54,301 bases of DNA from Schwartzia sp. (in: firmicutes) (GTDB taxonomy: Bacteria; Bacillota; Negativicutes; Selenomonadales; Selenomonadaceae): the NCBI GenBank assembly GCA_017480545.1, contig JAFVAI010000078.1, forward strand, positions 1 through 54,301, in the 5' to 3' direction. The stretch's first letter is position 1, and the number at the start of each line of letters is the position of its first letter. Both the position numbers and the translations under genes were made by a program. The notes below the pieces were generated by a model. The model saw only the letters and a program-made list of their open reading frames with translations. It made no database searches and was not told the origin of the DNA. This document shows positions 1-54,301 of this stretch, in pieces.

Positions 1-27
1 GTATATTTCTATCGGGAGGATGAGGGA

Positions 28-435
28 ATGGACAGCGTGGAGTTTGTGAGAATCATCGTCGAGGCGGTGGCGGTTTCAATCCTCAGCTTTATGCTTTGGC
101 ATATCCAAAGGAGGCTTGAACATGCCGAGGAAGCGGAAAAAGAAATGCAGGCCGAGCTTGCGGAAGAGCGGAAACGTGTCGAGGAAATGCGGAAAGCCAA
201 CAACAAAGGAACGCAAGCCCTCCTGCGCGACAGGCTCTTGCAGGGGTTCCACTTCTTCAAGCGTCGCGGCATGGTGACGTATGGCGAGGCCATGAACTAC
301 AAGAATATGTACGAGGCATATCATGCACTTGGAAAGAACGGCGTCATGGATGGGATCTATGAAGAGTTTTTGAAAATCCACATCAAGCCGGATGCAGAAG
401 TTTACCCCAATGAGCAGATCGGAGGTGCGGCATGA
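28..435 (+). CDS. small phage membrane protein of the lysis module
   Basis: A 135-residue protein with one N-terminal membrane segment (about residues 8-25), then a charged predicted coiled coil rich in E, K and R (about 28-65). The C-terminal part carries a NMYEAYHALGKNG stretch that I associate with small proteins next to holins in Firmicute phages. A strong ribosome site (GGGAGG) precedes the ATG. The stop overlaps the start of the next small membrane gene (ATGA), and the amidase follows, so it belongs to the prophage lysis cassette. The precise role is unknown; a holin-associated function is inference. Confidence 0.6.
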   Translation: MDSVEFVRIIVEAVAVSILSFMLWHIQRRLEHAEEAEKEMQAELAEERKRVEEMRKANNKGTQALLRDRLLQGFHFFKRRGMVTYGEAMNYKNMYEAYHALGKNGVMDGIYEEFLKIHIKPDAEVYPNEQIGGAA

Positions 436-647
436 AGAAAATGGAAATCACGCCGGACTTGATTATCGCCATGGGAATGTCCGTCGCTCTGATTCTCGCC
501 GTCATTTTCGGATCGGCGACGGAAATCACCATCGGCATATCCGCGGGGCTGGGCGGCTACTTGGGGCAGGTCGTGTCGAACGACGAAGCCAAGAAAAAGG
601 AAAAAGCGACGGAAACAAAGGAGGGCGGGCAAGATGCGAGCGGTTGA
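432..647 (+). CDS. putative holin-like small membrane protein
   Basis: This 71-residue protein has a hydrophobic N-terminal half with one or two closely spaced membrane segments (residues 8-25 and 30-47, joined by a short turn). The tail is charged and Lys/Glu-rich. Size, topology and position directly before an amidase fit a phage holin. It starts in an ATGA overlap with the preceding gene, and its own 3' end overlaps the amidase start by 14 bases. No family signature was recognised, so the holin call rests on context and topology. Confidence 0.55.
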   Translation: MKKMEITPDLIIAMGMSVALILAVIFGSATEITIGISAGLGGYLGQVVSNDEAKKKEKATETKEGGQDASG

Positions 648-1455
648 CCTTGACGAACTGAAAAAGATTGCGGAGGACAGCGCAAAAGATTTATGGGACG
701 ACGCGCGAAGCGTCGGCCTCGATACGCCGAAAATCATCCTGCATTGGAGCGCGGGGTGGTGGGATCAGCCGCATAAGGACTACCATATCAACATCACGGG
801 CGACGGCAGGATATGGCTGAATAAGGAAAATCTTGCGGAAACGCTCCCGCACACATGGAAGCTGAACACGGGAACAGTCGGCGTATCGCTCTGCTGCTGT
901 GCCGGGGCGACGTCAAGCCACCTCGGGGAAAACCCGCCGACCGAGAAGCAGATCAACATCATGGCGCAAATTGTCGCCGTGCTGTGCGAAGCGCTGGACA
1001 TGGACATCAGCGAGGAAAACGTTCTCACCCACGGCGAGGCGGCGGACAACGAGGAACTTTACGACGAGGAAGACCTGTACGGCCCGAACAACGACTGCGA
1101 GCGGTGGGACTTGCAGTTCCTCGGGACAGCGGAAAGCCCGCGCTTCACGAAAGACCACAGCGACCCCATCACGGGCGGCAACGTCATCCGGGGCAAGGCG
1201 ATATGGTACGCGCAGGAAGCGAAGAAGGCGGAGCAAAAAGAAGCCGCTTGGGAAAAGGATATGGAAGCCATCCAGAAAGAGATGGACGGGGCAAAGCGTT
1301 ACAATACACTGGACGAAATGCCGGACTGGGCAAGGCCGACCATCGAAAAGATGATAGCCAAGAAGCTGCTTTCCGGCGACGGGAAAAGCCTCGACCTGTC
1401 GCATGATATGCTCCGCGTTTTCGTGATCCATGACCGGGCGGGCCTGTATGACTGA
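634..1455 (+). CDS. phage endolysin, N-acetylmuramoyl-L-alanine amidase-like
   Basis: A 273-residue protein predicted to cut the amide bond between N-acetylmuramate and L-alanine in host peptidoglycan at lysis. The amidase_2-like core shows an early LHWSAG motif (His37, probable zinc ligand), a YHI strand, a TWKLNTGTVGVS stretch, and THGEAAD (His133, second candidate ligand). The last ~80 residues are helical and charged, and may be a wall-binding or regulatory tail. There is no signal peptide, as expected for a holin-dependent endolysin. It overlaps the holin-like gene upstream and a small ORF downstream. Amidase assignment is good; exact bond specificity is inferred. Confidence 0.75.
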   Translation: MRAVDLDELKKIAEDSAKDLWDDARSVGLDTPKIILHWSAGWWDQPHKDYHINITGDGRIWLNKENLAETLPHTWKLNTGTVGVSLCCCAGATSSHLGENPPTEKQINIMAQIVAVLCEALDMDISEENVLTHGEAADNEELYDEEDLYGPNNDCERWDLQFLGTAESPRFTKDHSDPITGGNVIRGKAIWYAQEAKKAEQKEAAWEKDMEAIQKEMDGAKRYNTLDEMPDWARPTIEKMIAKKLLSGDGKSLDLSHDMLRVFVIHDRAGLYD

Positions 1456-1627
1456 AAGCGGGCGGCGGAAAATGACAAGCCTTGAATGGATCGAACTTTA
1501 TATGGCGTTTGCCGCGTTTCAGGCGCAAGCCGAAAAACGCGGCTTATACGCCGAAGAAATCAAGAAAATAGAAGATGATCTATTCGACCATTGCCCGATC
1601 CCGCAGCCGCAACCTATGGAGGTATGA
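1448..1627 (+). CDS. small phage protein of unknown function
   Basis: A short reading frame of 59 codons from an ATG overlapping the amidase stop, or 51 codons from the ATG at 1472, which has a better-spaced GGCGG element. The product is acidic, mostly helical, and ends in a proline-rich tail (HCPIPQPQP). It sits between the amidase and the spanin-like gene. I recognise no family. It is kept because the cassette is tightly packed and the frame fills the gap. Confidence 0.4.
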   Translation: MTESGRRKMTSLEWIELYMAFAAFQAQAEKRGLYAEEIKKIEDDLFDHCPIPQPQPMEV

Positions 1628-1644
1628 AAGGAAGGAGAGGAAAG

Positions 1645-2109
1645 ATGAATGAAAGCAAAAAAGGGTGTTATATTGCTTGCGCTTGCCTGTTTCTGCTTTT
1701 TGTCGGCGTTGCATGGTATCTGTTGCGCGTCCCCGAAAGCGGAAGTGGAAACCGTGATAATGTCGAAAACGGATTTGAAAGCGTTGCAAGAGAGCAATCG
1801 GAAGCAGGGCGAAGCCTTGAAACAATCCGAGGCGGCATTGAAAGCAGCCGGGAAAGCGTTGAACGAATCGAACGCGGACTTGATGAAAGCGCGGCAAGAG
1901 TTGAGAGAATCGAAGACGCAAATAGCAGCCTTGCAAACGGCCTTGACGGGATCGGAGAGCGAAACAGCCGCATTGATGATCGAATTGCAGCAGCAGCAGC
2001 AAGAAACAGCGAAGCTGAAGGAGCGATTGCAAGCGCTGGAAGCGGAATCGCAGACAGCCGAAAACTCAATAGCGAAAGCGAACGAATACTTGCAAAATAC
2101 GCGCCTTGA
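1645..2109 (+). CDS. overlapping-frame ORF: N-terminal membrane segment plus helical domain (spanin-like)
   Basis: This frame starts at ATG 1645, four bases before the ATG of the other frame, and both could use the same AGGAGAGG ribosome site. It encodes 154 residues: a short basic N-terminus, one membrane segment (about residues 8-28), then a long helical region rich in Ser, Arg, Glu and Ala with repeated ESxExIExGI-like spacing. The layout resembles an inner-membrane spanin subunit (Rz type). It lies wholly inside the other ORF, so one of the two may be a chance frame. Codon use here is less host-like than in the other frame. Confidence 0.4.
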   Translation: MNESKKGCYIACACLFLLFVGVAWYLLRVPESGSGNRDNVENGFESVAREQSEAGRSLETIRGGIESSRESVERIERGLDESAARVERIEDANSSLANGLDGIGERNSRIDDRIAAAAARNSEAEGAIASAGSGIADSRKLNSESERILAKYAP

Positions 2110-2221
2110 ATTTCAAGCGCGGGAACGCGAACACGAAAAAACGGAAGCCGCTTTGAGGAATAAAATCACGGCTTGGCAGATCGTCGCCGCGCTTTTGGGC
2201 GTCGGCCTGGCCTTTTCGTAG
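1649..2221 (+). CDS. putative spanin with coiled coil and C-terminal membrane segment
   Basis: A 190-residue protein with an N-terminal hydrophobic signal (residues 5-27, with Cys residues near the predicted cleavage region), about 125 residues of Gln/Glu/Lys/Ala-rich coiled coil, and a C-terminal hydrophobic segment (about 173-190, ending AALLGVGLAFS). Known unimolecular spanins have an outer-membrane lipoprotein end and an inner-membrane C-terminal anchor, so this layout fits a u-spanin, which makes sense in a diderm host. No canonical lipobox is visible. Codon use (GCG, TTG, GAA) matches the neighbours. It follows the endolysin, the usual place for spanins. Confidence 0.55.
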   Translation: MKAKKGVILLALACFCFLSALHGICCASPKAEVETVIMSKTDLKALQESNRKQGEALKQSEAALKAAGKALNESNADLMKARQELRESKTQIAALQTALTGSESETAALMIELQQQQQETAKLKERLQALEAESQTAENSIAKANEYLQNTRLEFQAREREHEKTEAALRNKITAWQIVAALLGVGLAFS

Positions 2222-2234
2222 GAGGGGCGGCTCC

Positions 2235-2951
2235 ATGTTGGAAAAGTATCTGAATCGAATCGTAAAAGGTGACAGCCTTTCCGTTTTGAAAGATATTCCA
2301 TCAAACACGATCGACGCGGTTATAACTGATCCGCCATATTGTAGCGGGGGGCGATCGATCAGCCAAAAGCAGCAGCAAACCACAAGGAAGTATGAAAACG
2401 ACTATCAAGGGAGGCCGGATTTTGTCGGCGACGCAAAAGACAGCCGATCATGGATGATGTGGTGCGGCCTTTGGATCGCTGAATGTGAAAGAGTATTGAA
2501 ACCGGGCGGCTACTTCCTTTCCTTTTGCGACTGGCGGCAGCTTCCGACGGCGACGGACGCAATACAAATAGGCGGTATATCGTGGCGCGGGATCATTTCA
2601 TGGAATAAGGGGCTTGGCAGCCGCGCCCCGCACAAGGGATATTTTCGCCACCAATGCGAATTTATTGTGTGGGGAACAAAGGGGCCGTGCATACCGAAAG
2701 AAAACGGGCCTTTCCCCGGTTGCTTTGAATATCATGTTTGCCAAACAGATAAATTCCACATTGCCGGGAAGCCGACGCCGCTTATGGAGGAACTCGTGGA
2801 AATCGTGCCGGAAGGCGGGATCGTGCTTGACCCATTCGTGGGGAGCGGTACAACGTGCCTCGCGGCGAAGCGGCGCGGGCGGCGGTATATCGGAATTGAG
2901 AAAATGGAAGAATACTATAAAATAGCACAAAAGCGCATTGCCAACAAATAA
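2235..2951 (+). CDS. phage DNA methyltransferase (N6-adenine/N4-cytosine type)
   Basis: A 238-residue SAM-dependent DNA methyltransferase. The catalytic motif IV, DPPY, is at residues 32-35 and comes before the SAM-binding motif (LDPFVGSGTT, about 197-206, followed by GRRYIGIE). This is the beta-class order. Such single-domain enzymes in phages usually modify phage DNA against host restriction; no restriction endonuclease gene is adjacent, so it is probably an orphan. A strong AGGAGGGG ribosome site precedes the ATG. It is the last prophage gene and is followed at once by a terminator. Target base and recognition site cannot be read from sequence. Confidence 0.85.
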   Translation: MLEKYLNRIVKGDSLSVLKDIPSNTIDAVITDPPYCSGGRSISQKQQQTTRKYENDYQGRPDFVGDAKDSRSWMMWCGLWIAECERVLKPGGYFLSFCDWRQLPTATDAIQIGGISWRGIISWNKGLGSRAPHKGYFRHQCEFIVWGTKGPCIPKENGPFPGCFEYHVCQTDKFHIAGKPTPLMEELVEIVPEGGIVLDPFVGSGTTCLAAKRRGRRYIGIEKMEEYYKIAQKRIANK

Positions 2952-2985
2952 AGGGCGACAGGGGGCTTTCCTTGTCGCCCTTTTT
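2951..2985 (+). terminator. rho-independent terminator after the prophage genes
   Basis: A 10-bp perfect stem (AAGGGCGACA at 2951-2960 with TGTCGCCCTT at 2973-2982) encloses a 12-nt loop and runs into a T tract. It begins at the methyltransferase stop codon, so it ends the lysis/methyltransferase transcript. Confidence 0.85.
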
Positions 2986-3051
2986 CTTTATATGAGGGAA
3001 AACGCCACGGCGGATCATGCGCCTTCCCGTGCATAGAATGGAAGGGAAAAG

Positions 3052-3075
3052 AAAAAAGGCGCGCCAACGCGCGCC
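3052..3075 (-). terminator. minus-strand terminator hairpin
   Basis: Read on the minus strand: stem GGCGCGC / GCGCGCC (3069-3075 with 3058-3064), 4-nt loop, then six T (A at 3052-3057 on the plus strand). It is positioned to end leftward transcripts from the ABC operon before they enter the prophage. Confidence 0.65.
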
Positions 3076-3266
3076 GGGTTTCTTGCCGTCATTTTGCCGC
3101 CATAGGGTACGGGAGCGGCTAAAATGTGATATAATATTTTATGCGGATTTATTTCGGGAAATGTTTTATAAATCGCCGTATTTTCGCGGGTTTCATTCTG
3201 CACCATGCGGAAATATTCGCGCATAAATTCGCGGCGGCGAATAAATAAAATTTTGACCTGAGATGC

Positions 3267-3352
3267 GCCTGCTTCGCAGGCTACAGCCGCGCCAAAGCGC
3301 GGCTGACGTCTCATGCAATCGCAGTAAGGATTTAAAAATCCTAACTGCGATT
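3267..3352. repeat. cluster of three consecutive hairpins
   Basis: Hairpin 1: GCCTGC (3267-3272) with GCAGGC (3276-3281). Hairpin 2: CAGCCGCGC (3284-3292) with GCGCGGCTG (3297-3305), a perfect 9-bp stem. Hairpin 3: AATCGCAGT plus AGGATTT (3317-3333) with AAATCCT plus ACTGCGATT (3336-3352), 16 paired positions and one mismatch. None has a clear T run. It lies just downstream of the leftward ABC operon and could be an mRNA 3' structure, a mobile palindromic repeat or part of an attachment region. Confidence 0.55.
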
Positions 3353-3394
3353 AGTATGACAAAAATCTCATAAAATGCTGATATTTCAAGAAGT

Positions 3395-4471
3395 TCACTC
3401 TTTTTCCCTGTACCAGAAAGGACGAAGGAAGCGGAGCGCGCAGGTCTCGCCCGGCTCGGGGCCGGGGTCGCGGCGGCCTTTCTGCACACGGAGCGTTTGC
3501 TCGCCGACTTGGATCTGGTAGTCGATGATCTCGCCGAGGAACGCTTTGCGGTTCACTACGCCGTGGAGACCGGCCGGGTCGTCCGAGGGGAGGAAGTCGA
3601 TTTCCGACGGGCGGCTGGCCCAGGAGACGACGCTTTCGCCCGCGAGACGCTCCGGCACACTGACGCCCGCCGGAAGCGGAACGCCGCCCGGCAACTGCGC
3701 GCTGCCGCCGTCACAGTTTACCGCAAGGAAGTTCGACAGGCCGATGAAGCTGAACACGAACTTGTTTGCTGGGTTGTTGTAGATGTTCAGCGGCGTGTCG
3801 ATTTGCTGGACGACGCCGAGCTTCATGACGAGGATGCGGTCGGACAGCGCCATCGCTTCGGACTGGTCATGCGTGACGTAGATGATCGAGAAGCCGTATT
3901 TCATTTGCAAATCCTTGATCTCGAAGCGCATTTCCTCGCGGAGGTGAGGATCGAGGGAGGAAAGCGGCTCGTCGAGGAGCATGACGTCCGGATTGATGGC
4001 GAGGGCGCGGGCGAGGGCCACGCGCTGCTTGCCGCCGCCGGAGAGGTAGTCCGGGCTCTGGTCTTTCGCCGCGACGAGGTTCGTCGCGCGCAAAGCGTCC
4101 ATCGTGCGCCGGTCGATTTCGCTCTCCGGCAGCTTCCGGATGCGGAGCGGGAACGCTACGTTCTCATAAACGGAAAGGTGAGGCCAGACGGCGAAAGCCT
4201 GGAACACCATGCCGAAATTCCGTTTCTCGGGCGGCGTGTAGTGGTTCTTTTTCGGCGAGGAAAAAAGCTGGTCGCCGACCCAGACTTCGCCGTCGGACAA
4301 ATCCTCGAAGCCCGCCACCATGCGGAGCGTCGTGGTCTTGCCGCAGCCGGAGGGGCCGAGCATCGAGAAGCACTCGCCCTTGCCGATTTCATAGTTCAGA
4401 TTGTTGACGGCGGTGACGTCGCCAAACCGTTTCGTCACGCCGATAAGACGCACAAAGCCTGCCATCGTCAC
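3395..4471 (-). CDS. ABC transporter ATP-binding protein (iron(III)/polyamine/phosphonate-type importer)
   Basis: A 358-residue ATPase of the family that powers type I importers for ferric iron, polyamines or aminoethylphosphonate. Walker A is GPSGCGKTT near residue 40, Walker B LLDEPLSSLD, with the H-loop YVTHD. The signature motif reads LSGGGKQR instead of the usual LSGGQQQR, so the conserved Gln is Gly. A C-terminal TOBE-like regulatory region follows (from about residue 245). The GTG start overlaps the permease stop (GTGA) after a good GGAG; an ATG at 4465 is the alternative. Substrate is uncertain. Confidence 0.85.
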   Translation of the reverse strand: MTMAGFVRLIGVTKRFGDVTAVNNLNYEIGKGECFSMLGPSGCGKTTTLRMVAGFEDLSDGEVWVGDQLFSSPKKNHYTPPEKRNFGMVFQAFAVWPHLSVYENVAFPLRIRKLPESEIDRRTMDALRATNLVAAKDQSPDYLSGGGKQRVALARALAINPDVMLLDEPLSSLDPHLREEMRFEIKDLQMKYGFSIIYVTHDQSEAMALSDRILVMKLGVVQQIDTPLNIYNNPANKFVFSFIGLSNFLAVNCDGGSAQLPGGVPLPAGVSVPERLAGESVVSWASRPSEIDFLPSDDPAGLHGVVNRKAFLGEIIDYQIQVGEQTLRVQKGRRDPGPEPGETCALRFLRPFWYREKE

Positions 4472-6150
4472 TCACTCTCCTTTTTCGTGAAATGGTTGAT
4501 GACCGTCTGCCCGACGATGATGATGATCAGCGCGATGGCCGCCAATGCGCAGGAGATGACGGTTTCGCCGTCCTCGTTCAGCGTGTAGATGGCGACGCCG
4601 ATGGTGCGCGTCGTCGGCGCGTAGAGCATGATCGAGACGGTCAGCTCGCGGAGCGACGGCAGGAAGATCAGGAAGAACGCCGCGAACATGCCCGGCTTCA
4701 CTAGCGGCAGCACGATGTCCTTCAGGGATTGCCACATCGTCGCGCCGCAAGCGCGAGAGGCTTCGACCAACGAATCATGCACTTGCTCGAGGGCCGCGCT
4801 GTTCGCTTTCAGCGAGAACGCCATATAGCGCGCGATGTAGGCGACGAGGATAATCCAGACCGTGTTGTAAAGGTTGATGCCGAACTGCCCGCTCCAAGCG
4901 AGGATCACGCCGAGGGCGATGACCGAGCCCGGGACGGAGAACGGCAGCATGCCGAGGAATTCGAGGATGCCTTTGCCCTTTACGTCCATCTTGACGATGA
5001 CGTAGGAAATCATGACGCCGGCGAACATGGTAATGATCGCGGCGGTCAGGCCCAGCGTGACGCTGTTGAAGATTGCGTCGCGGGTCACGTCGTACTCGAA
5101 CAGGATGAACTTGAAGTTGTCCAGCGACAGGTTTTCCGGCGAGAACGACAGGCCGTAGGTGGAAAGGCCGCCCACGAGGAAAATCACGACGGTGGGCAAG
5201 ACGATGGTGAACGCGATGTACGCGAAGCAGAAGAACATCAACGGGTACTTGAGCCCGCGAAGTTTCAGCTCCATCGGGCGAAAGCTCTTGCCGCCGATGA
5301 TCTGGTAATGGCCGGAGCCGAGAATCTTCCGTTGCAGCCAGATGATGCAGGCCGCGCTGATGACCAGCACGGTGGCGAGCACGGTGCCCGTGCGGATGGA
5401 CTCGAAAGAGCCGCCCGACTGGTGGATGCGCTCGTAAATCAGCACCGGGATGTTGTAGATGCCGTTTTCGATGCCGAGGACGGCGACGGTGCCGAAATGC
5501 GCCATGGAGTACAGCATAATCAGGAGCGCGCCGGACAAAATCGAGGGCAGCACCAACGGGATCGTGATTTTCCGCGTGATGGTGAAGAGCCCCGCGCCCG
5601 AAATGCGCGCCGATTCCTCCAGCGTCGGGTCCATGCGCTCCAACGCGCCGCAGACTTGGATGAAGACGAACGGGAAGAGATACATGACTTCGACGGCGGA
5701 AATGCCATAATAACTGTAAAGGTTGAAAATCGGGCCGTCAAAGCCGAGGTTGTCCATGAAGAAACGGTTGATGAAGCCCGCGTTCGGCGACAGCAGCATC
5801 TTCCACGCCATGGCGCCGATGAAGGACGGCAGCATGAACGGCACGAGGAACATGCTCTTCATGAACCGTTTGTGCGGCATATCCGTTCGCGTGACAAGCC
5901 ACGCGAAGAACGTGCCGACAATCGTGGAGCCGATGGTGGACATACCGGCGATGATCAGAGAGTTCATCAATGCCTTGAAAGTTTCCGGTTCTTTCAGAAT
6001 CTCGATCGCGCCGGAGAAATTGAAATGGTCCTCCACCCAGAACGCGTTGAACAGGATCAGGAGCACCGGGAACGCGACCACGACAACGAGGATGGCGATG
6101 GACAGGAACAAAATGACCTGTGCCACGCCGAAGGAGCTTTTCGTGTTCAT
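4468..6150 (-). CDS. ABC transporter permease, fused two-domain (FbpB-like)
   Basis: A 560-residue inner-membrane permease with about 12 membrane segments. It contains two tandem BPD_transp_1 domains (roughly residues 60-270 and 355-550), so a single polypeptide supplies both halves of the translocation pore. Coupling-loop sequences with conserved E-A-A...G spacing are visible (LEESARISGAG and VEASRACGAT). This architecture is typical of ferric-iron and related importers. It overlaps both ATPase genes by 4 bases, so the three genes form one translationally coupled operon. Confidence 0.87.
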   Translation of the reverse strand: MNTKSSFGVAQVILFLSIAILVVVVAFPVLLILFNAFWVEDHFNFSGAIEILKEPETFKALMNSLIIAGMSTIGSTIVGTFFAWLVTRTDMPHKRFMKSMFLVPFMLPSFIGAMAWKMLLSPNAGFINRFFMDNLGFDGPIFNLYSYYGISAVEVMYLFPFVFIQVCGALERMDPTLEESARISGAGLFTITRKITIPLVLPSILSGALLIMLYSMAHFGTVAVLGIENGIYNIPVLIYERIHQSGGSFESIRTGTVLATVLVISAACIIWLQRKILGSGHYQIIGGKSFRPMELKLRGLKYPLMFFCFAYIAFTIVLPTVVIFLVGGLSTYGLSFSPENLSLDNFKFILFEYDVTRDAIFNSVTLGLTAAIITMFAGVMISYVIVKMDVKGKGILEFLGMLPFSVPGSVIALGVILAWSGQFGINLYNTVWIILVAYIARYMAFSLKANSAALEQVHDSLVEASRACGATMWQSLKDIVLPLVKPGMFAAFFLIFLPSLRELTVSIMLYAPTTRTIGVAIYTLNEDGETVISCALAAIALIIIIVGQTVINHFTKKESE

Positions 6151-7238
6151 GCCTCAAGCACCCCCTTCAAGGCTTCCTTTTCAAACCAATGCAGGCTCAA
6201 AAACGACAGCGAACATTCATCCCCGGCATTGAACATCAAATTCTGCGCGATGGCGTGATGGGTTTCGAGGCTCGTCCGAAGGTGTGTGCCGTCAATCTCT
6301 ATCAAATAATCCATCATTGCGCCGAGGAAATTTGCGCGGCGAATCACGCCGTGCAGCCCGTCGCCGCCCCGCGCGATGCGCACATCCGACGGGCGGAAGG
6401 CCGCGACCCATTCGGTGGCGTCGCCTGCGGGCGTTTCCCAAGGCATCGGTTGGCTGCCGTTGCCGACGAGGAACGCGCCGCCGTCCCGCCGCACGTCGAT
6501 GAAGTTCGCGATGCCCATGAAGTTGAACACGAAGGGATTCACGGGCTTCTCGAAGATTTCCCAAGGCGTTCCGATTTGCTGGATCGCGCCTTCGGCGTTC
6601 ATGATGGCCACACGGTCGGAGATGGCGAGGCCGATTTCTTGGTCATGGGTGACATAGAGCACCGTGACGCCCAGCTTCTTTTGCAGTTCCTTGATCTCGA
6701 AGCGCATTTCCTCGCGCAGGTTCGCGTCGAGGTTCGACAGCGGCTCGTCAAGGAGCAGGAGCGCCGGGTCGGCGACGAGGGCGCGGGCGAGGGCGACGCG
6801 CTGCTGCTGACCTCCGGAAAGTTCCGAAGGCAGGCGTTTGTCAAGGCCGTTCATGCCGACGATGTCAATCATGCGCATCACGCGCTCATGGATCTCGTCC
6901 TTCGGCCGTTTGGCGATTTTCAAGGGGTACGCGACGTTCTCGAACACGGTCATGTGCGGCCAGACCGCGTAATCCTGAAATACCACGCCCAGCCCGCGAT
7001 TTTCCGGAGGCACGGCAATCCGCGCCTCCGGGTCGTTCACCAGCGTGTCGCCGATGTAGATTTTCCCAGCGTCGGCGGACTCAAACCCGGCGAGCAGCCG
7101 CAAGAGCACGGTTTTCCCGCAGCCGGAAGGCCCGAGCAGCGTAAAGCACTCGCCCTTTTCCAGCGTGAGCGAAAGGTTTTGAAGCACAGGATGCCCCGGA
7201 TACCCTTTGCTCACATTTTCCACACGGATAATGTCCAA
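6147..7238 (-). CDS. ABC transporter ATP-binding protein, first gene of the importer operon
   Basis: A 363-residue ATPase paralogous to the one at the operon's other end. It has Walker A GPSGCGKTVLL, a canonical LSGGQQQR signature, Walker B LLLLDEPLSNLD and H-loop YVTHD, followed by a TOBE-like C-terminal domain. The start is a TTG preceded by a spaced GGAG. Having two distinct ATPases flanking one fused permease suggests an ATPase heterodimer, or exchangeable ATPases. The binding protein is not in the operon; the best candidate is at 17897-18940. Confidence 0.85.
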   Translation of the reverse strand: MDIIRVENVSKGYPGHPVLQNLSLTLEKGECFTLLGPSGCGKTVLLRLLAGFESADAGKIYIGDTLVNDPEARIAVPPENRGLGVVFQDYAVWPHMTVFENVAYPLKIAKRPKDEIHERVMRMIDIVGMNGLDKRLPSELSGGQQQRVALARALVADPALLLLDEPLSNLDANLREEMRFEIKELQKKLGVTVLYVTHDQEIGLAISDRVAIMNAEGAIQQIGTPWEIFEKPVNPFVFNFMGIANFIDVRRDGGAFLVGNGSQPMPWETPAGDATEWVAAFRPSDVRIARGGDGLHGVIRRANFLGAMMDYLIEIDGTHLRTSLETHHAIAQNLMFNAGDECSLSFLSLHWFEKEALKGVLEA

Positions 7239-7289
7239 ATTGCATCACTCCTATTGGCAATTTCCAATTTTCGAGTTCTATCCTGCTTC

Positions 7290-7295
7290 ATTATA
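7290..7295 (-). promoter_or_regulatory. probable -10 element for the ABC importer operon
   Basis: A perfect TATAAT on the minus strand, about 50 bases upstream of the TTG start. No convincing -35 hexamer is seen at 17 bases. A very similar sequence (TCCTATAAT with related flanks) precedes the STAS/condensation gene. Confidence 0.45.
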
Positions 7296-7331
7296 GGACA
7301 GTTTCATCGCAAAAGCTACAGAAATTTTGCT

Positions 7332-9122
7332 CTATATCACCATCATGGTTGTATTGAATCCCTGATAGTTGCGGAAGAAAAAAGTCTGGGCGCGGCTTCG
7401 GACGACGTACATACCCAAGGCTCTGTAGTCCACATCCTCCGCCCGCTCCGGCATGGCGGCAATCGGGCCGCCGGGGAGGCGGAAGGGGTCGAACTCCTCA
7501 GCGTCGTCCCGGAGATGGATTTCAAATGTGGGCGAGCCGGGTCCGGAGATTTTTTCGTCGGGCGTTTCCCTTGCAATCAGCGTGAGCTGCCACAGGACGT
7601 GCGCATCGGCGCGCCGGGCGGCCCGCTCGCTTACGACGCCCGAGATTTCCTCCAACGCCATGCGCAATAGGTAGCGCTTGCGCTCGTCCGCGCCCCATTT
7701 CGCCGCGAAAGATTCGATGGCGTTGAGCTGCTCCGCCACGGCTCCGATGCTGCCGTAAAAGGCGGAGGCGTACACCCGCGCCGGGTCGATGTTTTTCCGT
7801 TCGCTTCGGTATCGTTTATAGACGTAAACGATGAGAAGGGTCAAAAGCTCGGAAAGGGGGTACACTAGCCAAAAGATGCCGCTGCCGAAGCGGGAAAGGA
7901 GGTACGCCAAAGCGATTCCCACGCCCGCGCGGCGCAGGAATACGACGAGAAACGCGCCCTGCTCGTCCTCCTCGGACTGGAAATAGTTTTGCAGCAAAAG
8001 GCATACGCCCATGAAAACCGCGCCGACGCAGAAGATCCGTATCGCGTGATAGACTGCCGCCGTGTTCTCGATGCCGTCCAGCCCGAAGAGAAGCCCCGCG
8101 AGTTCCGGGCAAACGATCATGGCGGCAGTGGCGAGACCGCCCAGAGCCAGCGAATAGAGGAGGCAGTAGCGGAAAATCCGGTGCAGCTCTTTGAAGTTGC
8201 ATTCCGCGAAAAACGCGGAAAAGATAGGCTGCGCCATTTTGCCGATGAGCTCGTAGATAAAGACGAAAAGCAGGGCCAGGTTTTCGACGATGTTGAAAAT
8301 CGCGACGCCTTCCGTTCCCGAAAGCTCCGTCAGGAGATGGATGGACACGAGGGCGAAGACCGCGCCGAAGATGTACTCGAAGGAGGTCGCGAATCCGAGC
8401 CGCAGGGGCTTTATCGCCTCCGGGAAGGAAGCGGCCTGCCGCTGGACTTTGAGCGCCCCTTGCCGCCCCAGAAGATAGAGGAACCCGATCAGGAACGTCG
8501 CCGCATTCGAGGCGAGGAAGCCAAAGCTGCATCCCGCGATGCCCCAATCGAAAAAGAACAGCAGGATCGCGCTGACGATGAGATTGCCGACGCCCGCCGA
8601 CGCCTGGAGCGCGACGGCCAGCGCGTCGACGTTGTCGTTACGAAGATAGAAGGTTACCAGTTCCATGAGAATCTGAAAGGGGATTCCCAACAGGATGTAA
8701 AACATATAGCTTTTCGCCATGGCGAACACGGCGCCCTCTTCCGGCGCCGCGCCGAGAAAAGCGAGGAGCCCGTCCCCCAACAGGAGCCCCGCCGCCATGA
8801 TGCCGAAGCCGACGGCGCAGGAGAAGCGCAGGAAAAAATTGAAGATGCCGAGCGCCCGCTGCTGTTCCCCTTTGTGCATGAGGTTCGCGAAAACCACCGC
8901 GCCGCCCGTGGAGAGGCCGAAGGCAAAGAAGGAAGACAGAAGGAACAACGGGGAGACGTACCCGATGGCGGCAATCCCGTCCATGCCGATGGCGTGGCCG
9001 ACCAAGATCGTGTCCCCCATCTCCGCCAGCGCCATCCCGATGCCGGCGAAGGGAGCGGGCAGCACGGCCCGCAGGAACATTTTCCGGGTAAAATACGCGG
9101 AAAGCGACGATTCCGTTTTCAT
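7332..9122 (-). CDS. MATE-family transporter fused to an RsbW-like kinase domain
   Basis: A 596-residue fusion. Residues ~1-440 form about 12 membrane segments of the MATE/polysaccharide-flippase superfamily (drug or lipid-linked substrate/cation antiport). Residues ~455-596 are soluble and resemble the anti-sigma-factor serine kinase (GHKL ATPase) fold: an N-box region ALEEISGVV (489-497), a RDDAEEFDP segment like the G1 region, and an ALGMYVV segment like G2. The Mg-coordinating Asn expected in the N-box is Val496, so kinase activity may be lost. The start overlaps the stop of the STAS/condensation gene (ATGA), so the two are coupled. Substrate unknown. Confidence 0.8.
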   Translation of the reverse strand: MKTESSLSAYFTRKMFLRAVLPAPFAGIGMALAEMGDTILVGHAIGMDGIAAIGYVSPLFLLSSFFAFGLSTGGAVVFANLMHKGEQQRALGIFNFFLRFSCAVGFGIMAAGLLLGDGLLAFLGAAPEEGAVFAMAKSYMFYILLGIPFQILMELVTFYLRNDNVDALAVALQASAGVGNLIVSAILLFFFDWGIAGCSFGFLASNAATFLIGFLYLLGRQGALKVQRQAASFPEAIKPLRLGFATSFEYIFGAVFALVSIHLLTELSGTEGVAIFNIVENLALLFVFIYELIGKMAQPIFSAFFAECNFKELHRIFRYCLLYSLALGGLATAAMIVCPELAGLLFGLDGIENTAAVYHAIRIFCVGAVFMGVCLLLQNYFQSEEDEQGAFLVVFLRRAGVGIALAYLLSRFGSGIFWLVYPLSELLTLLIVYVYKRYRSERKNIDPARVYASAFYGSIGAVAEQLNAIESFAAKWGADERKRYLLRMALEEISGVVSERAARRADAHVLWQLTLIARETPDEKISGPGSPTFEIHLRDDAEEFDPFRLPGGPIAAMPERAEDVDYRALGMYVVRSRAQTFFFRNYQGFNTTMMVI

Positions 9123-10717
9123 GATTCCAAAAGCTCTGCCACCTGCCGCTTCTCGTCCGTCAGCGCGCCGATCATCTCATCCACTGTCCGGGCAAAGCGG
9201 CGCATGGCCTCCACGGAATAGCGGCTGGCGTCATAGTTCAGCACCAGCGAATGCGTCCCGTCCGCATGGGCGTTGCAATCGATGTCCAACGTATTTTCCG
9301 CCGCGGATCTCCCGTTCTCCGGCATCTGCACGATCTCGGCCTCCGCGCCGCCCAGCCGCGCCCCGCCGCGCCTGCTGGTGAGCCCTTTTTGCAGGATGAA
9401 GGTGGCGCAGTTGTTCTCAAGTCCTTCGTCATAGACTACATCGAGGCTCTTGATGTATTTCATGCCCTCCGCGATCCGCGCTTCCAGCCCGCGCAGGAAC
9501 GCGCCGACGGAAATCCCCTCCTCGAAATCCCAACGGATGGGAATCTGGTTCAGCATGAGGCCCAGCATCCGGTGCTCCACGGAATTCATGCGCCCGTTGT
9601 GAACCCAGCTCATGATGGATTCCTTGGCGCCCGCCGACTTCGCCATGGCCAGCATCGTTGCCGCCATGAAAAAAGTATTTTCCGTAAAATCCGCGCCCTT
9701 GAAAAAATCCTGGGGGACGACGCTTTCCAACGGCATTTCCAATTCGTTTTTCGTCCACGCCCCGACGCCCTCGACATCGGCGGGAGGCAGGTGCTTTTTC
9801 TCGTCGAATCCTTCCAGCATCTTTTGCCAGTACGTGTGCCCTTCCGCCAAGGTCGCCGGGGCGATCCTGGACTCCGCGAGGACGTACTCGGCGTAGCTTG
9901 GCGCCTTTCGCGCCGCGGCATTCCCCGCGCCCCTGACATACCGCTTGTCGAGCTCCCGCCTAAAGAGCAGCGCGGTCGCCACCCCGTCCATGATGGCATG
10001 GTAAAAGTCGGCGTAAAGATATTGCCCCGAAGCGGTCTTCATGAGATGGACGCGATAGAGCGGACGGTCGATGAGCGTGTAAGGCTCCATGAGGTCGCGC
10101 TTGCGCTTTTCGAAAGCCTCGTCCGAAAGGGTTTCCACATAGACCCGCGCCACCTCCCCGTCAAACCGCTGGCAGACCTCCCCGGTCTCGGGATGGAAAA
10201 GCAGGCGGCAGCGGAAAATGTCGTAGGTCGACAGGATGTCGTTCACCGCCTCGGCCATCCGCTCCATGTCCACGGACGGGTCAAGCCGCATCAGCGCGCC
10301 GATGTTCATCATCGTCGAGTTTGCCTTTTGGAGATGGGTATCGACCAGCCAACGCTGGATCGGGCGCAGCGGGTAATATTCCGGCGCGTTTGTTTCCTCC
10401 GTGTCCCCGTCTTTCACGATATGGAGGAGGCGACCGAGGTTCGTCATCTCGAACACGTCCATCACGTCGGCAGTCGGATTTTTGACCGTGAGCGTGCCGC
10501 CCTGTTTCTTCATTTGGTTGTTGGCCATGATCAGGGAGCGGATGCCTGCCGAGGAAAGATAGTCCAGCTTGGAAAAATCCAAGACCGCTTCCTTGGCGCC
10601 CTCAGCAGCGGCACGAAATTCCGCGTCGAAAGCCGACCCGGTGAGCTTGTCGAGCCGTCCCGCGAGGCAAAGCGTAAGTTTGTCCCCGTCCCTTGTCTTC
10701 GTGATGGTGATGTCCAT
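9119..10717 (-). CDS. STAS domain fused to an NRPS-type condensation domain
   Basis: A 532-residue fusion. Residues 1-~105 are an SpoIIAA/RsbV-like STAS domain with the phosphorylatable serine motif (LDYLSSAGIRSL, Ser55/Ser56). Residues ~113-530 are a stand-alone condensation domain: C1-like LRPIQRWLV (117-125), C2-like YDIFRCRL, the active-site motif as YHAIMDG (His240, Asp244; the first His of HHxxxDG is Tyr239), and C5-like LGLMLNQIPIR. Condensation domains join acyl or aminoacyl groups to amines or alcohols; no carrier or adenylation domain is nearby. It is co-transcribed with the MATE/kinase fusion, so the STAS and kinase-like domains are probable partners. Confidence 0.8.
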   Translation of the reverse strand: MDITITKTRDGDKLTLCLAGRLDKLTGSAFDAEFRAAAEGAKEAVLDFSKLDYLSSAGIRSLIMANNQMKKQGGTLTVKNPTADVMDVFEMTNLGRLLHIVKDGDTEETNAPEYYPLRPIQRWLVDTHLQKANSTMMNIGALMRLDPSVDMERMAEAVNDILSTYDIFRCRLLFHPETGEVCQRFDGEVARVYVETLSDEAFEKRKRDLMEPYTLIDRPLYRVHLMKTASGQYLYADFYHAIMDGVATALLFRRELDKRYVRGAGNAAARKAPSYAEYVLAESRIAPATLAEGHTYWQKMLEGFDEKKHLPPADVEGVGAWTKNELEMPLESVVPQDFFKGADFTENTFFMAATMLAMAKSAGAKESIMSWVHNGRMNSVEHRMLGLMLNQIPIRWDFEEGISVGAFLRGLEARIAEGMKYIKSLDVVYDEGLENNCATFILQKGLTSRRGGARLGGAEAEIVQMPENGRSAAENTLDIDCNAHADGTHSLVLNYDASRYSVEAMRRFARTVDEMIGALTDEKRQVAELLES

Positions 10718-10773
10718 GAATATACCTCCGTTTTGTGCTTTTCCTTAAAGTCTGTCGGTGCTATCATATATGG

Positions 10774-10779
10774 ATTATA
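10774..10779 (-). promoter_or_regulatory. probable -10 element for the STAS/MATE operon
   Basis: A perfect TATAAT on the minus strand in the context TCCTATAATCC, about 57 bases before the STAS gene start. The local sequence resembles the one before the ABC importer operon, so the two may share regulation. The -35 is weak (TGGCAT). Confidence 0.45.
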
Positions 10780-10871
10780 GGATAGTTTGCGTTGAAATGC
10801 CATAAAAATTTGCGCATCCAAAAATTTCAAAAAAATTTCTAAGGAGCAACACTTTTTGCGGCGTTATCTTG

Positions 10872-10877
10872 TATAAT
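10872..10877 (+). promoter_or_regulatory. probable -10 element for the tandem membrane-protein genes
   Basis: A perfect TATAAT about 100 bases upstream of the first polytopic gene, in a divergent intergenic region. No good -35 was found. Between it and the gene is a GC-rich leader with short inverted repeats. Confidence 0.45.
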
Positions 10878-10975
10878 GAGCAGAGGGGACTGCGGTCGCT
10901 GCGTTTGCGAAACCGTGGGCTGGAAAATCCCAAAAGAGTTTGATTATGCGTATTTATATGAAAGGCGATGACAGG

Positions 10976-12475
10976 ATGGGAAAAGCGGGAGACAGGACAG
11001 ATGGGGCGTACCGCCGGATTACGGACGCTTGGGAGCGTCTGCCTTGGCAGACGATACTGCTGACGTTCGTGGGGCTCTTTCTGCTCAGGAATCTTCTGCT
11101 TCCCATGGCGGGCGACGATTACGCCTATGCGTTCATTTGGGACCCCGAGCACGGAGGGAACCTCATGGACGACATCGGGGAGCGGATCCGCATCGCGTCC
11201 CTGTCCGATATTCTTGCCTCCCAATGGGAGCATTATTTCAGCTGGGGCGGGCGCACGATCTCCATGCTGTTCCTCCAGTTTTTCGCGTGGCAGGGAAAGA
11301 TTTGGTTCGACCTGTGCAATACCGTCGTGTATTTGTTGTTGGGGCTGGTGATTTACTGGACTGCGGCCGGGCGTGTCGCGTCGCCCGCGCGTTATAAGGG
11401 ATGCTTTTTGTGGGGGCTGCTGGGCCTGCAGTTCGGCGTTCTGGACTATATCTCGACGATGCTTTGGATGACGGGCGCTTGTGTCTATCTGTGGACCGGC
11501 TTTTGGGAATGTGCCTTTCTCCTGCCTTACGCGTTGGCGTATCGGCGGGCGGATTTTTGGAAACGGGCTTCCCGCTTGCAAGCAGTCCTGATGGCGGCAG
11601 CGGGACTCTGTGCCGGATGGTCGGAGGAGGGAGGGGGCATCGCCGCTCTTTTCCTGCTGGCGATGTTCCTGGTCTCGGCTCGCCGGGAGGGGCGGCTCCG
11701 GCCTTGGATGGTGGCGGGTGCGGGATTCTTCCTGTTGGGCTTCGCTCTGCTCCTCTTTTGCCCCGGCTCTATCATGCGGGAAAAGTTTATGCTGCAGTAC
11801 AATCCGGAGTACGTCCTGCCGATGGACAAGCTCTGGTCGGCGGAGATGTTTTGGGACAACTTCACGGAAGGCTTTCTGCCCATCTTCTTGTGGCAAAGTT
11901 TCCTGTATGTTCCCCTTCTGCTCTATTTCAAAAATTTGCGGGGATGGGACAAAACCGCGCGTCTTGTTTCGATGTTCGCGGCGGCGGGGCTTTTGGTGCT
12001 GTGCGCCATGATGTTCGCGCCGTCATTCGGGCTTCGGACGGGCTTCCACTCCACCGTGTTCTTCACAATCGCGTCGGCGATGGCCGTGCGGGAAATCGCG
12101 CCCCGCATGAAAGAACTTTGTCGCAAAGCCTTCTGGCGGAGAGCAACCGTTGCGGTTATACTGCTCTGCCTTTGCTACGGTGCGGTCACCATGGCGGAGG
12201 CGGTTTGCATCGAGGCATCCATTCGGCGGCAGTTCGACGACCGTATCCGTCTCATCCAATCAAAGCCAAAGGAGCCGCTCTTGGTGGTGCCCGCGCTCCA
12301 AGTGCCGGAGGGATGGTGGCAGATTGCGGGGCCGAGATCCATGACGGAGTTTCATCTGATCTACGGCGCCGATTTGGAGTCGAAGCCCACGGACAACCGC
12401 TCCCTGATGTTCGCCCGGTACTACGGTATCGGCCCCATCTGCATCGACAAGGAGAGGAACTGGGAAAAATTTTAA
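10976..12475 (+). CDS. polytopic membrane protein, DUF6056-like / possible GT-C glycosyltransferase
   Basis: About 499 residues with roughly 10-12 membrane segments. After the first segment comes LLLPMAGDDYAYAFIWD; an acidic pair in the first external loop is typical of GT-C fold glycosyltransferases that use lipid-linked sugars. A second conserved-looking element is YFSWGGRT. The ATG at 10976 is preferred for its upstream AAAGG; TTG 10940 and ATG 10946 or 10958 are alternatives. A close paralog follows 13 bases later. The GT-C reading is inference; the family is known to me mainly as a domain of unknown function. Confidence 0.65.
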   Translation: MGKAGDRTDGAYRRITDAWERLPWQTILLTFVGLFLLRNLLLPMAGDDYAYAFIWDPEHGGNLMDDIGERIRIASLSDILASQWEHYFSWGGRTISMLFLQFFAWQGKIWFDLCNTVVYLLLGLVIYWTAAGRVASPARYKGCFLWGLLGLQFGVLDYISTMLWMTGACVYLWTGFWECAFLLPYALAYRRADFWKRASRLQAVLMAAAGLCAGWSEEGGGIAALFLLAMFLVSARREGRLRPWMVAGAGFFLLGFALLLFCPGSIMREKFMLQYNPEYVLPMDKLWSAEMFWDNFTEGFLPIFLWQSFLYVPLLLYFKNLRGWDKTARLVSMFAAAGLLVLCAMMFAPSFGLRTGFHSTVFFTIASAMAVREIAPRMKELCRKAFWRRATVAVILLCLCYGAVTMAEAVCIEASIRRQFDDRIRLIQSKPKEPLLVVPALQVPEGWWQIAGPRSMTEFHLIYGADLESKPTDNRSLMFARYYGIGPICIDKERNWEKF

Positions 12476-12488
12476 GGGAGAGAGAAAC

Positions 12489-13976
12489 GTGACGGCTGTA
12501 TCGAAAGAAAAAACCTGTTGGGATCGCGTTCCGTGGCAGTTCATCCTGTGCGTTTTCATGGGGGTATTCCTCATTCGCAACCTGATGCTGCCCATGGTAT
12601 CGGACGATATTCCCTATGCGTTTATATGGGACGGGGCGGACAAGGGGAACCTCTTGGACGGGGTGGGGCCGAGGGTGCGCATCACCTCCTTCGGGGATAT
12701 CGTAAAAAGCCAGTGGTCCCATTACTTTACTTGGGGCGGCAGAATTTTGGGCATCGGGCTGACGCAGCTTTTCGCATGGGAAGGCAAGGCGTTGTTCAAC
12801 GTTCTGAACACGCTGGTCTTCATGGGGCTGGCCCTGCTGATATTTCGCATTGGGACAGGGGCGTCCCTCCGCTCCATGAACAAGACCTATATCCTCTGGG
12901 TTTTGATGGCATTTTGGTTTTTGTTGCCGGATCCGTTTTTGACGACGCTTTGGATGTGCGGGAGCTGCGTTTTTCTGTGGATGAGCTTGTTGGAGTTTTT
13001 GTTTTTGCTGCCCTTCGCGCTCAAATACTGGAGGCCGTCGTTTTGGGAGAAGCCTCCCGCCTGGAGCGTCCCCCTCATGGCGCTCGCCGGCATTTGCGCG
13101 GGCTGGTCTGTGGAGACGGGCGCGGCGGCCACGGGGTTCATCGCCTTTTTTGCGCTATGGCATTTTCGGAAGCAGGGATGCCTGCAGCCTTGGATGAGCG
13201 CAGGATTCTTGTTCCTCTGTCTCGGCGGCCTCATGCTGATCCAAGCCCCCGGCGAAATGGTGCGGTTGGAGCTCCAACGACAATTCGAGTACAATCCCGA
13301 GCTGCCGCCGGAGATGTACTGGACCCCCTTGATGTTTTCCATCACGTTCACCGAATGCTTTTGGCCGGTGGTGCGGATGTGGATTCCTCCGTTGCTGTTG
13401 ATACTGTATTACGTCCGACAGCTTCCCCGGGGAACGCGTTGGAATCCCGTGACGAAGTTTCAGGCGGTGTTCATCGCGGGCGCTTTGAGCGTCATGGTTG
13501 TCATGCTTTTCGTGCCGATGGCTCCGGCGAGAGCCGGTTTTTTCTCCACCGCAGCCGTCATCACGGCTTCCCTGTCGGCTCTCCGTGAACTCATGCCCAA
13601 GCGGGACATCCTCTATCGGAAGCATCGGGGACTCTTCCGTGCCGCCTTTGCTCTCTGCGCGGCCCTGTGGCTCACAACAACGGCCATCATGCTCTATGTG
13701 GAATGGGATGTGCGGACCCAGTGGATGAACCGCATCGACTACGTCAACGCCCATCAGGATCAGGATTTGGTTGTTGTCCATCAAATCGACGTTCCGCCAA
13801 TCGCCGATGTCATGGCTGTCGTTTTCCAGTCCTGTTTCACTTGGAACACGGAGATACTGGCCTGGGGCTGCGATCTGGAGCCGCGCCCCGAAGGCAGCCA
13901 TAACCTCATGTATGCGCAGTATTACGGCTGGAAAAAAGTCATCACCGACGGCGAGGATCGGCGCACAATCGAATAA
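12489..13976 (+). CDS. polytopic membrane protein, paralog of the preceding gene
   Basis: A 495-residue paralog with the same layout: soluble N-terminus, first membrane segment, then MLPMVSDDIPYAFIWDG with the acidic pair, HYFTWGGR, and about ten further membrane segments. The C-terminal ~80 residues form a soluble domain ending near YAQYYG, matched by FARYYG in its neighbour. It starts with GTG after an AGGGAGAG ribosome site. The tandem pair is one transcription unit closed by a terminator at 13989-14030. Function unknown; transfer of a sugar to a surface molecule is a reasonable inference. Confidence 0.65.
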   Translation: MTAVSKEKTCWDRVPWQFILCVFMGVFLIRNLMLPMVSDDIPYAFIWDGADKGNLLDGVGPRVRITSFGDIVKSQWSHYFTWGGRILGIGLTQLFAWEGKALFNVLNTLVFMGLALLIFRIGTGASLRSMNKTYILWVLMAFWFLLPDPFLTTLWMCGSCVFLWMSLLEFLFLLPFALKYWRPSFWEKPPAWSVPLMALAGICAGWSVETGAAATGFIAFFALWHFRKQGCLQPWMSAGFLFLCLGGLMLIQAPGEMVRLELQRQFEYNPELPPEMYWTPLMFSITFTECFWPVVRMWIPPLLLILYYVRQLPRGTRWNPVTKFQAVFIAGALSVMVVMLFVPMAPARAGFFSTAAVITASLSALRELMPKRDILYRKHRGLFRAAFALCAALWLTTTAIMLYVEWDVRTQWMNRIDYVNAHQDQDLVVVHQIDVPPIADVMAVVFQSCFTWNTEILAWGCDLEPRPEGSHNLMYAQYYGWKKVITDGEDRRTIE

Positions 13977-13988
13977 GGAAGAAAAGAA

Positions 13989-14030
13989 AGACGGCTGCGG
14001 GAATTGTATGCTTCCCGTAGCCGTCTTTTT
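13989..14030. terminator. terminator between convergent units
   Basis: A 15-bp stem (13989-14003 with 14012-14026, one G-U pair) with a short loop and flanking T/A runs. It ends the rightward tandem membrane-protein unit and can also end the leftward phosphatase transcript. Confidence 0.85.
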
Positions 14031-14055
14031 GTGTGTGCGACGCAGTTTCCCGTAT

Positions 14056-16230
14056 TCATCTTTGCCCGTTGCCGTAATAGACGAGCGCGAGCATGGTGAT
14101 GTCGTCCGACTGCTCCGCGTCGCCGACGTAGGCTTGGAGCGCTTCCTGTACCGCGCTTGTCAGCGCTCCGGCGTCCGCCGTGGGCGGCGTACTCTTCAAC
14201 GTAGCTTGCAGGCGGTTTTCCCGGAACATTTCGCCGTTTTCGTTCATCGCCTCGGTGACGCCGTCGGTGTAAAGGAAAATCGCGTCTCCGGGGGCGAGGG
14301 GAATCGTTTCCGTCGGGTATGCCTCTCCTTCCATGACGCCGAGCACCAAGCTTTTTGCCTTCGGGATAAAGGAAAAGTCGGTGCCGTGGCGGAGAAGGGG
14401 CGGATTGTGGCCCGCGTTCGCATAGTGGAATTCCCCCGTCTTGAGGTCGAGGACGCCGCAGAAGGCTGTGACGAACATTCCGGCCTGGTTGCTGTCGATG
14501 AGGGCGTCGTTCGCCTGCTCCACGGCTTCCGAGAGCTTTTCCGGATGTTTTGCCCCGATGGTGCTGTCTTTCAGCAGGGTTTTCGCGATGACCATGAAGA
14601 GCGCCGCGGGAATTCCGTTGCCGGAAACGTCGGCCACCGTCACCGCGAGATGGTCCTCGTCGAGGAAATAGAAATCGTAAAAGTCGCCGCCGACATCCTT
14701 GGCGGGGTGCATCGCCGCGCTCAGCGAAAATTCCTGCTGACGCGGGAAGTCTTTCGGCAGCATGCCCTCCTGAATGTTTCGCGCGAGATCCAGCTCCGTC
14801 TTGATGTGTTCCTTTTCGGCGGCGGTGCGCGCCATATTTTCCATGTACGTCGAAAGCTCGCCCGTCATTTTGTTGAAGCCCTCGGCCAAGAGCTCGATCT
14901 CGTCGCCCGTCTTGACATCGATTTTGTGTTCCAGATGGCCCGCCGAAATCTCCCGCACACCGTCGGTCAGCGTGAGGATGGGCTTCGTGATGCGCTCCGC
15001 CAGCTTTCTGCCGACAAGCAAAAGAAGCGGTGCGGCAATGAGCAGGGAAAACGCGGCGTTTCGCTTGGCGTTCCCGAAAATATCCTGAAGCGTCGCCCGA
15101 AAACCGGCCATGGCGGCGAATACATTTTCCCGCGCCTCGATGGCGGGAGCCGCGACCACATCCAGCTTGATCAGCGTTCCGAAGCTCCAGCCGGTGGACT
15201 TCATCGGGGCATAAGCCAGGTAATACATCTCCCCGTCCACGGACACGGGCGCGACGCCGCTTTCTCCCGCCGTCATGCGTCGCGCCGCGTCCGCAAGCGT
15301 CTCCTCGCCCGCCTCGCGGATATCGACGAGGGCGGGGGTTGCCGCCAGGACGCCGGAGGATTGGGACGAAAACACCACGTCGCCGCCGCTGTCGAGAACG
15401 AAATTGGTTCTCGAATTGTCATCCAAAGCGTCGGCAATCTGGCGGTAAATTTCCTCCACGGGAAAGCCTATGCCCACGACGCCCGCGAATTCTTCCCCGT
15501 CAAAATACGGGGCGACGCAATCGATATTCTGGGAACCGTCGATGCCCAGATACGGCGCGGAGTAGACCGCGTCTTTCGCTTGCGCCCCTTTTTTGTACCA
15601 CGCGCGCTCCCTGGGGTCGAAGCCGGAAAGCATCTCGGCCCGTGCCTCTCCGTCCGGCAGCACGTGCCCCTCTCCGTCCGGAGTGATGTCCAGGCAAAGC
15701 ATATATCCTTCGCGGGATGCCGCGTAAAAATACGTCCTGTACCCCGCGTAGGATTTGCTCATCAATACCAATGTATCGACGAAATTCGACACGATCCCGA
15801 GTTCTTCCGCCATGCCGTCGATGTCCGTCGCCGAGAGCTCCTGGCTGTAATGGATATAGGGCATCCCGGAAAGGAGGCTTGCGTTGTCCCGTGTGCTGGG
15901 GAGTGCGCGGGGAAGACGATGTTCCGGCGCGGACAAAAGCTTCGTCATCCGGTCCGCCATATAGTCCACGTCTTCGCCGAAGATGGCAATTTCACGGTCG
16001 ATGTGCCGGGCTTTGAGGGCGGCGGATTCCCGCAGGCGTTCCTTGGCGTTCCGCTCGGAGAGGCGTCCCACGGACTCCGCGACACTGTCCCCGAGGGCAG
16101 ATTCATGGCGGACAAGCGAATCTCTTATGTCCGCCACCGAGTAAAGGAAAATCGCGCCCGCCAAAAGGAAAATCAGCAGGGAGGCAAACAACCCCCAAAG
16201 CAGCACACGGTTCTTGATGTTCAATTTCAC
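14056..16230 (-). CDS. membrane sensor PP2C (SpoIIE/RsbU-type) phosphatase with dCache and HAMP
   Basis: A 724-residue sensor phosphatase. It has an N-terminal membrane segment (about 10-32), a large extracytoplasmic dCache-like domain (about 45-350), a second membrane segment (SLLIAAPLLLLVG), a HAMP linker, a short coiled coil and a C-terminal SpoIIE domain. Metal-binding motifs are intact: DVGGDFYDF, VADVSGNG, and FLYTDGVTEA. Such enzymes remove phosphate from the serine of STAS antagonists. GTG 16230 is preferred because GGAG lies 8 bases upstream; an in-frame TTG at 16257 has no good site. A likely substrate is the STAS/condensation fusion at 9119-10717. Confidence 0.9.
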   Translation of the reverse strand: MKLNIKNRVLLWGLFASLLIFLLAGAIFLYSVADIRDSLVRHESALGDSVAESVGRLSERNAKERLRESAALKARHIDREIAIFGEDVDYMADRMTKLLSAPEHRLPRALPSTRDNASLLSGMPYIHYSQELSATDIDGMAEELGIVSNFVDTLVLMSKSYAGYRTYFYAASREGYMLCLDITPDGEGHVLPDGEARAEMLSGFDPRERAWYKKGAQAKDAVYSAPYLGIDGSQNIDCVAPYFDGEEFAGVVGIGFPVEEIYRQIADALDDNSRTNFVLDSGGDVVFSSQSSGVLAATPALVDIREAGEETLADAARRMTAGESGVAPVSVDGEMYYLAYAPMKSTGWSFGTLIKLDVVAAPAIEARENVFAAMAGFRATLQDIFGNAKRNAAFSLLIAAPLLLLVGRKLAERITKPILTLTDGVREISAGHLEHKIDVKTGDEIELLAEGFNKMTGELSTYMENMARTAAEKEHIKTELDLARNIQEGMLPKDFPRQQEFSLSAAMHPAKDVGGDFYDFYFLDEDHLAVTVADVSGNGIPAALFMVIAKTLLKDSTIGAKHPEKLSEAVEQANDALIDSNQAGMFVTAFCGVLDLKTGEFHYANAGHNPPLLRHGTDFSFIPKAKSLVLGVMEGEAYPTETIPLAPGDAIFLYTDGVTEAMNENGEMFRENRLQATLKSTPPTADAGALTSAVQEALQAYVGDAEQSDDITMLALVYYGNGQR

Positions 16231-16289
16231 AAGGTTCACTCCATCCGGTCGGTGCAATTTCCCTGGGCTTTTTGTTTTGCTGCGGGAAA

Positions 16290-17657
16290 TCAGAAGAAGA
16301 AGTTCAGTTCGGTGAAGAACATGCTGGCGTCGTCGTCCTGTCCGGCGGCCTTGTTGATCTTGTCCTTGCCGATGAAATACTTGAAAGACGCCGAGAAGTT
16401 CTTCATCGGGATCATCTCAAAGCCAATCTCGACGCCCTTCTGTCCGGCACTGATGGCATCATAGGTCGGCGCCCAGACGGCTTCCTGGCCGAGGCTGCGG
16501 TAGGCGACGAACGCGCCCCACGAGCCCTTGTCCGCAGGGTCGGCGCCCTTGTAGTCGAGCTGGACCGTCCAGGCGCGCTTGGAGTCCTGGCCGGTCTCGT
16601 CGGTGTCCTTCGCCGAAGTGTTCCAAGCATAAGCGCCGTTCAGGTTGAAGTTCTTCCCAAACTGCCAACCAAGGCCGACATCCCAAAGGTTCATGGCTTC
16701 CTTGTCATTGCCGGCATACAACTCACGAAGGACAGCCTTGTTTGCAAAATGATGGTAGCCGACGCCCCAATTGATTTTGTCCTCGGAGTTGTTGTAAATC
16801 TCAATGCCCTGATAGCTGGCGGTTGCACCGGTGTATGCCGTTGCGGGGTCGTCTGGATTCGTTTGCCGAGGCCACCCCGGGCGGCCCACCGCTTCGGCGC
16901 TTGCGCGGCCAACGGTAATCGTTCCTTTGATCTTGCTGCCGACCGTAATCTGGCCGCCGGCCACATTGTCATCGAACAGCATACCGTTGTCACTGTTGCT
17001 CATATAGGGCAGCTTGCCGAGCAGGAGCTGGAAGTTCTTGTAGTCGCCCTGCACCCAGACGTGCTCCATGACGAACTCATCGTCGGCGTCATTCTCCGCA
17101 ATCTTGCCGTTGGACGCGTTTTTCGCGCTGTTCATGTCCGTGCTGTAGTCGAGGCGGGCATGGGCGGTCCAGTTCTTGTTGATGGCTATTTCCGGTTCGA
17201 GGCGAAGCGTCACATACTGGGCGTTGGTCTGAATGGGTTTGTTTTCGGCCGGATTGGAGTGCAGACGTACATTGGCGTAGCGATAACGCACCGCGCCGGT
17301 CCACTTCACGTTGTCCACTTTTTTCTCGAGCGCGGCAACGCGGACGCCGAGGCTCTGCAGTTCGTCGGCGAACTCGGCCGCCAGCTTGTCGAGCAGCGCC
17401 TTGTCCGCGCCGTTGCCGCCTTTCGCCATGGCGCGGGCAATCATCTGCGCCATCTCGTAGCGGGTGATTTCCTGGCCGCCGCGATAGGTGCCGTCGCCGT
17501 AGCCCTCAATCACGCCATCCGCAGCGAGCTGAGCAATGGCGTCGTATGCCCAATGGGCGGCAGGAACATCCTCGAACGGATTCGCCGCGGCGAACGCCGC
17601 CTGCGCTGCGCCCACGACGAGAGCCGTCGCCAGCGCGGAAACAAGAGATTTCTTCAT
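16290..17657 (-). CDS. SLH-domain outer-membrane porin, OmpM-like
   Basis: A 455-residue outer-membrane protein. A signal peptide (1-~23, ending AAFA) is followed by one SLH domain (about 25-80: NPFEDVPAAHWAYDAI, GYGDGTYRGG, ITRYEMAQMIARAM). Then come a short coiled coil (LGVRVAALEKKVD) and a beta-barrel ending in Phe, the usual BAM recognition signal. In Negativicutes these porins tether the outer membrane through SLH binding to polyamine-modified peptidoglycan and allow solute diffusion. A GGGAGG site precedes ATG 17657; upstream in-frame codons lack one. It has its own promoter (17752-17780). Confidence 0.93.
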   Translation of the reverse strand: MKKSLVSALATALVVGAAQAAFAAANPFEDVPAAHWAYDAIAQLAADGVIEGYGDGTYRGGQEITRYEMAQMIARAMAKGGNGADKALLDKLAAEFADELQSLGVRVAALEKKVDNVKWTGAVRYRYANVRLHSNPAENKPIQTNAQYVTLRLEPEIAINKNWTAHARLDYSTDMNSAKNASNGKIAENDADDEFVMEHVWVQGDYKNFQLLLGKLPYMSNSDNGMLFDDNVAGGQITVGSKIKGTITVGRASAEAVGRPGWPRQTNPDDPATAYTGATASYQGIEIYNNSEDKINWGVGYHHFANKAVLRELYAGNDKEAMNLWDVGLGWQFGKNFNLNGAYAWNTSAKDTDETGQDSKRAWTVQLDYKGADPADKGSWGAFVAYRSLGQEAVWAPTYDAISAGQKGVEIGFEMIPMKNFSASFKYFIGKDKINKAAGQDDDASMFFTELNFFF

Positions 17658-17751
17658 GCAAAACGCCTCCCGCAAATACAATACTCGCCCCATCGTCCGC
17701 GACGCCGCTTCTTTCCCGGCGCGCCCGTCTCCGGCAGATGCTATGCGCATT

Positions 17752-17780
17752 ATGATAGCACAGATTCCCGCACAGGGCAA
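17752..17780 (-). promoter_or_regulatory. sigma-70-type promoter of the OmpM-like porin
   Basis: On the minus strand: TTGCCC (17780-17775), 17-bp spacer, TATCAT (17757-17752). It lies about 95 bases upstream of the porin start and after the terminator of the neighbouring binding-protein gene, so the porin is transcribed independently. Confidence 0.7.
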
Positions 17781-17852
17781 TTTGCGCGGCTTGTATACAT
17801 AGAAGGAACAGGAAAGAAAAGCGGGCGGCGTTGATGCAGGAGCATTTCGGAT

Positions 17853-17883
17853 AAAAAAGGCGGAACGCTGTTCGCGTTCCGCC
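17853..17883 (-). terminator. terminator of the binding-protein gene
   Basis: Minus strand: 10-bp perfect stem (17874-17883 with 17859-17868), 5-nt loop, then six T (17853-17858). It lies directly after the stop of the substrate-binding lipoprotein. Confidence 0.88.
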
Positions 17884-17896
17884 ACTTTTTTATCGC

Positions 17897-18940
17897 TTAC
17901 TTCTTGATGATCTCCGTGAACTTCTTGATCGTTTCTTCCTTCTTCGGGAGAATCTCCGTGTAGCTGACCTTGATGCCGTTCTTCAGGGCGGCTTCCGGCT
18001 GCGGGAGATTGTACTTCTCGGGAATCTTGACATCCTTGCGGACGGGGACGGTGCCGGCTTCGGCGACCTTCTGCTGGGCTTCCTGGCTGAGCAGGTAATC
18101 GACGAATTTCTTCGCGGCTTCGACGTTGTTCGAGCCTTTGAAGATCGCCACCGGGCTCGGAACCATCAGGAGTTCCGGTGGATACGCCATCTTCAGGTGC
18201 GCGCCCTTCGCAATCTTGCTGTTGGTGATGTAGTCGACGCCGAGGCAGGCGACGAGCTCGCCGGAGGAGGTGTCGTCAACGACCTGGCCGGAGCCTTTGC
18301 CGATGCGCGCGCCGTTGTCATGCAGCTTGTTGAAATAATCCCAGCCGAACTGCTTCTCAAGGAGCGCGACGCTCATGTAGGACGTGCCGGAGAGCGCCGG
18401 GTCGGCAATGCCGAAGCCCTTGTTGTATTCCGGCTTCAGGAGGTCGGACCACTGGGCCGGGGCCGTTTTGATCTTGTCCGTGTTGTAGACGATGCCGAGG
18501 GTGCCGAGGCGGGCCGCCGTGAAGCTGCCGTCATAATCGTCGAACGGGTTCAGGAGCTCGTTGAAAATCGGGGTCTTGTAAACTTCCAGCATATTCTGGG
18601 CCTTCATCTGATAGAAGTCCGGAACCTCGCTGGTCCAGATGACATCGGCGAGGATATGGCCGCTCTGTTTCTCGGCGGCGATTTTCGCCATCAGCTTGCC
18701 CGCGCCGGCGGACTGATAATCGACCTCGATGCCGGGGTTCTTCTTCTTGAAGCCTTCGACGATGCCGCTGATCAGCGCCTCCTTCATCGAAGTGTAAATC
18801 ACGAGTTTGTTTTTCGCGCCCGCCGCGCCGGAGCCGGAACCCGACGACTGGGGCTTCGGGCCGCCGCCGCAGCCGGCGACGAGGGCCGTCGTCAGTGCCA
18901 CGCACAGAACCATGAATAACGCGAGTGCTCTTTTCTTCAT
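17897..18940 (-). CDS. ABC transporter substrate-binding lipoprotein (ferric iron/AEP family)
   Basis: A 347-residue exported lipoprotein: n-region MKKR, hydrophobic core, lipobox LVAGC, then a Gly/Ser-rich linker. The mature part is a family 1 periplasmic binding fold with LVIYTSMKEALISGIV at its start and ADVIWTSEVPDFYQ further on. This family captures ferric iron, thiamine or aminoethylphosphonate. It sits about 10.6 kb from the matching ATPase/permease operon at 3395-7238, transcribed in the same direction. ATG 18940 has AAGGAG eight bases upstream; a GTG three codons earlier is possible. Ligand not determinable. Confidence 0.85.
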   Translation of the reverse strand: MKKRALALFMVLCVALTTALVAGCGGGPKPQSSGSGSGAAGAKNKLVIYTSMKEALISGIVEGFKKKNPGIEVDYQSAGAGKLMAKIAAEKQSGHILADVIWTSEVPDFYQMKAQNMLEVYKTPIFNELLNPFDDYDGSFTAARLGTLGIVYNTDKIKTAPAQWSDLLKPEYNKGFGIADPALSGTSYMSVALLEKQFGWDYFNKLHDNGARIGKGSGQVVDDTSSGELVACLGVDYITNSKIAKGAHLKMAYPPELLMVPSPVAIFKGSNNVEAAKKFVDYLLSQEAQQKVAEAGTVPVRKDVKIPEKYNLPQPEAALKNGIKVSYTEILPKKEETIKKFTEIIKK

Positions 18941-19250
18941 ACATTCCACTCCTTATTTAATGAAATCATTTGCGGGAAACGCGCTCCGCACGCGCTCCGA
19001 AGAAGCCGGAAATTTGCGCGGCTTCTCACGGTTCGGAAACGCCGCCTCCCTTCCCTTGCCCGAAAAACGCGGCGGATCGCCGCCCGTCTTGTCAGACAAT
19101 TCGTACTTGCCTTAATTATAATGCGAACGGCGGTGGATTGCAATGAAATTTTTCCGCGCGAAATTTTTCGGGCAAAGAGGAAATTTTGTCGGCGTGGCGA
19201 ATATTTTTCATAATAATATTCAAAAACGGCGGCACAGTGTGGAGGACAGT
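18941..19250. other. divergent intergenic region
   Basis: About 310 bases between the leftward binding-protein gene and the rightward glycosyltransferase gene. An AT-rich box at 19112-19122 contains TATAAT on both strands (plus 19117-19122) and could give -10 elements either way, but no well-spaced -35 was found. No gene seen. Confidence 0.4.
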
Positions 19251-21017
19251 ATGGAAGATCGGATCGGCGAGGAAAAAAAGACAGATAAAGAGGAATGGCT
19301 GGCGGCGGCCGCGCGCTTTTGCCATGAGGGCGATTTCAAGGGAATGCGCGCCTGCGCCCGGGAAATCCTCGCCCATGATTTCGACGACGTGGACGGGCAG
19401 GCGCTTTTCGCGCAGGCATCTCTCTACCTGGGCGAGGAAGAGACGGCGGAAAGTGTCGTGCGCCGTCTTTGGGACACTGCGCCCCGCCACTGGCGGCTGC
19501 TTTTGGTGGCGGGCGAGCTTCACGCGCTGCGGTTTGAAATGCGGCAGGCCATCGACGTTTTGAAACGGCTATGGACGCTGGGGCAGGCACGGACGGGGGC
19601 GGTGGCGCCTTACGACATGGCGATCATGGAACGCGCGGGGCGGCTTTTGACCGACGCCTGCTATCTTCTGGCGCGCCCCGACGAGGCGGCGGAATATCTT
19701 TTCGAGCTCGTCGGCATCATTCAGGACTTGCAGACGAAAGAGGAGCTTTACAGCAAGGCGCTGTTCCTTTCCAATTATCGCTTGGAGGGGCAGCAGAACC
19801 GGACGCGCCGGGAAGGCATCAACGGCTTCTTCGGCGCGAAGGTCACGATGCCGCACACGCGCCCGGCCTCGGTGCCGGACCGGAAAATGCGGATCGGTTA
19901 CATCTCGCCCGATCTGCGCGAGCACGCCGTCGCGAATTTTCTCTCGCCGTTTTTCCGGAATTTCGCGAAGCTGGATTTTAATGTGTTCTGCTATATGACG
20001 GGCACGCCGGACAACATCACCCAACGCTTCAAGCGGAGCGCGGTGAACTGGCGCGAGCTTCAGGGACTTTCCCCGCAGGAGGCGGCGCGCCGCATTTATC
20101 GCGACCATGTGGATATTCTCGTGGATTTCGCGGGCCATTCGCAGGGCTCGAGCTTGGCAACGCTCGCTTACCGTCCCGCGCCGATTCAGATGACCGCCAT
20201 CGGCGACGTGGGCTCCACGGGCCTTCGGGAGATCGATTACTTCCTTTCCGACGGCTACTGTTCGCCGCCCGATCGCCCCACGCCGGAATTCACCGAGCGG
20301 CTGGCACGGGTCCCGGATTGCCATTTGTGCTATGACCCGACCATCCTGCGCCCGCTGCCGGAGCCGGGGGCGGAGCCGCCCGCGCAGCGAAACGGATATG
20401 TGACCTTCGGAAGCTTCAACAATTTCGCCAAGGCGAGCCGGGAAACGCTGGTGCTCTGGCGTTCCGTGCTCGAAGCCGTTCCTCGGTCGCGGCTTGTCAT
20501 CAAAGGGAAAATCGCGTCGGTGCCGGACGGCGAGGAGGAAGCGACGGCGCGGCTGGCCGGGGTCGGCATCGACCTTGCGCGGGTCGATCTTCGTCCGTAC
20601 AGTCCCGATTATTTGGAGCAATACCGCGACATCGACATTGCCCTGGACACGACGCCGTTCACCGGAGGGTTGACCACTTGCGAGGCGCTCGTCATGGGCG
20701 TCCCCGTGGTTTCGTTGAAAGGCTCGACCCATGCCGCGCGCATCGGCACGAGCATTTTGGAAAACGCGGGACTGCCGGAGCTTGTCGCGTCGAACGGGAC
20801 GGAATATGTGAGAAAGGCGGCGCGCATCGCCGGGTCGCTTCCGATTCTCGTCAAATTTCATGGCGGCCTTCGCGAGGTCATGCGCGGCTCGCGCCTGATG
20901 GACGCGAAAGGCTACATGAAAAGCGTGGAAGCGCTGTATCGGTCGATTTGGCAGGACTATTGCACGGGCGGGGAGAAATGGGCTTCCAAAGGCAGGCAGT
21001 TTTTCCACGGCGTATAG
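19251..21017 (+). CDS. SPINDLY-type O-GlcNAc transferase with TPR-like N-terminus
   Basis: A 588-residue protein. Residues ~1-185 are helical repeats of TPR type. The C-terminal ~400 residues are a family 41 glycosyltransferase domain: MRIGYISPDLREHAVANF, a VTFGSFNNFAKAS element, and the sugar-nucleotide site DTTPFTGGLTTCEALVMGVPVV. Family 41 enzymes add GlcNAc to Ser/Thr of proteins in the cytoplasm. Flagellins begin about 2.2 kb downstream, with a YjfB motility gene between, so flagellin glycosylation is a reasonable inference. ATG 19251 follows GGAGG; an in-frame ATG at 19143 lacks a ribosome site. Confidence 0.85.
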   Translation: MEDRIGEEKKTDKEEWLAAAARFCHEGDFKGMRACAREILAHDFDDVDGQALFAQASLYLGEEETAESVVRRLWDTAPRHWRLLLVAGELHALRFEMRQAIDVLKRLWTLGQARTGAVAPYDMAIMERAGRLLTDACYLLARPDEAAEYLFELVGIIQDLQTKEELYSKALFLSNYRLEGQQNRTRREGINGFFGAKVTMPHTRPASVPDRKMRIGYISPDLREHAVANFLSPFFRNFAKLDFNVFCYMTGTPDNITQRFKRSAVNWRELQGLSPQEAARRIYRDHVDILVDFAGHSQGSSLATLAYRPAPIQMTAIGDVGSTGLREIDYFLSDGYCSPPDRPTPEFTERLARVPDCHLCYDPTILRPLPEPGAEPPAQRNGYVTFGSFNNFAKASRETLVLWRSVLEAVPRSRLVIKGKIASVPDGEEEATARLAGVGIDLARVDLRPYSPDYLEQYRDIDIALDTTPFTGGLTTCEALVMGVPVVSLKGSTHAARIGTSILENAGLPELVASNGTEYVRKAARIAGSLPILVKFHGGLREVMRGSRLMDAKGYMKSVEALYRSIWQDYCTGGEKWASKGRQFFHGV

Positions 21018-21041
21018 GCAACGCCGAACAAGTCCCTTCGG

Positions 21042-21151
21042 GCCACGCCGGGTCTTTTTCCGTCATGCGGCATCAGATGCCGTTCGACGTAGCGATGCTA
21101 CGCTTTCGCTGCATCCTCCTTGCCTGACGGAAAAATCCCTCGGCGTGGCCT
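21042..21151. repeat. imperfect long inverted repeat with internal hairpins
   Basis: Outer arms GGCCACGCCG...TTTTTCCGTCA (21042-21066) and TGACGGAAAAA...CGGCGTGGCC (21126-21151) are inverted. Two small hairpins lie inside (CGGCAT/ATGCCG at 21069-21083 and GTAGC/GCTAC at 21090-21102). It lies 24 bases after the glycosyltransferase stop and looks like a folded intergenic repeat element; it could also act in termination. Copies elsewhere cannot be checked here. Confidence 0.55.
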
Positions 21152-21207
21152 CGAATTGACGTATTCGTCGTTTCCTATAAGGCTCTCGGTTTATTTCGTG
21201 AAAACAC

Positions 21208-21236
21208 TTGCACTTTCTTTTTCTATTCGCTATAAT
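21208..21236 (+). promoter_or_regulatory. sigma-70-type promoter of the YjfB gene
   Basis: TTGCAC (21208-21213), 17-bp spacer, TATAAT (21231-21236), with a 5' leader of about 32 bases to the GTG start. Confidence 0.75.
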
Positions 21237-21275
21237 ACAGGAAATATCACCGCGACGGAAAAGGAGCGAGAAAGC

Positions 21276-21464
21276 GTGGACATGGACATGAGCATCGCGG
21301 CGCTCAGCGTCGATATGGCGCAGGGACGCACGCAACAGCAGTTGGGGATTTCCATACTCAAGGAAGCGATGGAAACGAGCGGCGAGGCTGTGGCGGAGCT
21401 TTTGGAGAGCGTCCCCGTGAGCCCCGATCCCGATCTTGGAGCGGCGGTAGATATTATGGCTTGA
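21276..21464 (+). CDS. yjfB: YjfB-family putative motility protein
   Basis: A 62-residue protein matching the small YjfB family: MSIAALSVDMAQ near the N-terminus, QQQLGISILKEAMETSG in the middle, and an Asp/Leu-rich end. In Firmicutes the family accompanies flagellar genes and is usually called a putative motility protein; its biochemical role is not known. GTG 21276 with GGAG nine bases upstream is the likely start; ATG 21282 or 21288 are alternatives. The O-GlcNAc transferase upstream and the flagellins downstream fit the motility context. Confidence 0.75.
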   Translation: MDMDMSIAALSVDMAQGRTQQQLGISILKEAMETSGEAVAELLESVPVSPDPDLGAAVDIMA

Positions 21465-21528
21465 TTTCTGTTGCCGGGCGGAACTGGCAACGGAGATATG
21501 CAAGACGAAAGGTAAGGGGATTTTTTTC

Positions 21529-21810
21529 ATGGCTTTTGAAGACGAGACGCTCACGTGCAAAGACTGCGGCAAAGAATTTATCTTCACCGCGGGCGAACAG
21601 GAATTTTATGCGGAGAAGGGTTTTGAGAACAAGCCCGCCCGCTGCCGCGATTGCCGCGACAAGCGCCGCCGCAGCCGTGACAATGGCGAGGAACGCCAGA
21701 TGTTTACGGTGGTCTGCGCGGATTGCGGCAAGGAGACGCAGGTTCCGTTCGAGCCGAAGGATGACCGTCCGGTCTACTGCCGCGACTGCTTCAGCAAGCA
21801 TCGCCGGTAA
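21529..21810 (+). CDS. zinc-ribbon protein with two CxxC...CxxC knuckles
   Basis: A 93-residue basic protein with two treble-clef or zinc-ribbon modules. The first has CKDCGKEF with CRDCRDKRRR about 28 residues later; the second has CADCGKET with CRDCFSKHRR at the C-terminus. Basic residues follow each second knuckle, which suggests nucleic-acid binding. Small zinc-ribbon proteins of this pattern are common in Negativicutes and clostridia, mostly without assigned function. It is followed by a weak terminator and appears to be a single gene. Confidence 0.8.
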   Translation: MAFEDETLTCKDCGKEFIFTAGEQEFYAEKGFENKPARCRDCRDKRRRSRDNGEERQMFTVVCADCGKETQVPFEPKDDRPVYCRDCFSKHRR

Positions 21811-21872
21811 GACGCGGACAAAGGCGGGCACGTGCCTGACGTTTTGAATAAGAACTGCAAAATGTGCAAAGC

Positions 21873-21895
21873 AGCCCGGCGTGTCCGGGCTGTCT
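21873..21895 (+). terminator. weak terminator after the zinc-ribbon gene
   Basis: A 7-bp stem AGCCCGG (21873-21879) / CCGGGCT (21885-21891) followed by a short T-rich stretch interrupted by G and C. Confidence 0.55.
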
Positions 21896-21958
21896 TTATG
21901 ATGGGGCGGTCGCTTTCGTTCCGTCACAAAAGGATATCCAATAGCAAAAGGAAAGGAA

Positions 21959-22756
21959 ATGGTGAAAGAAATGAAAAAGTTTATGACGCTTTGTTTGGTG
22001 GCGCTTCTCGCGTTGGCCACGCTGGCCGCCGGTTGCGGCGGGGGCGGCGACAAGAAGGACGCCAAGGGAGACCCGAAGGCGGAAAAGGTGCTTCGCATCG
22101 GGTGCAACGCGGATTTCGCGCCGTTTGAGTTCCAGGATGTCAGCGGCAAGGAGTACCAAGGCTTCGATATGGACCTGATTCGCGCCGTGGCGAAGGAAAT
22201 GGGCTACAAGGCGGAAATCCAGAACCTGAATTTCGACGGCCTGATCCCGGCGCTGGAGGCCGACAACCTCGACGTCATCATCTCGGGCATGACGATCAAC
22301 GACGAGCGCAAGAAAAAAGTTGACTTCTCCGATCCGTATTACAAGTCCGGCCTTTCCATCATCGTGAAGAAGGACGACACTTCCATCAACAAATTCTCCG
22401 ACCTGAAGGGCAAGAAGGTTGCCGTGCAGATCGGCACCACCAGCGCGATGGAGGTCAAGAAGATCGAGGGCGCGGAAGTCAAGGAGTTCAACAGCTCCGC
22501 CGACACGTTCCTCGAGCTGAAAGCCGGCGGCGTCGATGCCGTCGTCAACGACCGCCCGGTCAACGACTACTACATCATGAAGAGCGGCGTCACCGATGTC
22601 CGCCGCCTCGAAGAGCTTCTGACCTCCGAGGACTACGGCATTGCTTCCTCGAAGAAAAAGCCGGAAATGAAGAAACAGATTGACGCCGCGCTGAAAAAAT
22701 TGCACGACAGCGGCGAATACGACAAGATTTTCAAGAAGTGGTTCGGCAACGGCTGA
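21959..22756 (+). CDS. amino-acid ABC transporter substrate-binding lipoprotein
   Basis: A 265-residue exported binding protein of family 3 (polar or basic amino acids). The lipoprotein signal ends in LAAGC, followed by a Gly/Lys linker, then LRIGCNADFAPFEF, a GFDMDLIRAVAKEMGY helix and DVIISGMTIN, the hallmark ligand-site segments. It is monocistronic, closed by a strong terminator. The most likely permease and ATPase partners are at 28049-29411, about 5.3 kb away beyond the flagellins. ATG 21959 is chosen; an in-frame GTG and ATG lie just downstream and the ribosome site spacing does not settle it. Confidence 0.9.
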   Translation: MVKEMKKFMTLCLVALLALATLAAGCGGGGDKKDAKGDPKAEKVLRIGCNADFAPFEFQDVSGKEYQGFDMDLIRAVAKEMGYKAEIQNLNFDGLIPALEADNLDVIISGMTINDERKKKVDFSDPYYKSGLSIIVKKDDTSINKFSDLKGKKVAVQIGTTSAMEVKKIEGAEVKEFNSSADTFLELKAGGVDAVVNDRPVNDYYIMKSGVTDVRRLEELLTSEDYGIASSKKKPEMKKQIDAALKKLHDSGEYDKIFKKWFGNG

Positions 22757-22771
22757 TGACCGCAAACACGG

Positions 22772-22799
22772 CCGCCGCGCATTTTGCGCGGCGGTTTTT
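22772..22799 (+). terminator. strong rho-independent terminator
   Basis: A 9-bp GC-only stem CCGCCGCGC (22772-22780) / GCGCGGCGG (22786-22794), 5-nt loop, then T5. Confidence 0.92.
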
Positions 22800-22833
22800 G
22801 TATGCGCGGAATCGAATTTGAAAAACGAAAAAA

Positions 22834-22849
22834 TGTTTCACGTGAAACA
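22834..22849. other. parS: parS site (ParB/Spo0J binding)
   Basis: TGTTTCACGTGAAACA is a perfect 16-bp palindrome and an exact match to the Bacillus-type parS consensus TGTTNCACGTGAAACA. ParB-CTP clamps load there and spread, and recruit SMC for chromosome segregation. It lies in a non-coding gap of about 420 bases (22757-23174). parS sites usually cluster around the replication origin, so the window may lie in the origin-proximal part of the chromosome. Confidence 0.92.
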
Positions 22850-23085
22850 AACGAACATAACCTGAAAAATATATGATAAAAAGAAAAGCGGCGGCAATTT
22901 TTTGGATGGGAAATTTTTGAAACGATTTTTGGCAACTGCGAATGCGAATTTTCGAATCCCCGTCAGATCCCTGCATGGCGAATTTCTGGCCTCCCTCTTT
23001 TTGGGAGGTGGCACACAGCAGGTGTGACGGAAGAAGTTTTTTCGATGCGCTTTGTATTTCAAGCACAAGCAAATAGGACAAATTA

Positions 23086-23095
23086 CCCCCCCCCC
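23086..23095 (+). repeat. C10 homopolymer upstream of the flagellin promoter
   Basis: Ten consecutive C end seven bases before the sigma-28 -35 element. Tracts of this length are prone to slipped-strand mispairing. Confidence 0.9.
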
Positions 23096-23102
23096 GTTTC
23101 GC

Positions 23103-23130
23103 TTAAGTTTTTCCGCAGAATGTGCGATAA
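23103..23130 (+). promoter_or_regulatory. sigma-28 (FliA/SigD) promoter of the flagellin genes
   Basis: TTAAGTTT (23103-23110), 12-bp spacer, TGCGATAA (23123-23130), close to the flagellar sigma consensus TAAAGTTT-N11-GCCGATAA. It lies about 45 bases before the first flagellin ATG and probably drives both flagellin genes. Confidence 0.8.
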
Positions 23131-23174
23131 TATGAATATAACATTCATTATGGCCGTGAAAGGATGGATGCCCA

Positions 23175-25163
23175 ATGGCTATGACAGTAAAAAATAATGC
23201 GTCAGCTTTATCAGCGTTGAATCAACTGGGGCGCAACAATTCGGATTTGAAGAAACAATTGAAGAAAGTTTCTTCTGGCATGCAAATCAATGGTGCGAAC
23301 GATGATGCATCAGGCTACTCGATTTCGGAGCGCATGCGTGTTCAAATTCGCGCTCTTTCCCAGTGCAGCGATAATACGTCCACGGGAAAAAGCATGCTCC
23401 AGATTGCCGCTGGAGCGGTAGATCAGCAAATTCAGATTTTGGGTAAAATGCGCGAGATAGCGATGAAGGCATCAGACGGCACGTATGCTCAAGTGGATCG
23501 TGATGTGCTCCAGAACGAGACGACGCAGCTTGCCATGCAACTCAATGCGATTTCGTATGAAACGAATTACAATGACAAGCAGTTGTTAAATGGGAGTATT
23601 TATATGGGAGAGATATCATCGTCGTTCAATTCTGGTGGCGGCATGACGGACAACACGGTGGACGGTGTCGTACCCATGCCGAACGGCGTGACGGATGGCG
23701 GGGGCAGAGGAATTACGGGGTATGGTCCTGGACAGTATGGGGCTTTGCCCTCCATTGTTTATGATTCGACGCAACTCGATCCCATGTCCAGTTTCCCGTC
23801 TTCCGGGCAGACAGTTCTTGATAGCACAGGCAATACTAGGTATTCTGTCACGACGGATCCGAGCAACAACAATTGTTTGTCGGTGAACATTGGCGGAAAT
23901 TTGCAGCCGATTGTCATTGGAGGACAAGACAGCAATGGTAATCCGGCGACGGGCTTTACGCCCTATGCGCATCCGCAAAAAAGCCCTGTCAATACGGGAG
24001 ACAGCGTACTTCGGAGCGCAACGGAGTTAGCGGCCAATGCAAAAACGGTGCGGGAAGATTTTGCGGGGAATCAGATTGTCGACGGTTGGGGCAGCATGTC
24101 CGACTACAAATTGGATTTTTCCAATGTCACATCGGGCGGTAACCCGATTACGTTTCCCGCTGGCTTGAATGATCAAGGTTTTACGATTATGTGCGCGGCG
24201 TGTGACCAATTCATCAGTGTCAAATTTGACGCGAACAAGCCGAGCGGGACGGGTATGTACGCGCAAGATCCGGGCAATCAATCCGAAGCCTATATGATTG
24301 GGATTGGCGGTGCGGCTACAGCAGATGATGTGTTGGCGGCACTGTGGGACGGGTTGCAAAACGCCGCTGGAACGACAGCGAACAGCGGAATATCGACGCT
24401 CAACGGAGGCACGTTGGAAACGCTGCAATTGGCATTGAGGCATAATATTGCAATTAATAAATATACAGATGCCAGCGGGAATGTTTCATATTATATAACG
24501 AAAGACGGACCGGAGTTTTGTTTTTATAATGGCTTCCAAGGAACATTGGAGATACAGGGTGGGCGCAAGCCATGGCAGGATTTTTTCATCCAGGGGGATA
24601 CGCGCGGTTCGCAGAATACTCGTTTGGAGTTCCCGAACACGACGCTCGATATGCTGTTCCCTTCGGAGAAATCGGAGTGGATGATTGATCCGACTGCCGA
24701 CGATATCCCAAATCCATGGCCCGACGAGCTTCGCACACTTAGTACGCAGGATCGTATTTATTACAGCACAAAATATGGTTGTACTGACGACGACGAAATC
24801 CGCCGCGAAAAGTGGCGCGACGAAATATGGCCGTATCCGCGCAAAGGCGCGGTAGTCAGCGGAAGTTGCGTTCGGACGCGCGAAAAGGCGCAAAAATTTT
24901 GCGAGGATATTGATCAGGCTCTCAAATATTTGTTGCATTGTGGTACGACGCTTGGTGCACAGATGCAGCGCATGGACGCGATGGATGGTAATATCGTGAT
25001 GAATGAAGAGAATACACAGAGCGCGGAGAGTACGGTACGCGATGCGGATATGGCGAAGGAAATGACGGGCTATACAAAGGCGAATGTGCTCGCGCAGTCG
25101 GCGCAATCCATGCTTGCACAAGCGAATCAGGCGCTTGGCGGTGTGCTTGACTTATTGCAATAA
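23175..25163 (+). CDS. flagellin with a large central variable insert
   Basis: A 662-residue flagellin, much longer than the usual ~280-500. The N-terminal ~145 residues are a typical D0/D1 region (LKKVSSGMQINGANDDASGYSI is recognisable), and the last ~90 residues are the D1/D0 C-terminus (NTQSAESTVRDADMAKEM, ending LGGVLDLLQ). About 400 residues between form a Gly/Asn/Ser/Thr-rich insert unlike any domain I recognise, with several cysteines (MCAACDQ, YGCTDDD, GSCVR), unusual for an exported flagellin. Codon use is AT-richer than in flanking genes, suggesting transfer or surface-driven divergence. It is in an operon with the flagellinolysin, 22 bases apart. Confidence 0.92.
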   Translation: MAMTVKNNASALSALNQLGRNNSDLKKQLKKVSSGMQINGANDDASGYSISERMRVQIRALSQCSDNTSTGKSMLQIAAGAVDQQIQILGKMREIAMKASDGTYAQVDRDVLQNETTQLAMQLNAISYETNYNDKQLLNGSIYMGEISSSFNSGGGMTDNTVDGVVPMPNGVTDGGGRGITGYGPGQYGALPSIVYDSTQLDPMSSFPSSGQTVLDSTGNTRYSVTTDPSNNNCLSVNIGGNLQPIVIGGQDSNGNPATGFTPYAHPQKSPVNTGDSVLRSATELAANAKTVREDFAGNQIVDGWGSMSDYKLDFSNVTSGGNPITFPAGLNDQGFTIMCAACDQFISVKFDANKPSGTGMYAQDPGNQSEAYMIGIGGAATADDVLAALWDGLQNAAGTTANSGISTLNGGTLETLQLALRHNIAINKYTDASGNVSYYITKDGPEFCFYNGFQGTLEIQGGRKPWQDFFIQGDTRGSQNTRLEFPNTTLDMLFPSEKSEWMIDPTADDIPNPWPDELRTLSTQDRIYYSTKYGCTDDDEIRREKWRDEIWPYPRKGAVVSGSCVRTREKAQKFCEDIDQALKYLLHCGTTLGAQMQRMDAMDGNIVMNEENTQSAESTVRDADMAKEMTGYTKANVLAQSAQSMLAQANQALGGVLDLLQ

Positions 25164-25185
25164 CCTTTTAAGGAGTTCATCTATC

Positions 25186-26961
25186 ATGGCAATGGTTATC
25201 AAAAACAACGAGTCGGCGGTCAATACGCTGAATTCTCTCAACAAGAATGCAAGCGCGTTGCAAAAAAACTTGCAAAAGGTTTCCTCCGGTATGCGGATTA
25301 ACGGCGCGGCGGACGATGCGTCGGGGTACGCGATTTCAGAAAGGATGCGCGTACAGGTGCGTGCTCTCGATCAGGCCAATCGCAATACCCAAAACGGTCA
25401 GAGCATGATGCGTGTGGCGGAGGGGGCAGTCGCCTCTTCTGTGGAGATTTTACGCACACTGAAGGAAAAGGCGTTGGACGCGGCGAACGATACGAACACG
25501 GACGTGGATCGCGCCACTATTCAAAAGCAGTTGGACAAGGCCATCGACCAGCTGGACGAAAACGCGGCAGTTACATTCAATGGAAAACGGATGCTGGATG
25601 GTTCTATGACGCTTCCGAGCAACGTGGAACAAACGATTGTCAAGGCGCTGAATACGGAGTGGATTGAAAACAGTCTGCTGTTGATTGAGGATTCTATCGG
25701 CCTGAAATTTCGTGATCCAGATGCTACGGTCAATCAGATTACCGTGGTGTTGGATACGGGTTCGGGGCAAAACGGCACACTGGCCTATGTCTCGACGTTG
25801 GCAAGCGGGAACCCGTTGCAGGCGCGTCAACTGGAGCTTCATATCAATATGGATTATTACAATTCCCTGAACTTGGACGATGTAAACGGTAGCGCGGCGG
25901 CTACCGGCGCTTATCTTGACCGTACGTTGGCGCATGAATTCACCCATGCGGTCATGGCTGCGAATATCGACTATTTTTCTCAAATGCCGCTTTACATCAT
26001 TGAAGGTATGGCGGAGGTTGTACACGGCATTGACGACGAACGGAGGACGCGCATTTCAAATCTCGCGACGAGCGGCGCGTCGACGCTTCAAACTATTTTC
26101 ACTACCGGTGGCGTTTCGGGCGATGCCGATGTTTACGCGGGCGGCTATATGTTGCTTCGTTATATGGACAAGCAGGCAGGGCATGGCACTGTCAAACGTT
26201 TCGTGGAAGAACTGAGTGAAAAAGGCGGTACGGCGGCGGGGATCGATCAGTCGGTCAAGGCGGCAACGGGCGGGAAATATGGTACGCTTGCTGACTTGAC
26301 AGCGGCGTTTATGAGTGATCTGAGCGCGAGCGGCGGCGGTACGATTTTTTTGAAAGATTATTGCGGCATCGATTTAACGAATCTGGATACGGGTGCGTTG
26401 ACAGGAAAGGACGCGGGCGGCGACCAAGTTAAGACACCTGAAAGTGTTGTCCCGGAAGCGGGTTCGACGCTCTTTTGGTATTTTCCCAATTCGCGGTCGT
26501 CTTATGTTGAGGGGCTGGAAGTCATTTGGCCGTCGCCGTGGCAGTACGCGCCGAAAACGGTTACGTTTCAAGTCGGCACGAAAGCGAATCAGGCCATCAA
26601 AGTTGGCTTTTCCGATATGCGCGCGGAAGGGCTTGGCTTGAAAGACAAGAACGGCAAGACGTTGTCTGTTGCGACACGGCAAGCAGCAACGAACGCAATC
26701 CATGTCATCGACCAAGCGATTACAAAGGCTCTTGACCAACAGACGACGATTGGTGCGTTGGAAAGCCGTCTGGAATACACGTCGAGCAATCTCGTGCTGA
26801 ACAGCGAAAACACGCAGTCGAGCGAGTCGACAATTCGTGACGCGGATATGGCAAGGGAAATGGCAGAATATACGAAGAACAACATCTTGTTGCAAGGTGC
26901 CCAGTCCATGTTGGCGCAGGCGAACCAGAACAGTTCGTCGGTGCTGAGCTTGCTGCAATAA
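25186..26961 (+). CDS. flagellinolysin: flagellin with inserted HExxH metallopeptidase
   Basis: A 591-residue flagellin with intact D0/D1 ends (KVSSGMRINGAADDASGYAI and NTQSSESTIRDADMAREM, ending SSSVLSLLQ) and a ~340-residue central peptidase domain. The zinc motif is HEFTH (residues 250-254, context LAHEFTHAVMAANI); Glu273 or Glu277 (IIEGMAEVVHG) is the likely third ligand, a gluzincin pattern. The HEFTHAVM motif and layout match the published flagellinolysin family, whose members assemble into proteolytically active filaments. AAGGAG precedes ATG 25186. It shares the sigma-28 promoter upstream of the first flagellin. Confidence 0.93.
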   Translation: MAMVIKNNESAVNTLNSLNKNASALQKNLQKVSSGMRINGAADDASGYAISERMRVQVRALDQANRNTQNGQSMMRVAEGAVASSVEILRTLKEKALDAANDTNTDVDRATIQKQLDKAIDQLDENAAVTFNGKRMLDGSMTLPSNVEQTIVKALNTEWIENSLLLIEDSIGLKFRDPDATVNQITVVLDTGSGQNGTLAYVSTLASGNPLQARQLELHINMDYYNSLNLDDVNGSAAATGAYLDRTLAHEFTHAVMAANIDYFSQMPLYIIEGMAEVVHGIDDERRTRISNLATSGASTLQTIFTTGGVSGDADVYAGGYMLLRYMDKQAGHGTVKRFVEELSEKGGTAAGIDQSVKAATGGKYGTLADLTAAFMSDLSASGGGTIFLKDYCGIDLTNLDTGALTGKDAGGDQVKTPESVVPEAGSTLFWYFPNSRSSYVEGLEVIWPSPWQYAPKTVTFQVGTKANQAIKVGFSDMRAEGLGLKDKNGKTLSVATRQAATNAIHVIDQAITKALDQQTTIGALESRLEYTSSNLVLNSENTQSSESTIRDADMAREMAEYTKNNILLQGAQSMLAQANQNSSSVLSLLQ

Positions 26962-26979
26962 ACGACCGTTTTCTTCCGC

Positions 26980-27009
26980 TTGCCATCGTCTGCCCGAGTA
27001 TTGTATAAT
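26980..27009 (+). promoter_or_regulatory. sigma-70-type promoter of the Rpn-like gene
   Basis: TTGCCA (26980-26985), 18-bp spacer, TATAAT (27004-27009), 20 bases before the ATG. It gives the nuclease gene expression independent of the flagellin operon. Confidence 0.7.
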
Positions 27010-27029
27010 GAAAGCAAGAGGAGGGGCGC

Positions 27030-27908
27030 ATGACGAAAGCGAAGCGTTCTTATAAGGATGGCGTATTTCGGTCGTTCTTTCGGGAAAAGGAGAATTTTCT
27101 TTCCCTTGCCGCCGCCGTCACGGGAGAAGCCTTTGATCCCGACGAGGCGAGGGAGAACACGGTCGAGAATGTTCTGTTCAACCGCTTGCGGAACGACATA
27201 TCGTATATCATTGGCAAGGCAAGCCTGGTCTTTTTTGAGCACCAGAGCACTTGGAACGGCAATCTGCCGATACGCCTGTTGTTTTATCTGGCGGAGCTTT
27301 ACAAAGGGATTGTGCCGGCGGATTTGATTTACCGGGAAAAGCCGTTTTCCGTCCCGGCGCCTCGTTTTTTTGGCTTTTACAACGGAACCAAGGAAATCCC
27401 GGAGAAAACGACGATGCGGCTCAGCGATGCGTTCCGTTCGGGCTCGAAATCGGACATGGATTTGGCCGTGACCATATACAACGTCAATTATACGGAAACA
27501 TCCAAACTGCTCCGCGATTGCCGCCCGATGCACGATTACAGTTTTTTCGTTCATCGGATACGGGAAAACGAGGCACGGGGCATGGGAAAGGAAGATGCCA
27601 TTGAAGAGGCGATGCGGGAATGCATCGGCCGGGATGTGATGAAATCCTATTTGGAACAGCATTGGGAGGAGGTCTTTTCCATGGTGAGCTTGAAGTGGAA
27701 CGAAGCGGACGCGAGAAAATCGTATTACGAGCAGGGCATGGAGCAGGGCATGGAGCGCGGCATGGAGCGCGGCATGGAGCGCGGGCGGGAAGAAGAGCGT
27801 GTGTCGATGATACGGAATCTTTTGCTGGCAAATACGCCCATGGAGTACATCTGCAAGGCTTCCGGCTGGACGGAGGACAAAGTGCGGGGGTTGCAGCTCG
27901 CGCATTGA
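27030..27908 (+). CDS. Rpn/PD-(D/E)XK nuclease-family protein
   Basis: A 292-residue protein of the Rpn (YhgA-like, transposase_31) group, recombination-promoting PD-(D/E)XK nucleases present in many copies in Firmicute and rumen genomes. The N-terminal domain has KDGVFRSFFREKENFL and the catalytic-type segment FFEHQS (E-x-Q) followed by IRLLFYLAELY. Near the C-terminus an E-Q/R-G-M tetrapeptide repeats four times (from a 12-bp DNA repeat, 27731-27778) and leads to a helical end (TPMEYICKASGWTED) typical of these proteins. A GGAGGGG site precedes the ATG. It has its own promoter and terminator. Confidence 0.85.
   Translation: MTKAKRSYKDGVFRSFFREKENFLSLAAAVTGEAFDPDEARENTVENVLFNRLRNDISYIIGKASLVFFEHQSTWNGNLPIRLLFYLAELYKGIVPADLIYREKPFSVPAPRFFGFYNGTKEIPEKTTMRLSDAFRSGSKSDMDLAVTIYNVNYTETSKLLRDCRPMHDYSFFVHRIRENEARGMGKEDAIEEAMRECIGRDVMKSYLEQHWEEVFSMVSLKWNEADARKSYYEQGMEQGMERGMERGMERGREEERVSMIRNLLLANTPMEYICKASGWTEDKVRGLQLAH
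27731..27778 (+). repeat. 12-bp tandem repeat inside the Rpn-like gene
   Basis: Four head-to-tail copies of GCRSGGCATGGA: two with GCAGGG and two with GCGCGG at the start. The unit is a multiple of three, so copy-number change alters linker length without a frameshift. Confidence 0.9.
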
Positions 27909-27943
27909 GGGCTGGATGTTTTCCTGCATGGAATTGTTTTCGG

Positions 27944-27970
27944 AAAACCGCGCGTTGTGCGCGGTTTTTT
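27944..27970 (+). terminator. rho-independent terminator
   Basis: AAAACCGCGC (27944-27953) pairs with GCGCGGTTTT (27959-27968) and continues into a run of seven T. Confidence 0.9.
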
Positions 27971-28048
27971 TGTTGCGCATTTGGGGCGGTTGAAATATAA
28001 TAAATATGGTTGCTTTGAATTTGTCCGAAGTAGGTGAAAGGGTTGGAT

Positions 28049-28708
28049 ATGGATTTTGAGCTGATGGCGCAGGCGGTGCCGCTTCTTTTGACGGGGGCGG
28101 CGGTGACGGTGCAGATTACCGCGCTGTCTGTGCTGCTTGGCATTTTGATCGGGCTTTTTGTCGGTGTCGCGCGGATTTCGACGTACCGGGCTGTGAATCT
28201 TTTGGCGGCGGTGTACGTCGATTTTTTGCGGGGGACGCCGCTTCTCGTGCAGATTTTTCTCGTGTATTTCGCGCTCCCCGTGGTGACCGGGCAGCGGATT
28301 GATCCGTTCATCGCGGCCATCGCTGCTTGCAGCATCAACAGCAGCGCGTATGTGGCCGAGATTTTCCGCGCGGGGATTCAGTCCATCGACGCGGGGCAGA
28401 TGGAGGCCGGGCGTTCCCTCGGCATGACGTGGATGCAGACGATGCGTTATATCATCATACCGCAGGCGGCGCGGCGCGTGATCCCGCCGTTGGGCAATGA
28501 GTTCATCGCGCTGTTGAAGGATTCATCGCTGGTGTCGGTCATCGGCTTCGAGGAGCTGACGCGCCGCGGCCAGCTTATTATCGCGCGGACTTACGCGTCT
28601 CTGGAAATCTGGATTTGCGTCGCGATCATTTACCTCGTGATGACGGTTTCGATTTCGCGGCTCGTCGCATGGCTCGAACGGAGGTGCAAGATCGATGATC
28701 AGCGTTAA
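28049..28708 (+). CDS. amino-acid ABC transporter permease (His/Glu/Gln type)
   Basis: A 219-residue inner-membrane permease of the polar amino-acid (HisMQ/GlnP) family with about five membrane segments. The N-terminus [14 protein letters not shown] and the coupling loop [25 protein letters not shown] (around residues 125-150) are typical. ATG 28049 has AAAGGG eight bases upstream; GTG 28034 is a weaker in-frame start. It overlaps the ATPase gene by 14 bases. The operon contains no binding protein; the lipoprotein at 21959-22756 is the likely partner. Confidence 0.9.
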
Positions 28709-29411
28709 GCATTTGAAAAAATCCTTCGGCGCCGTCGAGGTGTTGAAGGACGTGAATCTCGAAATCGAGGAGAGGGAAGTCGTCGTGATTATCGGCCCGT
28801 CGGGCAGCGGCAAGTCGACGCTCCTTCGGTGCCTGAATTATCTCGAACAGCCGACGGGCGGCGAGATCATCGTGGACGGCATGGCGCTGGACAACACGGA
28901 CATCAACAAGGTTCGCGCGGAGGTCGGCATGGTGTTCCAACGGTTCAATTTGTTCCCGCACATGACGGCGATGGAGAATATCACGTTGGCGCCGATGAAG
29001 GTGCGCGGCGTTTTGAAGGAAGAGGCGGAGGGCGACGCGCTTCGGCTGCTGGCGAAGGTCGGACTGGCCGACCGCGCGGCGGCGTACCCGGAGCAGCTTT
29101 CCGGCGGCCAACAGCAGCGCGTCGCGATCGCGCGGGCACTGGCGATGAAGCCGAAGGTGATGCTGTTCGACGAGCCGACTTCGGCGCTCGATCCGGAAAT
29201 GGTCAATGAGGTGCTGGAGGTCATGAAGGAGCTGGCCCGCGAGGGCATGACGATGGCCGTGGTGACCCACGAAATGGGATTTGCCCGCGAGGTGGGCGAC
29301 CGTGTGCTGTTTGTCGACCAAGGCCTGATTTTGGAGCAGGGAACGCCGGAGGAGATTTTCAGCCATCCGAAAGAAGCGCGGACGCAGGAATTTTTGTCCA
29401 AGATTCTGTGA
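28695..29411 (+). CDS. amino-acid ABC transporter ATP-binding protein (GlnQ-like)
   Basis: A 238-residue ATPase of the polar amino-acid uptake family: Walker [14 protein letters not shown] (about 34-46), Q-loop [13 protein letters not shown], signature LSGGQQQR, Walker [15 protein letters not shown], and H-loop VVTHEMGFA. It drives import through the permease encoded immediately upstream, with which it overlaps by 14 bases. The length is standard for the family and nothing is missing. Confidence 0.94.
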
Positions 29412-29511
29412 CGGTTTTCCGAAAGAAAAAGGATTGGCGACCGATATAGGTGGATTTTCCCACGTATAGTTTTCTTAAAAATGTGATTGCTGCAACATTT
29501 TGTCAATTTAT

Positions 29512-29540
29512 TTGACACCGCCATAAAACAAGCCTATAAT
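29512..29540 (+). promoter_or_regulatory. consensus sigma-70 promoter of the cold-shock gene
   Basis: TTGACA (29512-29517), 17-bp spacer, TATAAT (29535-29540): both hexamers perfect. The leader of about 50 bases ends in a GGAGGAGAG ribosome site. It predicts very high expression. Confidence 0.92.
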
Positions 29541-29596
29541 AAGTGTCGGCTAGAAAGGAAGGCCAGTTCATACACTTTAGGAGGAGAGTTTCAGTT

Positions 29597-29794
29597 ATGG
29601 TTGGTAAAGTTAAATGGTTCAGCGGGGAAAAAGGGTACGGTTTCATTGAGCGTGAAGATGGCGGCGATGTGTTTGTCCATTTTTCCGCGATTCAGGATGA
29701 GGGGTACAAGACTTTGACGGAAGGCCAGGAGGTAGAGTTCGAGATTGTCGAGGGCGCGCGCGGCCCGCAGGCGGCGAACGTCATCAAGAAATAA
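29597..29794 (+). CDS. csp: cold-shock protein (CspA family)
   Basis: A 65-residue single OB-fold RNA/DNA chaperone. RNP1 is KGYGFIE and RNP2 is VFVHFSAI, preceded by the family N-terminus GKVKWF. Proteins of this family bind single-stranded RNA and keep it unfolded, and act in the cytoplasm in cold adaptation or growth. It is monocistronic between a perfect promoter and a strong terminator. Length and motifs are standard. Confidence 0.96.
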
Positions 29795-29815
29795 GCGTTT
29801 ATAGTTGCATACAGG

Positions 29816-29846
29816 AGCCCGGTCTCGTGAAAGGCCGGGCTTTTTT
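29816..29846 (+). terminator. terminator of the cold-shock gene
   Basis: Stem AGCCCGG (29816-29822) / CCGGGCT (29835-29841) with a 12-nt loop and T6. Confidence 0.88.
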
Positions 29847-29939
29847 GTACGCAAAATTTTTCGCGTCGGCAGGAAAACGAAGGTGTGCGGCGAATTATTT
29901 TTTATGCGGAAGTTTGCGCAGGAAACGGAGGAAGGCGAG

Positions 29940-30359
29940 ATGCAACGGATATTGGTCGTGGACGACGACGACATGAATCTCAAAATGGCGGAGTTTATCC
30001 TGAAAAAGGATATGAAGGAGATTGAGGTGCTGCTGGCCGATACGGGCATGAAGGCCATTGATATTTTGCAGCGGGAAAAGGTCGATTTGGTGCTTCTGGA
30101 TTTCCAGATGCCGGTGATGAACGGGTTGAAAACTTTGGAACTGATCCGAAAGCGCGAGGACTTGAAGGATATCCCCGTGATTTTCCTGACGGCGTCCTCG
30201 GACCGCGACACGGTGGTGAAAGCGGGCCTGATGGGCGTCGCCGATTACATCAAGAAGCCGTTCATGCCGAAGGACCTCGTGGAGCGGGTGAACAAGGCGC
30301 TTCTGTACAAGGCGCTGGACAACCCGCTGCTCGCGGACTTGCTGGGCAAGAAGGCGTGA
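29940..30359 (+). CDS. single-domain response regulator (CheY-like receiver)
   Basis: A 139-residue receiver with no output domain: acidic cluster VVDDDD, phospho-acceptor Asp54 (VLLDFQMPVMNG), switch Thr84 (IFLTAS) and Lys106 (KKPF). It probably acts as a phosphorelay intermediate or through protein binding. ATG 29940 follows GGAGG; an in-frame ATG at 29904 is less well placed. It lies 38 bases before the EIIC-like gene and in line with the BMP-like and hybrid-kinase genes, so it is probably part of that sensory operon. Confidence 0.88.
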   Translation: MQRILVVDDDDMNLKMAEFILKKDMKEIEVLLADTGMKAIDILQREKVDLVLLDFQMPVMNGLKTLELIRKREDLKDIPVIFLTASSDRDTVVKAGLMGVADYIKKPFMPKDLVERVNKALLYKALDNPLLADLLGKKA

Positions 30360-30397
30360 CACTTGGGGAAATTCTCGGCGGAAGGGGGCGATAGAAC

Positions 30398-31747
30398 GTG
30401 GAACAGTTCTTTGACTGGGTGGAACGGTCGTTTATCCCGTGGGCGGGGCGCTTCTCCAACAACAAATATGTGACGGCGATTCGCGACACGTTTTACCGCA
30501 CCATCCCGCTTTGGATTGTGCTGGCGTTTTTCCGCGTGGTGCAGTGGATGTTCCTCAACCCGGAGGGGCCTGTCATGGGCGAGAACGGGATGGGCATCGG
30601 CGCGCTCCTGACGGGCGGGCTGTACGGCGAGGAGTACCAGGCGACGGGGTTTTACCAGTTGGGCCGCACATTTGCGCGCGCGCTGGGTCTCAGCGATATA
30701 TTGCTGCTTTTTTTCTTGACGATGACGCTCGCCATCCAGCTTACGAAGATTTGGGGCGGGGACAAGTCCCTGGCGGCTTTTTGCGCGCTCGGGGGTCTTT
30801 TTATCTTTACGCAGATGGAGTCCGGGTATGCGGGAGATGGCACTGTGCCTGTCGGGCATCCGCCGCTGCGGGCGCTGTCGGCGCTCCTGTTCGGCGCGCT
30901 GTCAGCGTGGATGCTCGCGTGGATGGAGCGTTTCCCGCGCCTCCGGCTGCGTGTGCCGCCGGGGCTGCCCGAGCGATTGGCCCAGCCGCTGGTGCGCATT
31001 GTTCCCGCGGGGCTGACGCTGCTCGCGTTCCTGCTGTTTTCTATGGCGGTGACGCAACTTTTTGTGTCCTATTACAGGGAAATCGACGGCTTTGTCCAGT
31101 CTGCCGTCCGGCCTGCTGCGCAGACGCTTCCTTTTGCGCTGGCGTACCAGTGCGCGGTTTGGCTTTTGTGGTGGTGCGGTCTTTTCGGGTATGGGGTCAC
31201 GTCGATTATCGCCGATTTTGCCTATTGGCCCGCGCAGCTTGCGAACCAAGCATTGGCGGCGACTTCCTTATTTCAGAACGAGGGCGGTTTCGTGCAGGGC
31301 TTTGTCTTCACGACCGAGTTTTTCCATACGCCCAATGGCCATGTGCTGGCGCTGGCGGTGGCGGTGCTCGCGTTTTCCAATAACGAACACTGGCGGCGTG
31401 TCACGGGCTTTTTGCTGCTGCCGCTCATCTTCAATATGCACGCGCCGATTCTTTTCTGTTTGCCCGTGGTGATGAATCCCGTGTTCCTCTTGCCGTATCT
31501 CATCGCGCCGCTGGCGAATACCGTGGTGGCGTGGGCGGCGATTTCTTGGGGGGTTGTGCCGACGTTCCAGTTTGTTACGGCGGACACGGTGCCGTTCATC
31601 CTGAGCGGTGTCTTGAGCACGGGCTCTTTGATGGGCGGGGTGCTCCAAGTGGTCGTCTTTATTCTCGATATTTTCATTTATGCGCCGTTCATCATCGTGG
31701 CGAACCGCATGGACAAGTCTCGGGAGGGGAAGGGGGACACGCCGTGA
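30398..31747 (+). CDS. PTS EIIC-like membrane protein without EIIA/EIIB partners
   Basis: A 449-residue polytopic protein with about ten membrane segments, similar to the sugar-translocating EIIC of the lactose/cellobiose PTS family (N-terminus FSNNKYVTAIRDTF; central HTPNGHVLALAVAVLAFS; FNMHAPILFCLPVVMNP near the end). No EIIA or EIIB domain is fused or nearby. Instead it is followed in overlap (GTGA) by a membrane-anchored BMP-type binding protein and then a hybrid histidine kinase. A sensory or non-PTS transport role is therefore likely; this is inference. Confidence 0.75.
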   Translation: MEQFFDWVERSFIPWAGRFSNNKYVTAIRDTFYRTIPLWIVLAFFRVVQWMFLNPEGPVMGENGMGIGALLTGGLYGEEYQATGFYQLGRTFARALGLSDILLLFFLTMTLAIQLTKIWGGDKSLAAFCALGGLFIFTQMESGYAGDGTVPVGHPPLRALSALLFGALSAWMLAWMERFPRLRLRVPPGLPERLAQPLVRIVPAGLTLLAFLLFSMAVTQLFVSYYREIDGFVQSAVRPAAQTLPFALAYQCAVWLLWWCGLFGYGVTSIIADFAYWPAQLANQALAATSLFQNEGGFVQGFVFTTEFFHTPNGHVLALAVAVLAFSNNEHWRRVTGFLLLPLIFNMHAPILFCLPVVMNPVFLLPYLIAPLANTVVAWAAISWGVVPTFQFVTADTVPFILSGVLSTGSLMGGVLQVVVFILDIFIYAPFIIVANRMDKSREGKGDTP

Positions 31748-32865
31748 AGCCGGTGGATGAGGAAAAGCAGGGATCGCATTTGGGGGCATTTATCTTGGGC
31801 ATTGCCATCGTGCTGCTTCTTTGCATTGTGGTCTCGGTGGCGGAGTTTCGCACCGCGCCGAAGGCGCTGCGCCCGAAAATCGGCATGATCATGCGCGGCA
31901 CGAAGGACGAGGACGGCTGGAACAAGGTCCAGTACCAGGGGCTTCGGGACGCCGCGAAGGAACTGGGCATGGATGTCATCGTGAAGGAGCACGCCCTGGG
32001 CACAATCAGCGAATACCGGCAAATCCTGAAGAGTTTTGCCGCGCAGGGCGTGCAGCGCGTCGTCGTCACATGGCACCGCTATCCGCCGGAGCTGCGGGAG
32101 CTTTTCCGGCAGTACCCGGATATGGAGTTCATTTTGCAAACGACGGAGTTCTCCGAGGAGAATATGCTGTCCTGCTCGACCCGGCTCTTCGAGGTGCAAT
32201 ATTTGGCGGGGATGATTGCCGGCTATCAGACGGAGACAGGCATTGTCGGCTATGTGGCGCCGTTCCAGTGTGTGGAGGTGAATCGGGGCCTGAACGCGTT
32301 TACTATCGGCGTGAAGCGCGTGAATCCCGCCGCCCATGTCAAGGTGGCCTGGACCAGCGACTGGGATACGCCGGACCGGGAGCGGGCGGCGGTGGAATCG
32401 CTCGCGATGGAGAATGTGGACGTGCTTTCCTATCAGCAGGACGGGCGCACGGTTGCCGACGCCGCCGAAAAGATGGGCATCGATTACATTGACGCGCACC
32501 AGCCGCATCCGGAGCACAGGCATTGCCTGACTGCCGTGCAGTCGGACTGGAAGGCGGTCTATCACAACCTGCTTCGAAAGCATGTCCGTCATGGCCGCAT
32601 GGCAAACGTGAACAATTATTATTGGCAGGGATTCCTGCATCATATCGTGTCCGTCGCGCCTCTCAGCGAATGGGTGTCGCTTCGGGCGCGGGAAGCCATC
32701 GCCCGTTCTGTCCGGGACCGGGCGAAAGGGGAGCACCTGATTTACGGTGGGGAAATATATGACACGAACGGCGTGAAACGGTGCGATGAGAAGGAAATAT
32801 TGAGCAACGAATATCTCAGGGAGCAGATGAACTGGCTGGTAAAGGGGGTCGAGCAGGTTGAGTAA
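31744..32865 (+). CDS. membrane-anchored BMP-family (Med-like) binding protein
   Basis: A 373-residue protein with an uncleaved-looking N-terminal membrane anchor (about residues 14-34) and a periplasmic BMP/Med-type binding domain: [17 protein letters not shown] at the start, [17 protein letters not shown] in the middle, and IYGGEIYD near the C-terminus. BMP proteins normally bind nucleosides or autoinducer-like ligands for ABC importers. No ABC genes are adjacent. It starts with GTG overlapping the EIIC-like stop, and its 3' end overlaps the kinase start by 8 bases, so it is probably the ligand-binding partner of the kinase. Confidence 0.8.
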
Positions 32866-35515
32866 GGAGGCGGAGAGAGCCCAAAAAGAGAAAAAGCTGT
32901 TCAGCTTTGCCGCCCGGCTCGTCTTTTCCTTTGCCGCGTTTGTCGTAATCATCGTGAGCATAGGCATGATCGTCCATTGGAAAATGGACGTGCTGATCGA
33001 TTATGAGGCGGGGCATTTCGTGCGGGACAAGACGGAGGACGCGGCGAACGACCTGACGCTCCAGTTGGACAGCGTGGCGCGGGAACTGGAGGACGCGGGC
33101 GATCTTTTCATGCGGGAAAATCTGCGTCCGGCCGCGTTTCTCGATGCGCTGGCGGCTCGCGACCCGTCCGCTACTATCGGTCTTGCCGAGTACGGCGGCG
33201 TAGTGGTGGCGGGGATGCCGCTTCCGAAAGAGATGAGCGAGCAGATCGGCTTCAGTTCCCGAGGGGCGCGGGCAATCCGCAGCTATCCGGGACGGGGCGT
33301 GCTCGTGACCGTGCCCGTGCTGAAAGGCGAGAATATCCGTTATGTGCTGTATAAGTTTTACCGCAGCGATCAGGTGTCGGAACGGTTCCCAATGGCATCC
33401 CGCGTCGGCATGGGGCACATTTTCCTCTGTGAGCGCGCCACGGGGCGCGTTGTCGCCGACTACGGCGGGAAAGAGGAAGCCGGGCGTTTCTTTGCGGACG
33501 ACGGGATAACGCCGCTTGCCATCGACAAATTGTTGAAAGGCATCGAAAAAAGCGGCAGCGACGCCATCGTCACGGACGCGCTGGACGGCGCTTATTTCCC
33601 TTGTGCCGCCGAAGTGCAGAACTGGGATTTCATGCTGGTCGGCTACGCGGACCGCGAATTTTTCGCGGGCGGGCTTTCGCGCATCCATCTTTTGGTGCTT
33701 TGGGTCTTCGGGCTGTTGATTCTCCTGTTCAGCGTGTTTACGCTCTATTCGTTCACGGCGGCGTTGCGGGCAGAGGAAAGCAAGGAACTGAAAGAAGCGA
33801 AGGAGGAAGCGGAGCGGGCGAACCAAGCGAAGAGCGCGTTCCTCGCGAACATGAGCCACGAGATCCGTACGCCGATCAACGCGGTGCTGGGCATGAACGA
33901 AATGATCCGGCGCGAGGCGGAGGGCGAGCAAATCCGCAAGTATTCGTGGAACATCAAGAGCGCAAGCGAAACGCTCCTTTCCCTGATCAACGACATCCTC
34001 GACTTCTCAAAGATCGAGTCGGGCAAGATGGAAATCGTCGAGACGACGTACCAGCTCAGTTCCCTTTTGAACGACGTGGTGAACATGATCCGCTACAAGG
34101 CGGAGCAAAAGGGGCTGGACTTTTTCATCAAGGTGGACGAGACCATCCCGGACAGCCTGATCGGCGACGAGGTCCGAATCCGTCAGGTCATCGTGAACAT
34201 CCTGAACAACGCGGTCAAGTACACGCCGAAGGGCAGCGTGACTTTCGATGTGCAGGGAGAAAAAACGGAAGACGGCATTTTGCTCCGCGTGGCGTCCATC
34301 GACACGGGCATGGGCATCAAGGAAGAGGACAAGGGCAAGCTGTTCTCGAAGTTCCAGCGGCTCGACGTGGAGAAGAACCGCAACGTCGAAGGGACGGGCT
34401 TGGGCCTTTCCATCACCCTCCGGCTTGTCGAGATGATGAAGGGCAAAATCGACGTGGAAAGCGTCTACGGCGAAGGCTCTACCTTCACCATCACGCTGCC
34501 GCAACGGGTGGACGACCCCGCGCCCATCGGCGACTTTGAGAAGCGGGTGGAGACATTCATCAAGGGCGAGCAGGCGTACCGGGAAAGCTTCATCGCGCCG
34601 GAGGCCGAAGTGCTCGTGGTGGACGACAACAGCATGAACCTCTTTGTGTTCGAGAGCCTCTTGAAATCGACGAAAATCAAGATCACGATGGCGAAGAGCG
34701 GCATGGAGTGCCTCGAACAAATCGCGAAGCAGCGGTTCGACATCGTCTTCCTCGACCATATGATGCCGGACATGGACGGCATCGAGACGCTGGCGCGGGC
34801 CAAGGCGATGAAGGAAAGCCGGTGCCACGGCGTTCCGTTCATCGCGCTGACCGCGAACGCCATCGCGGGCGCGCGGGAAATGTTCCTCGAAAAGGGATTC
34901 AACGATTACCTCTCGAAGCCGATCAACAGCAAGCTGCTGGAACGCATGATTCAGGATTATCTGCCGGAGAACAAAATCCTGCCCCCGGAAGAAGCGGACG
35001 CGAACCGGACGGAGGCGCCGACAGCGGAACCGCAAGCGAAAGCGGAACCGACAGTGGAAACGGAGCCGGAAGCCGCCGAGGCATCCGTGGCGGGCGGGCA
35101 GGCGGCGGAGAGCGCGGGCGGCGCGGCGACGGACGACGGCGGCACGCAGATTGATAAGGAAGTCGGGATGCAGTATTGCGGCGACATGGAGGAAATGTTC
35201 CGGGAGTTCGTCAAGATGTTCTGCGAGCGCAAGGAGGAAACCTTCGAGAAAATTCGCGGCGCCTACGACGATGGGAACTGGGAGGATTACACGACCCATG
35301 TCCACGCGCTGAAATCCACAGCGCTCTCCGTGGGCGGTGTGAAGCTGTCGGAAGCGGCGAAGGCGCTGGAAATGGCGGGGCACGCGTATCTCGACGGAGA
35401 GGCGGGCGAGAAGGAAAAACAGCTTGCGTACATCCGCGGGCACCATGAGGAAACATTGGCGCTTTACGATGCCTATTGCGAGGAGGCCGAGCGGCGCGGA
35501 TTTTGGGAGAAATAG
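32858..35515 (+). CDS. hybrid sensor histidine kinase with receiver and Hpt domains
   Basis: An 885-residue membrane kinase. Membrane segments at about 17-40 and 285-307 enclose a ~240-residue extracytoplasmic sensor. Then come HisKA (His334 in MSHEIRTP), HATPase_c (N-box [10 protein letters not shown]1 DTGMGI, G2 GTGLGLSI), a receiver (Asp633, [12 protein letters not shown]), an Ala/Glu/Pro-rich linker (~705-765), and a C-terminal Hpt (His816 in HALKS). It can carry a full intramolecular phosphorelay. It starts at TTG in an 8-base overlap with the BMP gene. The single-domain receiver at 29940 is a plausible terminal acceptor. Confidence 0.93.
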
Positions 35516-35622
35516 AGATTTTTTGAAAAAAGAAGGATTTTCAGCCGAAATGCAGAAATAATAAGTACAGTATGCAGAACGGATGGATTTGCCCGTTCGA
35601 ACAGAGAAGGAGGATGTGTCTG

Positions 35623-36195
35623 ATGGCAACATTCACGGTAAGAGGAAGAAATATGGAGGTTACCCCGGCGCTGAAGGATTACGTCGAGAAACGTGTCGGG
35701 AAGATTGCGAAGTATTTTGACAAGGTCGGGGAAATCACGGTGCTCCTGACCGTTTCCAAGGGACGCCACACCGTCGAGGTCACGGTGCCGATCGACAAGG
35801 GCGTAATGCTTCGTGGCGAGGAAGCGACGATGGATATGTACACGTCCATCGACCTCGTGGTCGAGAAGTTGGAGCGCCAGATCCACAAGCACAAGACGAA
35901 ACTCCAGCGCCGTTTCCGCGAGGGCGGCTTCAAGGCGGAACTGGCGGCGGAGGAAAGCAAGGCCGCGCAGGCGCGCGCCGACGAGAAGGAAGACACGGGC
36001 GAGTACACCATCGTCCGCACCAAGCACTTCTCCATTAAGCCGATGGACGCCCAGGAAGCGATCATGCAGATGAACATGGTAAACCATGATTTCTATGTTT
36101 TTCGTGACGCGAAGACCGAGGAGGTCAGCGTCGTCTATCGCCGCGCCGATGGAAATTACGGCCTGATCCAGCCGGGCGCGCAGGAGGAGCAATAA
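35623..36195 (+). CDS. hpf: long-form ribosome hibernation promoting factor
   Basis: A 190-residue long-form HPF. The N-terminal S30AE domain (about 1-105, starting TFTVRGRNMEVTPALKDYVEK) binds the 30S decoding region. The C-terminal ~60 residues (IVRTKHFSIKPMDAQEAI, HDFYVFRD, GNYGLIQPG) form the dimerisation domain that pairs 70S ribosomes into 100S. ATG 35623 lies 11 bases after AAGGAGG; an ATG three codons earlier abuts that site and is unlikely. It is monocistronic, followed by two large palindromes. Length and motifs are standard. Confidence 0.95.
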   Translation: MATFTVRGRNMEVTPALKDYVEKRVGKIAKYFDKVGEITVLLTVSKGRHTVEVTVPIDKGVMLRGEEATMDMYTSIDLVVEKLERQIHKHKTKLQRRFREGGFKAELAAEESKAAQARADEKEDTGEYTIVRTKHFSIKPMDAQEAIMQMNMVNHDFYVFRDAKTEEVSVVYRRADGNYGLIQPGAQEEQ

Positions 36196-36261
36196 TAGAG
36201 AGCCTTTTCGGCGAAACCATTTGCGTTTTTTGCCGAAATTCCGGCGAAATGGCCGCGCGGA

Positions 36262-36298
36262 AAAATGCTGAGGCAAGAATTTCTTGCCTCAGCATTTT
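36262..36298. repeat. perfect palindrome / bidirectional hairpin, family member 1
   Basis: Arms AAAATGCTGAGGCAAGAA (36262-36279) and its exact inverse (36281-36298) around one base. The core GAGGCAAGAA-T-TTCTTGCCTC closely matches the palindrome at 47843-47881 (GAGGTAAGAA). With A/T-rich outer ends it can act as a terminator on either strand; here it follows hpf. Confidence 0.85.
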
Positions 36299-36344
36299 AT
36301 ACTCGGGTCGGACCGCGAGAAAACGCTGGCCAAATTTCCAAGTT

Positions 36345-36403
36345 ACAAAAAACGGGGCTGTCACAGGAAGAAACCATCTTCTTGTGGCAGCTCCGTTTTT
36401 TGT
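36345..36403. terminator. large bidirectional terminator-like hairpin
   Basis: Arms 36345-36371 and 36379-36403 pair over about 25 positions with few mismatches (ACAAAAAACGGGGCTG with CAGCTCCGTTTTTTGT). A and T runs on opposite sides give a T6 tract in either direction. It separates hpf from hydF. Confidence 0.75.
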
Positions 36404-36501
36404 GGTGCGTTCACGCGGCAGGGCATGGGAAAAACCGACGCTTCCCAGAAAATTTCACGGAAAATTGATAGGATGGAAAAAATTTTGGAAGAAGCGGAGG
36501 C

Positions 36502-37716
36502 ATGACCATGGCGCAGGCGGCGCGCGGCGAGCGTGTGCATATCGGCGTTTTCGGACGGCGGAACGCGGGCAAGTCGTCGCTTTTGAACGCGTTGACCGGG
36601 CAGCGTTCGGCACTGGTGTCCGAGGTGGCGGGCACGACGACCGACCCCGTCCGGCAGCCGATGGAGCTTCACGGGGCGGGGGCGGTCGTGTTCATCGACA
36701 CGGCGGGTTTCGACGACGCGGGAGCATTGGGCGAGATGCGCGTCGATCGGACGCGGGAAACGGCGGCGCGGACGGATGTCGCGTTGGTGCTTTTTGAAGA
36801 TGAGGATTTGTCCGGCGCGGAGGACGGTGCTTTGCACTGGGCCTCAAGATTGCTGGCGGCGGGAACGGCGGTGCTGCCCGTGGTGTCCAGGATCGATTTG
36901 CGGCCGGACGGCGGCGCGGCGTTGGCGGCGGCGGCGGAAGCCTGCCTTGGCGCAACTGTCTTTCGCGTCAGCGCGGAAACGGGCGAAGGCGTGGACGCGC
37001 TCAGGGAAGCTCTCGTCCGTGAGATCCGGAGGGGCGGCGACGAGCGGCGGCTGTTCTCGGGGCTTGCCGAGGCGGGCGACACGGTCCTGCTCGTCATGCC
37101 GCAGGACGCGGAGGCGCCGAAAGGGCGCCTGATTCAGCCGCAGGTGCAAACCATCCGCGAACTCCTGGACACGGCCTGCGTTGTCGTCGGCTGCACACCG
37201 CAGACGATGGACGCGGCGCTGGCCGCTTTGAAACAACCGCCCGCGTTGATCGTTACGGACTCGCAGGCGTTTTCCGAGGTTCACGCGAAAACGCCGCCGG
37301 GAAGCCGCCTGACTTCGTTTTCGGTGTTGTTCGCGGCGTACAAGGGCGACATCGGCTATTTCCGGGAGTCGGCGGAGCGCGTGAAGGATTTGCCCCCCGA
37401 CGCGAAGGTACTGATTGCCGAGGCCTGCACACACAACGCTCTCGACGCCGATATTGGCCGCGTGAAGATTCCGGCGATGCTCCGAAAGAAGCTCGGCGAC
37501 AAAATCCGGATCGAGGTCGTGGGCGGCGCGGATTTTCCCTCGGCGCTTTCCGGCTACGATTTGATTGTCCATTGCGGCGCGTGCATGTTCAACCGCCGCC
37601 TTGTGCTTTCCCGCGTGGCGGCGGCCCGGGCGGCGGGCGTCCCGATGACGAACTACGGCATCCTGATCGCGTCGCTGAAGGGCATCTTGGGGCGCGTCGC
37701 GTTGCCGGAAGGCTGA
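36502..37716 (+). CDS. hydF: [FeFe]-hydrogenase maturation GTPase HydF
   Basis: A 404-residue HydF, the scaffold on which HydE and HydG build the 2Fe subcluster before delivery to HydA. The N-terminal GTPase domain has G1 GRRNAGKSS (18-26), a TTTDP switch and DTAGF; then a dimerisation domain; then a C-terminal [4Fe-4S] domain with the CxHx(n)HCxxC pattern (CTHN, then HCGACM). ATG 36502 follows GGAGG. None of hydE, hydG or hydA is in the window. Its presence implies an anaerobe with an [FeFe] hydrogenase. Confidence 0.94.
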   Translation: MTMAQAARGERVHIGVFGRRNAGKSSLLNALTGQRSALVSEVAGTTTDPVRQPMELHGAGAVVFIDTAGFDDAGALGEMRVDRTRETAARTDVALVLFEDEDLSGAEDGALHWASRLLAAGTAVLPVVSRIDLRPDGGAALAAAAEACLGATVFRVSAETGEGVDALREALVREIRRGGDERRLFSGLAEAGDTVLLVMPQDAEAPKGRLIQPQVQTIRELLDTACVVVGCTPQTMDAALAALKQPPALIVTDSQAFSEVHAKTPPGSRLTSFSVLFAAYKGDIGYFRESAERVKDLPPDAKVLIAEACTHNALDADIGRVKIPAMLRKKLGDKIRIEVVGGADFPSALSGYDLIVHCGACMFNRRLVLSRVAAARAAGVPMTNYGILIASLKGILGRVALPEG

Positions 37717-37740
37717 CAGGGCCAAGAGGGAACACAGGGA

Positions 37741-38349
37741 ATGGAACTGTTTGCGGATCAGCGCGTATGGAAGGCTTTCGTCCGTTATTTTTTAAATTCC
37801 GCGGAGCTGGCGGTGGCCATGCCTTATCGCGCTTGGACGTTGGCGATGGCCGCGGCGTTGGCTGCGGCCTGTTTTTGGGCGTACCGCCGGGGAAAATTGT
37901 CTTTCGCGCAGGCGCTGGCCTGCCCCTGCCTCGCCGCGTGGTGCGCCCTCGTGCTGACATCGACGGTGCTGGCGAGGACTGTGATGAAAAAAGCGGTGTA
38001 CAAGCTGACGCTTTTTTGGTCCTATGCGGCCATTGCTTCCGGCAAAAAATATCTGATGGCCGAAGTGATCCTGAATGTCTTCCTGCTCTTGCCCGTCGGC
38101 TTTTTGCTTCCGGTCGTCTGGAAACGGGCGGGGCTTCGTCACGTCTTGGCGGCGGGGGCGGCACTTTCTGCTGTCATCGAGGGAGCGCAGCTTTTGGCGA
38201 AGCGCGGCTGGTTCGAGTTTGACGACATTTTTCACAATACCTTGGGCGCAGTCCTTGGGTACATTCTGTACCGGGCCTGCGAAAAAATCGCGGCGCCGGC
38301 GGCACGGGAAGAACGGGCGGGGACACCGGGCGTTGCGCGGGAGAAATAA
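37741..38349 (+). CDS. VanZ-family membrane protein
   Basis: A 202-residue protein with four to five membrane segments in the VanZ pattern: an N-terminal segment, then ILNVFLLLPVGFLLP with the conserved N-V-x-L-F/L-P-x-G core, SAVIEGAQLL (S-x-x-I-E-x-x-Q) and FEFDDIFHNTLGAVLGY (D-D-x-x-x-N-T-x-G). VanZ proteins lower teicoplanin susceptibility in enterococci, but the wider family has no settled function; no other van genes are near. It lies 24 bases after hydF and may be co-transcribed. Confidence 0.85.
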   Translation: MELFADQRVWKAFVRYFLNSAELAVAMPYRAWTLAMAAALAAACFWAYRRGKLSFAQALACPCLAAWCALVLTSTVLARTVMKKAVYKLTLFWSYAAIASGKKYLMAEVILNVFLLLPVGFLLPVVWKRAGLRHVLAAGAALSAVIEGAQLLAKRGWFEFDDIFHNTLGAVLGYILYRACEKIAAPAAREERAGTPGVAREK

Positions 38350-38355
38350 TTTCAG

Positions 38356-38384
38356 TGGTACACGGGCGGCCGGCATGATATAAT
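38356..38384 (+). promoter_or_regulatory. possible promoter of the exported-protein/metA unit
   Basis: TATAAT at 38379-38384 is perfect. The -35 at 17 bases is weak (TGGTAC, 38356-38361). The leader to the next ATG is about 40 bases. Confidence 0.5.
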
Positions 38385-38430
38385 ACCCATAAGACAGTAT
38401 CGAAAAGCTCCGGACAGGGAGGGAATCGTT

Positions 38431-39363
38431 ATGAAACGAATCGGGCGCTCCGCGCTTCTCTTGGCGGCGGCAGCCGTTTTCGCGGCGGGCGGGCCGCCGG
38501 AGGCCTTGCCGACGTTCGTTGTTCCCAGGGCGGAGGCGGCTGCCGTAAACTGGACCTGGATTGCGTCGGATCAAAAATACGGAAAATTTTTCGCGCCGTC
38601 GAATGTGCAGGTCAGGAGTTCGCTGAACGGCGTCGCCACCTGCATCTCGGCATGGATCAAGACCACGTACACGGCGGACGGGGCGCAAGAGGTCATCGAA
38701 AATTACGGCATCGAGTCCAGCATTCCCGATCCGCGCGCCCTGTCGTACAGCTTGGCGTTGGTGGAGGTGCGTCCGCAGGAGCGGATGATTTCCTATGTGC
38801 AGGAAAATTTTTACGGCGCCGACGGCAAGGTCGTTTGGTCCAAGGTTTACGAGCCGCCGAAGGAATACGAGGTCAACCACCAGTCCTTTGAAGAGGATTA
38901 TTACGTCGCGTTGGTGGATCAGGTCTTCCACCACGGGGAGCGTGCGCGCAAGGACGCGGAGGATCGTTGGAAGCGGCTCTGGATTTCCGAGGGCGCGGGC
39001 GGCGTGACGACGGAATCGATGGCGGACACGACGACGATGCGCCTCGCGGGCAGCAACCTGATTTACTGGGAATGGCAGGAAACAAAGGACAAGAGCGGCC
39101 AAGTGCTGGAAATCAAGTTCATGAAGAAGGCCCTGAATCCGGACCAAGGGACGGAAAAAATCGTCAAGGCCGACCTGTGGACCTCGGCGGCGGGTTGGCA
39201 GCCGATGGAGACGGACGGGCGGTACGAGACAATCCCAAAGGGCAGTGCCGCCTATCCGGGGCTGGAACGGTTGCGCGCCATCATCAAGGGCTACCAGTAT
39301 TGGCTGAACCGCTACCGCACCGACTTGCCGCAGACGGCAAACGCAAAAAAGACGGGGAAATAG
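38431..39363 (+). CDS. exported protein of unknown function
   Basis: A 310-residue protein with a clear signal peptide (basic MKRIGR, hydrophobic core, cleavage near PRAEA). The mature part begins [16 protein letters not shown] and is rich in aromatic residues and short beta-type segments ([14 protein letters not shown]). The pattern resembles small exported proteins common in Negativicutes, but I recognise no named family. A GGGAGGG site precedes the ATG. metA follows after 28 bases, so the two may share a transcript, though no functional link is evident. Confidence 0.7.
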
Positions 39364-39391
39364 CCCGCAAGAATGGAGGCATTGGGATTCG

Positions 39392-40333
39392 ATGCCAATC
39401 AAGATACCGAACAACCTTCCGGCCGCTTCTGTGCTGGAACGGGAAAATATTTTTTTCATGGACGCCGACCGCGCCTATGGGCAGGACATTCGCCCGCTGC
39501 GGCTCCTGATCCTGAATTTGATGCCCACGAAGTCGGTGACGGAGACGCAGCTTCTCCGGCTTCTCGGCAATACGCCGCTGCAGGTGGAAGCGGACTTCAT
39601 CTATACGGAATCGTATCTGCCGCAGCACACGTCGGCGGATTACCTCGGCGAGTTCTACGGGACATTTCCCGAGGTGCGGAACAGGAAGTACGACGGCTTT
39701 TTGATGACGGGCGCCCCCGTCGAGCAGATGCCTTTCGAGGAGGTCGCTTACTGGGACGAGCTTTGCGAGATCATGGAGTGGTCGAAGACCCACGCGTTTT
39801 CGTCGTTCCATATCTGCTGGGGCGCGCAGGCCGGGCTGTATTACCATTACGGCGTGAAAAAATACCCGGTGGCGCCGAAGGTTTTCGGCGTGTTCCGCCA
39901 CCATCTCTGTGTGCAGAACGAGAAGCTGTTCCGGGGCTTTGACGACGAATTTTACGTGCCCCATTCGAGGCATACCGAGATACGGCGCGCGGATATCGAG
40001 CGCGTACCGGAGCTGACCGTCATGGCGGAGGCGGAGGCCCCCGCCGGGGTCTATTGCGTCGCCGACTTGGAAAACAGCCAGTTTTTCATCACGGGCCACG
40101 CGGAATACGATCCGCTGACGCTGAAAAGTGAGTATGACCGGGACGCGGCGGCGGGGCTTGATATCGCCGTGCCGTGCAATTATTACCCGGACGACGACCC
40201 CGCGAAGCAGCCGGTCGTCCGCTGGCGCAGCGTGGCGAACCTGATGTTCGCGAACTGGCTCAATTACTATGTGTATCAGGAAACCCCCTACGAACTGGAA
40301 CGGATCAAGAACCGGGGAACTGGAAAGTTTTGA
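39392..40333 (+). CDS. metA: homoserine O-acetyltransferase (MetA family)
   Basis: A 313-residue MetA-family enzyme that activates homoserine for methionine synthesis in the cytoplasm. Catalytic Cys142 ([12 protein letters not shown]), the MPTKS lysine (Lys47) and the late GHAEYD motif with catalytic His and Glu are intact. Position 111, which decides the acyl donor in this family, is Glu ([10 protein letters not shown]); Glu111 enzymes use acetyl-CoA whereas Gly111 enzymes use succinyl-CoA. Acetyl transfer is therefore inferred despite the common annotation as succinyltransferase. No SAM riboswitch fits in the 28-base gap upstream. Confidence 0.93.
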
Positions 40334-40348
40334 TTTTGGGAGGCAAGA

Positions 40349-41023
40349 ATGAAAAAGCAATGGGTATGCGCGCTCGCGCTGGCGGCGGCGCTGCATTTCG
40401 GGACGGCGGAGGCCACGTATGTGCCGCCGAAGGTGCCGGAGGATGTCTATCAGTGGGTGCAGTCGTCGGAGCGCATGAATTATTTCTTCAACAAGGAACA
40501 GATTTGCTACGGTTTGGACGACAAAGGGCACGTCGACCTCGACACGCTGATTGTCCCCGTCATCAAGACATACGACGCCGTGCAGATCGAGGATGTCCGC
40601 ATGAAGCGGGCGTGGCGCATGGAGCCGACGGACGGGCTGGAGGACCTGGCGGGCGAGGCGAACTATCTGGTGTTCCAGATCCCGCGCGGCGTGGTGACGG
40701 TGAGCGCGGTGGAGCTGATCGACTCGCATTTCTGGACACTCGAGCGCACGGAGCCGAAGCGGGAGATCGTGATCGGCGATTTGACGGAGAAGAGCCGGGA
40801 CGGCATCTTCTACCGCGCGATTCTCGCCTATGAAAAGGAACATCGGCCGGAGGTGCTCGCCCATACGAAGGGAACGCTGACGGACGAGGACAAGGAACGC
40901 TTCGAGAAGGAAGAGAAAAAGCACGCGAAGGAATTGAAGAAGAAGGAGAAAGAGAAGGAAAAGGCGCGCAAGGAAAAAGAGAAGCGCGAGAAGAAAGCGC
41001 GGGAAGAGCGTCAGGAAGAATAA
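40349..41023 (+). CDS. exported protein with Lys/Glu-rich C-terminal tail
   Basis: A 224-residue protein with a signal peptide (MKKQWVCALALAAALHFGTAEA) and a compact N-terminal domain (about 23-170, starting YVPPKVPEDVYQWVQSS). The last ~45 residues are almost only Lys, Glu, Arg and Ala (KKEKEKEKARKEKEKREKKA), expected to form a long single helix or coiled coil. No family recognised. A GGGAGG site precedes the ATG. It is followed 30 bases later by the multi-PAS kinase; a functional link is possible but unproven. Confidence 0.65.
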   Translation: MKKQWVCALALAAALHFGTAEATYVPPKVPEDVYQWVQSSERMNYFFNKEQICYGLDDKGHVDLDTLIVPVIKTYDAVQIEDVRMKRAWRMEPTDGLEDLAGEANYLVFQIPRGVVTVSAVELIDSHFWTLERTEPKREIVIGDLTEKSRDGIFYRAILAYEKEHRPEVLAHTKGTLTDEDKERFEKEEKKHAKELKKKEKEKEKARKEKEKREKKAREERQEE

Positions 41024-41053
41024 CGCGTTCGTTTGGCGGGAGGCGGAACGCAG

Positions 41054-44000
41054 ATGAAGATTTGGAGCAATCGTTGGTTGTGGGCAGGCGTCACGGCAAG
41101 CGGCCTGCTCCTTTTCTTTGCCCTTCGTTCGGGGTGGGAGCCTTTGGCGGAAGTGCCCCTCGCGGCGGTTTTCGTTGGCGCGCTGGCGGCGCTTTGGATG
41201 GACAAGGTGCGGCGCGATCAAGAGCTCCGCGATTTGCAGCAGGAGGAACAGCGGCTCGCGAAATTGGTGGAGGATATTCCTGCGGGCATCGGCATTTACG
41301 TCTTTGAAGACGGCATCCTGAAAAGCGCGTACCTGAACCAGGGCTATTATGATATGTTGGGCGTGGACAAGGAGAAGCGCAGGGCGGAGCGCAAGGAATT
41401 CATGCAGTTCGTGCATCCGGACGACCTTTCGACGGTCATGGCGGAAATCCAAAAGGACATGATGGAAGAGCGGGATTATGAAGGCGTTTTCCGGTTGTTG
41501 GACGGCGCGGGGAAATACCGGTGGATCAGCCTGCACGTCCGTCTCGTCGAGCGCCACGGCAATCGCAAGACTTATTACGGCGCGTTTCATGACAGCGATT
41601 CTTTGGTGCAGGCGCATCGGGCGCTCCGCGAGAGCCAAGCGATGATGCATACGGCGCTGACCCACTCCGGTTTGCAGGCATGGGCTTACGATCCCGGGAC
41701 ACGGCGGGCACGGGAAATTGCCGTGCCCGAAAAAGACTCTGACGATTACGCGGTGGAGGATTACCCGAACGAGATGCTGAAGCGGGGCTTCATCCACCCG
41801 GACGATGTCGAGGTGTTTCTTGAGCTGCACCGCCGGGTCGAGGAAGGCGCGCAGGAGGCGACGGCGGTGGTGCGCCGCCGTTCTCCCGGCGGCGTGTATC
41901 GCTGGGAAAGGATGCGGTACACGCGCCTTCGGGACTTGGACGGCCACGCCGTCCGTGTGTTGGGGACGTCGGCGAACATGGACGCGTACAAAGCCTTGGA
42001 GGAGAAATTCCGGGCGACGATACGCCAGACGGGCATCACCGTCGGCATTTACGACCTCCGGACCGGCCGGTACGAGACTTCCTTCCATGACCGGCAGACT
42101 GTGTTTGAAAACGGGCCGGACGATGTCATCGCGCAGGGGATCATCCATCCCGACGATGTGGAAAAGTACCGCTCGTTTTTCCGCCGCATCGCGGAGGGCG
42201 AGCCTTCCGCGGGCGGGCTGGTGCGTTTTGTTTCGGGCGGCGGCGCGGCGTTCCGTTGGTTCCATTACATCGTGAACGCGATTCCCGACCGGGACGGGCG
42301 CCCGTTCCGCGCCATGACGACGCGCATGGACGTGACCGAGCAGATCCGGCGCGAGTCGCGCTACCGGGAAGCCCTGATGCGTCGCCAGCCGCTGGAAAAC
42401 GACGTGGTCGCGACGGTCGCCGTCAACATCACCCGGGACACGGTGTTGGAATATGCGGAAGGAGGAGGGACGGCCCAAGACGTGGTTGGCCGGTCCTTTG
42501 CGTTGATCGTGGAGCGTGAGAGGACCTGCATCCCCGGGGAAAAGGATCGGCAGGCGTTCCGGGCGTTTTGCGAGCTTCATGGGCTCAGCCGCGCCATTCG
42601 CGCGGGGGAACTGAACAAATCCATCGAATACTTGCGCCGGTTTGAAAACGGCGAGCTGCGCTGGGTGCGTTGGTACGCCAACCTGATGGAAAACCCGGGA
42701 ACCGGGGACTGGATGCTGTTCGCCTATATGCGCGACATCCACGAGGCCAAGGTGGACGAGATTGCCTTCGCCAAGGTCACGGAAGGCGTGCTCGATTACA
42801 TCACTTGCCTCGATGTCGCCTCCGGAAAAGCGCGCTTTGTCCGGAAGCCTTCCGAGGCGGCGCTTCCGCTGGACGGGCTGGACGAGTATTTCGATTTCGA
42901 GGCAAGCACACAGCGCTCGGCGCTGCTCCTGCCGAACCCCGCGGAGCGGCAGGATCTCCTTGCGCGGTACACGGTGAAAAATCTCGTGGAAGAATTGGAG
43001 GAAACGCCCGTCGTCACGTTCAGCTGCTGGCTGGAGACGCACGGCGCGCGCCGCCGGAAGGAACTGCGCACGTTTTATCTCGACGCGGGGAAATCACTGG
43101 TTGTCAGCATCCAGCGCGATATCACCGATCTTTATATCGAAGCGGAGAAGCAGCGCGAAACGCTTCGCAAGGCGCTCGTCGACGCGGAGGCGGCGAGCCG
43201 CGCCAAGAGCGATTTCCTTTCCAGGATGTCCCATGAGATCCGCACACCGATGAACGCGATCATCGGGCTGACGGCGCTGGCGAAGGGGCGCACAGAAGAC
43301 AAGAACTACATCTCGGAAAGCCTGTCGAAGATGGACTCGGCGGCGCATTTCCTGTTGGAGCTCATCAACGATGTGCTCGACATTTCCCGCATCGAGCGCG
43401 GCAAGATGCAGCTCGACAATACGCCCCACGATATGAGGGAGTTTTTGGAGGGGATCGACGTCATCATCCGTGCCCGCGCGATGCAGGGCGGCATCCGCTA
43501 TGAGCGGAGGACAGAGGGGGAACTGCCGATCGCCTGCGTGTTTGACGCGCTAAAGCTCAAACAGGTATTGGTCAACATTCTGTCGAACGCGGTCAAGTTT
43601 ACGCCGAGGGACGGATCGGTGGAATTTGTCACAGAGGCGTTGGGCGTGAACGACGACTGGGCGACACTTCGGTTTGCGATCAGGGACACGGGCATCGGCA
43701 TCGACCGGGAATTTTTGCCGCGCCTCTTCAATGCGTTCGAGCAGGAGAGCGCGGGCAACACGACGCGCTACGGCGGCACGGGGCTGGGGCTCGCCATTTC
43801 CAAGAATATCATCGACCTGATGGGCGGCTCGATTCGCGTCGAGAGCGAAAAAGGCGCGGGGTCGACGTTCACTGTCTCGGTTACGCTGCCCGTCGCATCG
43901 CTGGCGGAGGACATCGGGACGGACAACGGGGAAGAGATGGACTTTTCCGGCATGAAAGCGCTTTTGGCGGAGGACAACGAAATCAATCGGGAAATCGCCA

Positions 44001-44341
44001 TGGCGATTTTGGAGGACAAGGGCTTTGCCGTGACTCCGGTGACGGACGGCGAGGAAGCGGTCGCGAAGTTCCGCGAGGGCGGCCCGGGGGCTTACGATGT
44101 CATCCTGATGGATATCCGTATGCCGTTCATGGACGGCTTTGAGGCGACGGAAACCATCCGCGCGATGGCCGGCCATCCCGACGCGAAGAACGTTCCGATT
44201 GTCGCCATGACCGCCAACGCGTTCGAGGAGGACATACAGCATGCCCGCGACATCGGCATGGACGAGTACCTGACCAAGCCCGTGGAGCCGGACACGGTTT
44301 ACAAGGTGCTTTGGAAGATTTTGCGGAAGAAAAAAGGATAA
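41054..44341 (+). CDS. multi-PAS hybrid histidine kinase with C-terminal receiver
   Basis: A 1095-residue kinase with two N-terminal membrane segments (about 9-23 and 33-50) and almost no external loop. About four or five PAS/PAC modules follow (first near 70-190, EDIPAGIGIYVFEDG; others to about 700, e.g. KYRWISLHVR and VYRWERMRYTR). Then HisKA (His727 in MSHEIRTP), HATPase_c (ILSNAVKFT, DTGIGI, GTGLGLAI) and a receiver (Asp1020, LMDIRMPFMDG). It probably senses cytoplasmic redox or small-molecule signals. ATG 41054 follows GGGAGG; TTG 41033 is a weaker option. No dedicated response regulator is adjacent. Confidence 0.92.
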   Translation: MKIWSNRWLWAGVTASGLLLFFALRSGWEPLAEVPLAAVFVGALAALWMDKVRRDQELRDLQQEEQRLAKLVEDIPAGIGIYVFEDGILKSAYLNQGYYDMLGVDKEKRRAERKEFMQFVHPDDLSTVMAEIQKDMMEERDYEGVFRLLDGAGKYRWISLHVRLVERHGNRKTYYGAFHDSDSLVQAHRALRESQAMMHTALTHSGLQAWAYDPGTRRAREIAVPEKDSDDYAVEDYPNEMLKRGFIHPDDVEVFLELHRRVEEGAQEATAVVRRRSPGGVYRWERMRYTRLRDLDGHAVRVLGTSANMDAYKALEEKFRATIRQTGITVGIYDLRTGRYETSFHDRQTVFENGPDDVIAQGIIHPDDVEKYRSFFRRIAEGEPSAGGLVRFVSGGGAAFRWFHYIVNAIPDRDGRPFRAMTTRMDVTEQIRRESRYREALMRRQPLENDVVATVAVNITRDTVLEYAEGGGTAQDVVGRSFALIVERERTCIPGEKDRQAFRAFCELHGLSRAIRAGELNKSIEYLRRFENGELRWVRWYANLMENPGTGDWMLFAYMRDIHEAKVDEIAFAKVTEGVLDYITCLDVASGKARFVRKPSEAALPLDGLDEYFDFEASTQRSALLLPNPAERQDLLARYTVKNLVEELEETPVVTFSCWLETHGARRRKELRTFYLDAGKSLVVSIQRDITDLYIEAEKQRETLRKALVDAEAASRAKSDFLSRMSHEIRTPMNAIIGLTALAKGRTEDKNYISESLSKMDSAAHFLLELINDVLDISRIERGKMQLDNTPHDMREFLEGIDVIIRARAMQGGIRYERRTEGELPIACVFDALKLKQVLVNILSNAVKFTPRDGSVEFVTEALGVNDDWATLRFAIRDTGIGIDREFLPRLFNAFEQESAGNTTRYGGTGLGLAISKNIIDLMGGSIRVESEKGAGSTFTVSVTLPVASLAEDIGTDNGEEMDFSGMKALLAEDNEINREIAMAILEDKGFAVTPVTDGEEAVAKFREGGPGAYDVILMDIRMPFMDGFEATETIRAMAGHPDAKNVPIVAMTANAFEEDIQHARDIGMDEYLTKPVEPDTVYKVLWKILRKKKG

Positions 44342-44360
44342 GGGATAAAGGATAAAGGAA

Positions 44361-44404
44361 AACGCTTTGCTGTTTCCATGTTCGGGACAGCGGGGCGTTT
44401 TTTT
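44361..44404 (+). terminator. terminator after the multi-PAS kinase
   Basis: AACGC...GCTGT (44361-44373) pairs with ACAGC...GCGTT (44387-44399), with an internal mismatch and a T7 run. It separates the kinase from the ilvBN operon. Confidence 0.75.
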
Positions 44405-44448
44405 CTGTGCATCAAAAGAAAAACTGGTGCATTTGCGGGGAATTGTGC

Positions 44449-44454
44449 TACAAT
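44449..44454 (+). promoter_or_regulatory. possible -10 element of ilvBN
   Basis: TACAAT about 35 bases before the ilvB start; the -35 at 18 bases is weak (TGGTGC). There is no room for a T-box or leader-peptide attenuator between it and the gene. Confidence 0.4.
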
Positions 44455-44488
44455 AAAAAAGATTATTGTATGTTAGGGGGAAATAACA

Positions 44489-46189
44489 TTGCGGATCAAT
44501 GGAGCGCAGGCGGTTCTGGAAAGCCTGAAACAGGAAGGTGTGGATGTCATTTTCGGCTATCCGGGCGGCGTCGTTTTGCCTCTGTACGACGAAATATACA
44601 AGATGAAGTTTCCGCATATCCTTGTGCGCCACGAACAGGGCGCGGCGCTGGCGGCGGACGGGTATGCGCGGGCCACGGGCGAGGTGGGCGTCTGCCTGGC
44701 GACTTCGGGGCCGGGCTGCACGAATCTCGTGACGGGTATCGCGACGGCGTATATGGATTCCATCCCGCTGGTCTGCTTTACCGGGCAGGTGGCGACCTCC
44801 GTCATCGGCAAGGATTCGTTCCAGGAAGCGGACATTTGCGGCATCACCACGCCAATCACGAAGCACAATTATCTCGTGAAGCGTCCCGAGGATTTGCTCC
44901 GGACCATCAAGGAAGCGTTCTTCATCGCGCGGACCGGCCGCCCCGGCCCGGTGGTCGTGGATATTGCCACCGACGTTTTCCGTGCGGAGATGGACTTCGA
45001 TTATCCGGAGGAAGTGCATCTGAAGGGCTATTCGGGTCTTGTCAAGGGCGAGGAGAGCGCCGTCGGCGCGGTGGTGGAGGCGCTGTCCAAAGCGGAGCGT
45101 CCCCTGTTTTTCGTCGGCGGCGGCGTGACGCTGGCGGATGAGGCGGAGGATCTCCGCGAGGTCTTGGGAAAAGCGGGTGCGCCCGTCTGCTCGACGCTGA
45201 TGGGGCTGGGCTGCGTACCGCCCGATACGGAGGCGTATCTCGGCATGGCGGGCATGCACGGCTCTTACGCCGCGAATATGGCCATCATGGGCTGCGACCT
45301 CCTGCTCGGCATCGGCGTACGGTTTGATGACCGCGTGACCGGGATTGTCAAGGAATTCGCGCCGGGGGCGAAAATCGTCCATTTCGACATCGACGCGGCG
45401 GAGCTGAACAAGAATGTGCGCGTCGATTTTCCCGTGCTCGGCGATTTGAACTGGTCGTTGCCGCTTTTCGCGAAAAAGCTGGCGGCCCAAGGCGGGGATT
45501 TCCCTGTCCGCTTCGCGCCGTGGCGCGAGAAAGCCAAGGAAATGCACACGGAGCATCCTTTCTCGTATCGGAAGCGGGACGACGCCATCATGCCCCAGCA
45601 GGTGATCGAGACCGTGGCGCGGCTTTCGGGCGACGACACGATTTTCGTCACCGATGTGGGGCAGCACCAGATGTGGGCGGCGCAGTTCTGCCCGGTTTCC
45701 GAGCCGCGCCGGTTCCTGACCTCGGGCGGCCTCGGCACGATGGGCTACGGGCTTCCGGCGGCCATCGGCGCGAAAATCGGCAGGCCGAAACAGAAGGTGG
45801 TGCTGTTCACCGGCGACGGCAGCATCATGATGAACTGCCAGGAAATGGCCACGGCGTCGGATTACGGCGTGGACGTGAAAATCGTCGTCCTGCACAACCA
45901 TTTGCTCGGCATGGTCGCCCAGTGGCAGCGGATGTTCTACGAGCATCATTATTCCGAGTCGCAGCTCAACGGGCGCACCGATCTCGTGAAGCTGGCGGAG
46001 GCGATGGGGATCGCGGGCGTTCGCATCGAGCAGCCGGAAACTTTGGAAACGGCGCTTTCCGACGCGCTTTCCCGCGAGGGCGCGACACTGATCGACGTGA
46101 TGGTGCCGGAGGACGCGGACGTGCTGCCGATGGTGCCGGGCGGCAAGCGGCTCGACGACATGATTTTGGAAAGGGAGGCGGAGAAATGA
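44489..46189 (+). CDS. ilvB: acetolactate synthase large subunit
   Basis: The 566-residue catalytic subunit of acetohydroxyacid synthase (thiamine-diphosphate enzyme, first step of valine, leucine and isoleucine synthesis). FGYPGGVVLPLYD is followed by the catalytic Glu49 (RHEQGAALAADGYARATG). The FAD/central domain follows, and the ThDP-Mg motif is GDGSIMMNCQEMATA ... VLHN near the C-terminal third. Start is TTG 44489, nine bases after AGGGGG, giving the usual N-terminus (MRINGAQAVLESL). It overlaps ilvN by 4 bases. Confidence 0.95.
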   Translation: MRINGAQAVLESLKQEGVDVIFGYPGGVVLPLYDEIYKMKFPHILVRHEQGAALAADGYARATGEVGVCLATSGPGCTNLVTGIATAYMDSIPLVCFTGQVATSVIGKDSFQEADICGITTPITKHNYLVKRPEDLLRTIKEAFFIARTGRPGPVVVDIATDVFRAEMDFDYPEEVHLKGYSGLVKGEESAVGAVVEALSKAERPLFFVGGGVTLADEAEDLREVLGKAGAPVCSTLMGLGCVPPDTEAYLGMAGMHGSYAANMAIMGCDLLLGIGVRFDDRVTGIVKEFAPGAKIVHFDIDAAELNKNVRVDFPVLGDLNWSLPLFAKKLAAQGGDFPVRFAPWREKAKEMHTEHPFSYRKRDDAIMPQQVIETVARLSGDDTIFVTDVGQHQMWAAQFCPVSEPRRFLTSGGLGTMGYGLPAAIGAKIGRPKQKVVLFTGDGSIMMNCQEMATASDYGVDVKIVVLHNHLLGMVAQWQRMFYEHHYSESQLNGRTDLVKLAEAMGIAGVRIEQPETLETALSDALSREGATLIDVMVPEDADVLPMVPGGKRLDDMILEREAEK

Positions 46190-46695
46190 AAAAATTTCTG
46201 CTGGCAATCCTCGTGGACAACAAGCCGGGTGTCCTGACCCATGTGGCGGGCCTGATCAGCCGCCGCGCGTTCAACATCGAAAGCATCAACGCGGGCTACA
46301 CCGAGGAGGAGTCGGTGACCCGCATCAATATCGTCGTGTCGGTGGACAGCGAGCGGGAGCTGGAGCAGGTCAAGCACCAGCTTTCCAAGCTCATCGACGT
46401 GGTGAAAATCGTGAACCTGACCGAGGTGGCGAGCATCACCCGCGAACTGGTGCTGATTAAGGTGCGCGCCACGGCGGAGGCCCGGGCCGACCTCATCAAC
46501 ATCGTGAATATTTTCCGCGCGAAGATTGTCGATGTGTCGAAGGAAAACGTCGTCATCGAGCTGACCGGCGAGGAATCGAAAATCAACGCGATTTGCGAGG
46601 TTCTTTCCGAGTACGAGATTGTGGAAATCGCCCGGACGGGCGCGATCGCGCTTTCGCGCGGCCCCATTCCGGTGAAGCAGATGCGGGAAAATTAA
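46186..46695 (+). CDS. ilvN: acetolactate synthase regulatory subunit
   Basis: A 169-residue regulatory subunit. An N-terminal ACT domain (about 3-75: LLAILVDNKPGVLTHVAGLISRR..NIESI) binds valine for feedback inhibition; the C-terminal domain (from about 80, LVLIKVRATAEARADL) follows. It activates IlvB and stabilises the holoenzyme. It starts at ATG 46186 in an ATGA overlap with ilvB, and its length is standard for the small-subunit family. Confidence 0.95.
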   Translation: MKKFLLAILVDNKPGVLTHVAGLISRRAFNIESINAGYTEEESVTRINIVVSVDSERELEQVKHQLSKLIDVVKIVNLTEVASITRELVLIKVRATAEARADLINIVNIFRAKIVDVSKENVVIELTGEESKINAICEVLSEYEIVEIARTGAIALSRGPIPVKQMREN

Positions 46696-46708
46696 GGAAA
46701 CTTTTAAG

Positions 46709-46735
46709 CCGATTCTAAGAATCGGTTGGTATAGT
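46709..46735 (+). promoter_or_regulatory. palindrome next to a possible -10 element
   Basis: CCGATTCT (46709-46716) and its exact inverse AGAATCGG (46718-46725) are followed five bases later by TATAGT (46730-46735), a -10-like hexamer. The palindrome overlies where the -35 would be, so it could be an operator; with no T run it is a poor terminator for ilvN. Confidence 0.4.
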
Positions 46736-46770
46736 GAGGATGTGCAGGAAAAGACAGGGAGGGGTTGCGT

Positions 46771-47721
46771 ATGAAACTTTTGGGACGAAAACTTTTGGGC
46801 GTATTGCTCACGGCGGTGCTGCTTCTGGAGACGATGGGGCTGGCGATGGCCGCCGCGCCGACGACGATGGCCGACAAGCTGGCGGAGATCGAGCGCACGG
46901 CCTATGGCGAGCCGCAGACGGGCGCGCTTCTCGACCGCGTCAACAAGCTGGAAAAGGATTTCGAGGGGACGCACGCGCCGAACGACAGCGTCATGCAGCG
47001 CGTCGATTCTCTCTACGGGGCGATGTTCAAGAACGAGACCGGGCCGTCTTTGGTCACGCGCCTGAACGCCATCGAGTGGGCCGTCACGCAGGCGGTCAGC
47101 ATGAACTCGATCCAGAAACGCGTCAGCGACATGGAAATCGCCATGACGGGCGCGACTTCGGAAGGCACCTACCGCGCGCGCATTGATACGTTGGCCGGTT
47201 ACGCCTTCGGCACCAAGGAAATCCCGCTGGCCCGGACGGAGGTTCCGGCGAACACGCTGGCCAAGGTCAGCCTCGTGACGCCGGTGAACGCGAAAAATAT
47301 CAAGGTCGGCGACCGCATCGAGATCCGGTCCGACGAGGATGTGGTGGAGAACGGGCGGTTGCTCTTCGTCAAGGGCGCTCCCGGCTACGGCGAGGTCACG
47401 AAAGTCAAGCAGGCGGGCAACTTCGGCCGCGACGCCGAGGTGCAGATTGACTTCAAGATACTCCGCACCATGGACGGCACCGACGCCTCCATGATGCTCG
47501 GCGAGGAATCGAAGCAGAAAATGCAGTCGATGGCTTTCGCGGCGGGCGCGAGCATCGCCGGCATCGCGCTCCTCGGCCCCATCGGCATCATCGGCGGCGC
47601 TTTCGTCAAGGGAAAGAACATCGACCTCCCGGCGGGCACGGAGCTATACATCCAGACCGCCGCGCCGATGACGATGTACGGATTGGAAGCGGAGAAGCCG
47701 ACGGAAGAAGCCGCGAAATGA
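46771..47721 (+). CDS. exported envelope protein of unknown function
   Basis: A 316-residue protein with a signal peptide (MKLLGRKLLGVLLTAVLLLE, cleavage near AMAAA). A helical region follows with repeated short motifs (DRVNKLEKDFEG, QRVDSLYGAMF, KRVSDMEIAM) spaced about 40 residues apart. Then a beta-type region has VGDRIEIRSDEDV and GEVTKVKQAGNFGRDAEVQ. A Gly-rich hydrophobic stretch (about 255-280) could be a membrane or packing segment. I recognise no named family; its place before the LptD-like gene suggests an envelope role. A GGGAGGGG site precedes ATG 46771. Confidence 0.7.
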   Translation: MKLLGRKLLGVLLTAVLLLETMGLAMAAAPTTMADKLAEIERTAYGEPQTGALLDRVNKLEKDFEGTHAPNDSVMQRVDSLYGAMFKNETGPSLVTRLNAIEWAVTQAVSMNSIQKRVSDMEIAMTGATSEGTYRARIDTLAGYAFGTKEIPLARTEVPANTLAKVSLVTPVNAKNIKVGDRIEIRSDEDVVENGRLLFVKGAPGYGEVTKVKQAGNFGRDAEVQIDFKILRTMDGTDASMMLGEESKQKMQSMAFAAGASIAGIALLGPIGIIGGAFVKGKNIDLPAGTELYIQTAAPMTMYGLEAEKPTEEAAK

Positions 47722-47726
47722 ATACG

Positions 47727-47769
47727 AAGCTTTCGCAGAAGAAGTTTTCTTTCTGCGAAAGCTTTTTTT
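47727..47769 (+). terminator. rho-independent terminator
   Basis: A 14-bp perfect stem AAGCTTTCGCAGAA (47727-47740) / TTCTGCGAAAGCTT (47751-47764), 10-nt loop and T7. Confidence 0.93.
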
Positions 47770-47842
47770 GTAACCGGGTGAGTTTCGTCGGGTGATGGGA
47801 TCCTTGTCTTGCAAGGGATTTCTTTTATTCCATTTCCACCAT

Positions 47843-47881
47843 AAAAATTTTGAGGTAAGAATTTCTTACCTCAAAATTTTT
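47843..47881. repeat. perfect palindrome, family member 2
   Basis: Arms AAAAATTTTGAGGTAAGAA (47843-47861) and its exact inverse (47863-47881) flank a single T. The core GAGGTAAGAA/TTCTTACCTC differs by one compensated base pair from the palindrome at 36262-36298, while the outer parts differ. It lies between a normal terminator and the promoter of the LptD-like gene. Confidence 0.85.
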
Positions 47882-47944
47882 ATGTGCGCGTATTGCCCGA
47901 GAAATTTCCCTTCCGCAGGTCGTGAAACTTTCGGGATTTATTTG

Positions 47945-47973
47945 TTGCGCGACGGGCTTTGATGTTATATTAT
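47945..47973 (+). promoter_or_regulatory. probable promoter of the envelope operon
   Basis: TTGCGC (47945-47950), 17-bp spacer, TATTAT (47968-47973), about 43 bases before the LptD-like start. All genes to 54006 follow with overlaps or gaps of about 10 bases, so this may drive the whole block. Confidence 0.55.
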
Positions 47974-48016
47974 AAAGGTCAGATTGAAATGAAATCTTGG
48001 GAACAGGGGAAGCAGC

Positions 48017-49555
48017 ATGCGAAAACAATGGGGATTTCTTGCCGCGGCTTGGATGGCTGCCGCGTTTTTCGCTCCGGCGCCCGCTTCGGCGGCGAGCTAT
48101 CACGCCGATACGGATACGGGCGCGGAAGCGGTGGACTATATTGAGAACGAGCGGCGGCGGATGCGGGAGAACCGTTTGTCGGAGGAACAGTTCCAGCTGA
48201 TGCAGGACGCGAAGGAGATGACGGCGAAGCTCCGTCGGCCCGTCGAAAAGGGGAAGGTCGTGCCGATGGCTTTGGAGGGCGATGATCTCTTTTACGACGA
48301 GGCGACGGGCGACGTGTACGCGCGCGGCAATGTGCGCGTGACTTCGTTGGACGCGCGGCGCTTCGAGACGGAGGAAGCGAAGGGCAACCTTAAAAGCGAG
48401 GACGTGGAAATCCCCGGCAAGGCGCATATGCTCCAGATGACCGAGGGGCAGATGCATGCGACGCTGGACGGCTACCGTGTCGTCTATCATTACGGGAAGC
48501 AGACGGGCAGGATCGAGGACGTCAAGGGGAAAGTGGGCAATTATTATGTCTATGGCCGCCGCATCGAGCTGTATCCCGGCAAAATCCTGATTTACGACGG
48601 CTGGCAGACGAAGTGCGGCGCGAAGACGCCGGATTACCGCATATCGGGCGACGTGATCGAGATTTATCCCGAGCATGAGATTTTGATTTACCAAGCGAAA
48701 TACTGGATCAAGAACAAGGTCGTGTATTCGCGGGATTTTTACCGCGCCGATATCAGCCCCGACGCGAAGAACGAGATGCAAATGCCCCGTGTGGGCTACA
48801 ACAACAGCGACGGCGTCTGGATACGGTACCGCCTCGCCTATGACCTTGCCAAGCGGCTCGACGTTTTCGCGGACCTCAAGTATTACACGAAGCACCAGTT
48901 CCGCAACGTGTACGGGATCGAATGGATGAACGCGGGCAGCCGCGCGGCGGTGGAGTACGGCTATTACGAGGACAGCGACGACAACTGGATCGAAAAGCAG
49001 CCGACCTTTGTCTACAGCTACCGCCATCAAATCGGGAAGCTGCCGCTGTCCTACGGGCTGAATTTCGAGGGCGGCCGTTGGTCCCACGGGGGCATTGACT
49101 CGACGCACACCTATTACGGCCTTTCGGTCTGGCCCCATACGATCAAGCTGGCCAACGACAAACTGCGGATCAACGCGCGGGCGAGCTACGGCATCACGCG
49201 GGAGAGTTATGACCATTCGTCGATCCGCGGCACGAGCTACGCCGCCTCGATGTCCTATGATTTCAGCCCCGCCGTGACGGCCTATGTCGGGTATCGGTAC
49301 TCGACGAACACGAAGGGGCGGACGCTGTTCGCCTATAATGCCGACGATTACTCCCGTCGGTTCGACTACGGCGTAAGCCTGGCGGTGACGGACCGCGACC
49401 GTTTTGTGTTCGGGCAGGCGATGGACGTGGAGAAGCATACGGTGAAGGATATTGATTATTATTGGTTCCACGATATGCATTGCGCGCAGATGATTCTGCG
49501 GTATCGGGCGAAACGCGATTCGTGGCACGTGAGCTGCGAATTTACGCCTTGGTGA
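48017..49555 (+). CDS. LptD/OstA-like outer-membrane LPS-assembly protein
   Basis: A 512-residue outer-membrane protein: signal peptide (about 1-26, ending ASA), a helical linker, then an LptA/OstA-like beta-jellyroll region (about 88-215; DDLFYDEATGDVYARGNVRVTS is the typical OstA repeat), then a beta-barrel with alternating aromatic strands (YGYYEDSDDNWIEKQ, GVSLAVTDRDRFVF) ending in Trp. LptD inserts LPS into the outer leaflet. The barrel is shorter than in proteobacterial LptD (about 780 residues), so it could be a Negativicutes-type LptD or a related OstA-barrel protein. The heptose genes follow directly. Confidence 0.8.
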   Translation: MRKQWGFLAAAWMAAAFFAPAPASAASYHADTDTGAEAVDYIENERRRMRENRLSEEQFQLMQDAKEMTAKLRRPVEKGKVVPMALEGDDLFYDEATGDVYARGNVRVTSLDARRFETEEAKGNLKSEDVEIPGKAHMLQMTEGQMHATLDGYRVVYHYGKQTGRIEDVKGKVGNYYVYGRRIELYPGKILIYDGWQTKCGAKTPDYRISGDVIEIYPEHEILIYQAKYWIKNKVVYSRDFYRADISPDAKNEMQMPRVGYNNSDGVWIRYRLAYDLAKRLDVFADLKYYTKHQFRNVYGIEWMNAGSRAAVEYGYYEDSDDNWIEKQPTFVYSYRHQIGKLPLSYGLNFEGGRWSHGGIDSTHTYYGLSVWPHTIKLANDKLRINARASYGITRESYDHSSIRGTSYAASMSYDFSPAVTAYVGYRYSTNTKGRTLFAYNADDYSRRFDYGVSLAVTDRDRFVFGQAMDVEKHTVKDIDYYWFHDMHCAQMILRYRAKRDSWHVSCEFTPW

Positions 49556-49565
49556 GGCGGGGAAA

Positions 49566-50573
49566 ATGGACAAACGGATTTCCGATGTATTGGACGGGAT
49601 GCGCGGCAAGCGCGTCGCGATTCTCGGCGATATGATTGCCGACGTGTACCTGACGGGAAAAATCGCGCGAATTTCGCGGGAGGCCCCGGTGCTGGTGCTT
49701 GAGCATCAAGGGGAGCGCGTGGTGCCCGGCGGCGCGGCGAATGTGGTGCACAACGCGGCGACGCTGGGCGGCGCCGCTGTCGCTCTCGGCGTCGTCGGGG
49801 ACGACGGGGCGGCGGAAGGGCTGCGGGAAATCTTGTCGGGCAAGGGCGTCGACATTTCTGGCCTCGTGACGGACGCGGCGCGGCCTACGACGGCGAAGAC
49901 GCGGGTCATCGCCGGAGGGCGCGCGACGGTCAGCCAACAGATTGTGCGGATTGACAAGGAGGATCGGTCGCCGCTTTCGGCGGAGGTACTCGCGGAGTTG
50001 CGGGAGCGCGCGCTTTCGGCGGTGAAGACTGCGGCGGGCGCGGTGCTTTCGGATTACGGCGGGGCGGCGGCGCCGGACGCGTTGGCGAAGGAAGTCCTTG
50101 CGGCCTGCAAGGAGAGAGGCGTACCCACGATTGTCGATTCCCGGTACTCCATCCGCCGTTTCGTGGGCGTCGATTATGTGAAGCAGAACGACGCGGAGCT
50201 GGCCGACGCCATGGGCGTGGAACTGGCCGACGAGGAAACGCTCCGCGCGGCGGGCGAAAAGCTTCGGGCGGAGCTTTCGGCCAAGGGCGTTTTGGTGACG
50301 CGGGGCGAGAAGGGCATGACGCTTTGCCTTGCGGGCGGGCGCGCCGTGGATATCCCCGTGCTGGACAAGAGCGAGGTTTTCGACGTGTCCGGCGCGGGCG
50401 ACACCTGCGTCGCGGCTTTCATTCTCGCCATCGCGGCGGGCGCGTCGCCGGAGGACGCGGCGCGTCTTTCGAATATCGCGTCGGGCGTCGCGGTGCGGAA
50501 AATGGGAACGGCGACGGTCAGCGCGGAGGAACTTCGGGCGGCGGCGGAAAAACAGGGGGGCGCGTTTCTATGA
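49566..50573 (+). CDS. hldA: D-glycero-beta-D-manno-heptose-7-phosphate kinase
   Basis: A 335-residue PfkB/ribokinase-family kinase that phosphorylates heptose 7-phosphate at C1 in ADP-heptose synthesis. Motifs: ILGDMIADVYLTG at the start, VVPGGAANVVHNAATLGG (substrate loop), IDKEDRSPLS (HldE-family hallmark), and FDVSGAGDTCVAAF with the catalytic Asp near the C-terminus. It matches the kinase half of bifunctional HldE, and the adenylyltransferase half is a separate overlapping gene, hence hldA/rfaE1. A GAGG site precedes the ATG, 10 bases after the LptD-like stop. Confidence 0.93.
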   Translation: MDKRISDVLDGMRGKRVAILGDMIADVYLTGKIARISREAPVLVLEHQGERVVPGGAANVVHNAATLGGAAVALGVVGDDGAAEGLREILSGKGVDISGLVTDAARPTTAKTRVIAGGRATVSQQIVRIDKEDRSPLSAEVLAELRERALSAVKTAAGAVLSDYGGAAAPDALAKEVLAACKERGVPTIVDSRYSIRRFVGVDYVKQNDAELADAMGVELADEETLRAAGEKLRAELSAKGVLVTRGEKGMTLCLAGGRAVDIPVLDKSEVFDVSGAGDTCVAAFILAIAAGASPEDAARLSNIASGVAVRKMGTATVSAEELRAAAEKQGGAFL

Positions 50574-51037
50574 TTATTCCACGCGAATATATTCGGGAAG
50601 CTTGCGATACGGTGCGGGCGGACGGGGCGACCATCGTGTTCACGAACGGCTGCTTCGATATCCTGCACACGGGTCATGTGCGCTATTTGACGGCGGCGGC
50701 GGAGATGGGGGATTTTCTCGTCATCGGGCTGAACAGCGACGCGTCGGTGCGCCGCCTGAAGGGCGAGGGGCGCCCAATCATGCCCGAGGCGGACCGTGCC
50801 GAGGTGTTGGACGCGCTCCGGGCGGTGGACATCGTGACGGTTTTCGATGAGCCGACGGCGGAAGAACTGGTTCGGTTGGTGCGCCCCGACGTTTATGCCA
50901 AGGGCGGCGACTATTCGCTGGATGCGCTGCCGGAGGCAAAGATTGTCCAAGCGGCGGGCGGGCGCGTCGAGCTTATTCCCTTCGTCGAGGGGCGGTCGAC
51001 GACAACTGTGATTGAAAGGATCAAGAGCGGATCATGA
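50570..51037 (+). CDS. hldC: D-glycero-beta-D-manno-heptose 1-phosphate adenylyltransferase
   Basis: A 155-residue nucleotidyltransferase (RfaE2 type) that makes ADP-heptose from heptose 1-phosphate and ATP. The cytidylyltransferase-fold signature FTNGCFDILHTGHVRYL (about residues 24-40, HxGH) and the VEGRSTTTVIERI end (x-S-T-T nucleotide motif) are intact. It begins in an ATGA overlap with hldA and ends in an ATGA overlap with the heptosyltransferase gene, so heptose activation and transfer are coupled. gmhA, gmhB and hldD are not in the window. Confidence 0.94.
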   Translation: MIIPREYIREACDTVRADGATIVFTNGCFDILHTGHVRYLTAAAEMGDFLVIGLNSDASVRRLKGEGRPIMPEADRAEVLDALRAVDIVTVFDEPTAEELVRLVRPDVYAKGGDYSLDALPEAKIVQAAGGRVELIPFVEGRSTTTVIERIKSGS

Positions 51038-52068
51038 ACGTCCTGATTGTCAAGCTCAGCGCCATCGGCGACGTGATCCACGCGCTGCCGGTGTCCTACG
51101 CGATCAAGGAGACGTTTCCCGAGGCGCGGGTGACGTGGGCGGTGGAGCCTCCGGCGCGGGAGCTGCTCGTGGATAATCCTTATATTGACGAAATTTTGCT
51201 GTTCGAGAAGAAGAAATTCAAATCCTTCGGCGGCTTTATCGAAAATTTCGGCCCGTTTCGCCAAAAACTCCGCGCGGGACGTTTTGACGTAGCGTTGGAT
51301 TTGCAAGGGCTAGGAAAGTCCGCCGCCATCGCCTGGTTTTCCGGCGCGCCGCGTCGGCTCGGCACCTGCAATATGCGGGAGCTGAGCGACAAAATCAGTA
51401 CGCCCGTCCGGGGGCCGCACGCGGAAGGCCATATCGTCTAGCGGTACCTAGATGTGGCGCGGGCCGTCGGCTGCCGCGTCGAGACGGTGAGATTCCCGTT
51501 GGCCGTTTCGGAGAAGGATGGGAGAATCGCCCGGGACTTGCTGGCGCGCGGCGGTGTGCCGGAGGGCGCGGCGTACGCCGTGTTGGCCGTGGGAGCGAAC
51601 TGGCCGAACAAGCGATGGCCCGCTTCGTCCTATGCCGCGCTTTCCGACTGGCTGTATGGGCGGAAGATCATACCCGTGCTGGTGGGCGGCGGCGCGGTGG
51701 ACGAGGGGATTGCCGCCGATATCCTGTCGAACACGGAGATCCCGCCCGTGGATCTGATCGGCAAGACATCCTTGAAGCAGCTGGCCGCCGTTTTGCGCGG
51801 CGCCCGTTTTGCCCTCGGCGGCGATACGGGGCCGGTGCATCTGGCGGCCGGGCTTGGGGCGCCGACGGTCATGCTGATGGGGCCGACGGACGCGAACCGC
51901 AACGGCCCCTACGGCCAGCCGCAGCACGCGATCGAGGTCGAGCGCCCCTGCCGTTGGTGCTGGAAACGGGCCTGCCCGAAAGGCATCGACTGTCTCGCGT
52001 CGATTCCGGTGCGGACGGTGCAGGACAAAATATCGGAACTTCTTGCCGGAGAGGAGAAACGATTATGA
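51034..52068 (+). pseudogene. heptosyltransferase (GT9) interrupted by an in-frame TAG
   Basis: The full frame would encode 344 residues of a family 9 heptosyltransferase (LPS core): N-terminal VKLSAIGDVIHALPVSYAIK, ALDLQGLGKSAAIAWF, and C-terminal GGDTGPVHLAAGLGAPTV with MGPTD. Codon 136 is TAG (51439-51441) in GHIV-stop-RYLDVARAVGC, where Glu (GAG) would be natural. The frame is intact on both sides, so a single G-to-T change explains it. Without readthrough only the N-terminal 135 residues are made; GTG 51454 could restart the donor-binding half. It could be a true nonsense mutation, leaky readthrough or a sequence error. Confidence 0.85.
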
Positions 52069-52607
52069 AAACGAAAGTGCTGTTGGCCGCCTGCTTGCTC
52101 GCAGCCTGCGCGGCATCCCCCGCGTACGCGGACGTCGCGTTTCCGGGGGAGCCGTATCGGCGCCCGCCGCGCCCGCCCGTGGAGATTCCCGTAGCGGAGG
52201 AACAGCCGAAGGCGACGGCGGAGGTCACGTATCTCGGCATGGCGGATGACTGTCCGCAGATCATGCTTTCCGTGGAATTCCCGAATACGGGGACGTATCA
52301 TTTCTCCGTCCATGAGATGCGGCAGGACGGCCAAGTTTTTGTGGACGAGGGCGGCGACAGCTATGAGGGATACGGTCCCGGCGCGGCGGGCGTGCAGTTC
52401 CTCCTGCCCGCGCTTCGGGACGGGGACTCCAAACAGTATCGGGTGGAGGTCGATTTCGTCCTTCACAAACGGGCAATGACGAAATTCGGCGAAAAGCAAA
52501 GCGCCGAGACGTACACGCAAAAAATCGTGCGCTATATTGTCGCGGAACGGGACGAGGACAGCTGCGTCGTCCGCGTTTCCAAGGAAAGCGGGAAGGACGC
52601 CGAATGA
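52065..52607 (+). CDS. exported protein of unknown function
   Basis: A 180-residue protein with a signal peptide containing LLAACLLAACAAS (either a lipobox-like Cys at 10 or 15, or cleavage at AYA). A proline-rich linker follows (YRRPPRPPVEIPV), then a small beta-type domain (QIMLSVEFPNTGTYHFSV, QYRVEVDFVLHKRAM). No family recognised. ATG 52065 overlaps the heptosyltransferase stop (ATGA), and its stop overlaps the next gene the same way, so it belongs to the envelope operon. Confidence 0.7.
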   Translation: MKTKVLLAACLLAACAASPAYADVAFPGEPYRRPPRPPVEIPVAEEQPKATAEVTYLGMADDCPQIMLSVEFPNTGTYHFSVHEMRQDGQVFVDEGGDSYEGYGPGAAGVQFLLPALRDGDSKQYRVEVDFVLHKRAMTKFGEKQSAETYTQKIVRYIVAERDEDSCVVRVSKESGKDAE

Positions 52608-53614
52608 GCCGACAGCATCGGGCGGACGTTCTCCTTGCGCTGGCGCTCGCGCATTTTTGCGTGGACGGCGTCTGCGGCGCGGCGCTGGCGGCTTATGCTT
52701 TCGGCGAGCCGTATCTGGAGCCGATCGTTTATTATTTCGGGCTTTACAATCTCATAGCGTTCGGCGGGCAATGGTGCGCGGGCTGGCTTTTCGACGAGAG
52801 GCCGCGTTTCCTGTTGCCCGCTCTTTTCGTGGCGGCGGCTTTTCTCGGCATCGGCCTTTTGGCTCCGCTTCCCGTCGGCCTTTGGGTCTCCTGCCTCGGC
52901 ATCGGGAACTGCGTGTTTCACGCGGCGGCGGGCGCGCTTGTGCTCCGGCGGCATAAAAATTTCGGCGCGCCGGGGATTTTCGTTTCCGGCGGCGCGGTGG
53001 GGCTCGGGCTTGGGCTTGGCGGCTTTTGTCCGGCGTGGATGTTTTTCCTTCTTTTTCTCGCGTCGGCGGCCTTTGTCGTCCGAAAGCTTCGCCGCACGCC
53101 GGGGGACAACGGCTTCGTCTCTGCCGGGAACACGGTTCCGCTTTCGGTGGGGACGGCGCTCGGTTGCGCGGCGGCGCTGCTCCTTTGCGTGACGCTTCGC
53201 GGCTTCGGCGGGGGCGGCGCGGCAGACGCCCCCGCGCTCTTGTTCCCCTGCGTGTTTGCGCTGGGCAAGGCGGCGGGCGGCGTCCTTTGCGACCGCTTCG
53301 GGTATCGGAAAACGATCCTCGCCATTTTCCTGTTGGGATTTTTCGCGTTGCAGGGTGAGGGATTGATTTTCGCGTTGCTCCTCGCTTTCGCGTTCAACTT
53401 GACGATGCCGCTGACCCTGCGTCTCGCCCATCGGTGCAGCCCCTCGCGTCCGGGGCTGATGTTCGGGCTGGCGGCGGGCTGTCTTTTGCCCGGCGCGTTT
53501 TATCCGGGCGCGGTGTTCGTCCCCGCCTCGGCGATGATCGTGTTGCAATTTTTGTGCCTGTGCTTCGCCGGGCGCGTTTTCGATGGGGAAGGACGGGAGG
53601 CGAGGACGCGATGA
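52604..53614 (+). CDS. polytopic membrane protein, MFS-like
   Basis: A 336-residue protein with about ten membrane segments and short loops, beginning with HFCVDGVCGAALAAYAF. It has MFS-like elements: a GGQWCAGWLFDERPRF loop after TM2 and GGVLCDRFGYRKT in the second half (G-x-x-x-D-R-x-G-x-R pattern). It is shorter than standard MFS carriers (~400). Substrate unknown. It overlaps neighbours on both sides by ATGA, and the small membrane protein that follows may be a partner. Confidence 0.65.
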   Translation: MSRQHRADVLLALALAHFCVDGVCGAALAAYAFGEPYLEPIVYYFGLYNLIAFGGQWCAGWLFDERPRFLLPALFVAAAFLGIGLLAPLPVGLWVSCLGIGNCVFHAAAGALVLRRHKNFGAPGIFVSGGAVGLGLGLGGFCPAWMFFLLFLASAAFVVRKLRRTPGDNGFVSAGNTVPLSVGTALGCAAALLLCVTLRGFGGGGAADAPALLFPCVFALGKAAGGVLCDRFGYRKTILAIFLLGFFALQGEGLIFALLLAFAFNLTMPLTLRLAHRCSPSRPGLMFGLAAGCLLPGAFYPGAVFVPASAMIVLQFLCLCFAGRVFDGEGREARTR

Positions 53615-54006
53615 TTGTCCCGGTCGCGGCGGACGCGACGCTTGCGCTGCCGGGCGGCGTTTTCTCGGCGCCGTGGCTTCTGGACGCGGCGCTGGCGACG
53701 GCGGCTGTCGAGACGCCGCTCTTTTGGCTCTTTGGCTATCGGCGGCGGGCGGAGTGGCTTTGGTTTGCCGTCGTCAATATTATCAGCAATCTGCTTTTGA
53801 ACGAATTCCTTGACGCGACGGCGGGGACGCTTCCGTATTTTGCCGCCGTGCCGCTCGGGGAAATTTTCGTCCTGCTGTTGGAGTACGCGCTTTGCGGGTA
53901 CGCGGTGAAGGAAAAGAGCGGGGCGAGGCTTTTTCGCGTACTGCTTTTCACGAATGCGGCAAGTTTTTTGGCGGGCGTCGCGTATTTTATGTATATCTAT
54001 GGATGA
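53611..54006 (+). CDS. small membrane protein, last gene of the envelope operon
   Basis: A 131-residue protein with about three membrane segments (roughly 40-62, 78-100 and 110-130). It carries an RRRAEWLWFAVVNIISNLLLNEFLD stretch, whose N-I-x-S-N-L-L-L-N pattern I have seen in membrane proteins paired with the upstream MFS-like type, but I know no function. ATG 53611 overlaps the preceding stop (ATGA). It is followed by a terminator. Confidence 0.6.
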   Translation: MIVPVAADATLALPGGVFSAPWLLDAALATAAVETPLFWLFGYRRRAEWLWFAVVNIISNLLLNEFLDATAGTLPYFAAVPLGEIFVLLLEYALCGYAVKEKSGARLFRVLLFTNAASFLAGVAYFMYIYG

Positions 54007-54034
54007 AATCTTTCCCGCCCCGAACCCTTCCCAG

Positions 54035-54067
54035 TTCCCGCCGCTTTGCGGCGGGAAGACATTTTTT
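54035..54067 (+). terminator. terminator of the envelope operon
   Basis: A 10-bp perfect stem TTCCCGCCGC (54035-54044) / GCGGCGGGAA (54048-54057), 3-nt loop, with a T6 run shortly after (54062-54067). Confidence 0.82.
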
Positions 54068-54124
54068 GCGGAGGGTTTGAAAAAATTTTTTAAAATTTTT
54101 TCAAATTCTCCCGAAAAATGTCTT
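54056..54124. repeat. AT-rich long inverted repeat before the last promoter
   Basis: AAGACATTTTT (54056-54066) and AAAAATGTCTT (54114-54124) are exact inverses. The sequence between is also largely self-complementary (GGAG...TTTGAAAAAATTTT with AAATTTTTTCAAA...CTCC), giving a hairpin of about 69 bases that ends at the -35 element. Confidence 0.75.
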
Positions 54125-54151
54125 GTGGGGGGGGGACACTTGTGGTATAAT
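54123..54151 (+). promoter_or_regulatory. promoter with a G9 tract in its spacer
   Basis: TATAAT (54146-54151) is perfect. TTGTGG (54123-54128) lies 17 bases upstream as -35. The run of nine G (54127-54135) begins inside the -35 and fills the first part of the spacer. Slippage would change the -35/-10 distance, the mechanism known from phase-variable porin promoters in Neisseria. Confidence 0.65.
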
Positions 54152-54292
54152 CCCTCTTAGCCGAAATCCCCAAGAGGAAGACACAAGAGGAAACGTGGAC
54201 ACTCATGCGGACTCCTCGCGGCGGACGAAGGCTGCCGGGGCGGGATTTGCCCGCCGGAACTGTATTTATATTTTTTGAGGAGGAGTTCTGTT
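54152..54292 (+). other. 5' leader of the last gene
   Basis: About 135 bases between the predicted transcription start and the ATG, containing a GC-rich hairpin (CCGGGGCGGG / CCCGCCGG, about 54236-54257) and ending in GAGGAGGAG. Long for an ordinary leader; no known riboswitch recognised. Confidence 0.4.
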
Positions 54293-54301
54293 ATGAAGAA
54301 A
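54293..54301 (+). CDS. start of a gene cut off by the window end
   Basis: ATG AAG AAA (Met-Lys-Lys) preceded by GGAGGAG at good spacing. A Met-Lys-Lys start is typical of signal peptides. Its place behind an LPS block and a phase-variable-looking promoter suggests a surface protein, possibly another SLH porin; this cannot be confirmed. Confidence 0.6.

Follow-up and report, generated by a model that had tools for sequence, protein, structure and literature searches.

Partner-switching domains divided between a condensation enzyme and a MATE exporter: a candidate sigma-free docking module of Negativicutes

The window analysed here, a 54,301-nt stretch of DNA from Schwartzia sp., encodes a set of proteins in which one half of a partner switch belongs to a peptide-forming enzyme and the other to the exporter encoded beside it (Table 1). 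Chances are about even, in our judgement, that this set represents a sigma-free partner-switching module, redirected so that a biosynthetic enzyme is brought to its exporter by a docking that we infer. Partner switching is among the best understood bacterial control circuits, with outputs that are mostly sigma factors and, in a few cases, second-messenger enzymes. If the docking is real, secondary metabolism would here be controlled post-translationally by on-demand assembly of enzyme and exporter, and the RsbW-like fold would have been reused as a transporter receptor.

Table 1 Features of the STAS-Condensation locus in the window
Feature	Positions	Strand	Remarks
MATE exporter with C-terminal RsbW-like domain	7332-9122	-	596 aa; Pfam, hhalign
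RsbW-like domain of MATE	7335-7787	-	residues 446-596; N-box position is Val496 (7635-7637)
MATE transporter part	7788-9122	-	residues 1-445
ATGA overlap of STAS-Condensation and MATE genes	9119-9122	-	4 nt
STAS-Condensation fusion	9119-10717	-	532 aa; Pfam
Condensation part of fusion	9152-10378	-	residues 114-522; catalytic His240 at 9998-10000
STAS part of fusion	10394-10717	-	residues 1-108; switch Ser56 at 10550-10552
Promoter-like site ATGGCA-18-TATAAT	10774-10803	-	10/12; directly upstream of STAS-Condensation start
DUF6056 protein a	10940-12475	+	Pfam E 3e-96; polytopic; divergent, between SpoIIE and STAS-Condensation genes
DUF6056 protein b	12489-13976	+	Pfam E 2e-106; polytopic
dCache-HAMP-SpoIIE sensor phosphatase	14056-16257	-	733 aa; Pfam; start TTG 16257 or GTG 16230; 3.3 kb upstream of STAS-Condensation gene

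The central gene was originally predicted to fuse a STAS domain with intact serine motif to an NRPS-type condensation domain, and Pfam confirms both parts: STAS_2 and STAS match residues 8-101 (E 6e-13 and 8e-10, respectively) and Condensation matches residues 114-522 (E 5e-41). Ser56, of the phosphorylatable type, sits in the STAS loop LSSAGIRSL and is present in 27/27 aligned homologues. All 27 also share the peculiarity of the condensation motif, YHAIMDG in the window with variants YHATVDG and YHVIMDG, in which Tyr replaces the first His of HHxxxDG, with the second, catalytic His and the DG being retained. In structure comparison, the AF2 model of the fusion resembles NRPS condensation domains, and the stand-alone condensation enzyme VibH (1l5a) likewise matches the condensation profile (E 9e-5). 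In a phylogenetic tree, the STAS-Condensation fusions all fall into one group (support 94/99). As promoter-like sites occur in the region at chance level, it is position alone that favours the one listed upstream of this gene.

Association of the fusion with its neighbours exceeds chance, since full-length STAS-Condensation fusions occur in 35 of 380 Negativicutes genomes, spanning nine genera and two families, with a conserved neighbourhood. The fusion, the MATE and the SpoIIE phosphatase form one conserved unit. Co-occurrence in relatives, on which the original prediction had been staked beforehand, was indeed found: among 40 distinct loci compared, a MATE gene lies downstream in all 38 with enough downstream sequence, and of the 24 window-type loci, 22 have a SpoIIE gene no more than 5 kb upstream. 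Where other window-type loci have a SpoIIE gene, it ends between 41 nt inside and 833 nt before the STAS-Condensation gene, and some of these loci hold STAS or STAS and RsbW genes in between. The overlap of the STAS-Condensation and MATE genes, identical (-4) in 14/14 type-2 loci, is consistent with translational coupling. Two related arrangements were also observed, namely Quinella-type loci, which retain the MATE and the condensation enzyme with STAS being absent and with an RsbW-like domain that is present in shortened form, and loci in which a STAS-phosphotransferase fusion (APH-type) is paired with a MATE-RsbW-like fusion. Further fusion copies were seen on MAG contigs of Fretibacterium (Synergistota) and Lachnospiraceae, reflecting either transfer or misbinning. 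Plasmid records contained no relative spanning most of the STAS-Condensation protein, and anti-phage defence models gave no match.

The MATE protein had been described as a transporter fused to an RsbW-like kinase domain, of which the homology holds, whereas the kinase label is not supported. MatE matches in two stretches (E 7e-21), and in the AF2 model (mean pLDDT 85) the transporter part matches the folds of PfMATE (Z 41), WzxE (Z 33) and ClbM (Z 22.9). For the C-terminal domain, the HATPase_c_2 match at 462-594 stays under the Pfam cut-off (E 0.008), the same family passes it in the S. ruminantium homologue (E 4e-7), and hhalign aligns the domain with genuine RsbW (92.7%, E 4e-7); its modelled secondary structure runs beta-alpha-alpha-beta-beta-alpha-beta-beta. 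A PDB sequence-profile search with this domain gave no relative, and whole-protein fold searches with the MATE model (Foldseek, VIA-align) returned matches covering the transporter part only, so that the assignment as an RsbW homologue is drawn from hhalign, Pfam and the order of secondary-structure elements. The N-box Asn is required for Mg-ATP and marks an RsbW-type kinase; Val496 takes its place in the window, and it is found in 0/22 window-type MATE domains versus 26/26 stand-alone RsbW proteins. It is retained in 3 of 14 type-2 MATE domains as well as in the aligned MATEs of STAS-phosphotransferase loci. Loss of the Asn predicts that kinase activity is gone; as it is missing from 22/22 window-type domains, the domain is probably a dock rather than a kinase. 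The G2 box of the MATE domain is weak as well.

To which partner the putative dock belongs is indicated by evolutionary distances. After removal of shared history, dock distances track STAS distances with a partial correlation of 0.35 (jackknife 0.25-0.42) that was reached in 0/1000 permutations, a test which removes phylogeny only in part, while the corresponding value against condensation-domain distances is -0.13. With rate-matched columns the STAS-specific signal persists; in the type-2 branch it drops to a partial correlation of 0.25 (31/1000 permutations). Judged by these distances, the dock appears tied to the STAS part specifically, beyond shared history. This co-variation also bears on the view that neither the RsbW-like nor the STAS domain takes part in any switching, both being remnants or a means of holding proteins together, in genes linked merely by making and exporting one product. 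Such a view would accommodate the degenerate N-box and G2 box as well as the Quinella-type loci devoid of STAS, yet it is highly improbable given the invariant Ser56, the conserved upstream SpoIIE gene with intact phosphatase motifs in the window, and the mutual tracking of STAS and dock.

Alternatively, STAS binding to the RsbW-like domain could open or close the transporter in a signal-gated manner with no synthesis complex being formed, the fused condensation domain being merely co-regulated or reporting ongoing synthesis. Transporter fusions of partner-switch folds are indeed known from SulP/SLC26 proteins carrying STAS (PMC8256260), and Quinella-type MATEs keep their shortened domain without a STAS fusion. 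Nevertheless, gating of this kind is unlikely, as it leaves unexplained that in 40/40 loci it is the enzyme that carries the STAS, and that in others a STAS-phosphotransferase stands beside the MATE-RsbW-like fusion.

The original prediction placed a dCache-HAMP-SpoIIE phosphatase near these genes, and this protein is well supported by its domains (SpoIIE E 2e-50, preceded by dCache_1 and HAMP) and by the intact motifs DVSGNG, TDGVTEA and DDITML; its best NCBIfam match is SiaA, far under the cut-off of that model. The equally predicted absence of a sigma factor at the locus was upheld by a Sigma70_r2 search of the window contig, which gave no match, and a sigma-factor target was rejected on this ground. 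Five sigma-70 family genes do exist elsewhere in the genome, and SpoIIE/STAS/RsbW modules of the canonical kind occur elsewhere in the genus, so a conventional switch might be considered, with the STAS-Condensation protein or SpoIIE acting on behalf of a sigma factor from another locus; with the contig free of sigma genes, SpoIIE nearly always near the fusion and the RsbW-like domain carried by the MATE, it is hardly credible.

With regard to the kinase, a genuine RsbW together with STAS and a second SpoIIE is encoded in the operons of four Succiniclasticum loci (L022, L023, L025 and L028), STAS and RsbW are present in the operon of L142 (Selenomonadaceae), and sister species G006 carries a separate RsbW outside the operon, elsewhere in its genome. 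Most STAS-Condensation operons lack RsbW, and a search of the window's genome (82% complete) turned up no stand-alone copy. The kinase of the system is probably a separate RsbW and not the MATE domain. The RsbW genes of Succiniclasticum and L142, together with the precedent of SiaC-SiaD, in which STAS proteins control diguanylate cyclases, could also speak for a switch of enzyme activity, whereby RsbW (or the MATE domain) keeps the condensation enzyme bound and inhibited via STAS and the MATE domain is secondary. This is very unlikely, since most operons lack a stand-alone RsbW, yet a MATE gene is found in every one with enough sequence.

In the preferred reading, that of docking, binding of a ligand to the extracellular Cache domain would activate the SpoIIE phosphatase, which would strip the phosphate from Ser56, while a separate RsbW kinase would rephosphorylate it. 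Most likely, SpoIIE and RsbW thereby set the phosphorylation of Ser56, and this in turn would determine docking of the condensation enzyme on the exporter. In its unphosphorylated form, STAS would bind the MATE at its RsbW-like domain; without the Asn for Mg-ATP, this domain would act as a receptor. Once docked, the condensation enzyme, along with the NRPS of those loci that have one, would sit at the exporter's inner opening, restricting synthesis and export of product to the duration of the signal. The constant position of the MATE gene beside that of the STAS-enzyme suggests that a signal from outside controls the times at which enzyme and exporter cooperate. More tentatively, and with somewhat less than even confidence, a class of switchable synthesis-export complexes may be envisaged in Negativicutes, in which a MATE RsbW-like receptor recruits interchangeable STAS-fused enzymes, with sensor phosphatases and RsbW kinases governing the phosphorylation of STAS. 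Enzymes seen in such positions are the NRPS condensation domain and the APH-type phosphotransferase.

Compared with the classical RsbU/RsbV/RsbW and SpoIIE/SpoIIAA/SpoIIAB systems, a STAS domain with switch serine, an RsbW homologue and a PPM phosphatase are shared, whereas here the unit contains no sigma factor, the MATE-borne RsbW-like domain lacks the N-box Asn and the output is likely synthesis and export. In SiaC-SiaD, HsbA-HsbD and BgrV-BgrR, phosphorylation of a STAS(-like) protein has been described to control an enzyme instead of a sigma factor (PMC8457831). SiaABCD of Pseudomonas, comprising phosphatase SiaA, kinase SiaB, STAS-like SiaC and diguanylate cyclase SiaD (PMC8457831), resembles the present system in its SpoIIE-type sensor phosphatase with HAMP and its sigma-free enzyme output; in contrast to all three, STAS is here fused to an NRPS-type condensation enzyme and the RsbW-like partner resides on an exporter. 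SulP/SLC26 proteins also bear a partner-switch fold on a transporter, theirs being a C-terminal STAS (PMC8256260), whereas here the transporter bears the RsbW-like half and the enzyme the STAS. Further likenesses exist to VibH in the condensation profile and to ClbM of colibactin in the MATE fold, with the MATE adjoining NRPS genes in relatives. To our knowledge, neither ClbM nor VibH carries STAS or RsbW-like domains. No description of a STAS-Condensation gene beside a MATE-RsbW-like gene was found in the literature, and the parts consulted of a rumen gene-cluster survey do not mention the system; as far as found, this wiring, a form of sigma-free partner switching, is apparently undescribed. 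A STAS-enzyme fusion adjoining a MATE with RsbW-like domain can serve as a genome-mining mark for new small molecules of rumen bacteria, and the system offers testable targets among cultured rumen isolates.

As to the product, the originally proposed acylated compound finds no support here: most of the window-like branch carries a one-module NRPS (A-T-C) in the operon. This NRPS is absent from the window contig, and the window's genome (82% complete) yielded no carrier-protein (PP-binding) domain. With no NRPS gene found beside the operon in the window's lineage, its condensation enzyme would have to draw on a carrier encoded elsewhere. The sole AMP-binding protein of the genome, a 520 aa frame, was rejected as a part of the system, because equivalents occur in genus members without the operon. 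The two DUF6056 proteins are doubtful members of the unit, and their proposed role in supplying or glycosylating the substrate is not supported: the pair is missing from most window-type operons, although it recurs near the STAS-Condensation gene in L140 and beside the operons of most type-2 loci.

The original prediction described partner-switching parts joined to an enzyme and an exporter, and all domains it named were borne out by Pfam. The gene of the STAS-condensation fusion (STAS-C) shares four bases with that of the MATE exporter. AlphaFold models of both proteins are confident, with a mean pLDDT of 85 for MATE and 81 for STAS-C; the transporter part of the former matches PfMATE (Z 41) and flippase WzxE (Z 33), and the enzyme part of the latter structurally matches NRPS condensation domains.

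Features of the window and, with L prefix, of loci in other genomes
Feature	Position	Strand	Basis
STAS domain, then NRPS-type condensation domain	9119-10717	-	Pfam
MATE exporter, C-terminal HATPase_c_2-like domain	7332-9122	-	Pfam
dCache-HAMP-SpoIIE, phosphatase motifs intact	14056-16257	-	Pfam, sequence
Two DUF6056 genes (polytopic proteins) between SpoIIE and STAS-C		opposite	Pfam
SLH-domain porin adjoining SpoIIE	16290-17885		
2-aminoethylphosphonate/iron-type ABC transporter, ATPase/permease	3395-7238		
Same ABC transporter, binding protein	17897-18949		
STAS-APH with MATE	L158:4850-7806; L166:7232-10203; L167:6561-9511; L168:6629-9591; L177:7260-10235; L015:1-4214		
SpoIIE/STAS/RsbW genes with about 617-aa condensation protein	L017:3145-9569; L151:6106-8798; L152:6453-11402; L154:4401-14747; L155:6434-11346		
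DUF6056 pair and AcrB-type RND pump adjoining type-2 STAS-C/MATE operon	L035:1052-7143; also L037-L039, L074, L131-L133, L135, L145-L147		
Stand-alone condensation genes of the STAS-C family, sometimes tandem, by spermidine/putrescine-like ABC transporter	L041:8658-16375; similar L043, L044, L048-L051, L055, L058-L060, L075, L076		
DUF6056b in two frames (break or sequencing error)	L140:13347-14849		

Relatives of the fusion are encoded at 61 loci in a scan of named genomes, nearly all from rumen Negativicutes and including the isolates Schwartzia succinivorans DSM 10502, Selenomonas ruminantium ATCC 12561 and Succiniclasticum ruminis DSM 9236. Searching 380 Negativicutes genomes with a fusion profile gave full-length copies in 35 of them (nine genera, two families), while the condensation part without STAS is the usual form in one Quinella-like genus. 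In the condensation-domain tree, STAS-C fusions form a single group (94/99). Among 40 distinct fusion genes whose neighborhoods were read, all 38 with enough downstream sequence are followed by a MATE gene, which is immediately adjacent or separated by an NRPS gene and in one case is truncated where the contig stops; the other two contigs stop in the NRPS region. The operon or its core also occurs in a Fretibacterium MAG (Synergistota, L027) and a Lachnospiraceae MAG (L063), reflecting either horizontal transfer or misbinned contigs.

Three layouts were distinguished. Type 1, to which the window belongs, comprises 24 loci and reads SpoIIE-(STAS)-STAS-C-(NRPS A-T-C, about 1210 aa)-MATE carrying the RsbW-like domain, and SpoIIE lies upstream in 22 of these loci. 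In type 2, the STAS-C gene and that of a more distantly related MATE overlap by 4 nt, and an AcrB-type RND pump and a DUF6056 pair adjoin in most loci. Type 3 (Quinella-like) has the condensation domain without STAS, in several loci with a MATE of shortened C-terminal domain.

The MATE C-terminal domain, originally called a kinase, is related to the genuine RsbW of these bacteria by profile comparison (92.7%, E 4e-7). In RsbW-type kinases, the N-box Asn holds Mg-ATP. This residue is kept in 26/26 genuine RsbW proteins and replaced by Val, Leu, Ile, Phe or a gap in all 22 window-type MATE domains, while type-2 domains carry His (11/14) or Asn (3/14). Since the window-type domains lack this Asn, they are, judging from sequence, probably no kinases and better named RsbW-like docks. 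The kinase role could fall to a separate RsbW: the Succiniclasticum operon (L022, L023, L025, L028) extends with STAS, genuine RsbW and a second SpoIIE, and L142 carries STAS and RsbW between SpoIIE and STAS-C, while in sister-species genome G006 an RsbW gene lies beside a STAS gene away from the operon.

Across 22 type-1 STAS/MATE pairs, with condensation and transporter part distances partialled out, dock distances track STAS distances (partial rank correlation 0.35-0.36, reached in 0/1000 permutations; jackknife 0.25-0.42). With rate-matched columns, the dock did not track the condensation domain (-0.13), nor did the transporter track STAS (-0.01); columns unmatched for rate gave the same picture. 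Type 2 displayed a weaker STAS/dock signal (0.25, 31/1000). Such tracking is an indirect sign of STAS-dock contact, though short of proof.

From the parts and their observed association, we infer ligand, phosphorylation, docking and product. Most likely, an external signal sets docking of the condensation enzyme on the exporter: an outside ligand of the Cache domain would drive SpoIIE to remove phosphate from Ser56, the STAS switch serine, which RsbW would phosphorylate, and unphosphorylated STAS would dock the enzyme on MATE.

Sigma-free STAS switching is already known from SiaC, HsbA and BgrV, where the output, likewise obtained without a sigma factor, is diguanylate cyclases (PMC8457831), and SypA represents a non-canonical example (PMC8256260). 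In the open-access literature, no paper was found that describes an NRPS domain bearing a fused STAS, or a switch involving a MATE that bears an RsbW-like domain, so that both seem undescribed; hence, the set is classed as a variation on known partner switching.

Partner-switch parts and biosynthetic enzymes were joined repeatedly in these Negativicutes, as two further kinds of loci demonstrate. In six, STAS is fused to an APH-type phosphotransferase adjoining or near a MATE with RsbW-like domain, which resembles the STAS-C arrangement with the enzyme exchanged; the N-box Asn is kept in those aligned (L158, L166, L015), and GT2-GH3 fusion or NRPS genes lie nearby in most. In the other, a protein with predicted condensation domain and weak cyclic-nucleotide-binding match is encoded beside or near SpoIIE/STAS/RsbW genes.

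The operons of the window and of its relatives L012 and L141 contain no NRPS gene, and the complete genome G006 yielded no A-T-C NRPS; in the close relative L140, an NRPS gene lies beyond the DUF6056 pair. As the relatives' NRPS keep the amino-acid-pocket Asp, a near-invariant A4/A5 signature (FDGS, NEYGPTE) and the carrier Ser, they probably activate one amino acid. Their terminal condensation domain has the motif LHPIIDG. A PotABCD-like polyamine transporter adjoins many type-3 loci, and, by analogy with VibH, a polyamine could be the acceptor of the Quinella-like enzymes.

Because the same ABC transporter genes flank the operon in the window and in L021 (binding protein 95%, ATPase 94%), insertion as a cassette into this transporter locus is suggested. 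An 84% relative of the SLH-domain porin comes after the MATE gene in L140.

Follow-up and report, generated by a model that had tools for sequence, protein, structure and literature searches.

A flagellinolysin from a Schwartzia genome and Selenomonadaceae relatives whose protease insert appears circularly permuted

In this study we describe a gene from a 54,301-nucleotide stretch of Schwartzia sp. DNA (contig JAFVAI010000078.1, the whole of which we call the window) whose product is, judged from its sequence, a further member of the published flagellinolysin family, adding an example from the Negativicutes. We put the probability at roughly 0.85 that this protein is exported, packed into the flagellar filament beside a companion flagellin and displayed at the filament surface as a zinc protease that cuts extracellular proteins. 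A comparison with related genomes indicates that the protease is likely to exist in two circularly permuted forms, and that in the Selenomonadaceae the module has probably been exchanged between filament proteins and a family that is probably secreted by the type I route.

The gene (25186..26961, forward strand, as are all features given below for the window) extends from an ATG at 25186 to a stop at 26961 and encodes 591 residues; an alternative start at 25084 would add 34 residues and overlap the upstream gene. A preliminary description of the window had proposed a flagellin with intact export and assembly ends that carries HEFTH and EGMAE segments, and had assigned it to the flagellinolysins of a Negativicute. 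Each of these points was upheld. Flagellin_N (PF00669) matches residues 5-142 (E 1.7e-33) and Flagellin_C (PF00700) residues 506-590 (E 7.6e-22), both over their Pfam cut-offs and corresponding to the N-terminal D0/D1 helices (residues 1-140, 25186..25605) and the C-terminal helices (residues 500-591, 26683..26958), respectively. The curated NCBIfam equivalog for flagellinolysin, NF033876, gives 293 bits (cut-off 205, E 4.6e-87), and the host belongs to the Selenomonadaceae. Between the flagellin ends lies a protease insert of the gluzincin type, which falls into two halves. The catalytic one (residues 146-331, 25621..26178) is delimited by the secondary structure of a protein model and by profile matches in 104 relatives, and the C-terminal helical one (residues 338-455, 26197..26550) by profiles and the rotation test described below. 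The HEFTH zinc motif occupies residues 250-254 (25933..25947) and EGMAE residues 273-277 (26002..26016), which together provide the HExxH motif (H250, E251, H254), a probable third-ligand glutamate (E273) and a basement alanine (A276).

A model of the 591-residue protein, built from an alignment of 26 sequences, has a mean pLDDT of 82, with residues 146-450 mostly above 85, and predicts a beta sheet, an HExxH helix and a Glu helix in the catalytic half. The flagellin ends of the model match flagellin filament structures with the D0/D1 fold (Z ~22). Structural searches of the model with Foldseek and VIA-align gave match lists occupied by flagellins, drawn in by the flagellin ends, and so speak to these ends rather than to the putative protease fold. 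A profile search of the PDB with the insert alignment returned no collagenase; its matches were confined to TAL-effector repeats and designed bundles, and we take them to be due to chance.

To assess the active site we aligned 104 homologues, comprising 47 canonical flagellins, 24 permuted flagellins and 33 permuted non-flagellins. No member of this set varies at His250, Glu251 or His254, which places the observed motif far beyond chance, even as the insert shares only 40-51% identity with its canonical relatives. The preliminary description had asked which of Glu273 and Glu277 is conserved, and the alignment favours the former: Glu273 is retained in 103 of 104 sequences, the single exception being alanine, while Glu277 is retained in 99, with aspartate in the other five. 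The published third ligand and basement residue of FliA(H) are Glu262 and Ala265 (PMC5595980, PMC7643111), an ExxA spacing equal to that of Glu273 and Ala276. Glu273, rather than Glu277, is thus the probable third zinc ligand, and Ala276 would by the same spacing be the basement residue. The alanine variant is a permuted protein of Selenomonas ruminantium ATCC 12561 (locus L119, 3646-5538, equivalent to L038, 2049-3944), and its gene adjoins a canonical copy that has the glutamate.

Among known systems, the closest likeness is to FliA(H) of Clostridium haemolyticum and HgrFlaMP of Hylemonella gracilis, which also combine flagellin ends with an insert in the hypervariable region and carry HExxH with a distal Glu at ExxA spacing; the single continuous match of the window's protein to the family model is what would be expected for the same order of halves. 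Their hosts belong to a different phylum or class, and the window's gene, known from its sequence, differs in lying among non-flagellar genes, together with a companion flagellin and an Rpn-like ORF. A weak likeness to peptidase family M9, the clostridial collagenases, extends over the HExxH/Glu region (PF01752, residues 247-329, E 2.9e-5), but at 23.9 bits it falls below the Pfam cut-off of 26, so that the protein is not assigned to M9, and collagen-binding domains are lacking. Eckhard et al. described flagellinolysins as a discrete family distant from M9 (PMC5595980).

In the mechanism that we propose, the flagellin ends would direct export through the flagellar type III apparatus and assembly, alongside the companion flagellin, into the filament. 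In place of the hypervariable region there would be the zinc protease, with His250, His254 and Glu273 as putative zinc ligands and Glu251 as the general base, and its display at the filament surface would allow the cleavage of extracellular proteins. Proteolysis has been published for purified C. haemolyticum filaments and for the recombinant H. gracilis protein (PMC5595980, PMC7643111), and it is by analogy with these two characterised members that we infer activity, calcium dependence and surface display; co-assembly with the companion is suggested purely by gene order. In further support, intact genes of the same order that retain the insert occur in dozens of Selenomonadaceae.

Two other roles for the protein were considered. 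The insert might be a structural or adhesive surface domain in which the motif is kept but not used for proteolysis, and the loss of the third ligand in the permuted copy of ATCC 12561 does imply that loss of activity is tolerable in strains with several copies. The invariance of His250, Glu251 and His254 and the near-invariance of Glu273 in an insert that is otherwise so divergent make this very improbable. Alternatively, the protein could leave the cell through the flagellum and then work as a soluble protease, free of the filament, an option put forward in PMC7643111. We regard this as unlikely, given that both polymerisation ends are intact and that the C. haemolyticum protein resides in the filament (PMC5595980, PMC7643111). 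An enzymatic component of the filament remains our preferred reading.

A survey of 189 genomes of the Selenomonadaceae gave single NF033876 matches over the cut-off in 53. Many additional matches covered the catalytic half alone, often in frames of about 600 residues, and inspection of these loci revealed the cause: the insert stands in the other order, with the C-terminal helical half leading and the HExxH half following. Scoring the order with four profiles (flagellin N, catalytic half, C-terminal half and flagellin C) resolved 43 distinct canonical flagellins, 23 permuted flagellins with a further one truncated where its contig stops, 33 permuted non-flagellins and one canonical non-flagellin (L053). 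In the permuted flagellins the C-terminal half precedes the catalytic half with E values from 3e-35 to 5e-22. The permuted genes are not a metagenome artefact, since they are carried by the cultured isolates Schwartzia succinivorans DSM 10502, Anaerovibrio lipolyticus DSM 3074, Anaerovibrio sp. RM50 and S. ruminantium ATCC 12561, the last of which has a permuted gene next to a canonical one, with a plain flagellin coming after the two. One protein (L085) has a tandem arrangement of C-terminal, catalytic, C-terminal and catalytic halves, the kind that might be expected of an intermediate between the two orders. Of four permuted flagellins scored over their whole length, three pass NF033876; the curated model does not separate canonical from permuted flagellins and gives both one name, and annotation consequently hides the difference in order.

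The survey also yielded several unusual gene structures. At locus L041 (5177-8503, genome G169) a flagellinolysin is fused head to tail, within one ORF of 1109 residues, to a further complete flagellin, and L078 and L165 resemble this fusion; a G11 tract is located 41 bp upstream of the fused gene of L041. At L055 (738-2509) the flagellinolysin is split into two overlapping frames, with the break after the HExxH region, reflecting either a frameshift or an assembly error.

Key to interpreting the two orders is a rotation test, in which the insert of each protein was rotated, the flagellin linker trimmed and the result scored against a profile of the canonical insert. Rotation raised 18 of the 24 permuted flagellins from 200-233 bits to 279-311 bits; before rotation the score covers the catalytic half of the profile and afterwards nearly its whole length. 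None of the 43 canonical proteins benefited. The other six permuted flagellins, which form one rumen clade and have extra sequence behind the catalytic half that was left untrimmed, showed no gain, and their half order is taken from profile matches alone. In the model of the window's protein the permutation break falls at about residues 331-336, in a region of pLDDT ~95 where a loop of three residues connects two helices, and a model of one permuted protein (L130, 5197-6975, of S. succinivorans DSM 10502), of lower confidence at a pLDDT of 63, has the same elements in rotated order. The swapped order could instead reflect independent shuffling of two separate domains, as might be read from the profiles, which report the halves as separate matches. 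We consider this quite unlikely: the cut sits at the short, confidently predicted loop just described, every permuted flagellin holds each half once, and rotation restores a single full-length match in the 18 proteins while helping no canonical one.

The direction of the change may be gauged from 398 genomes sampled within the phylum, of which only two outside the Selenomonadaceae pass the cut-off. Matches in those two span the entire model, as does the canonical order, and this favours canonical as the ancestral state. In quick trees, both for the catalytic core and for the flagellin ends, the permuted flagellins fall into two groups; a single clade was not rejected for the flagellin ends (AU p 0.154) or the catalytic core (AU p 0.741). 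Within the permuted form of the Selenomonadaceae, non-flagellin N-terminal heads are at least as frequent as flagellins. In the non-flagellins the module lies mostly near the N-terminus and RTX nonapeptide repeats are often present, which suggests type I secretion of the repeat-bearing members. The joining of a protease module to RTX repeats recalls the serralysin-like type I secreted metalloproteases, but the module of these relatives is a permuted flagellinolysin gluzincin and not a metzincin, with the route of secretion inferred from the repeats only. Permuted flagellinolysins are not mentioned in the main text of PMC5595980 or PMC7643111, nor did searches of open-licence literature on flagellin permutation, domain insertion and Selenomonas flagellin yield a mention; this does not prove novelty, and the permuted half order, in flagellins and non-flagellins alike, appears to be new.

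Returning to the window, the large companion flagellin noted in the preliminary description is present immediately upstream (23175..25163, 662 residues, with PF00669 and PF00700). Its central region of ~430 residues (~145-575) has no Pfam or NCBIfam domain; the C-terminal part of that region is 30% identical to a 982-residue flagellin that a congener has in the equivalent position. A gap of 22 bp separates the companion from the flagellinolysin gene and contains the AAGGAG ribosome site of the latter (25170..25175), and a pattern scan located a sigma-28-like promoter, TTAAGTTT...GTGCGATAA (23103..23130), 72 bp ahead of the companion's start. Given this short gap with its ribosome site and the promoter 5' of the pair, co-transcription is plausible, as is the shared promoter first suggested. 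Similar sites occur in 29 of 122 flagellin upstream regions in the same kind of scan, and in the stretches examined a plain flagellin gene lies no more than 300 bp away from at least 29 of 50 canonical flagellinolysin genes. The C10 tract upstream of the promoter hexamers (23086..23095) was likewise confirmed. The phase variation proposed from it was not supported: the tract is not conserved in relatives and is absent from the same-site flagellin of a congener, C/G runs of at least 7 are found in only 3 of 122 flagellin upstream regions (the window's own included), and about ten runs of at least 9 occur across the genome.

The two flagellin genes and an ORF resembling Rpn-family recombination-promoting nucleases/transposases (27030..27908; TIGR01784, E 1.8e-7, below the cut-off) form a block between genes for an amino-acid ABC transporter substrate-binding protein (21959..22756; PF00497, E 4.5e-45) and permease (28034..28708; orthologues in congeners 90-94% identical). 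The transporter genes are adjacent, 117-217 bp apart, in three congeners; a fourth (G137) has the single 982-residue flagellin directly 5' of the permease, and a fifth has two ORFs between them that by eye encode sulfur amino-acid enzymes. Since empty, single-flagellin and other-ORF versions thus occur among congeners, this spot reads as a site of variable content. Disruption of a transporter operon by the block was considered and rejected on reading the sequence: the binding-protein gene is followed by a terminator-like stem, and the permease is preceded by a promoter-like sequence that is kept at occupied and empty sites. A perfect parS-type palindrome, TGTTTCACGTGAAACA (22834-22849), where none is expected by chance, lies between the binding-protein gene and the block, with a near match in the gap of another congener (G133). 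Upstream of the block, a gene of glycosyltransferase family 41 (O-GlcNAc transferase-like, 19143-21017) encodes a product that could modify flagellin. FlhA and FliS are encoded in the same genome, in an assembly that is 82% complete, as are at least two further flagellins on another contig (C19), from which the main filament may be built instead.

Together, these comparisons suggest that the relatives matter more than the window's gene alone. The discovery paper left the origin of the inserted protease undetermined (PMC5595980); if our reading is correct, the permuted proteins that are not flagellins would supply its close non-flagellin relatives, with the RTX-type members being a candidate source, or sink, of the module. 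Furthermore, permutation of a protease between two flagellin ends would represent a natural experiment on the ways of connecting an enzyme to the polymer that carries it.
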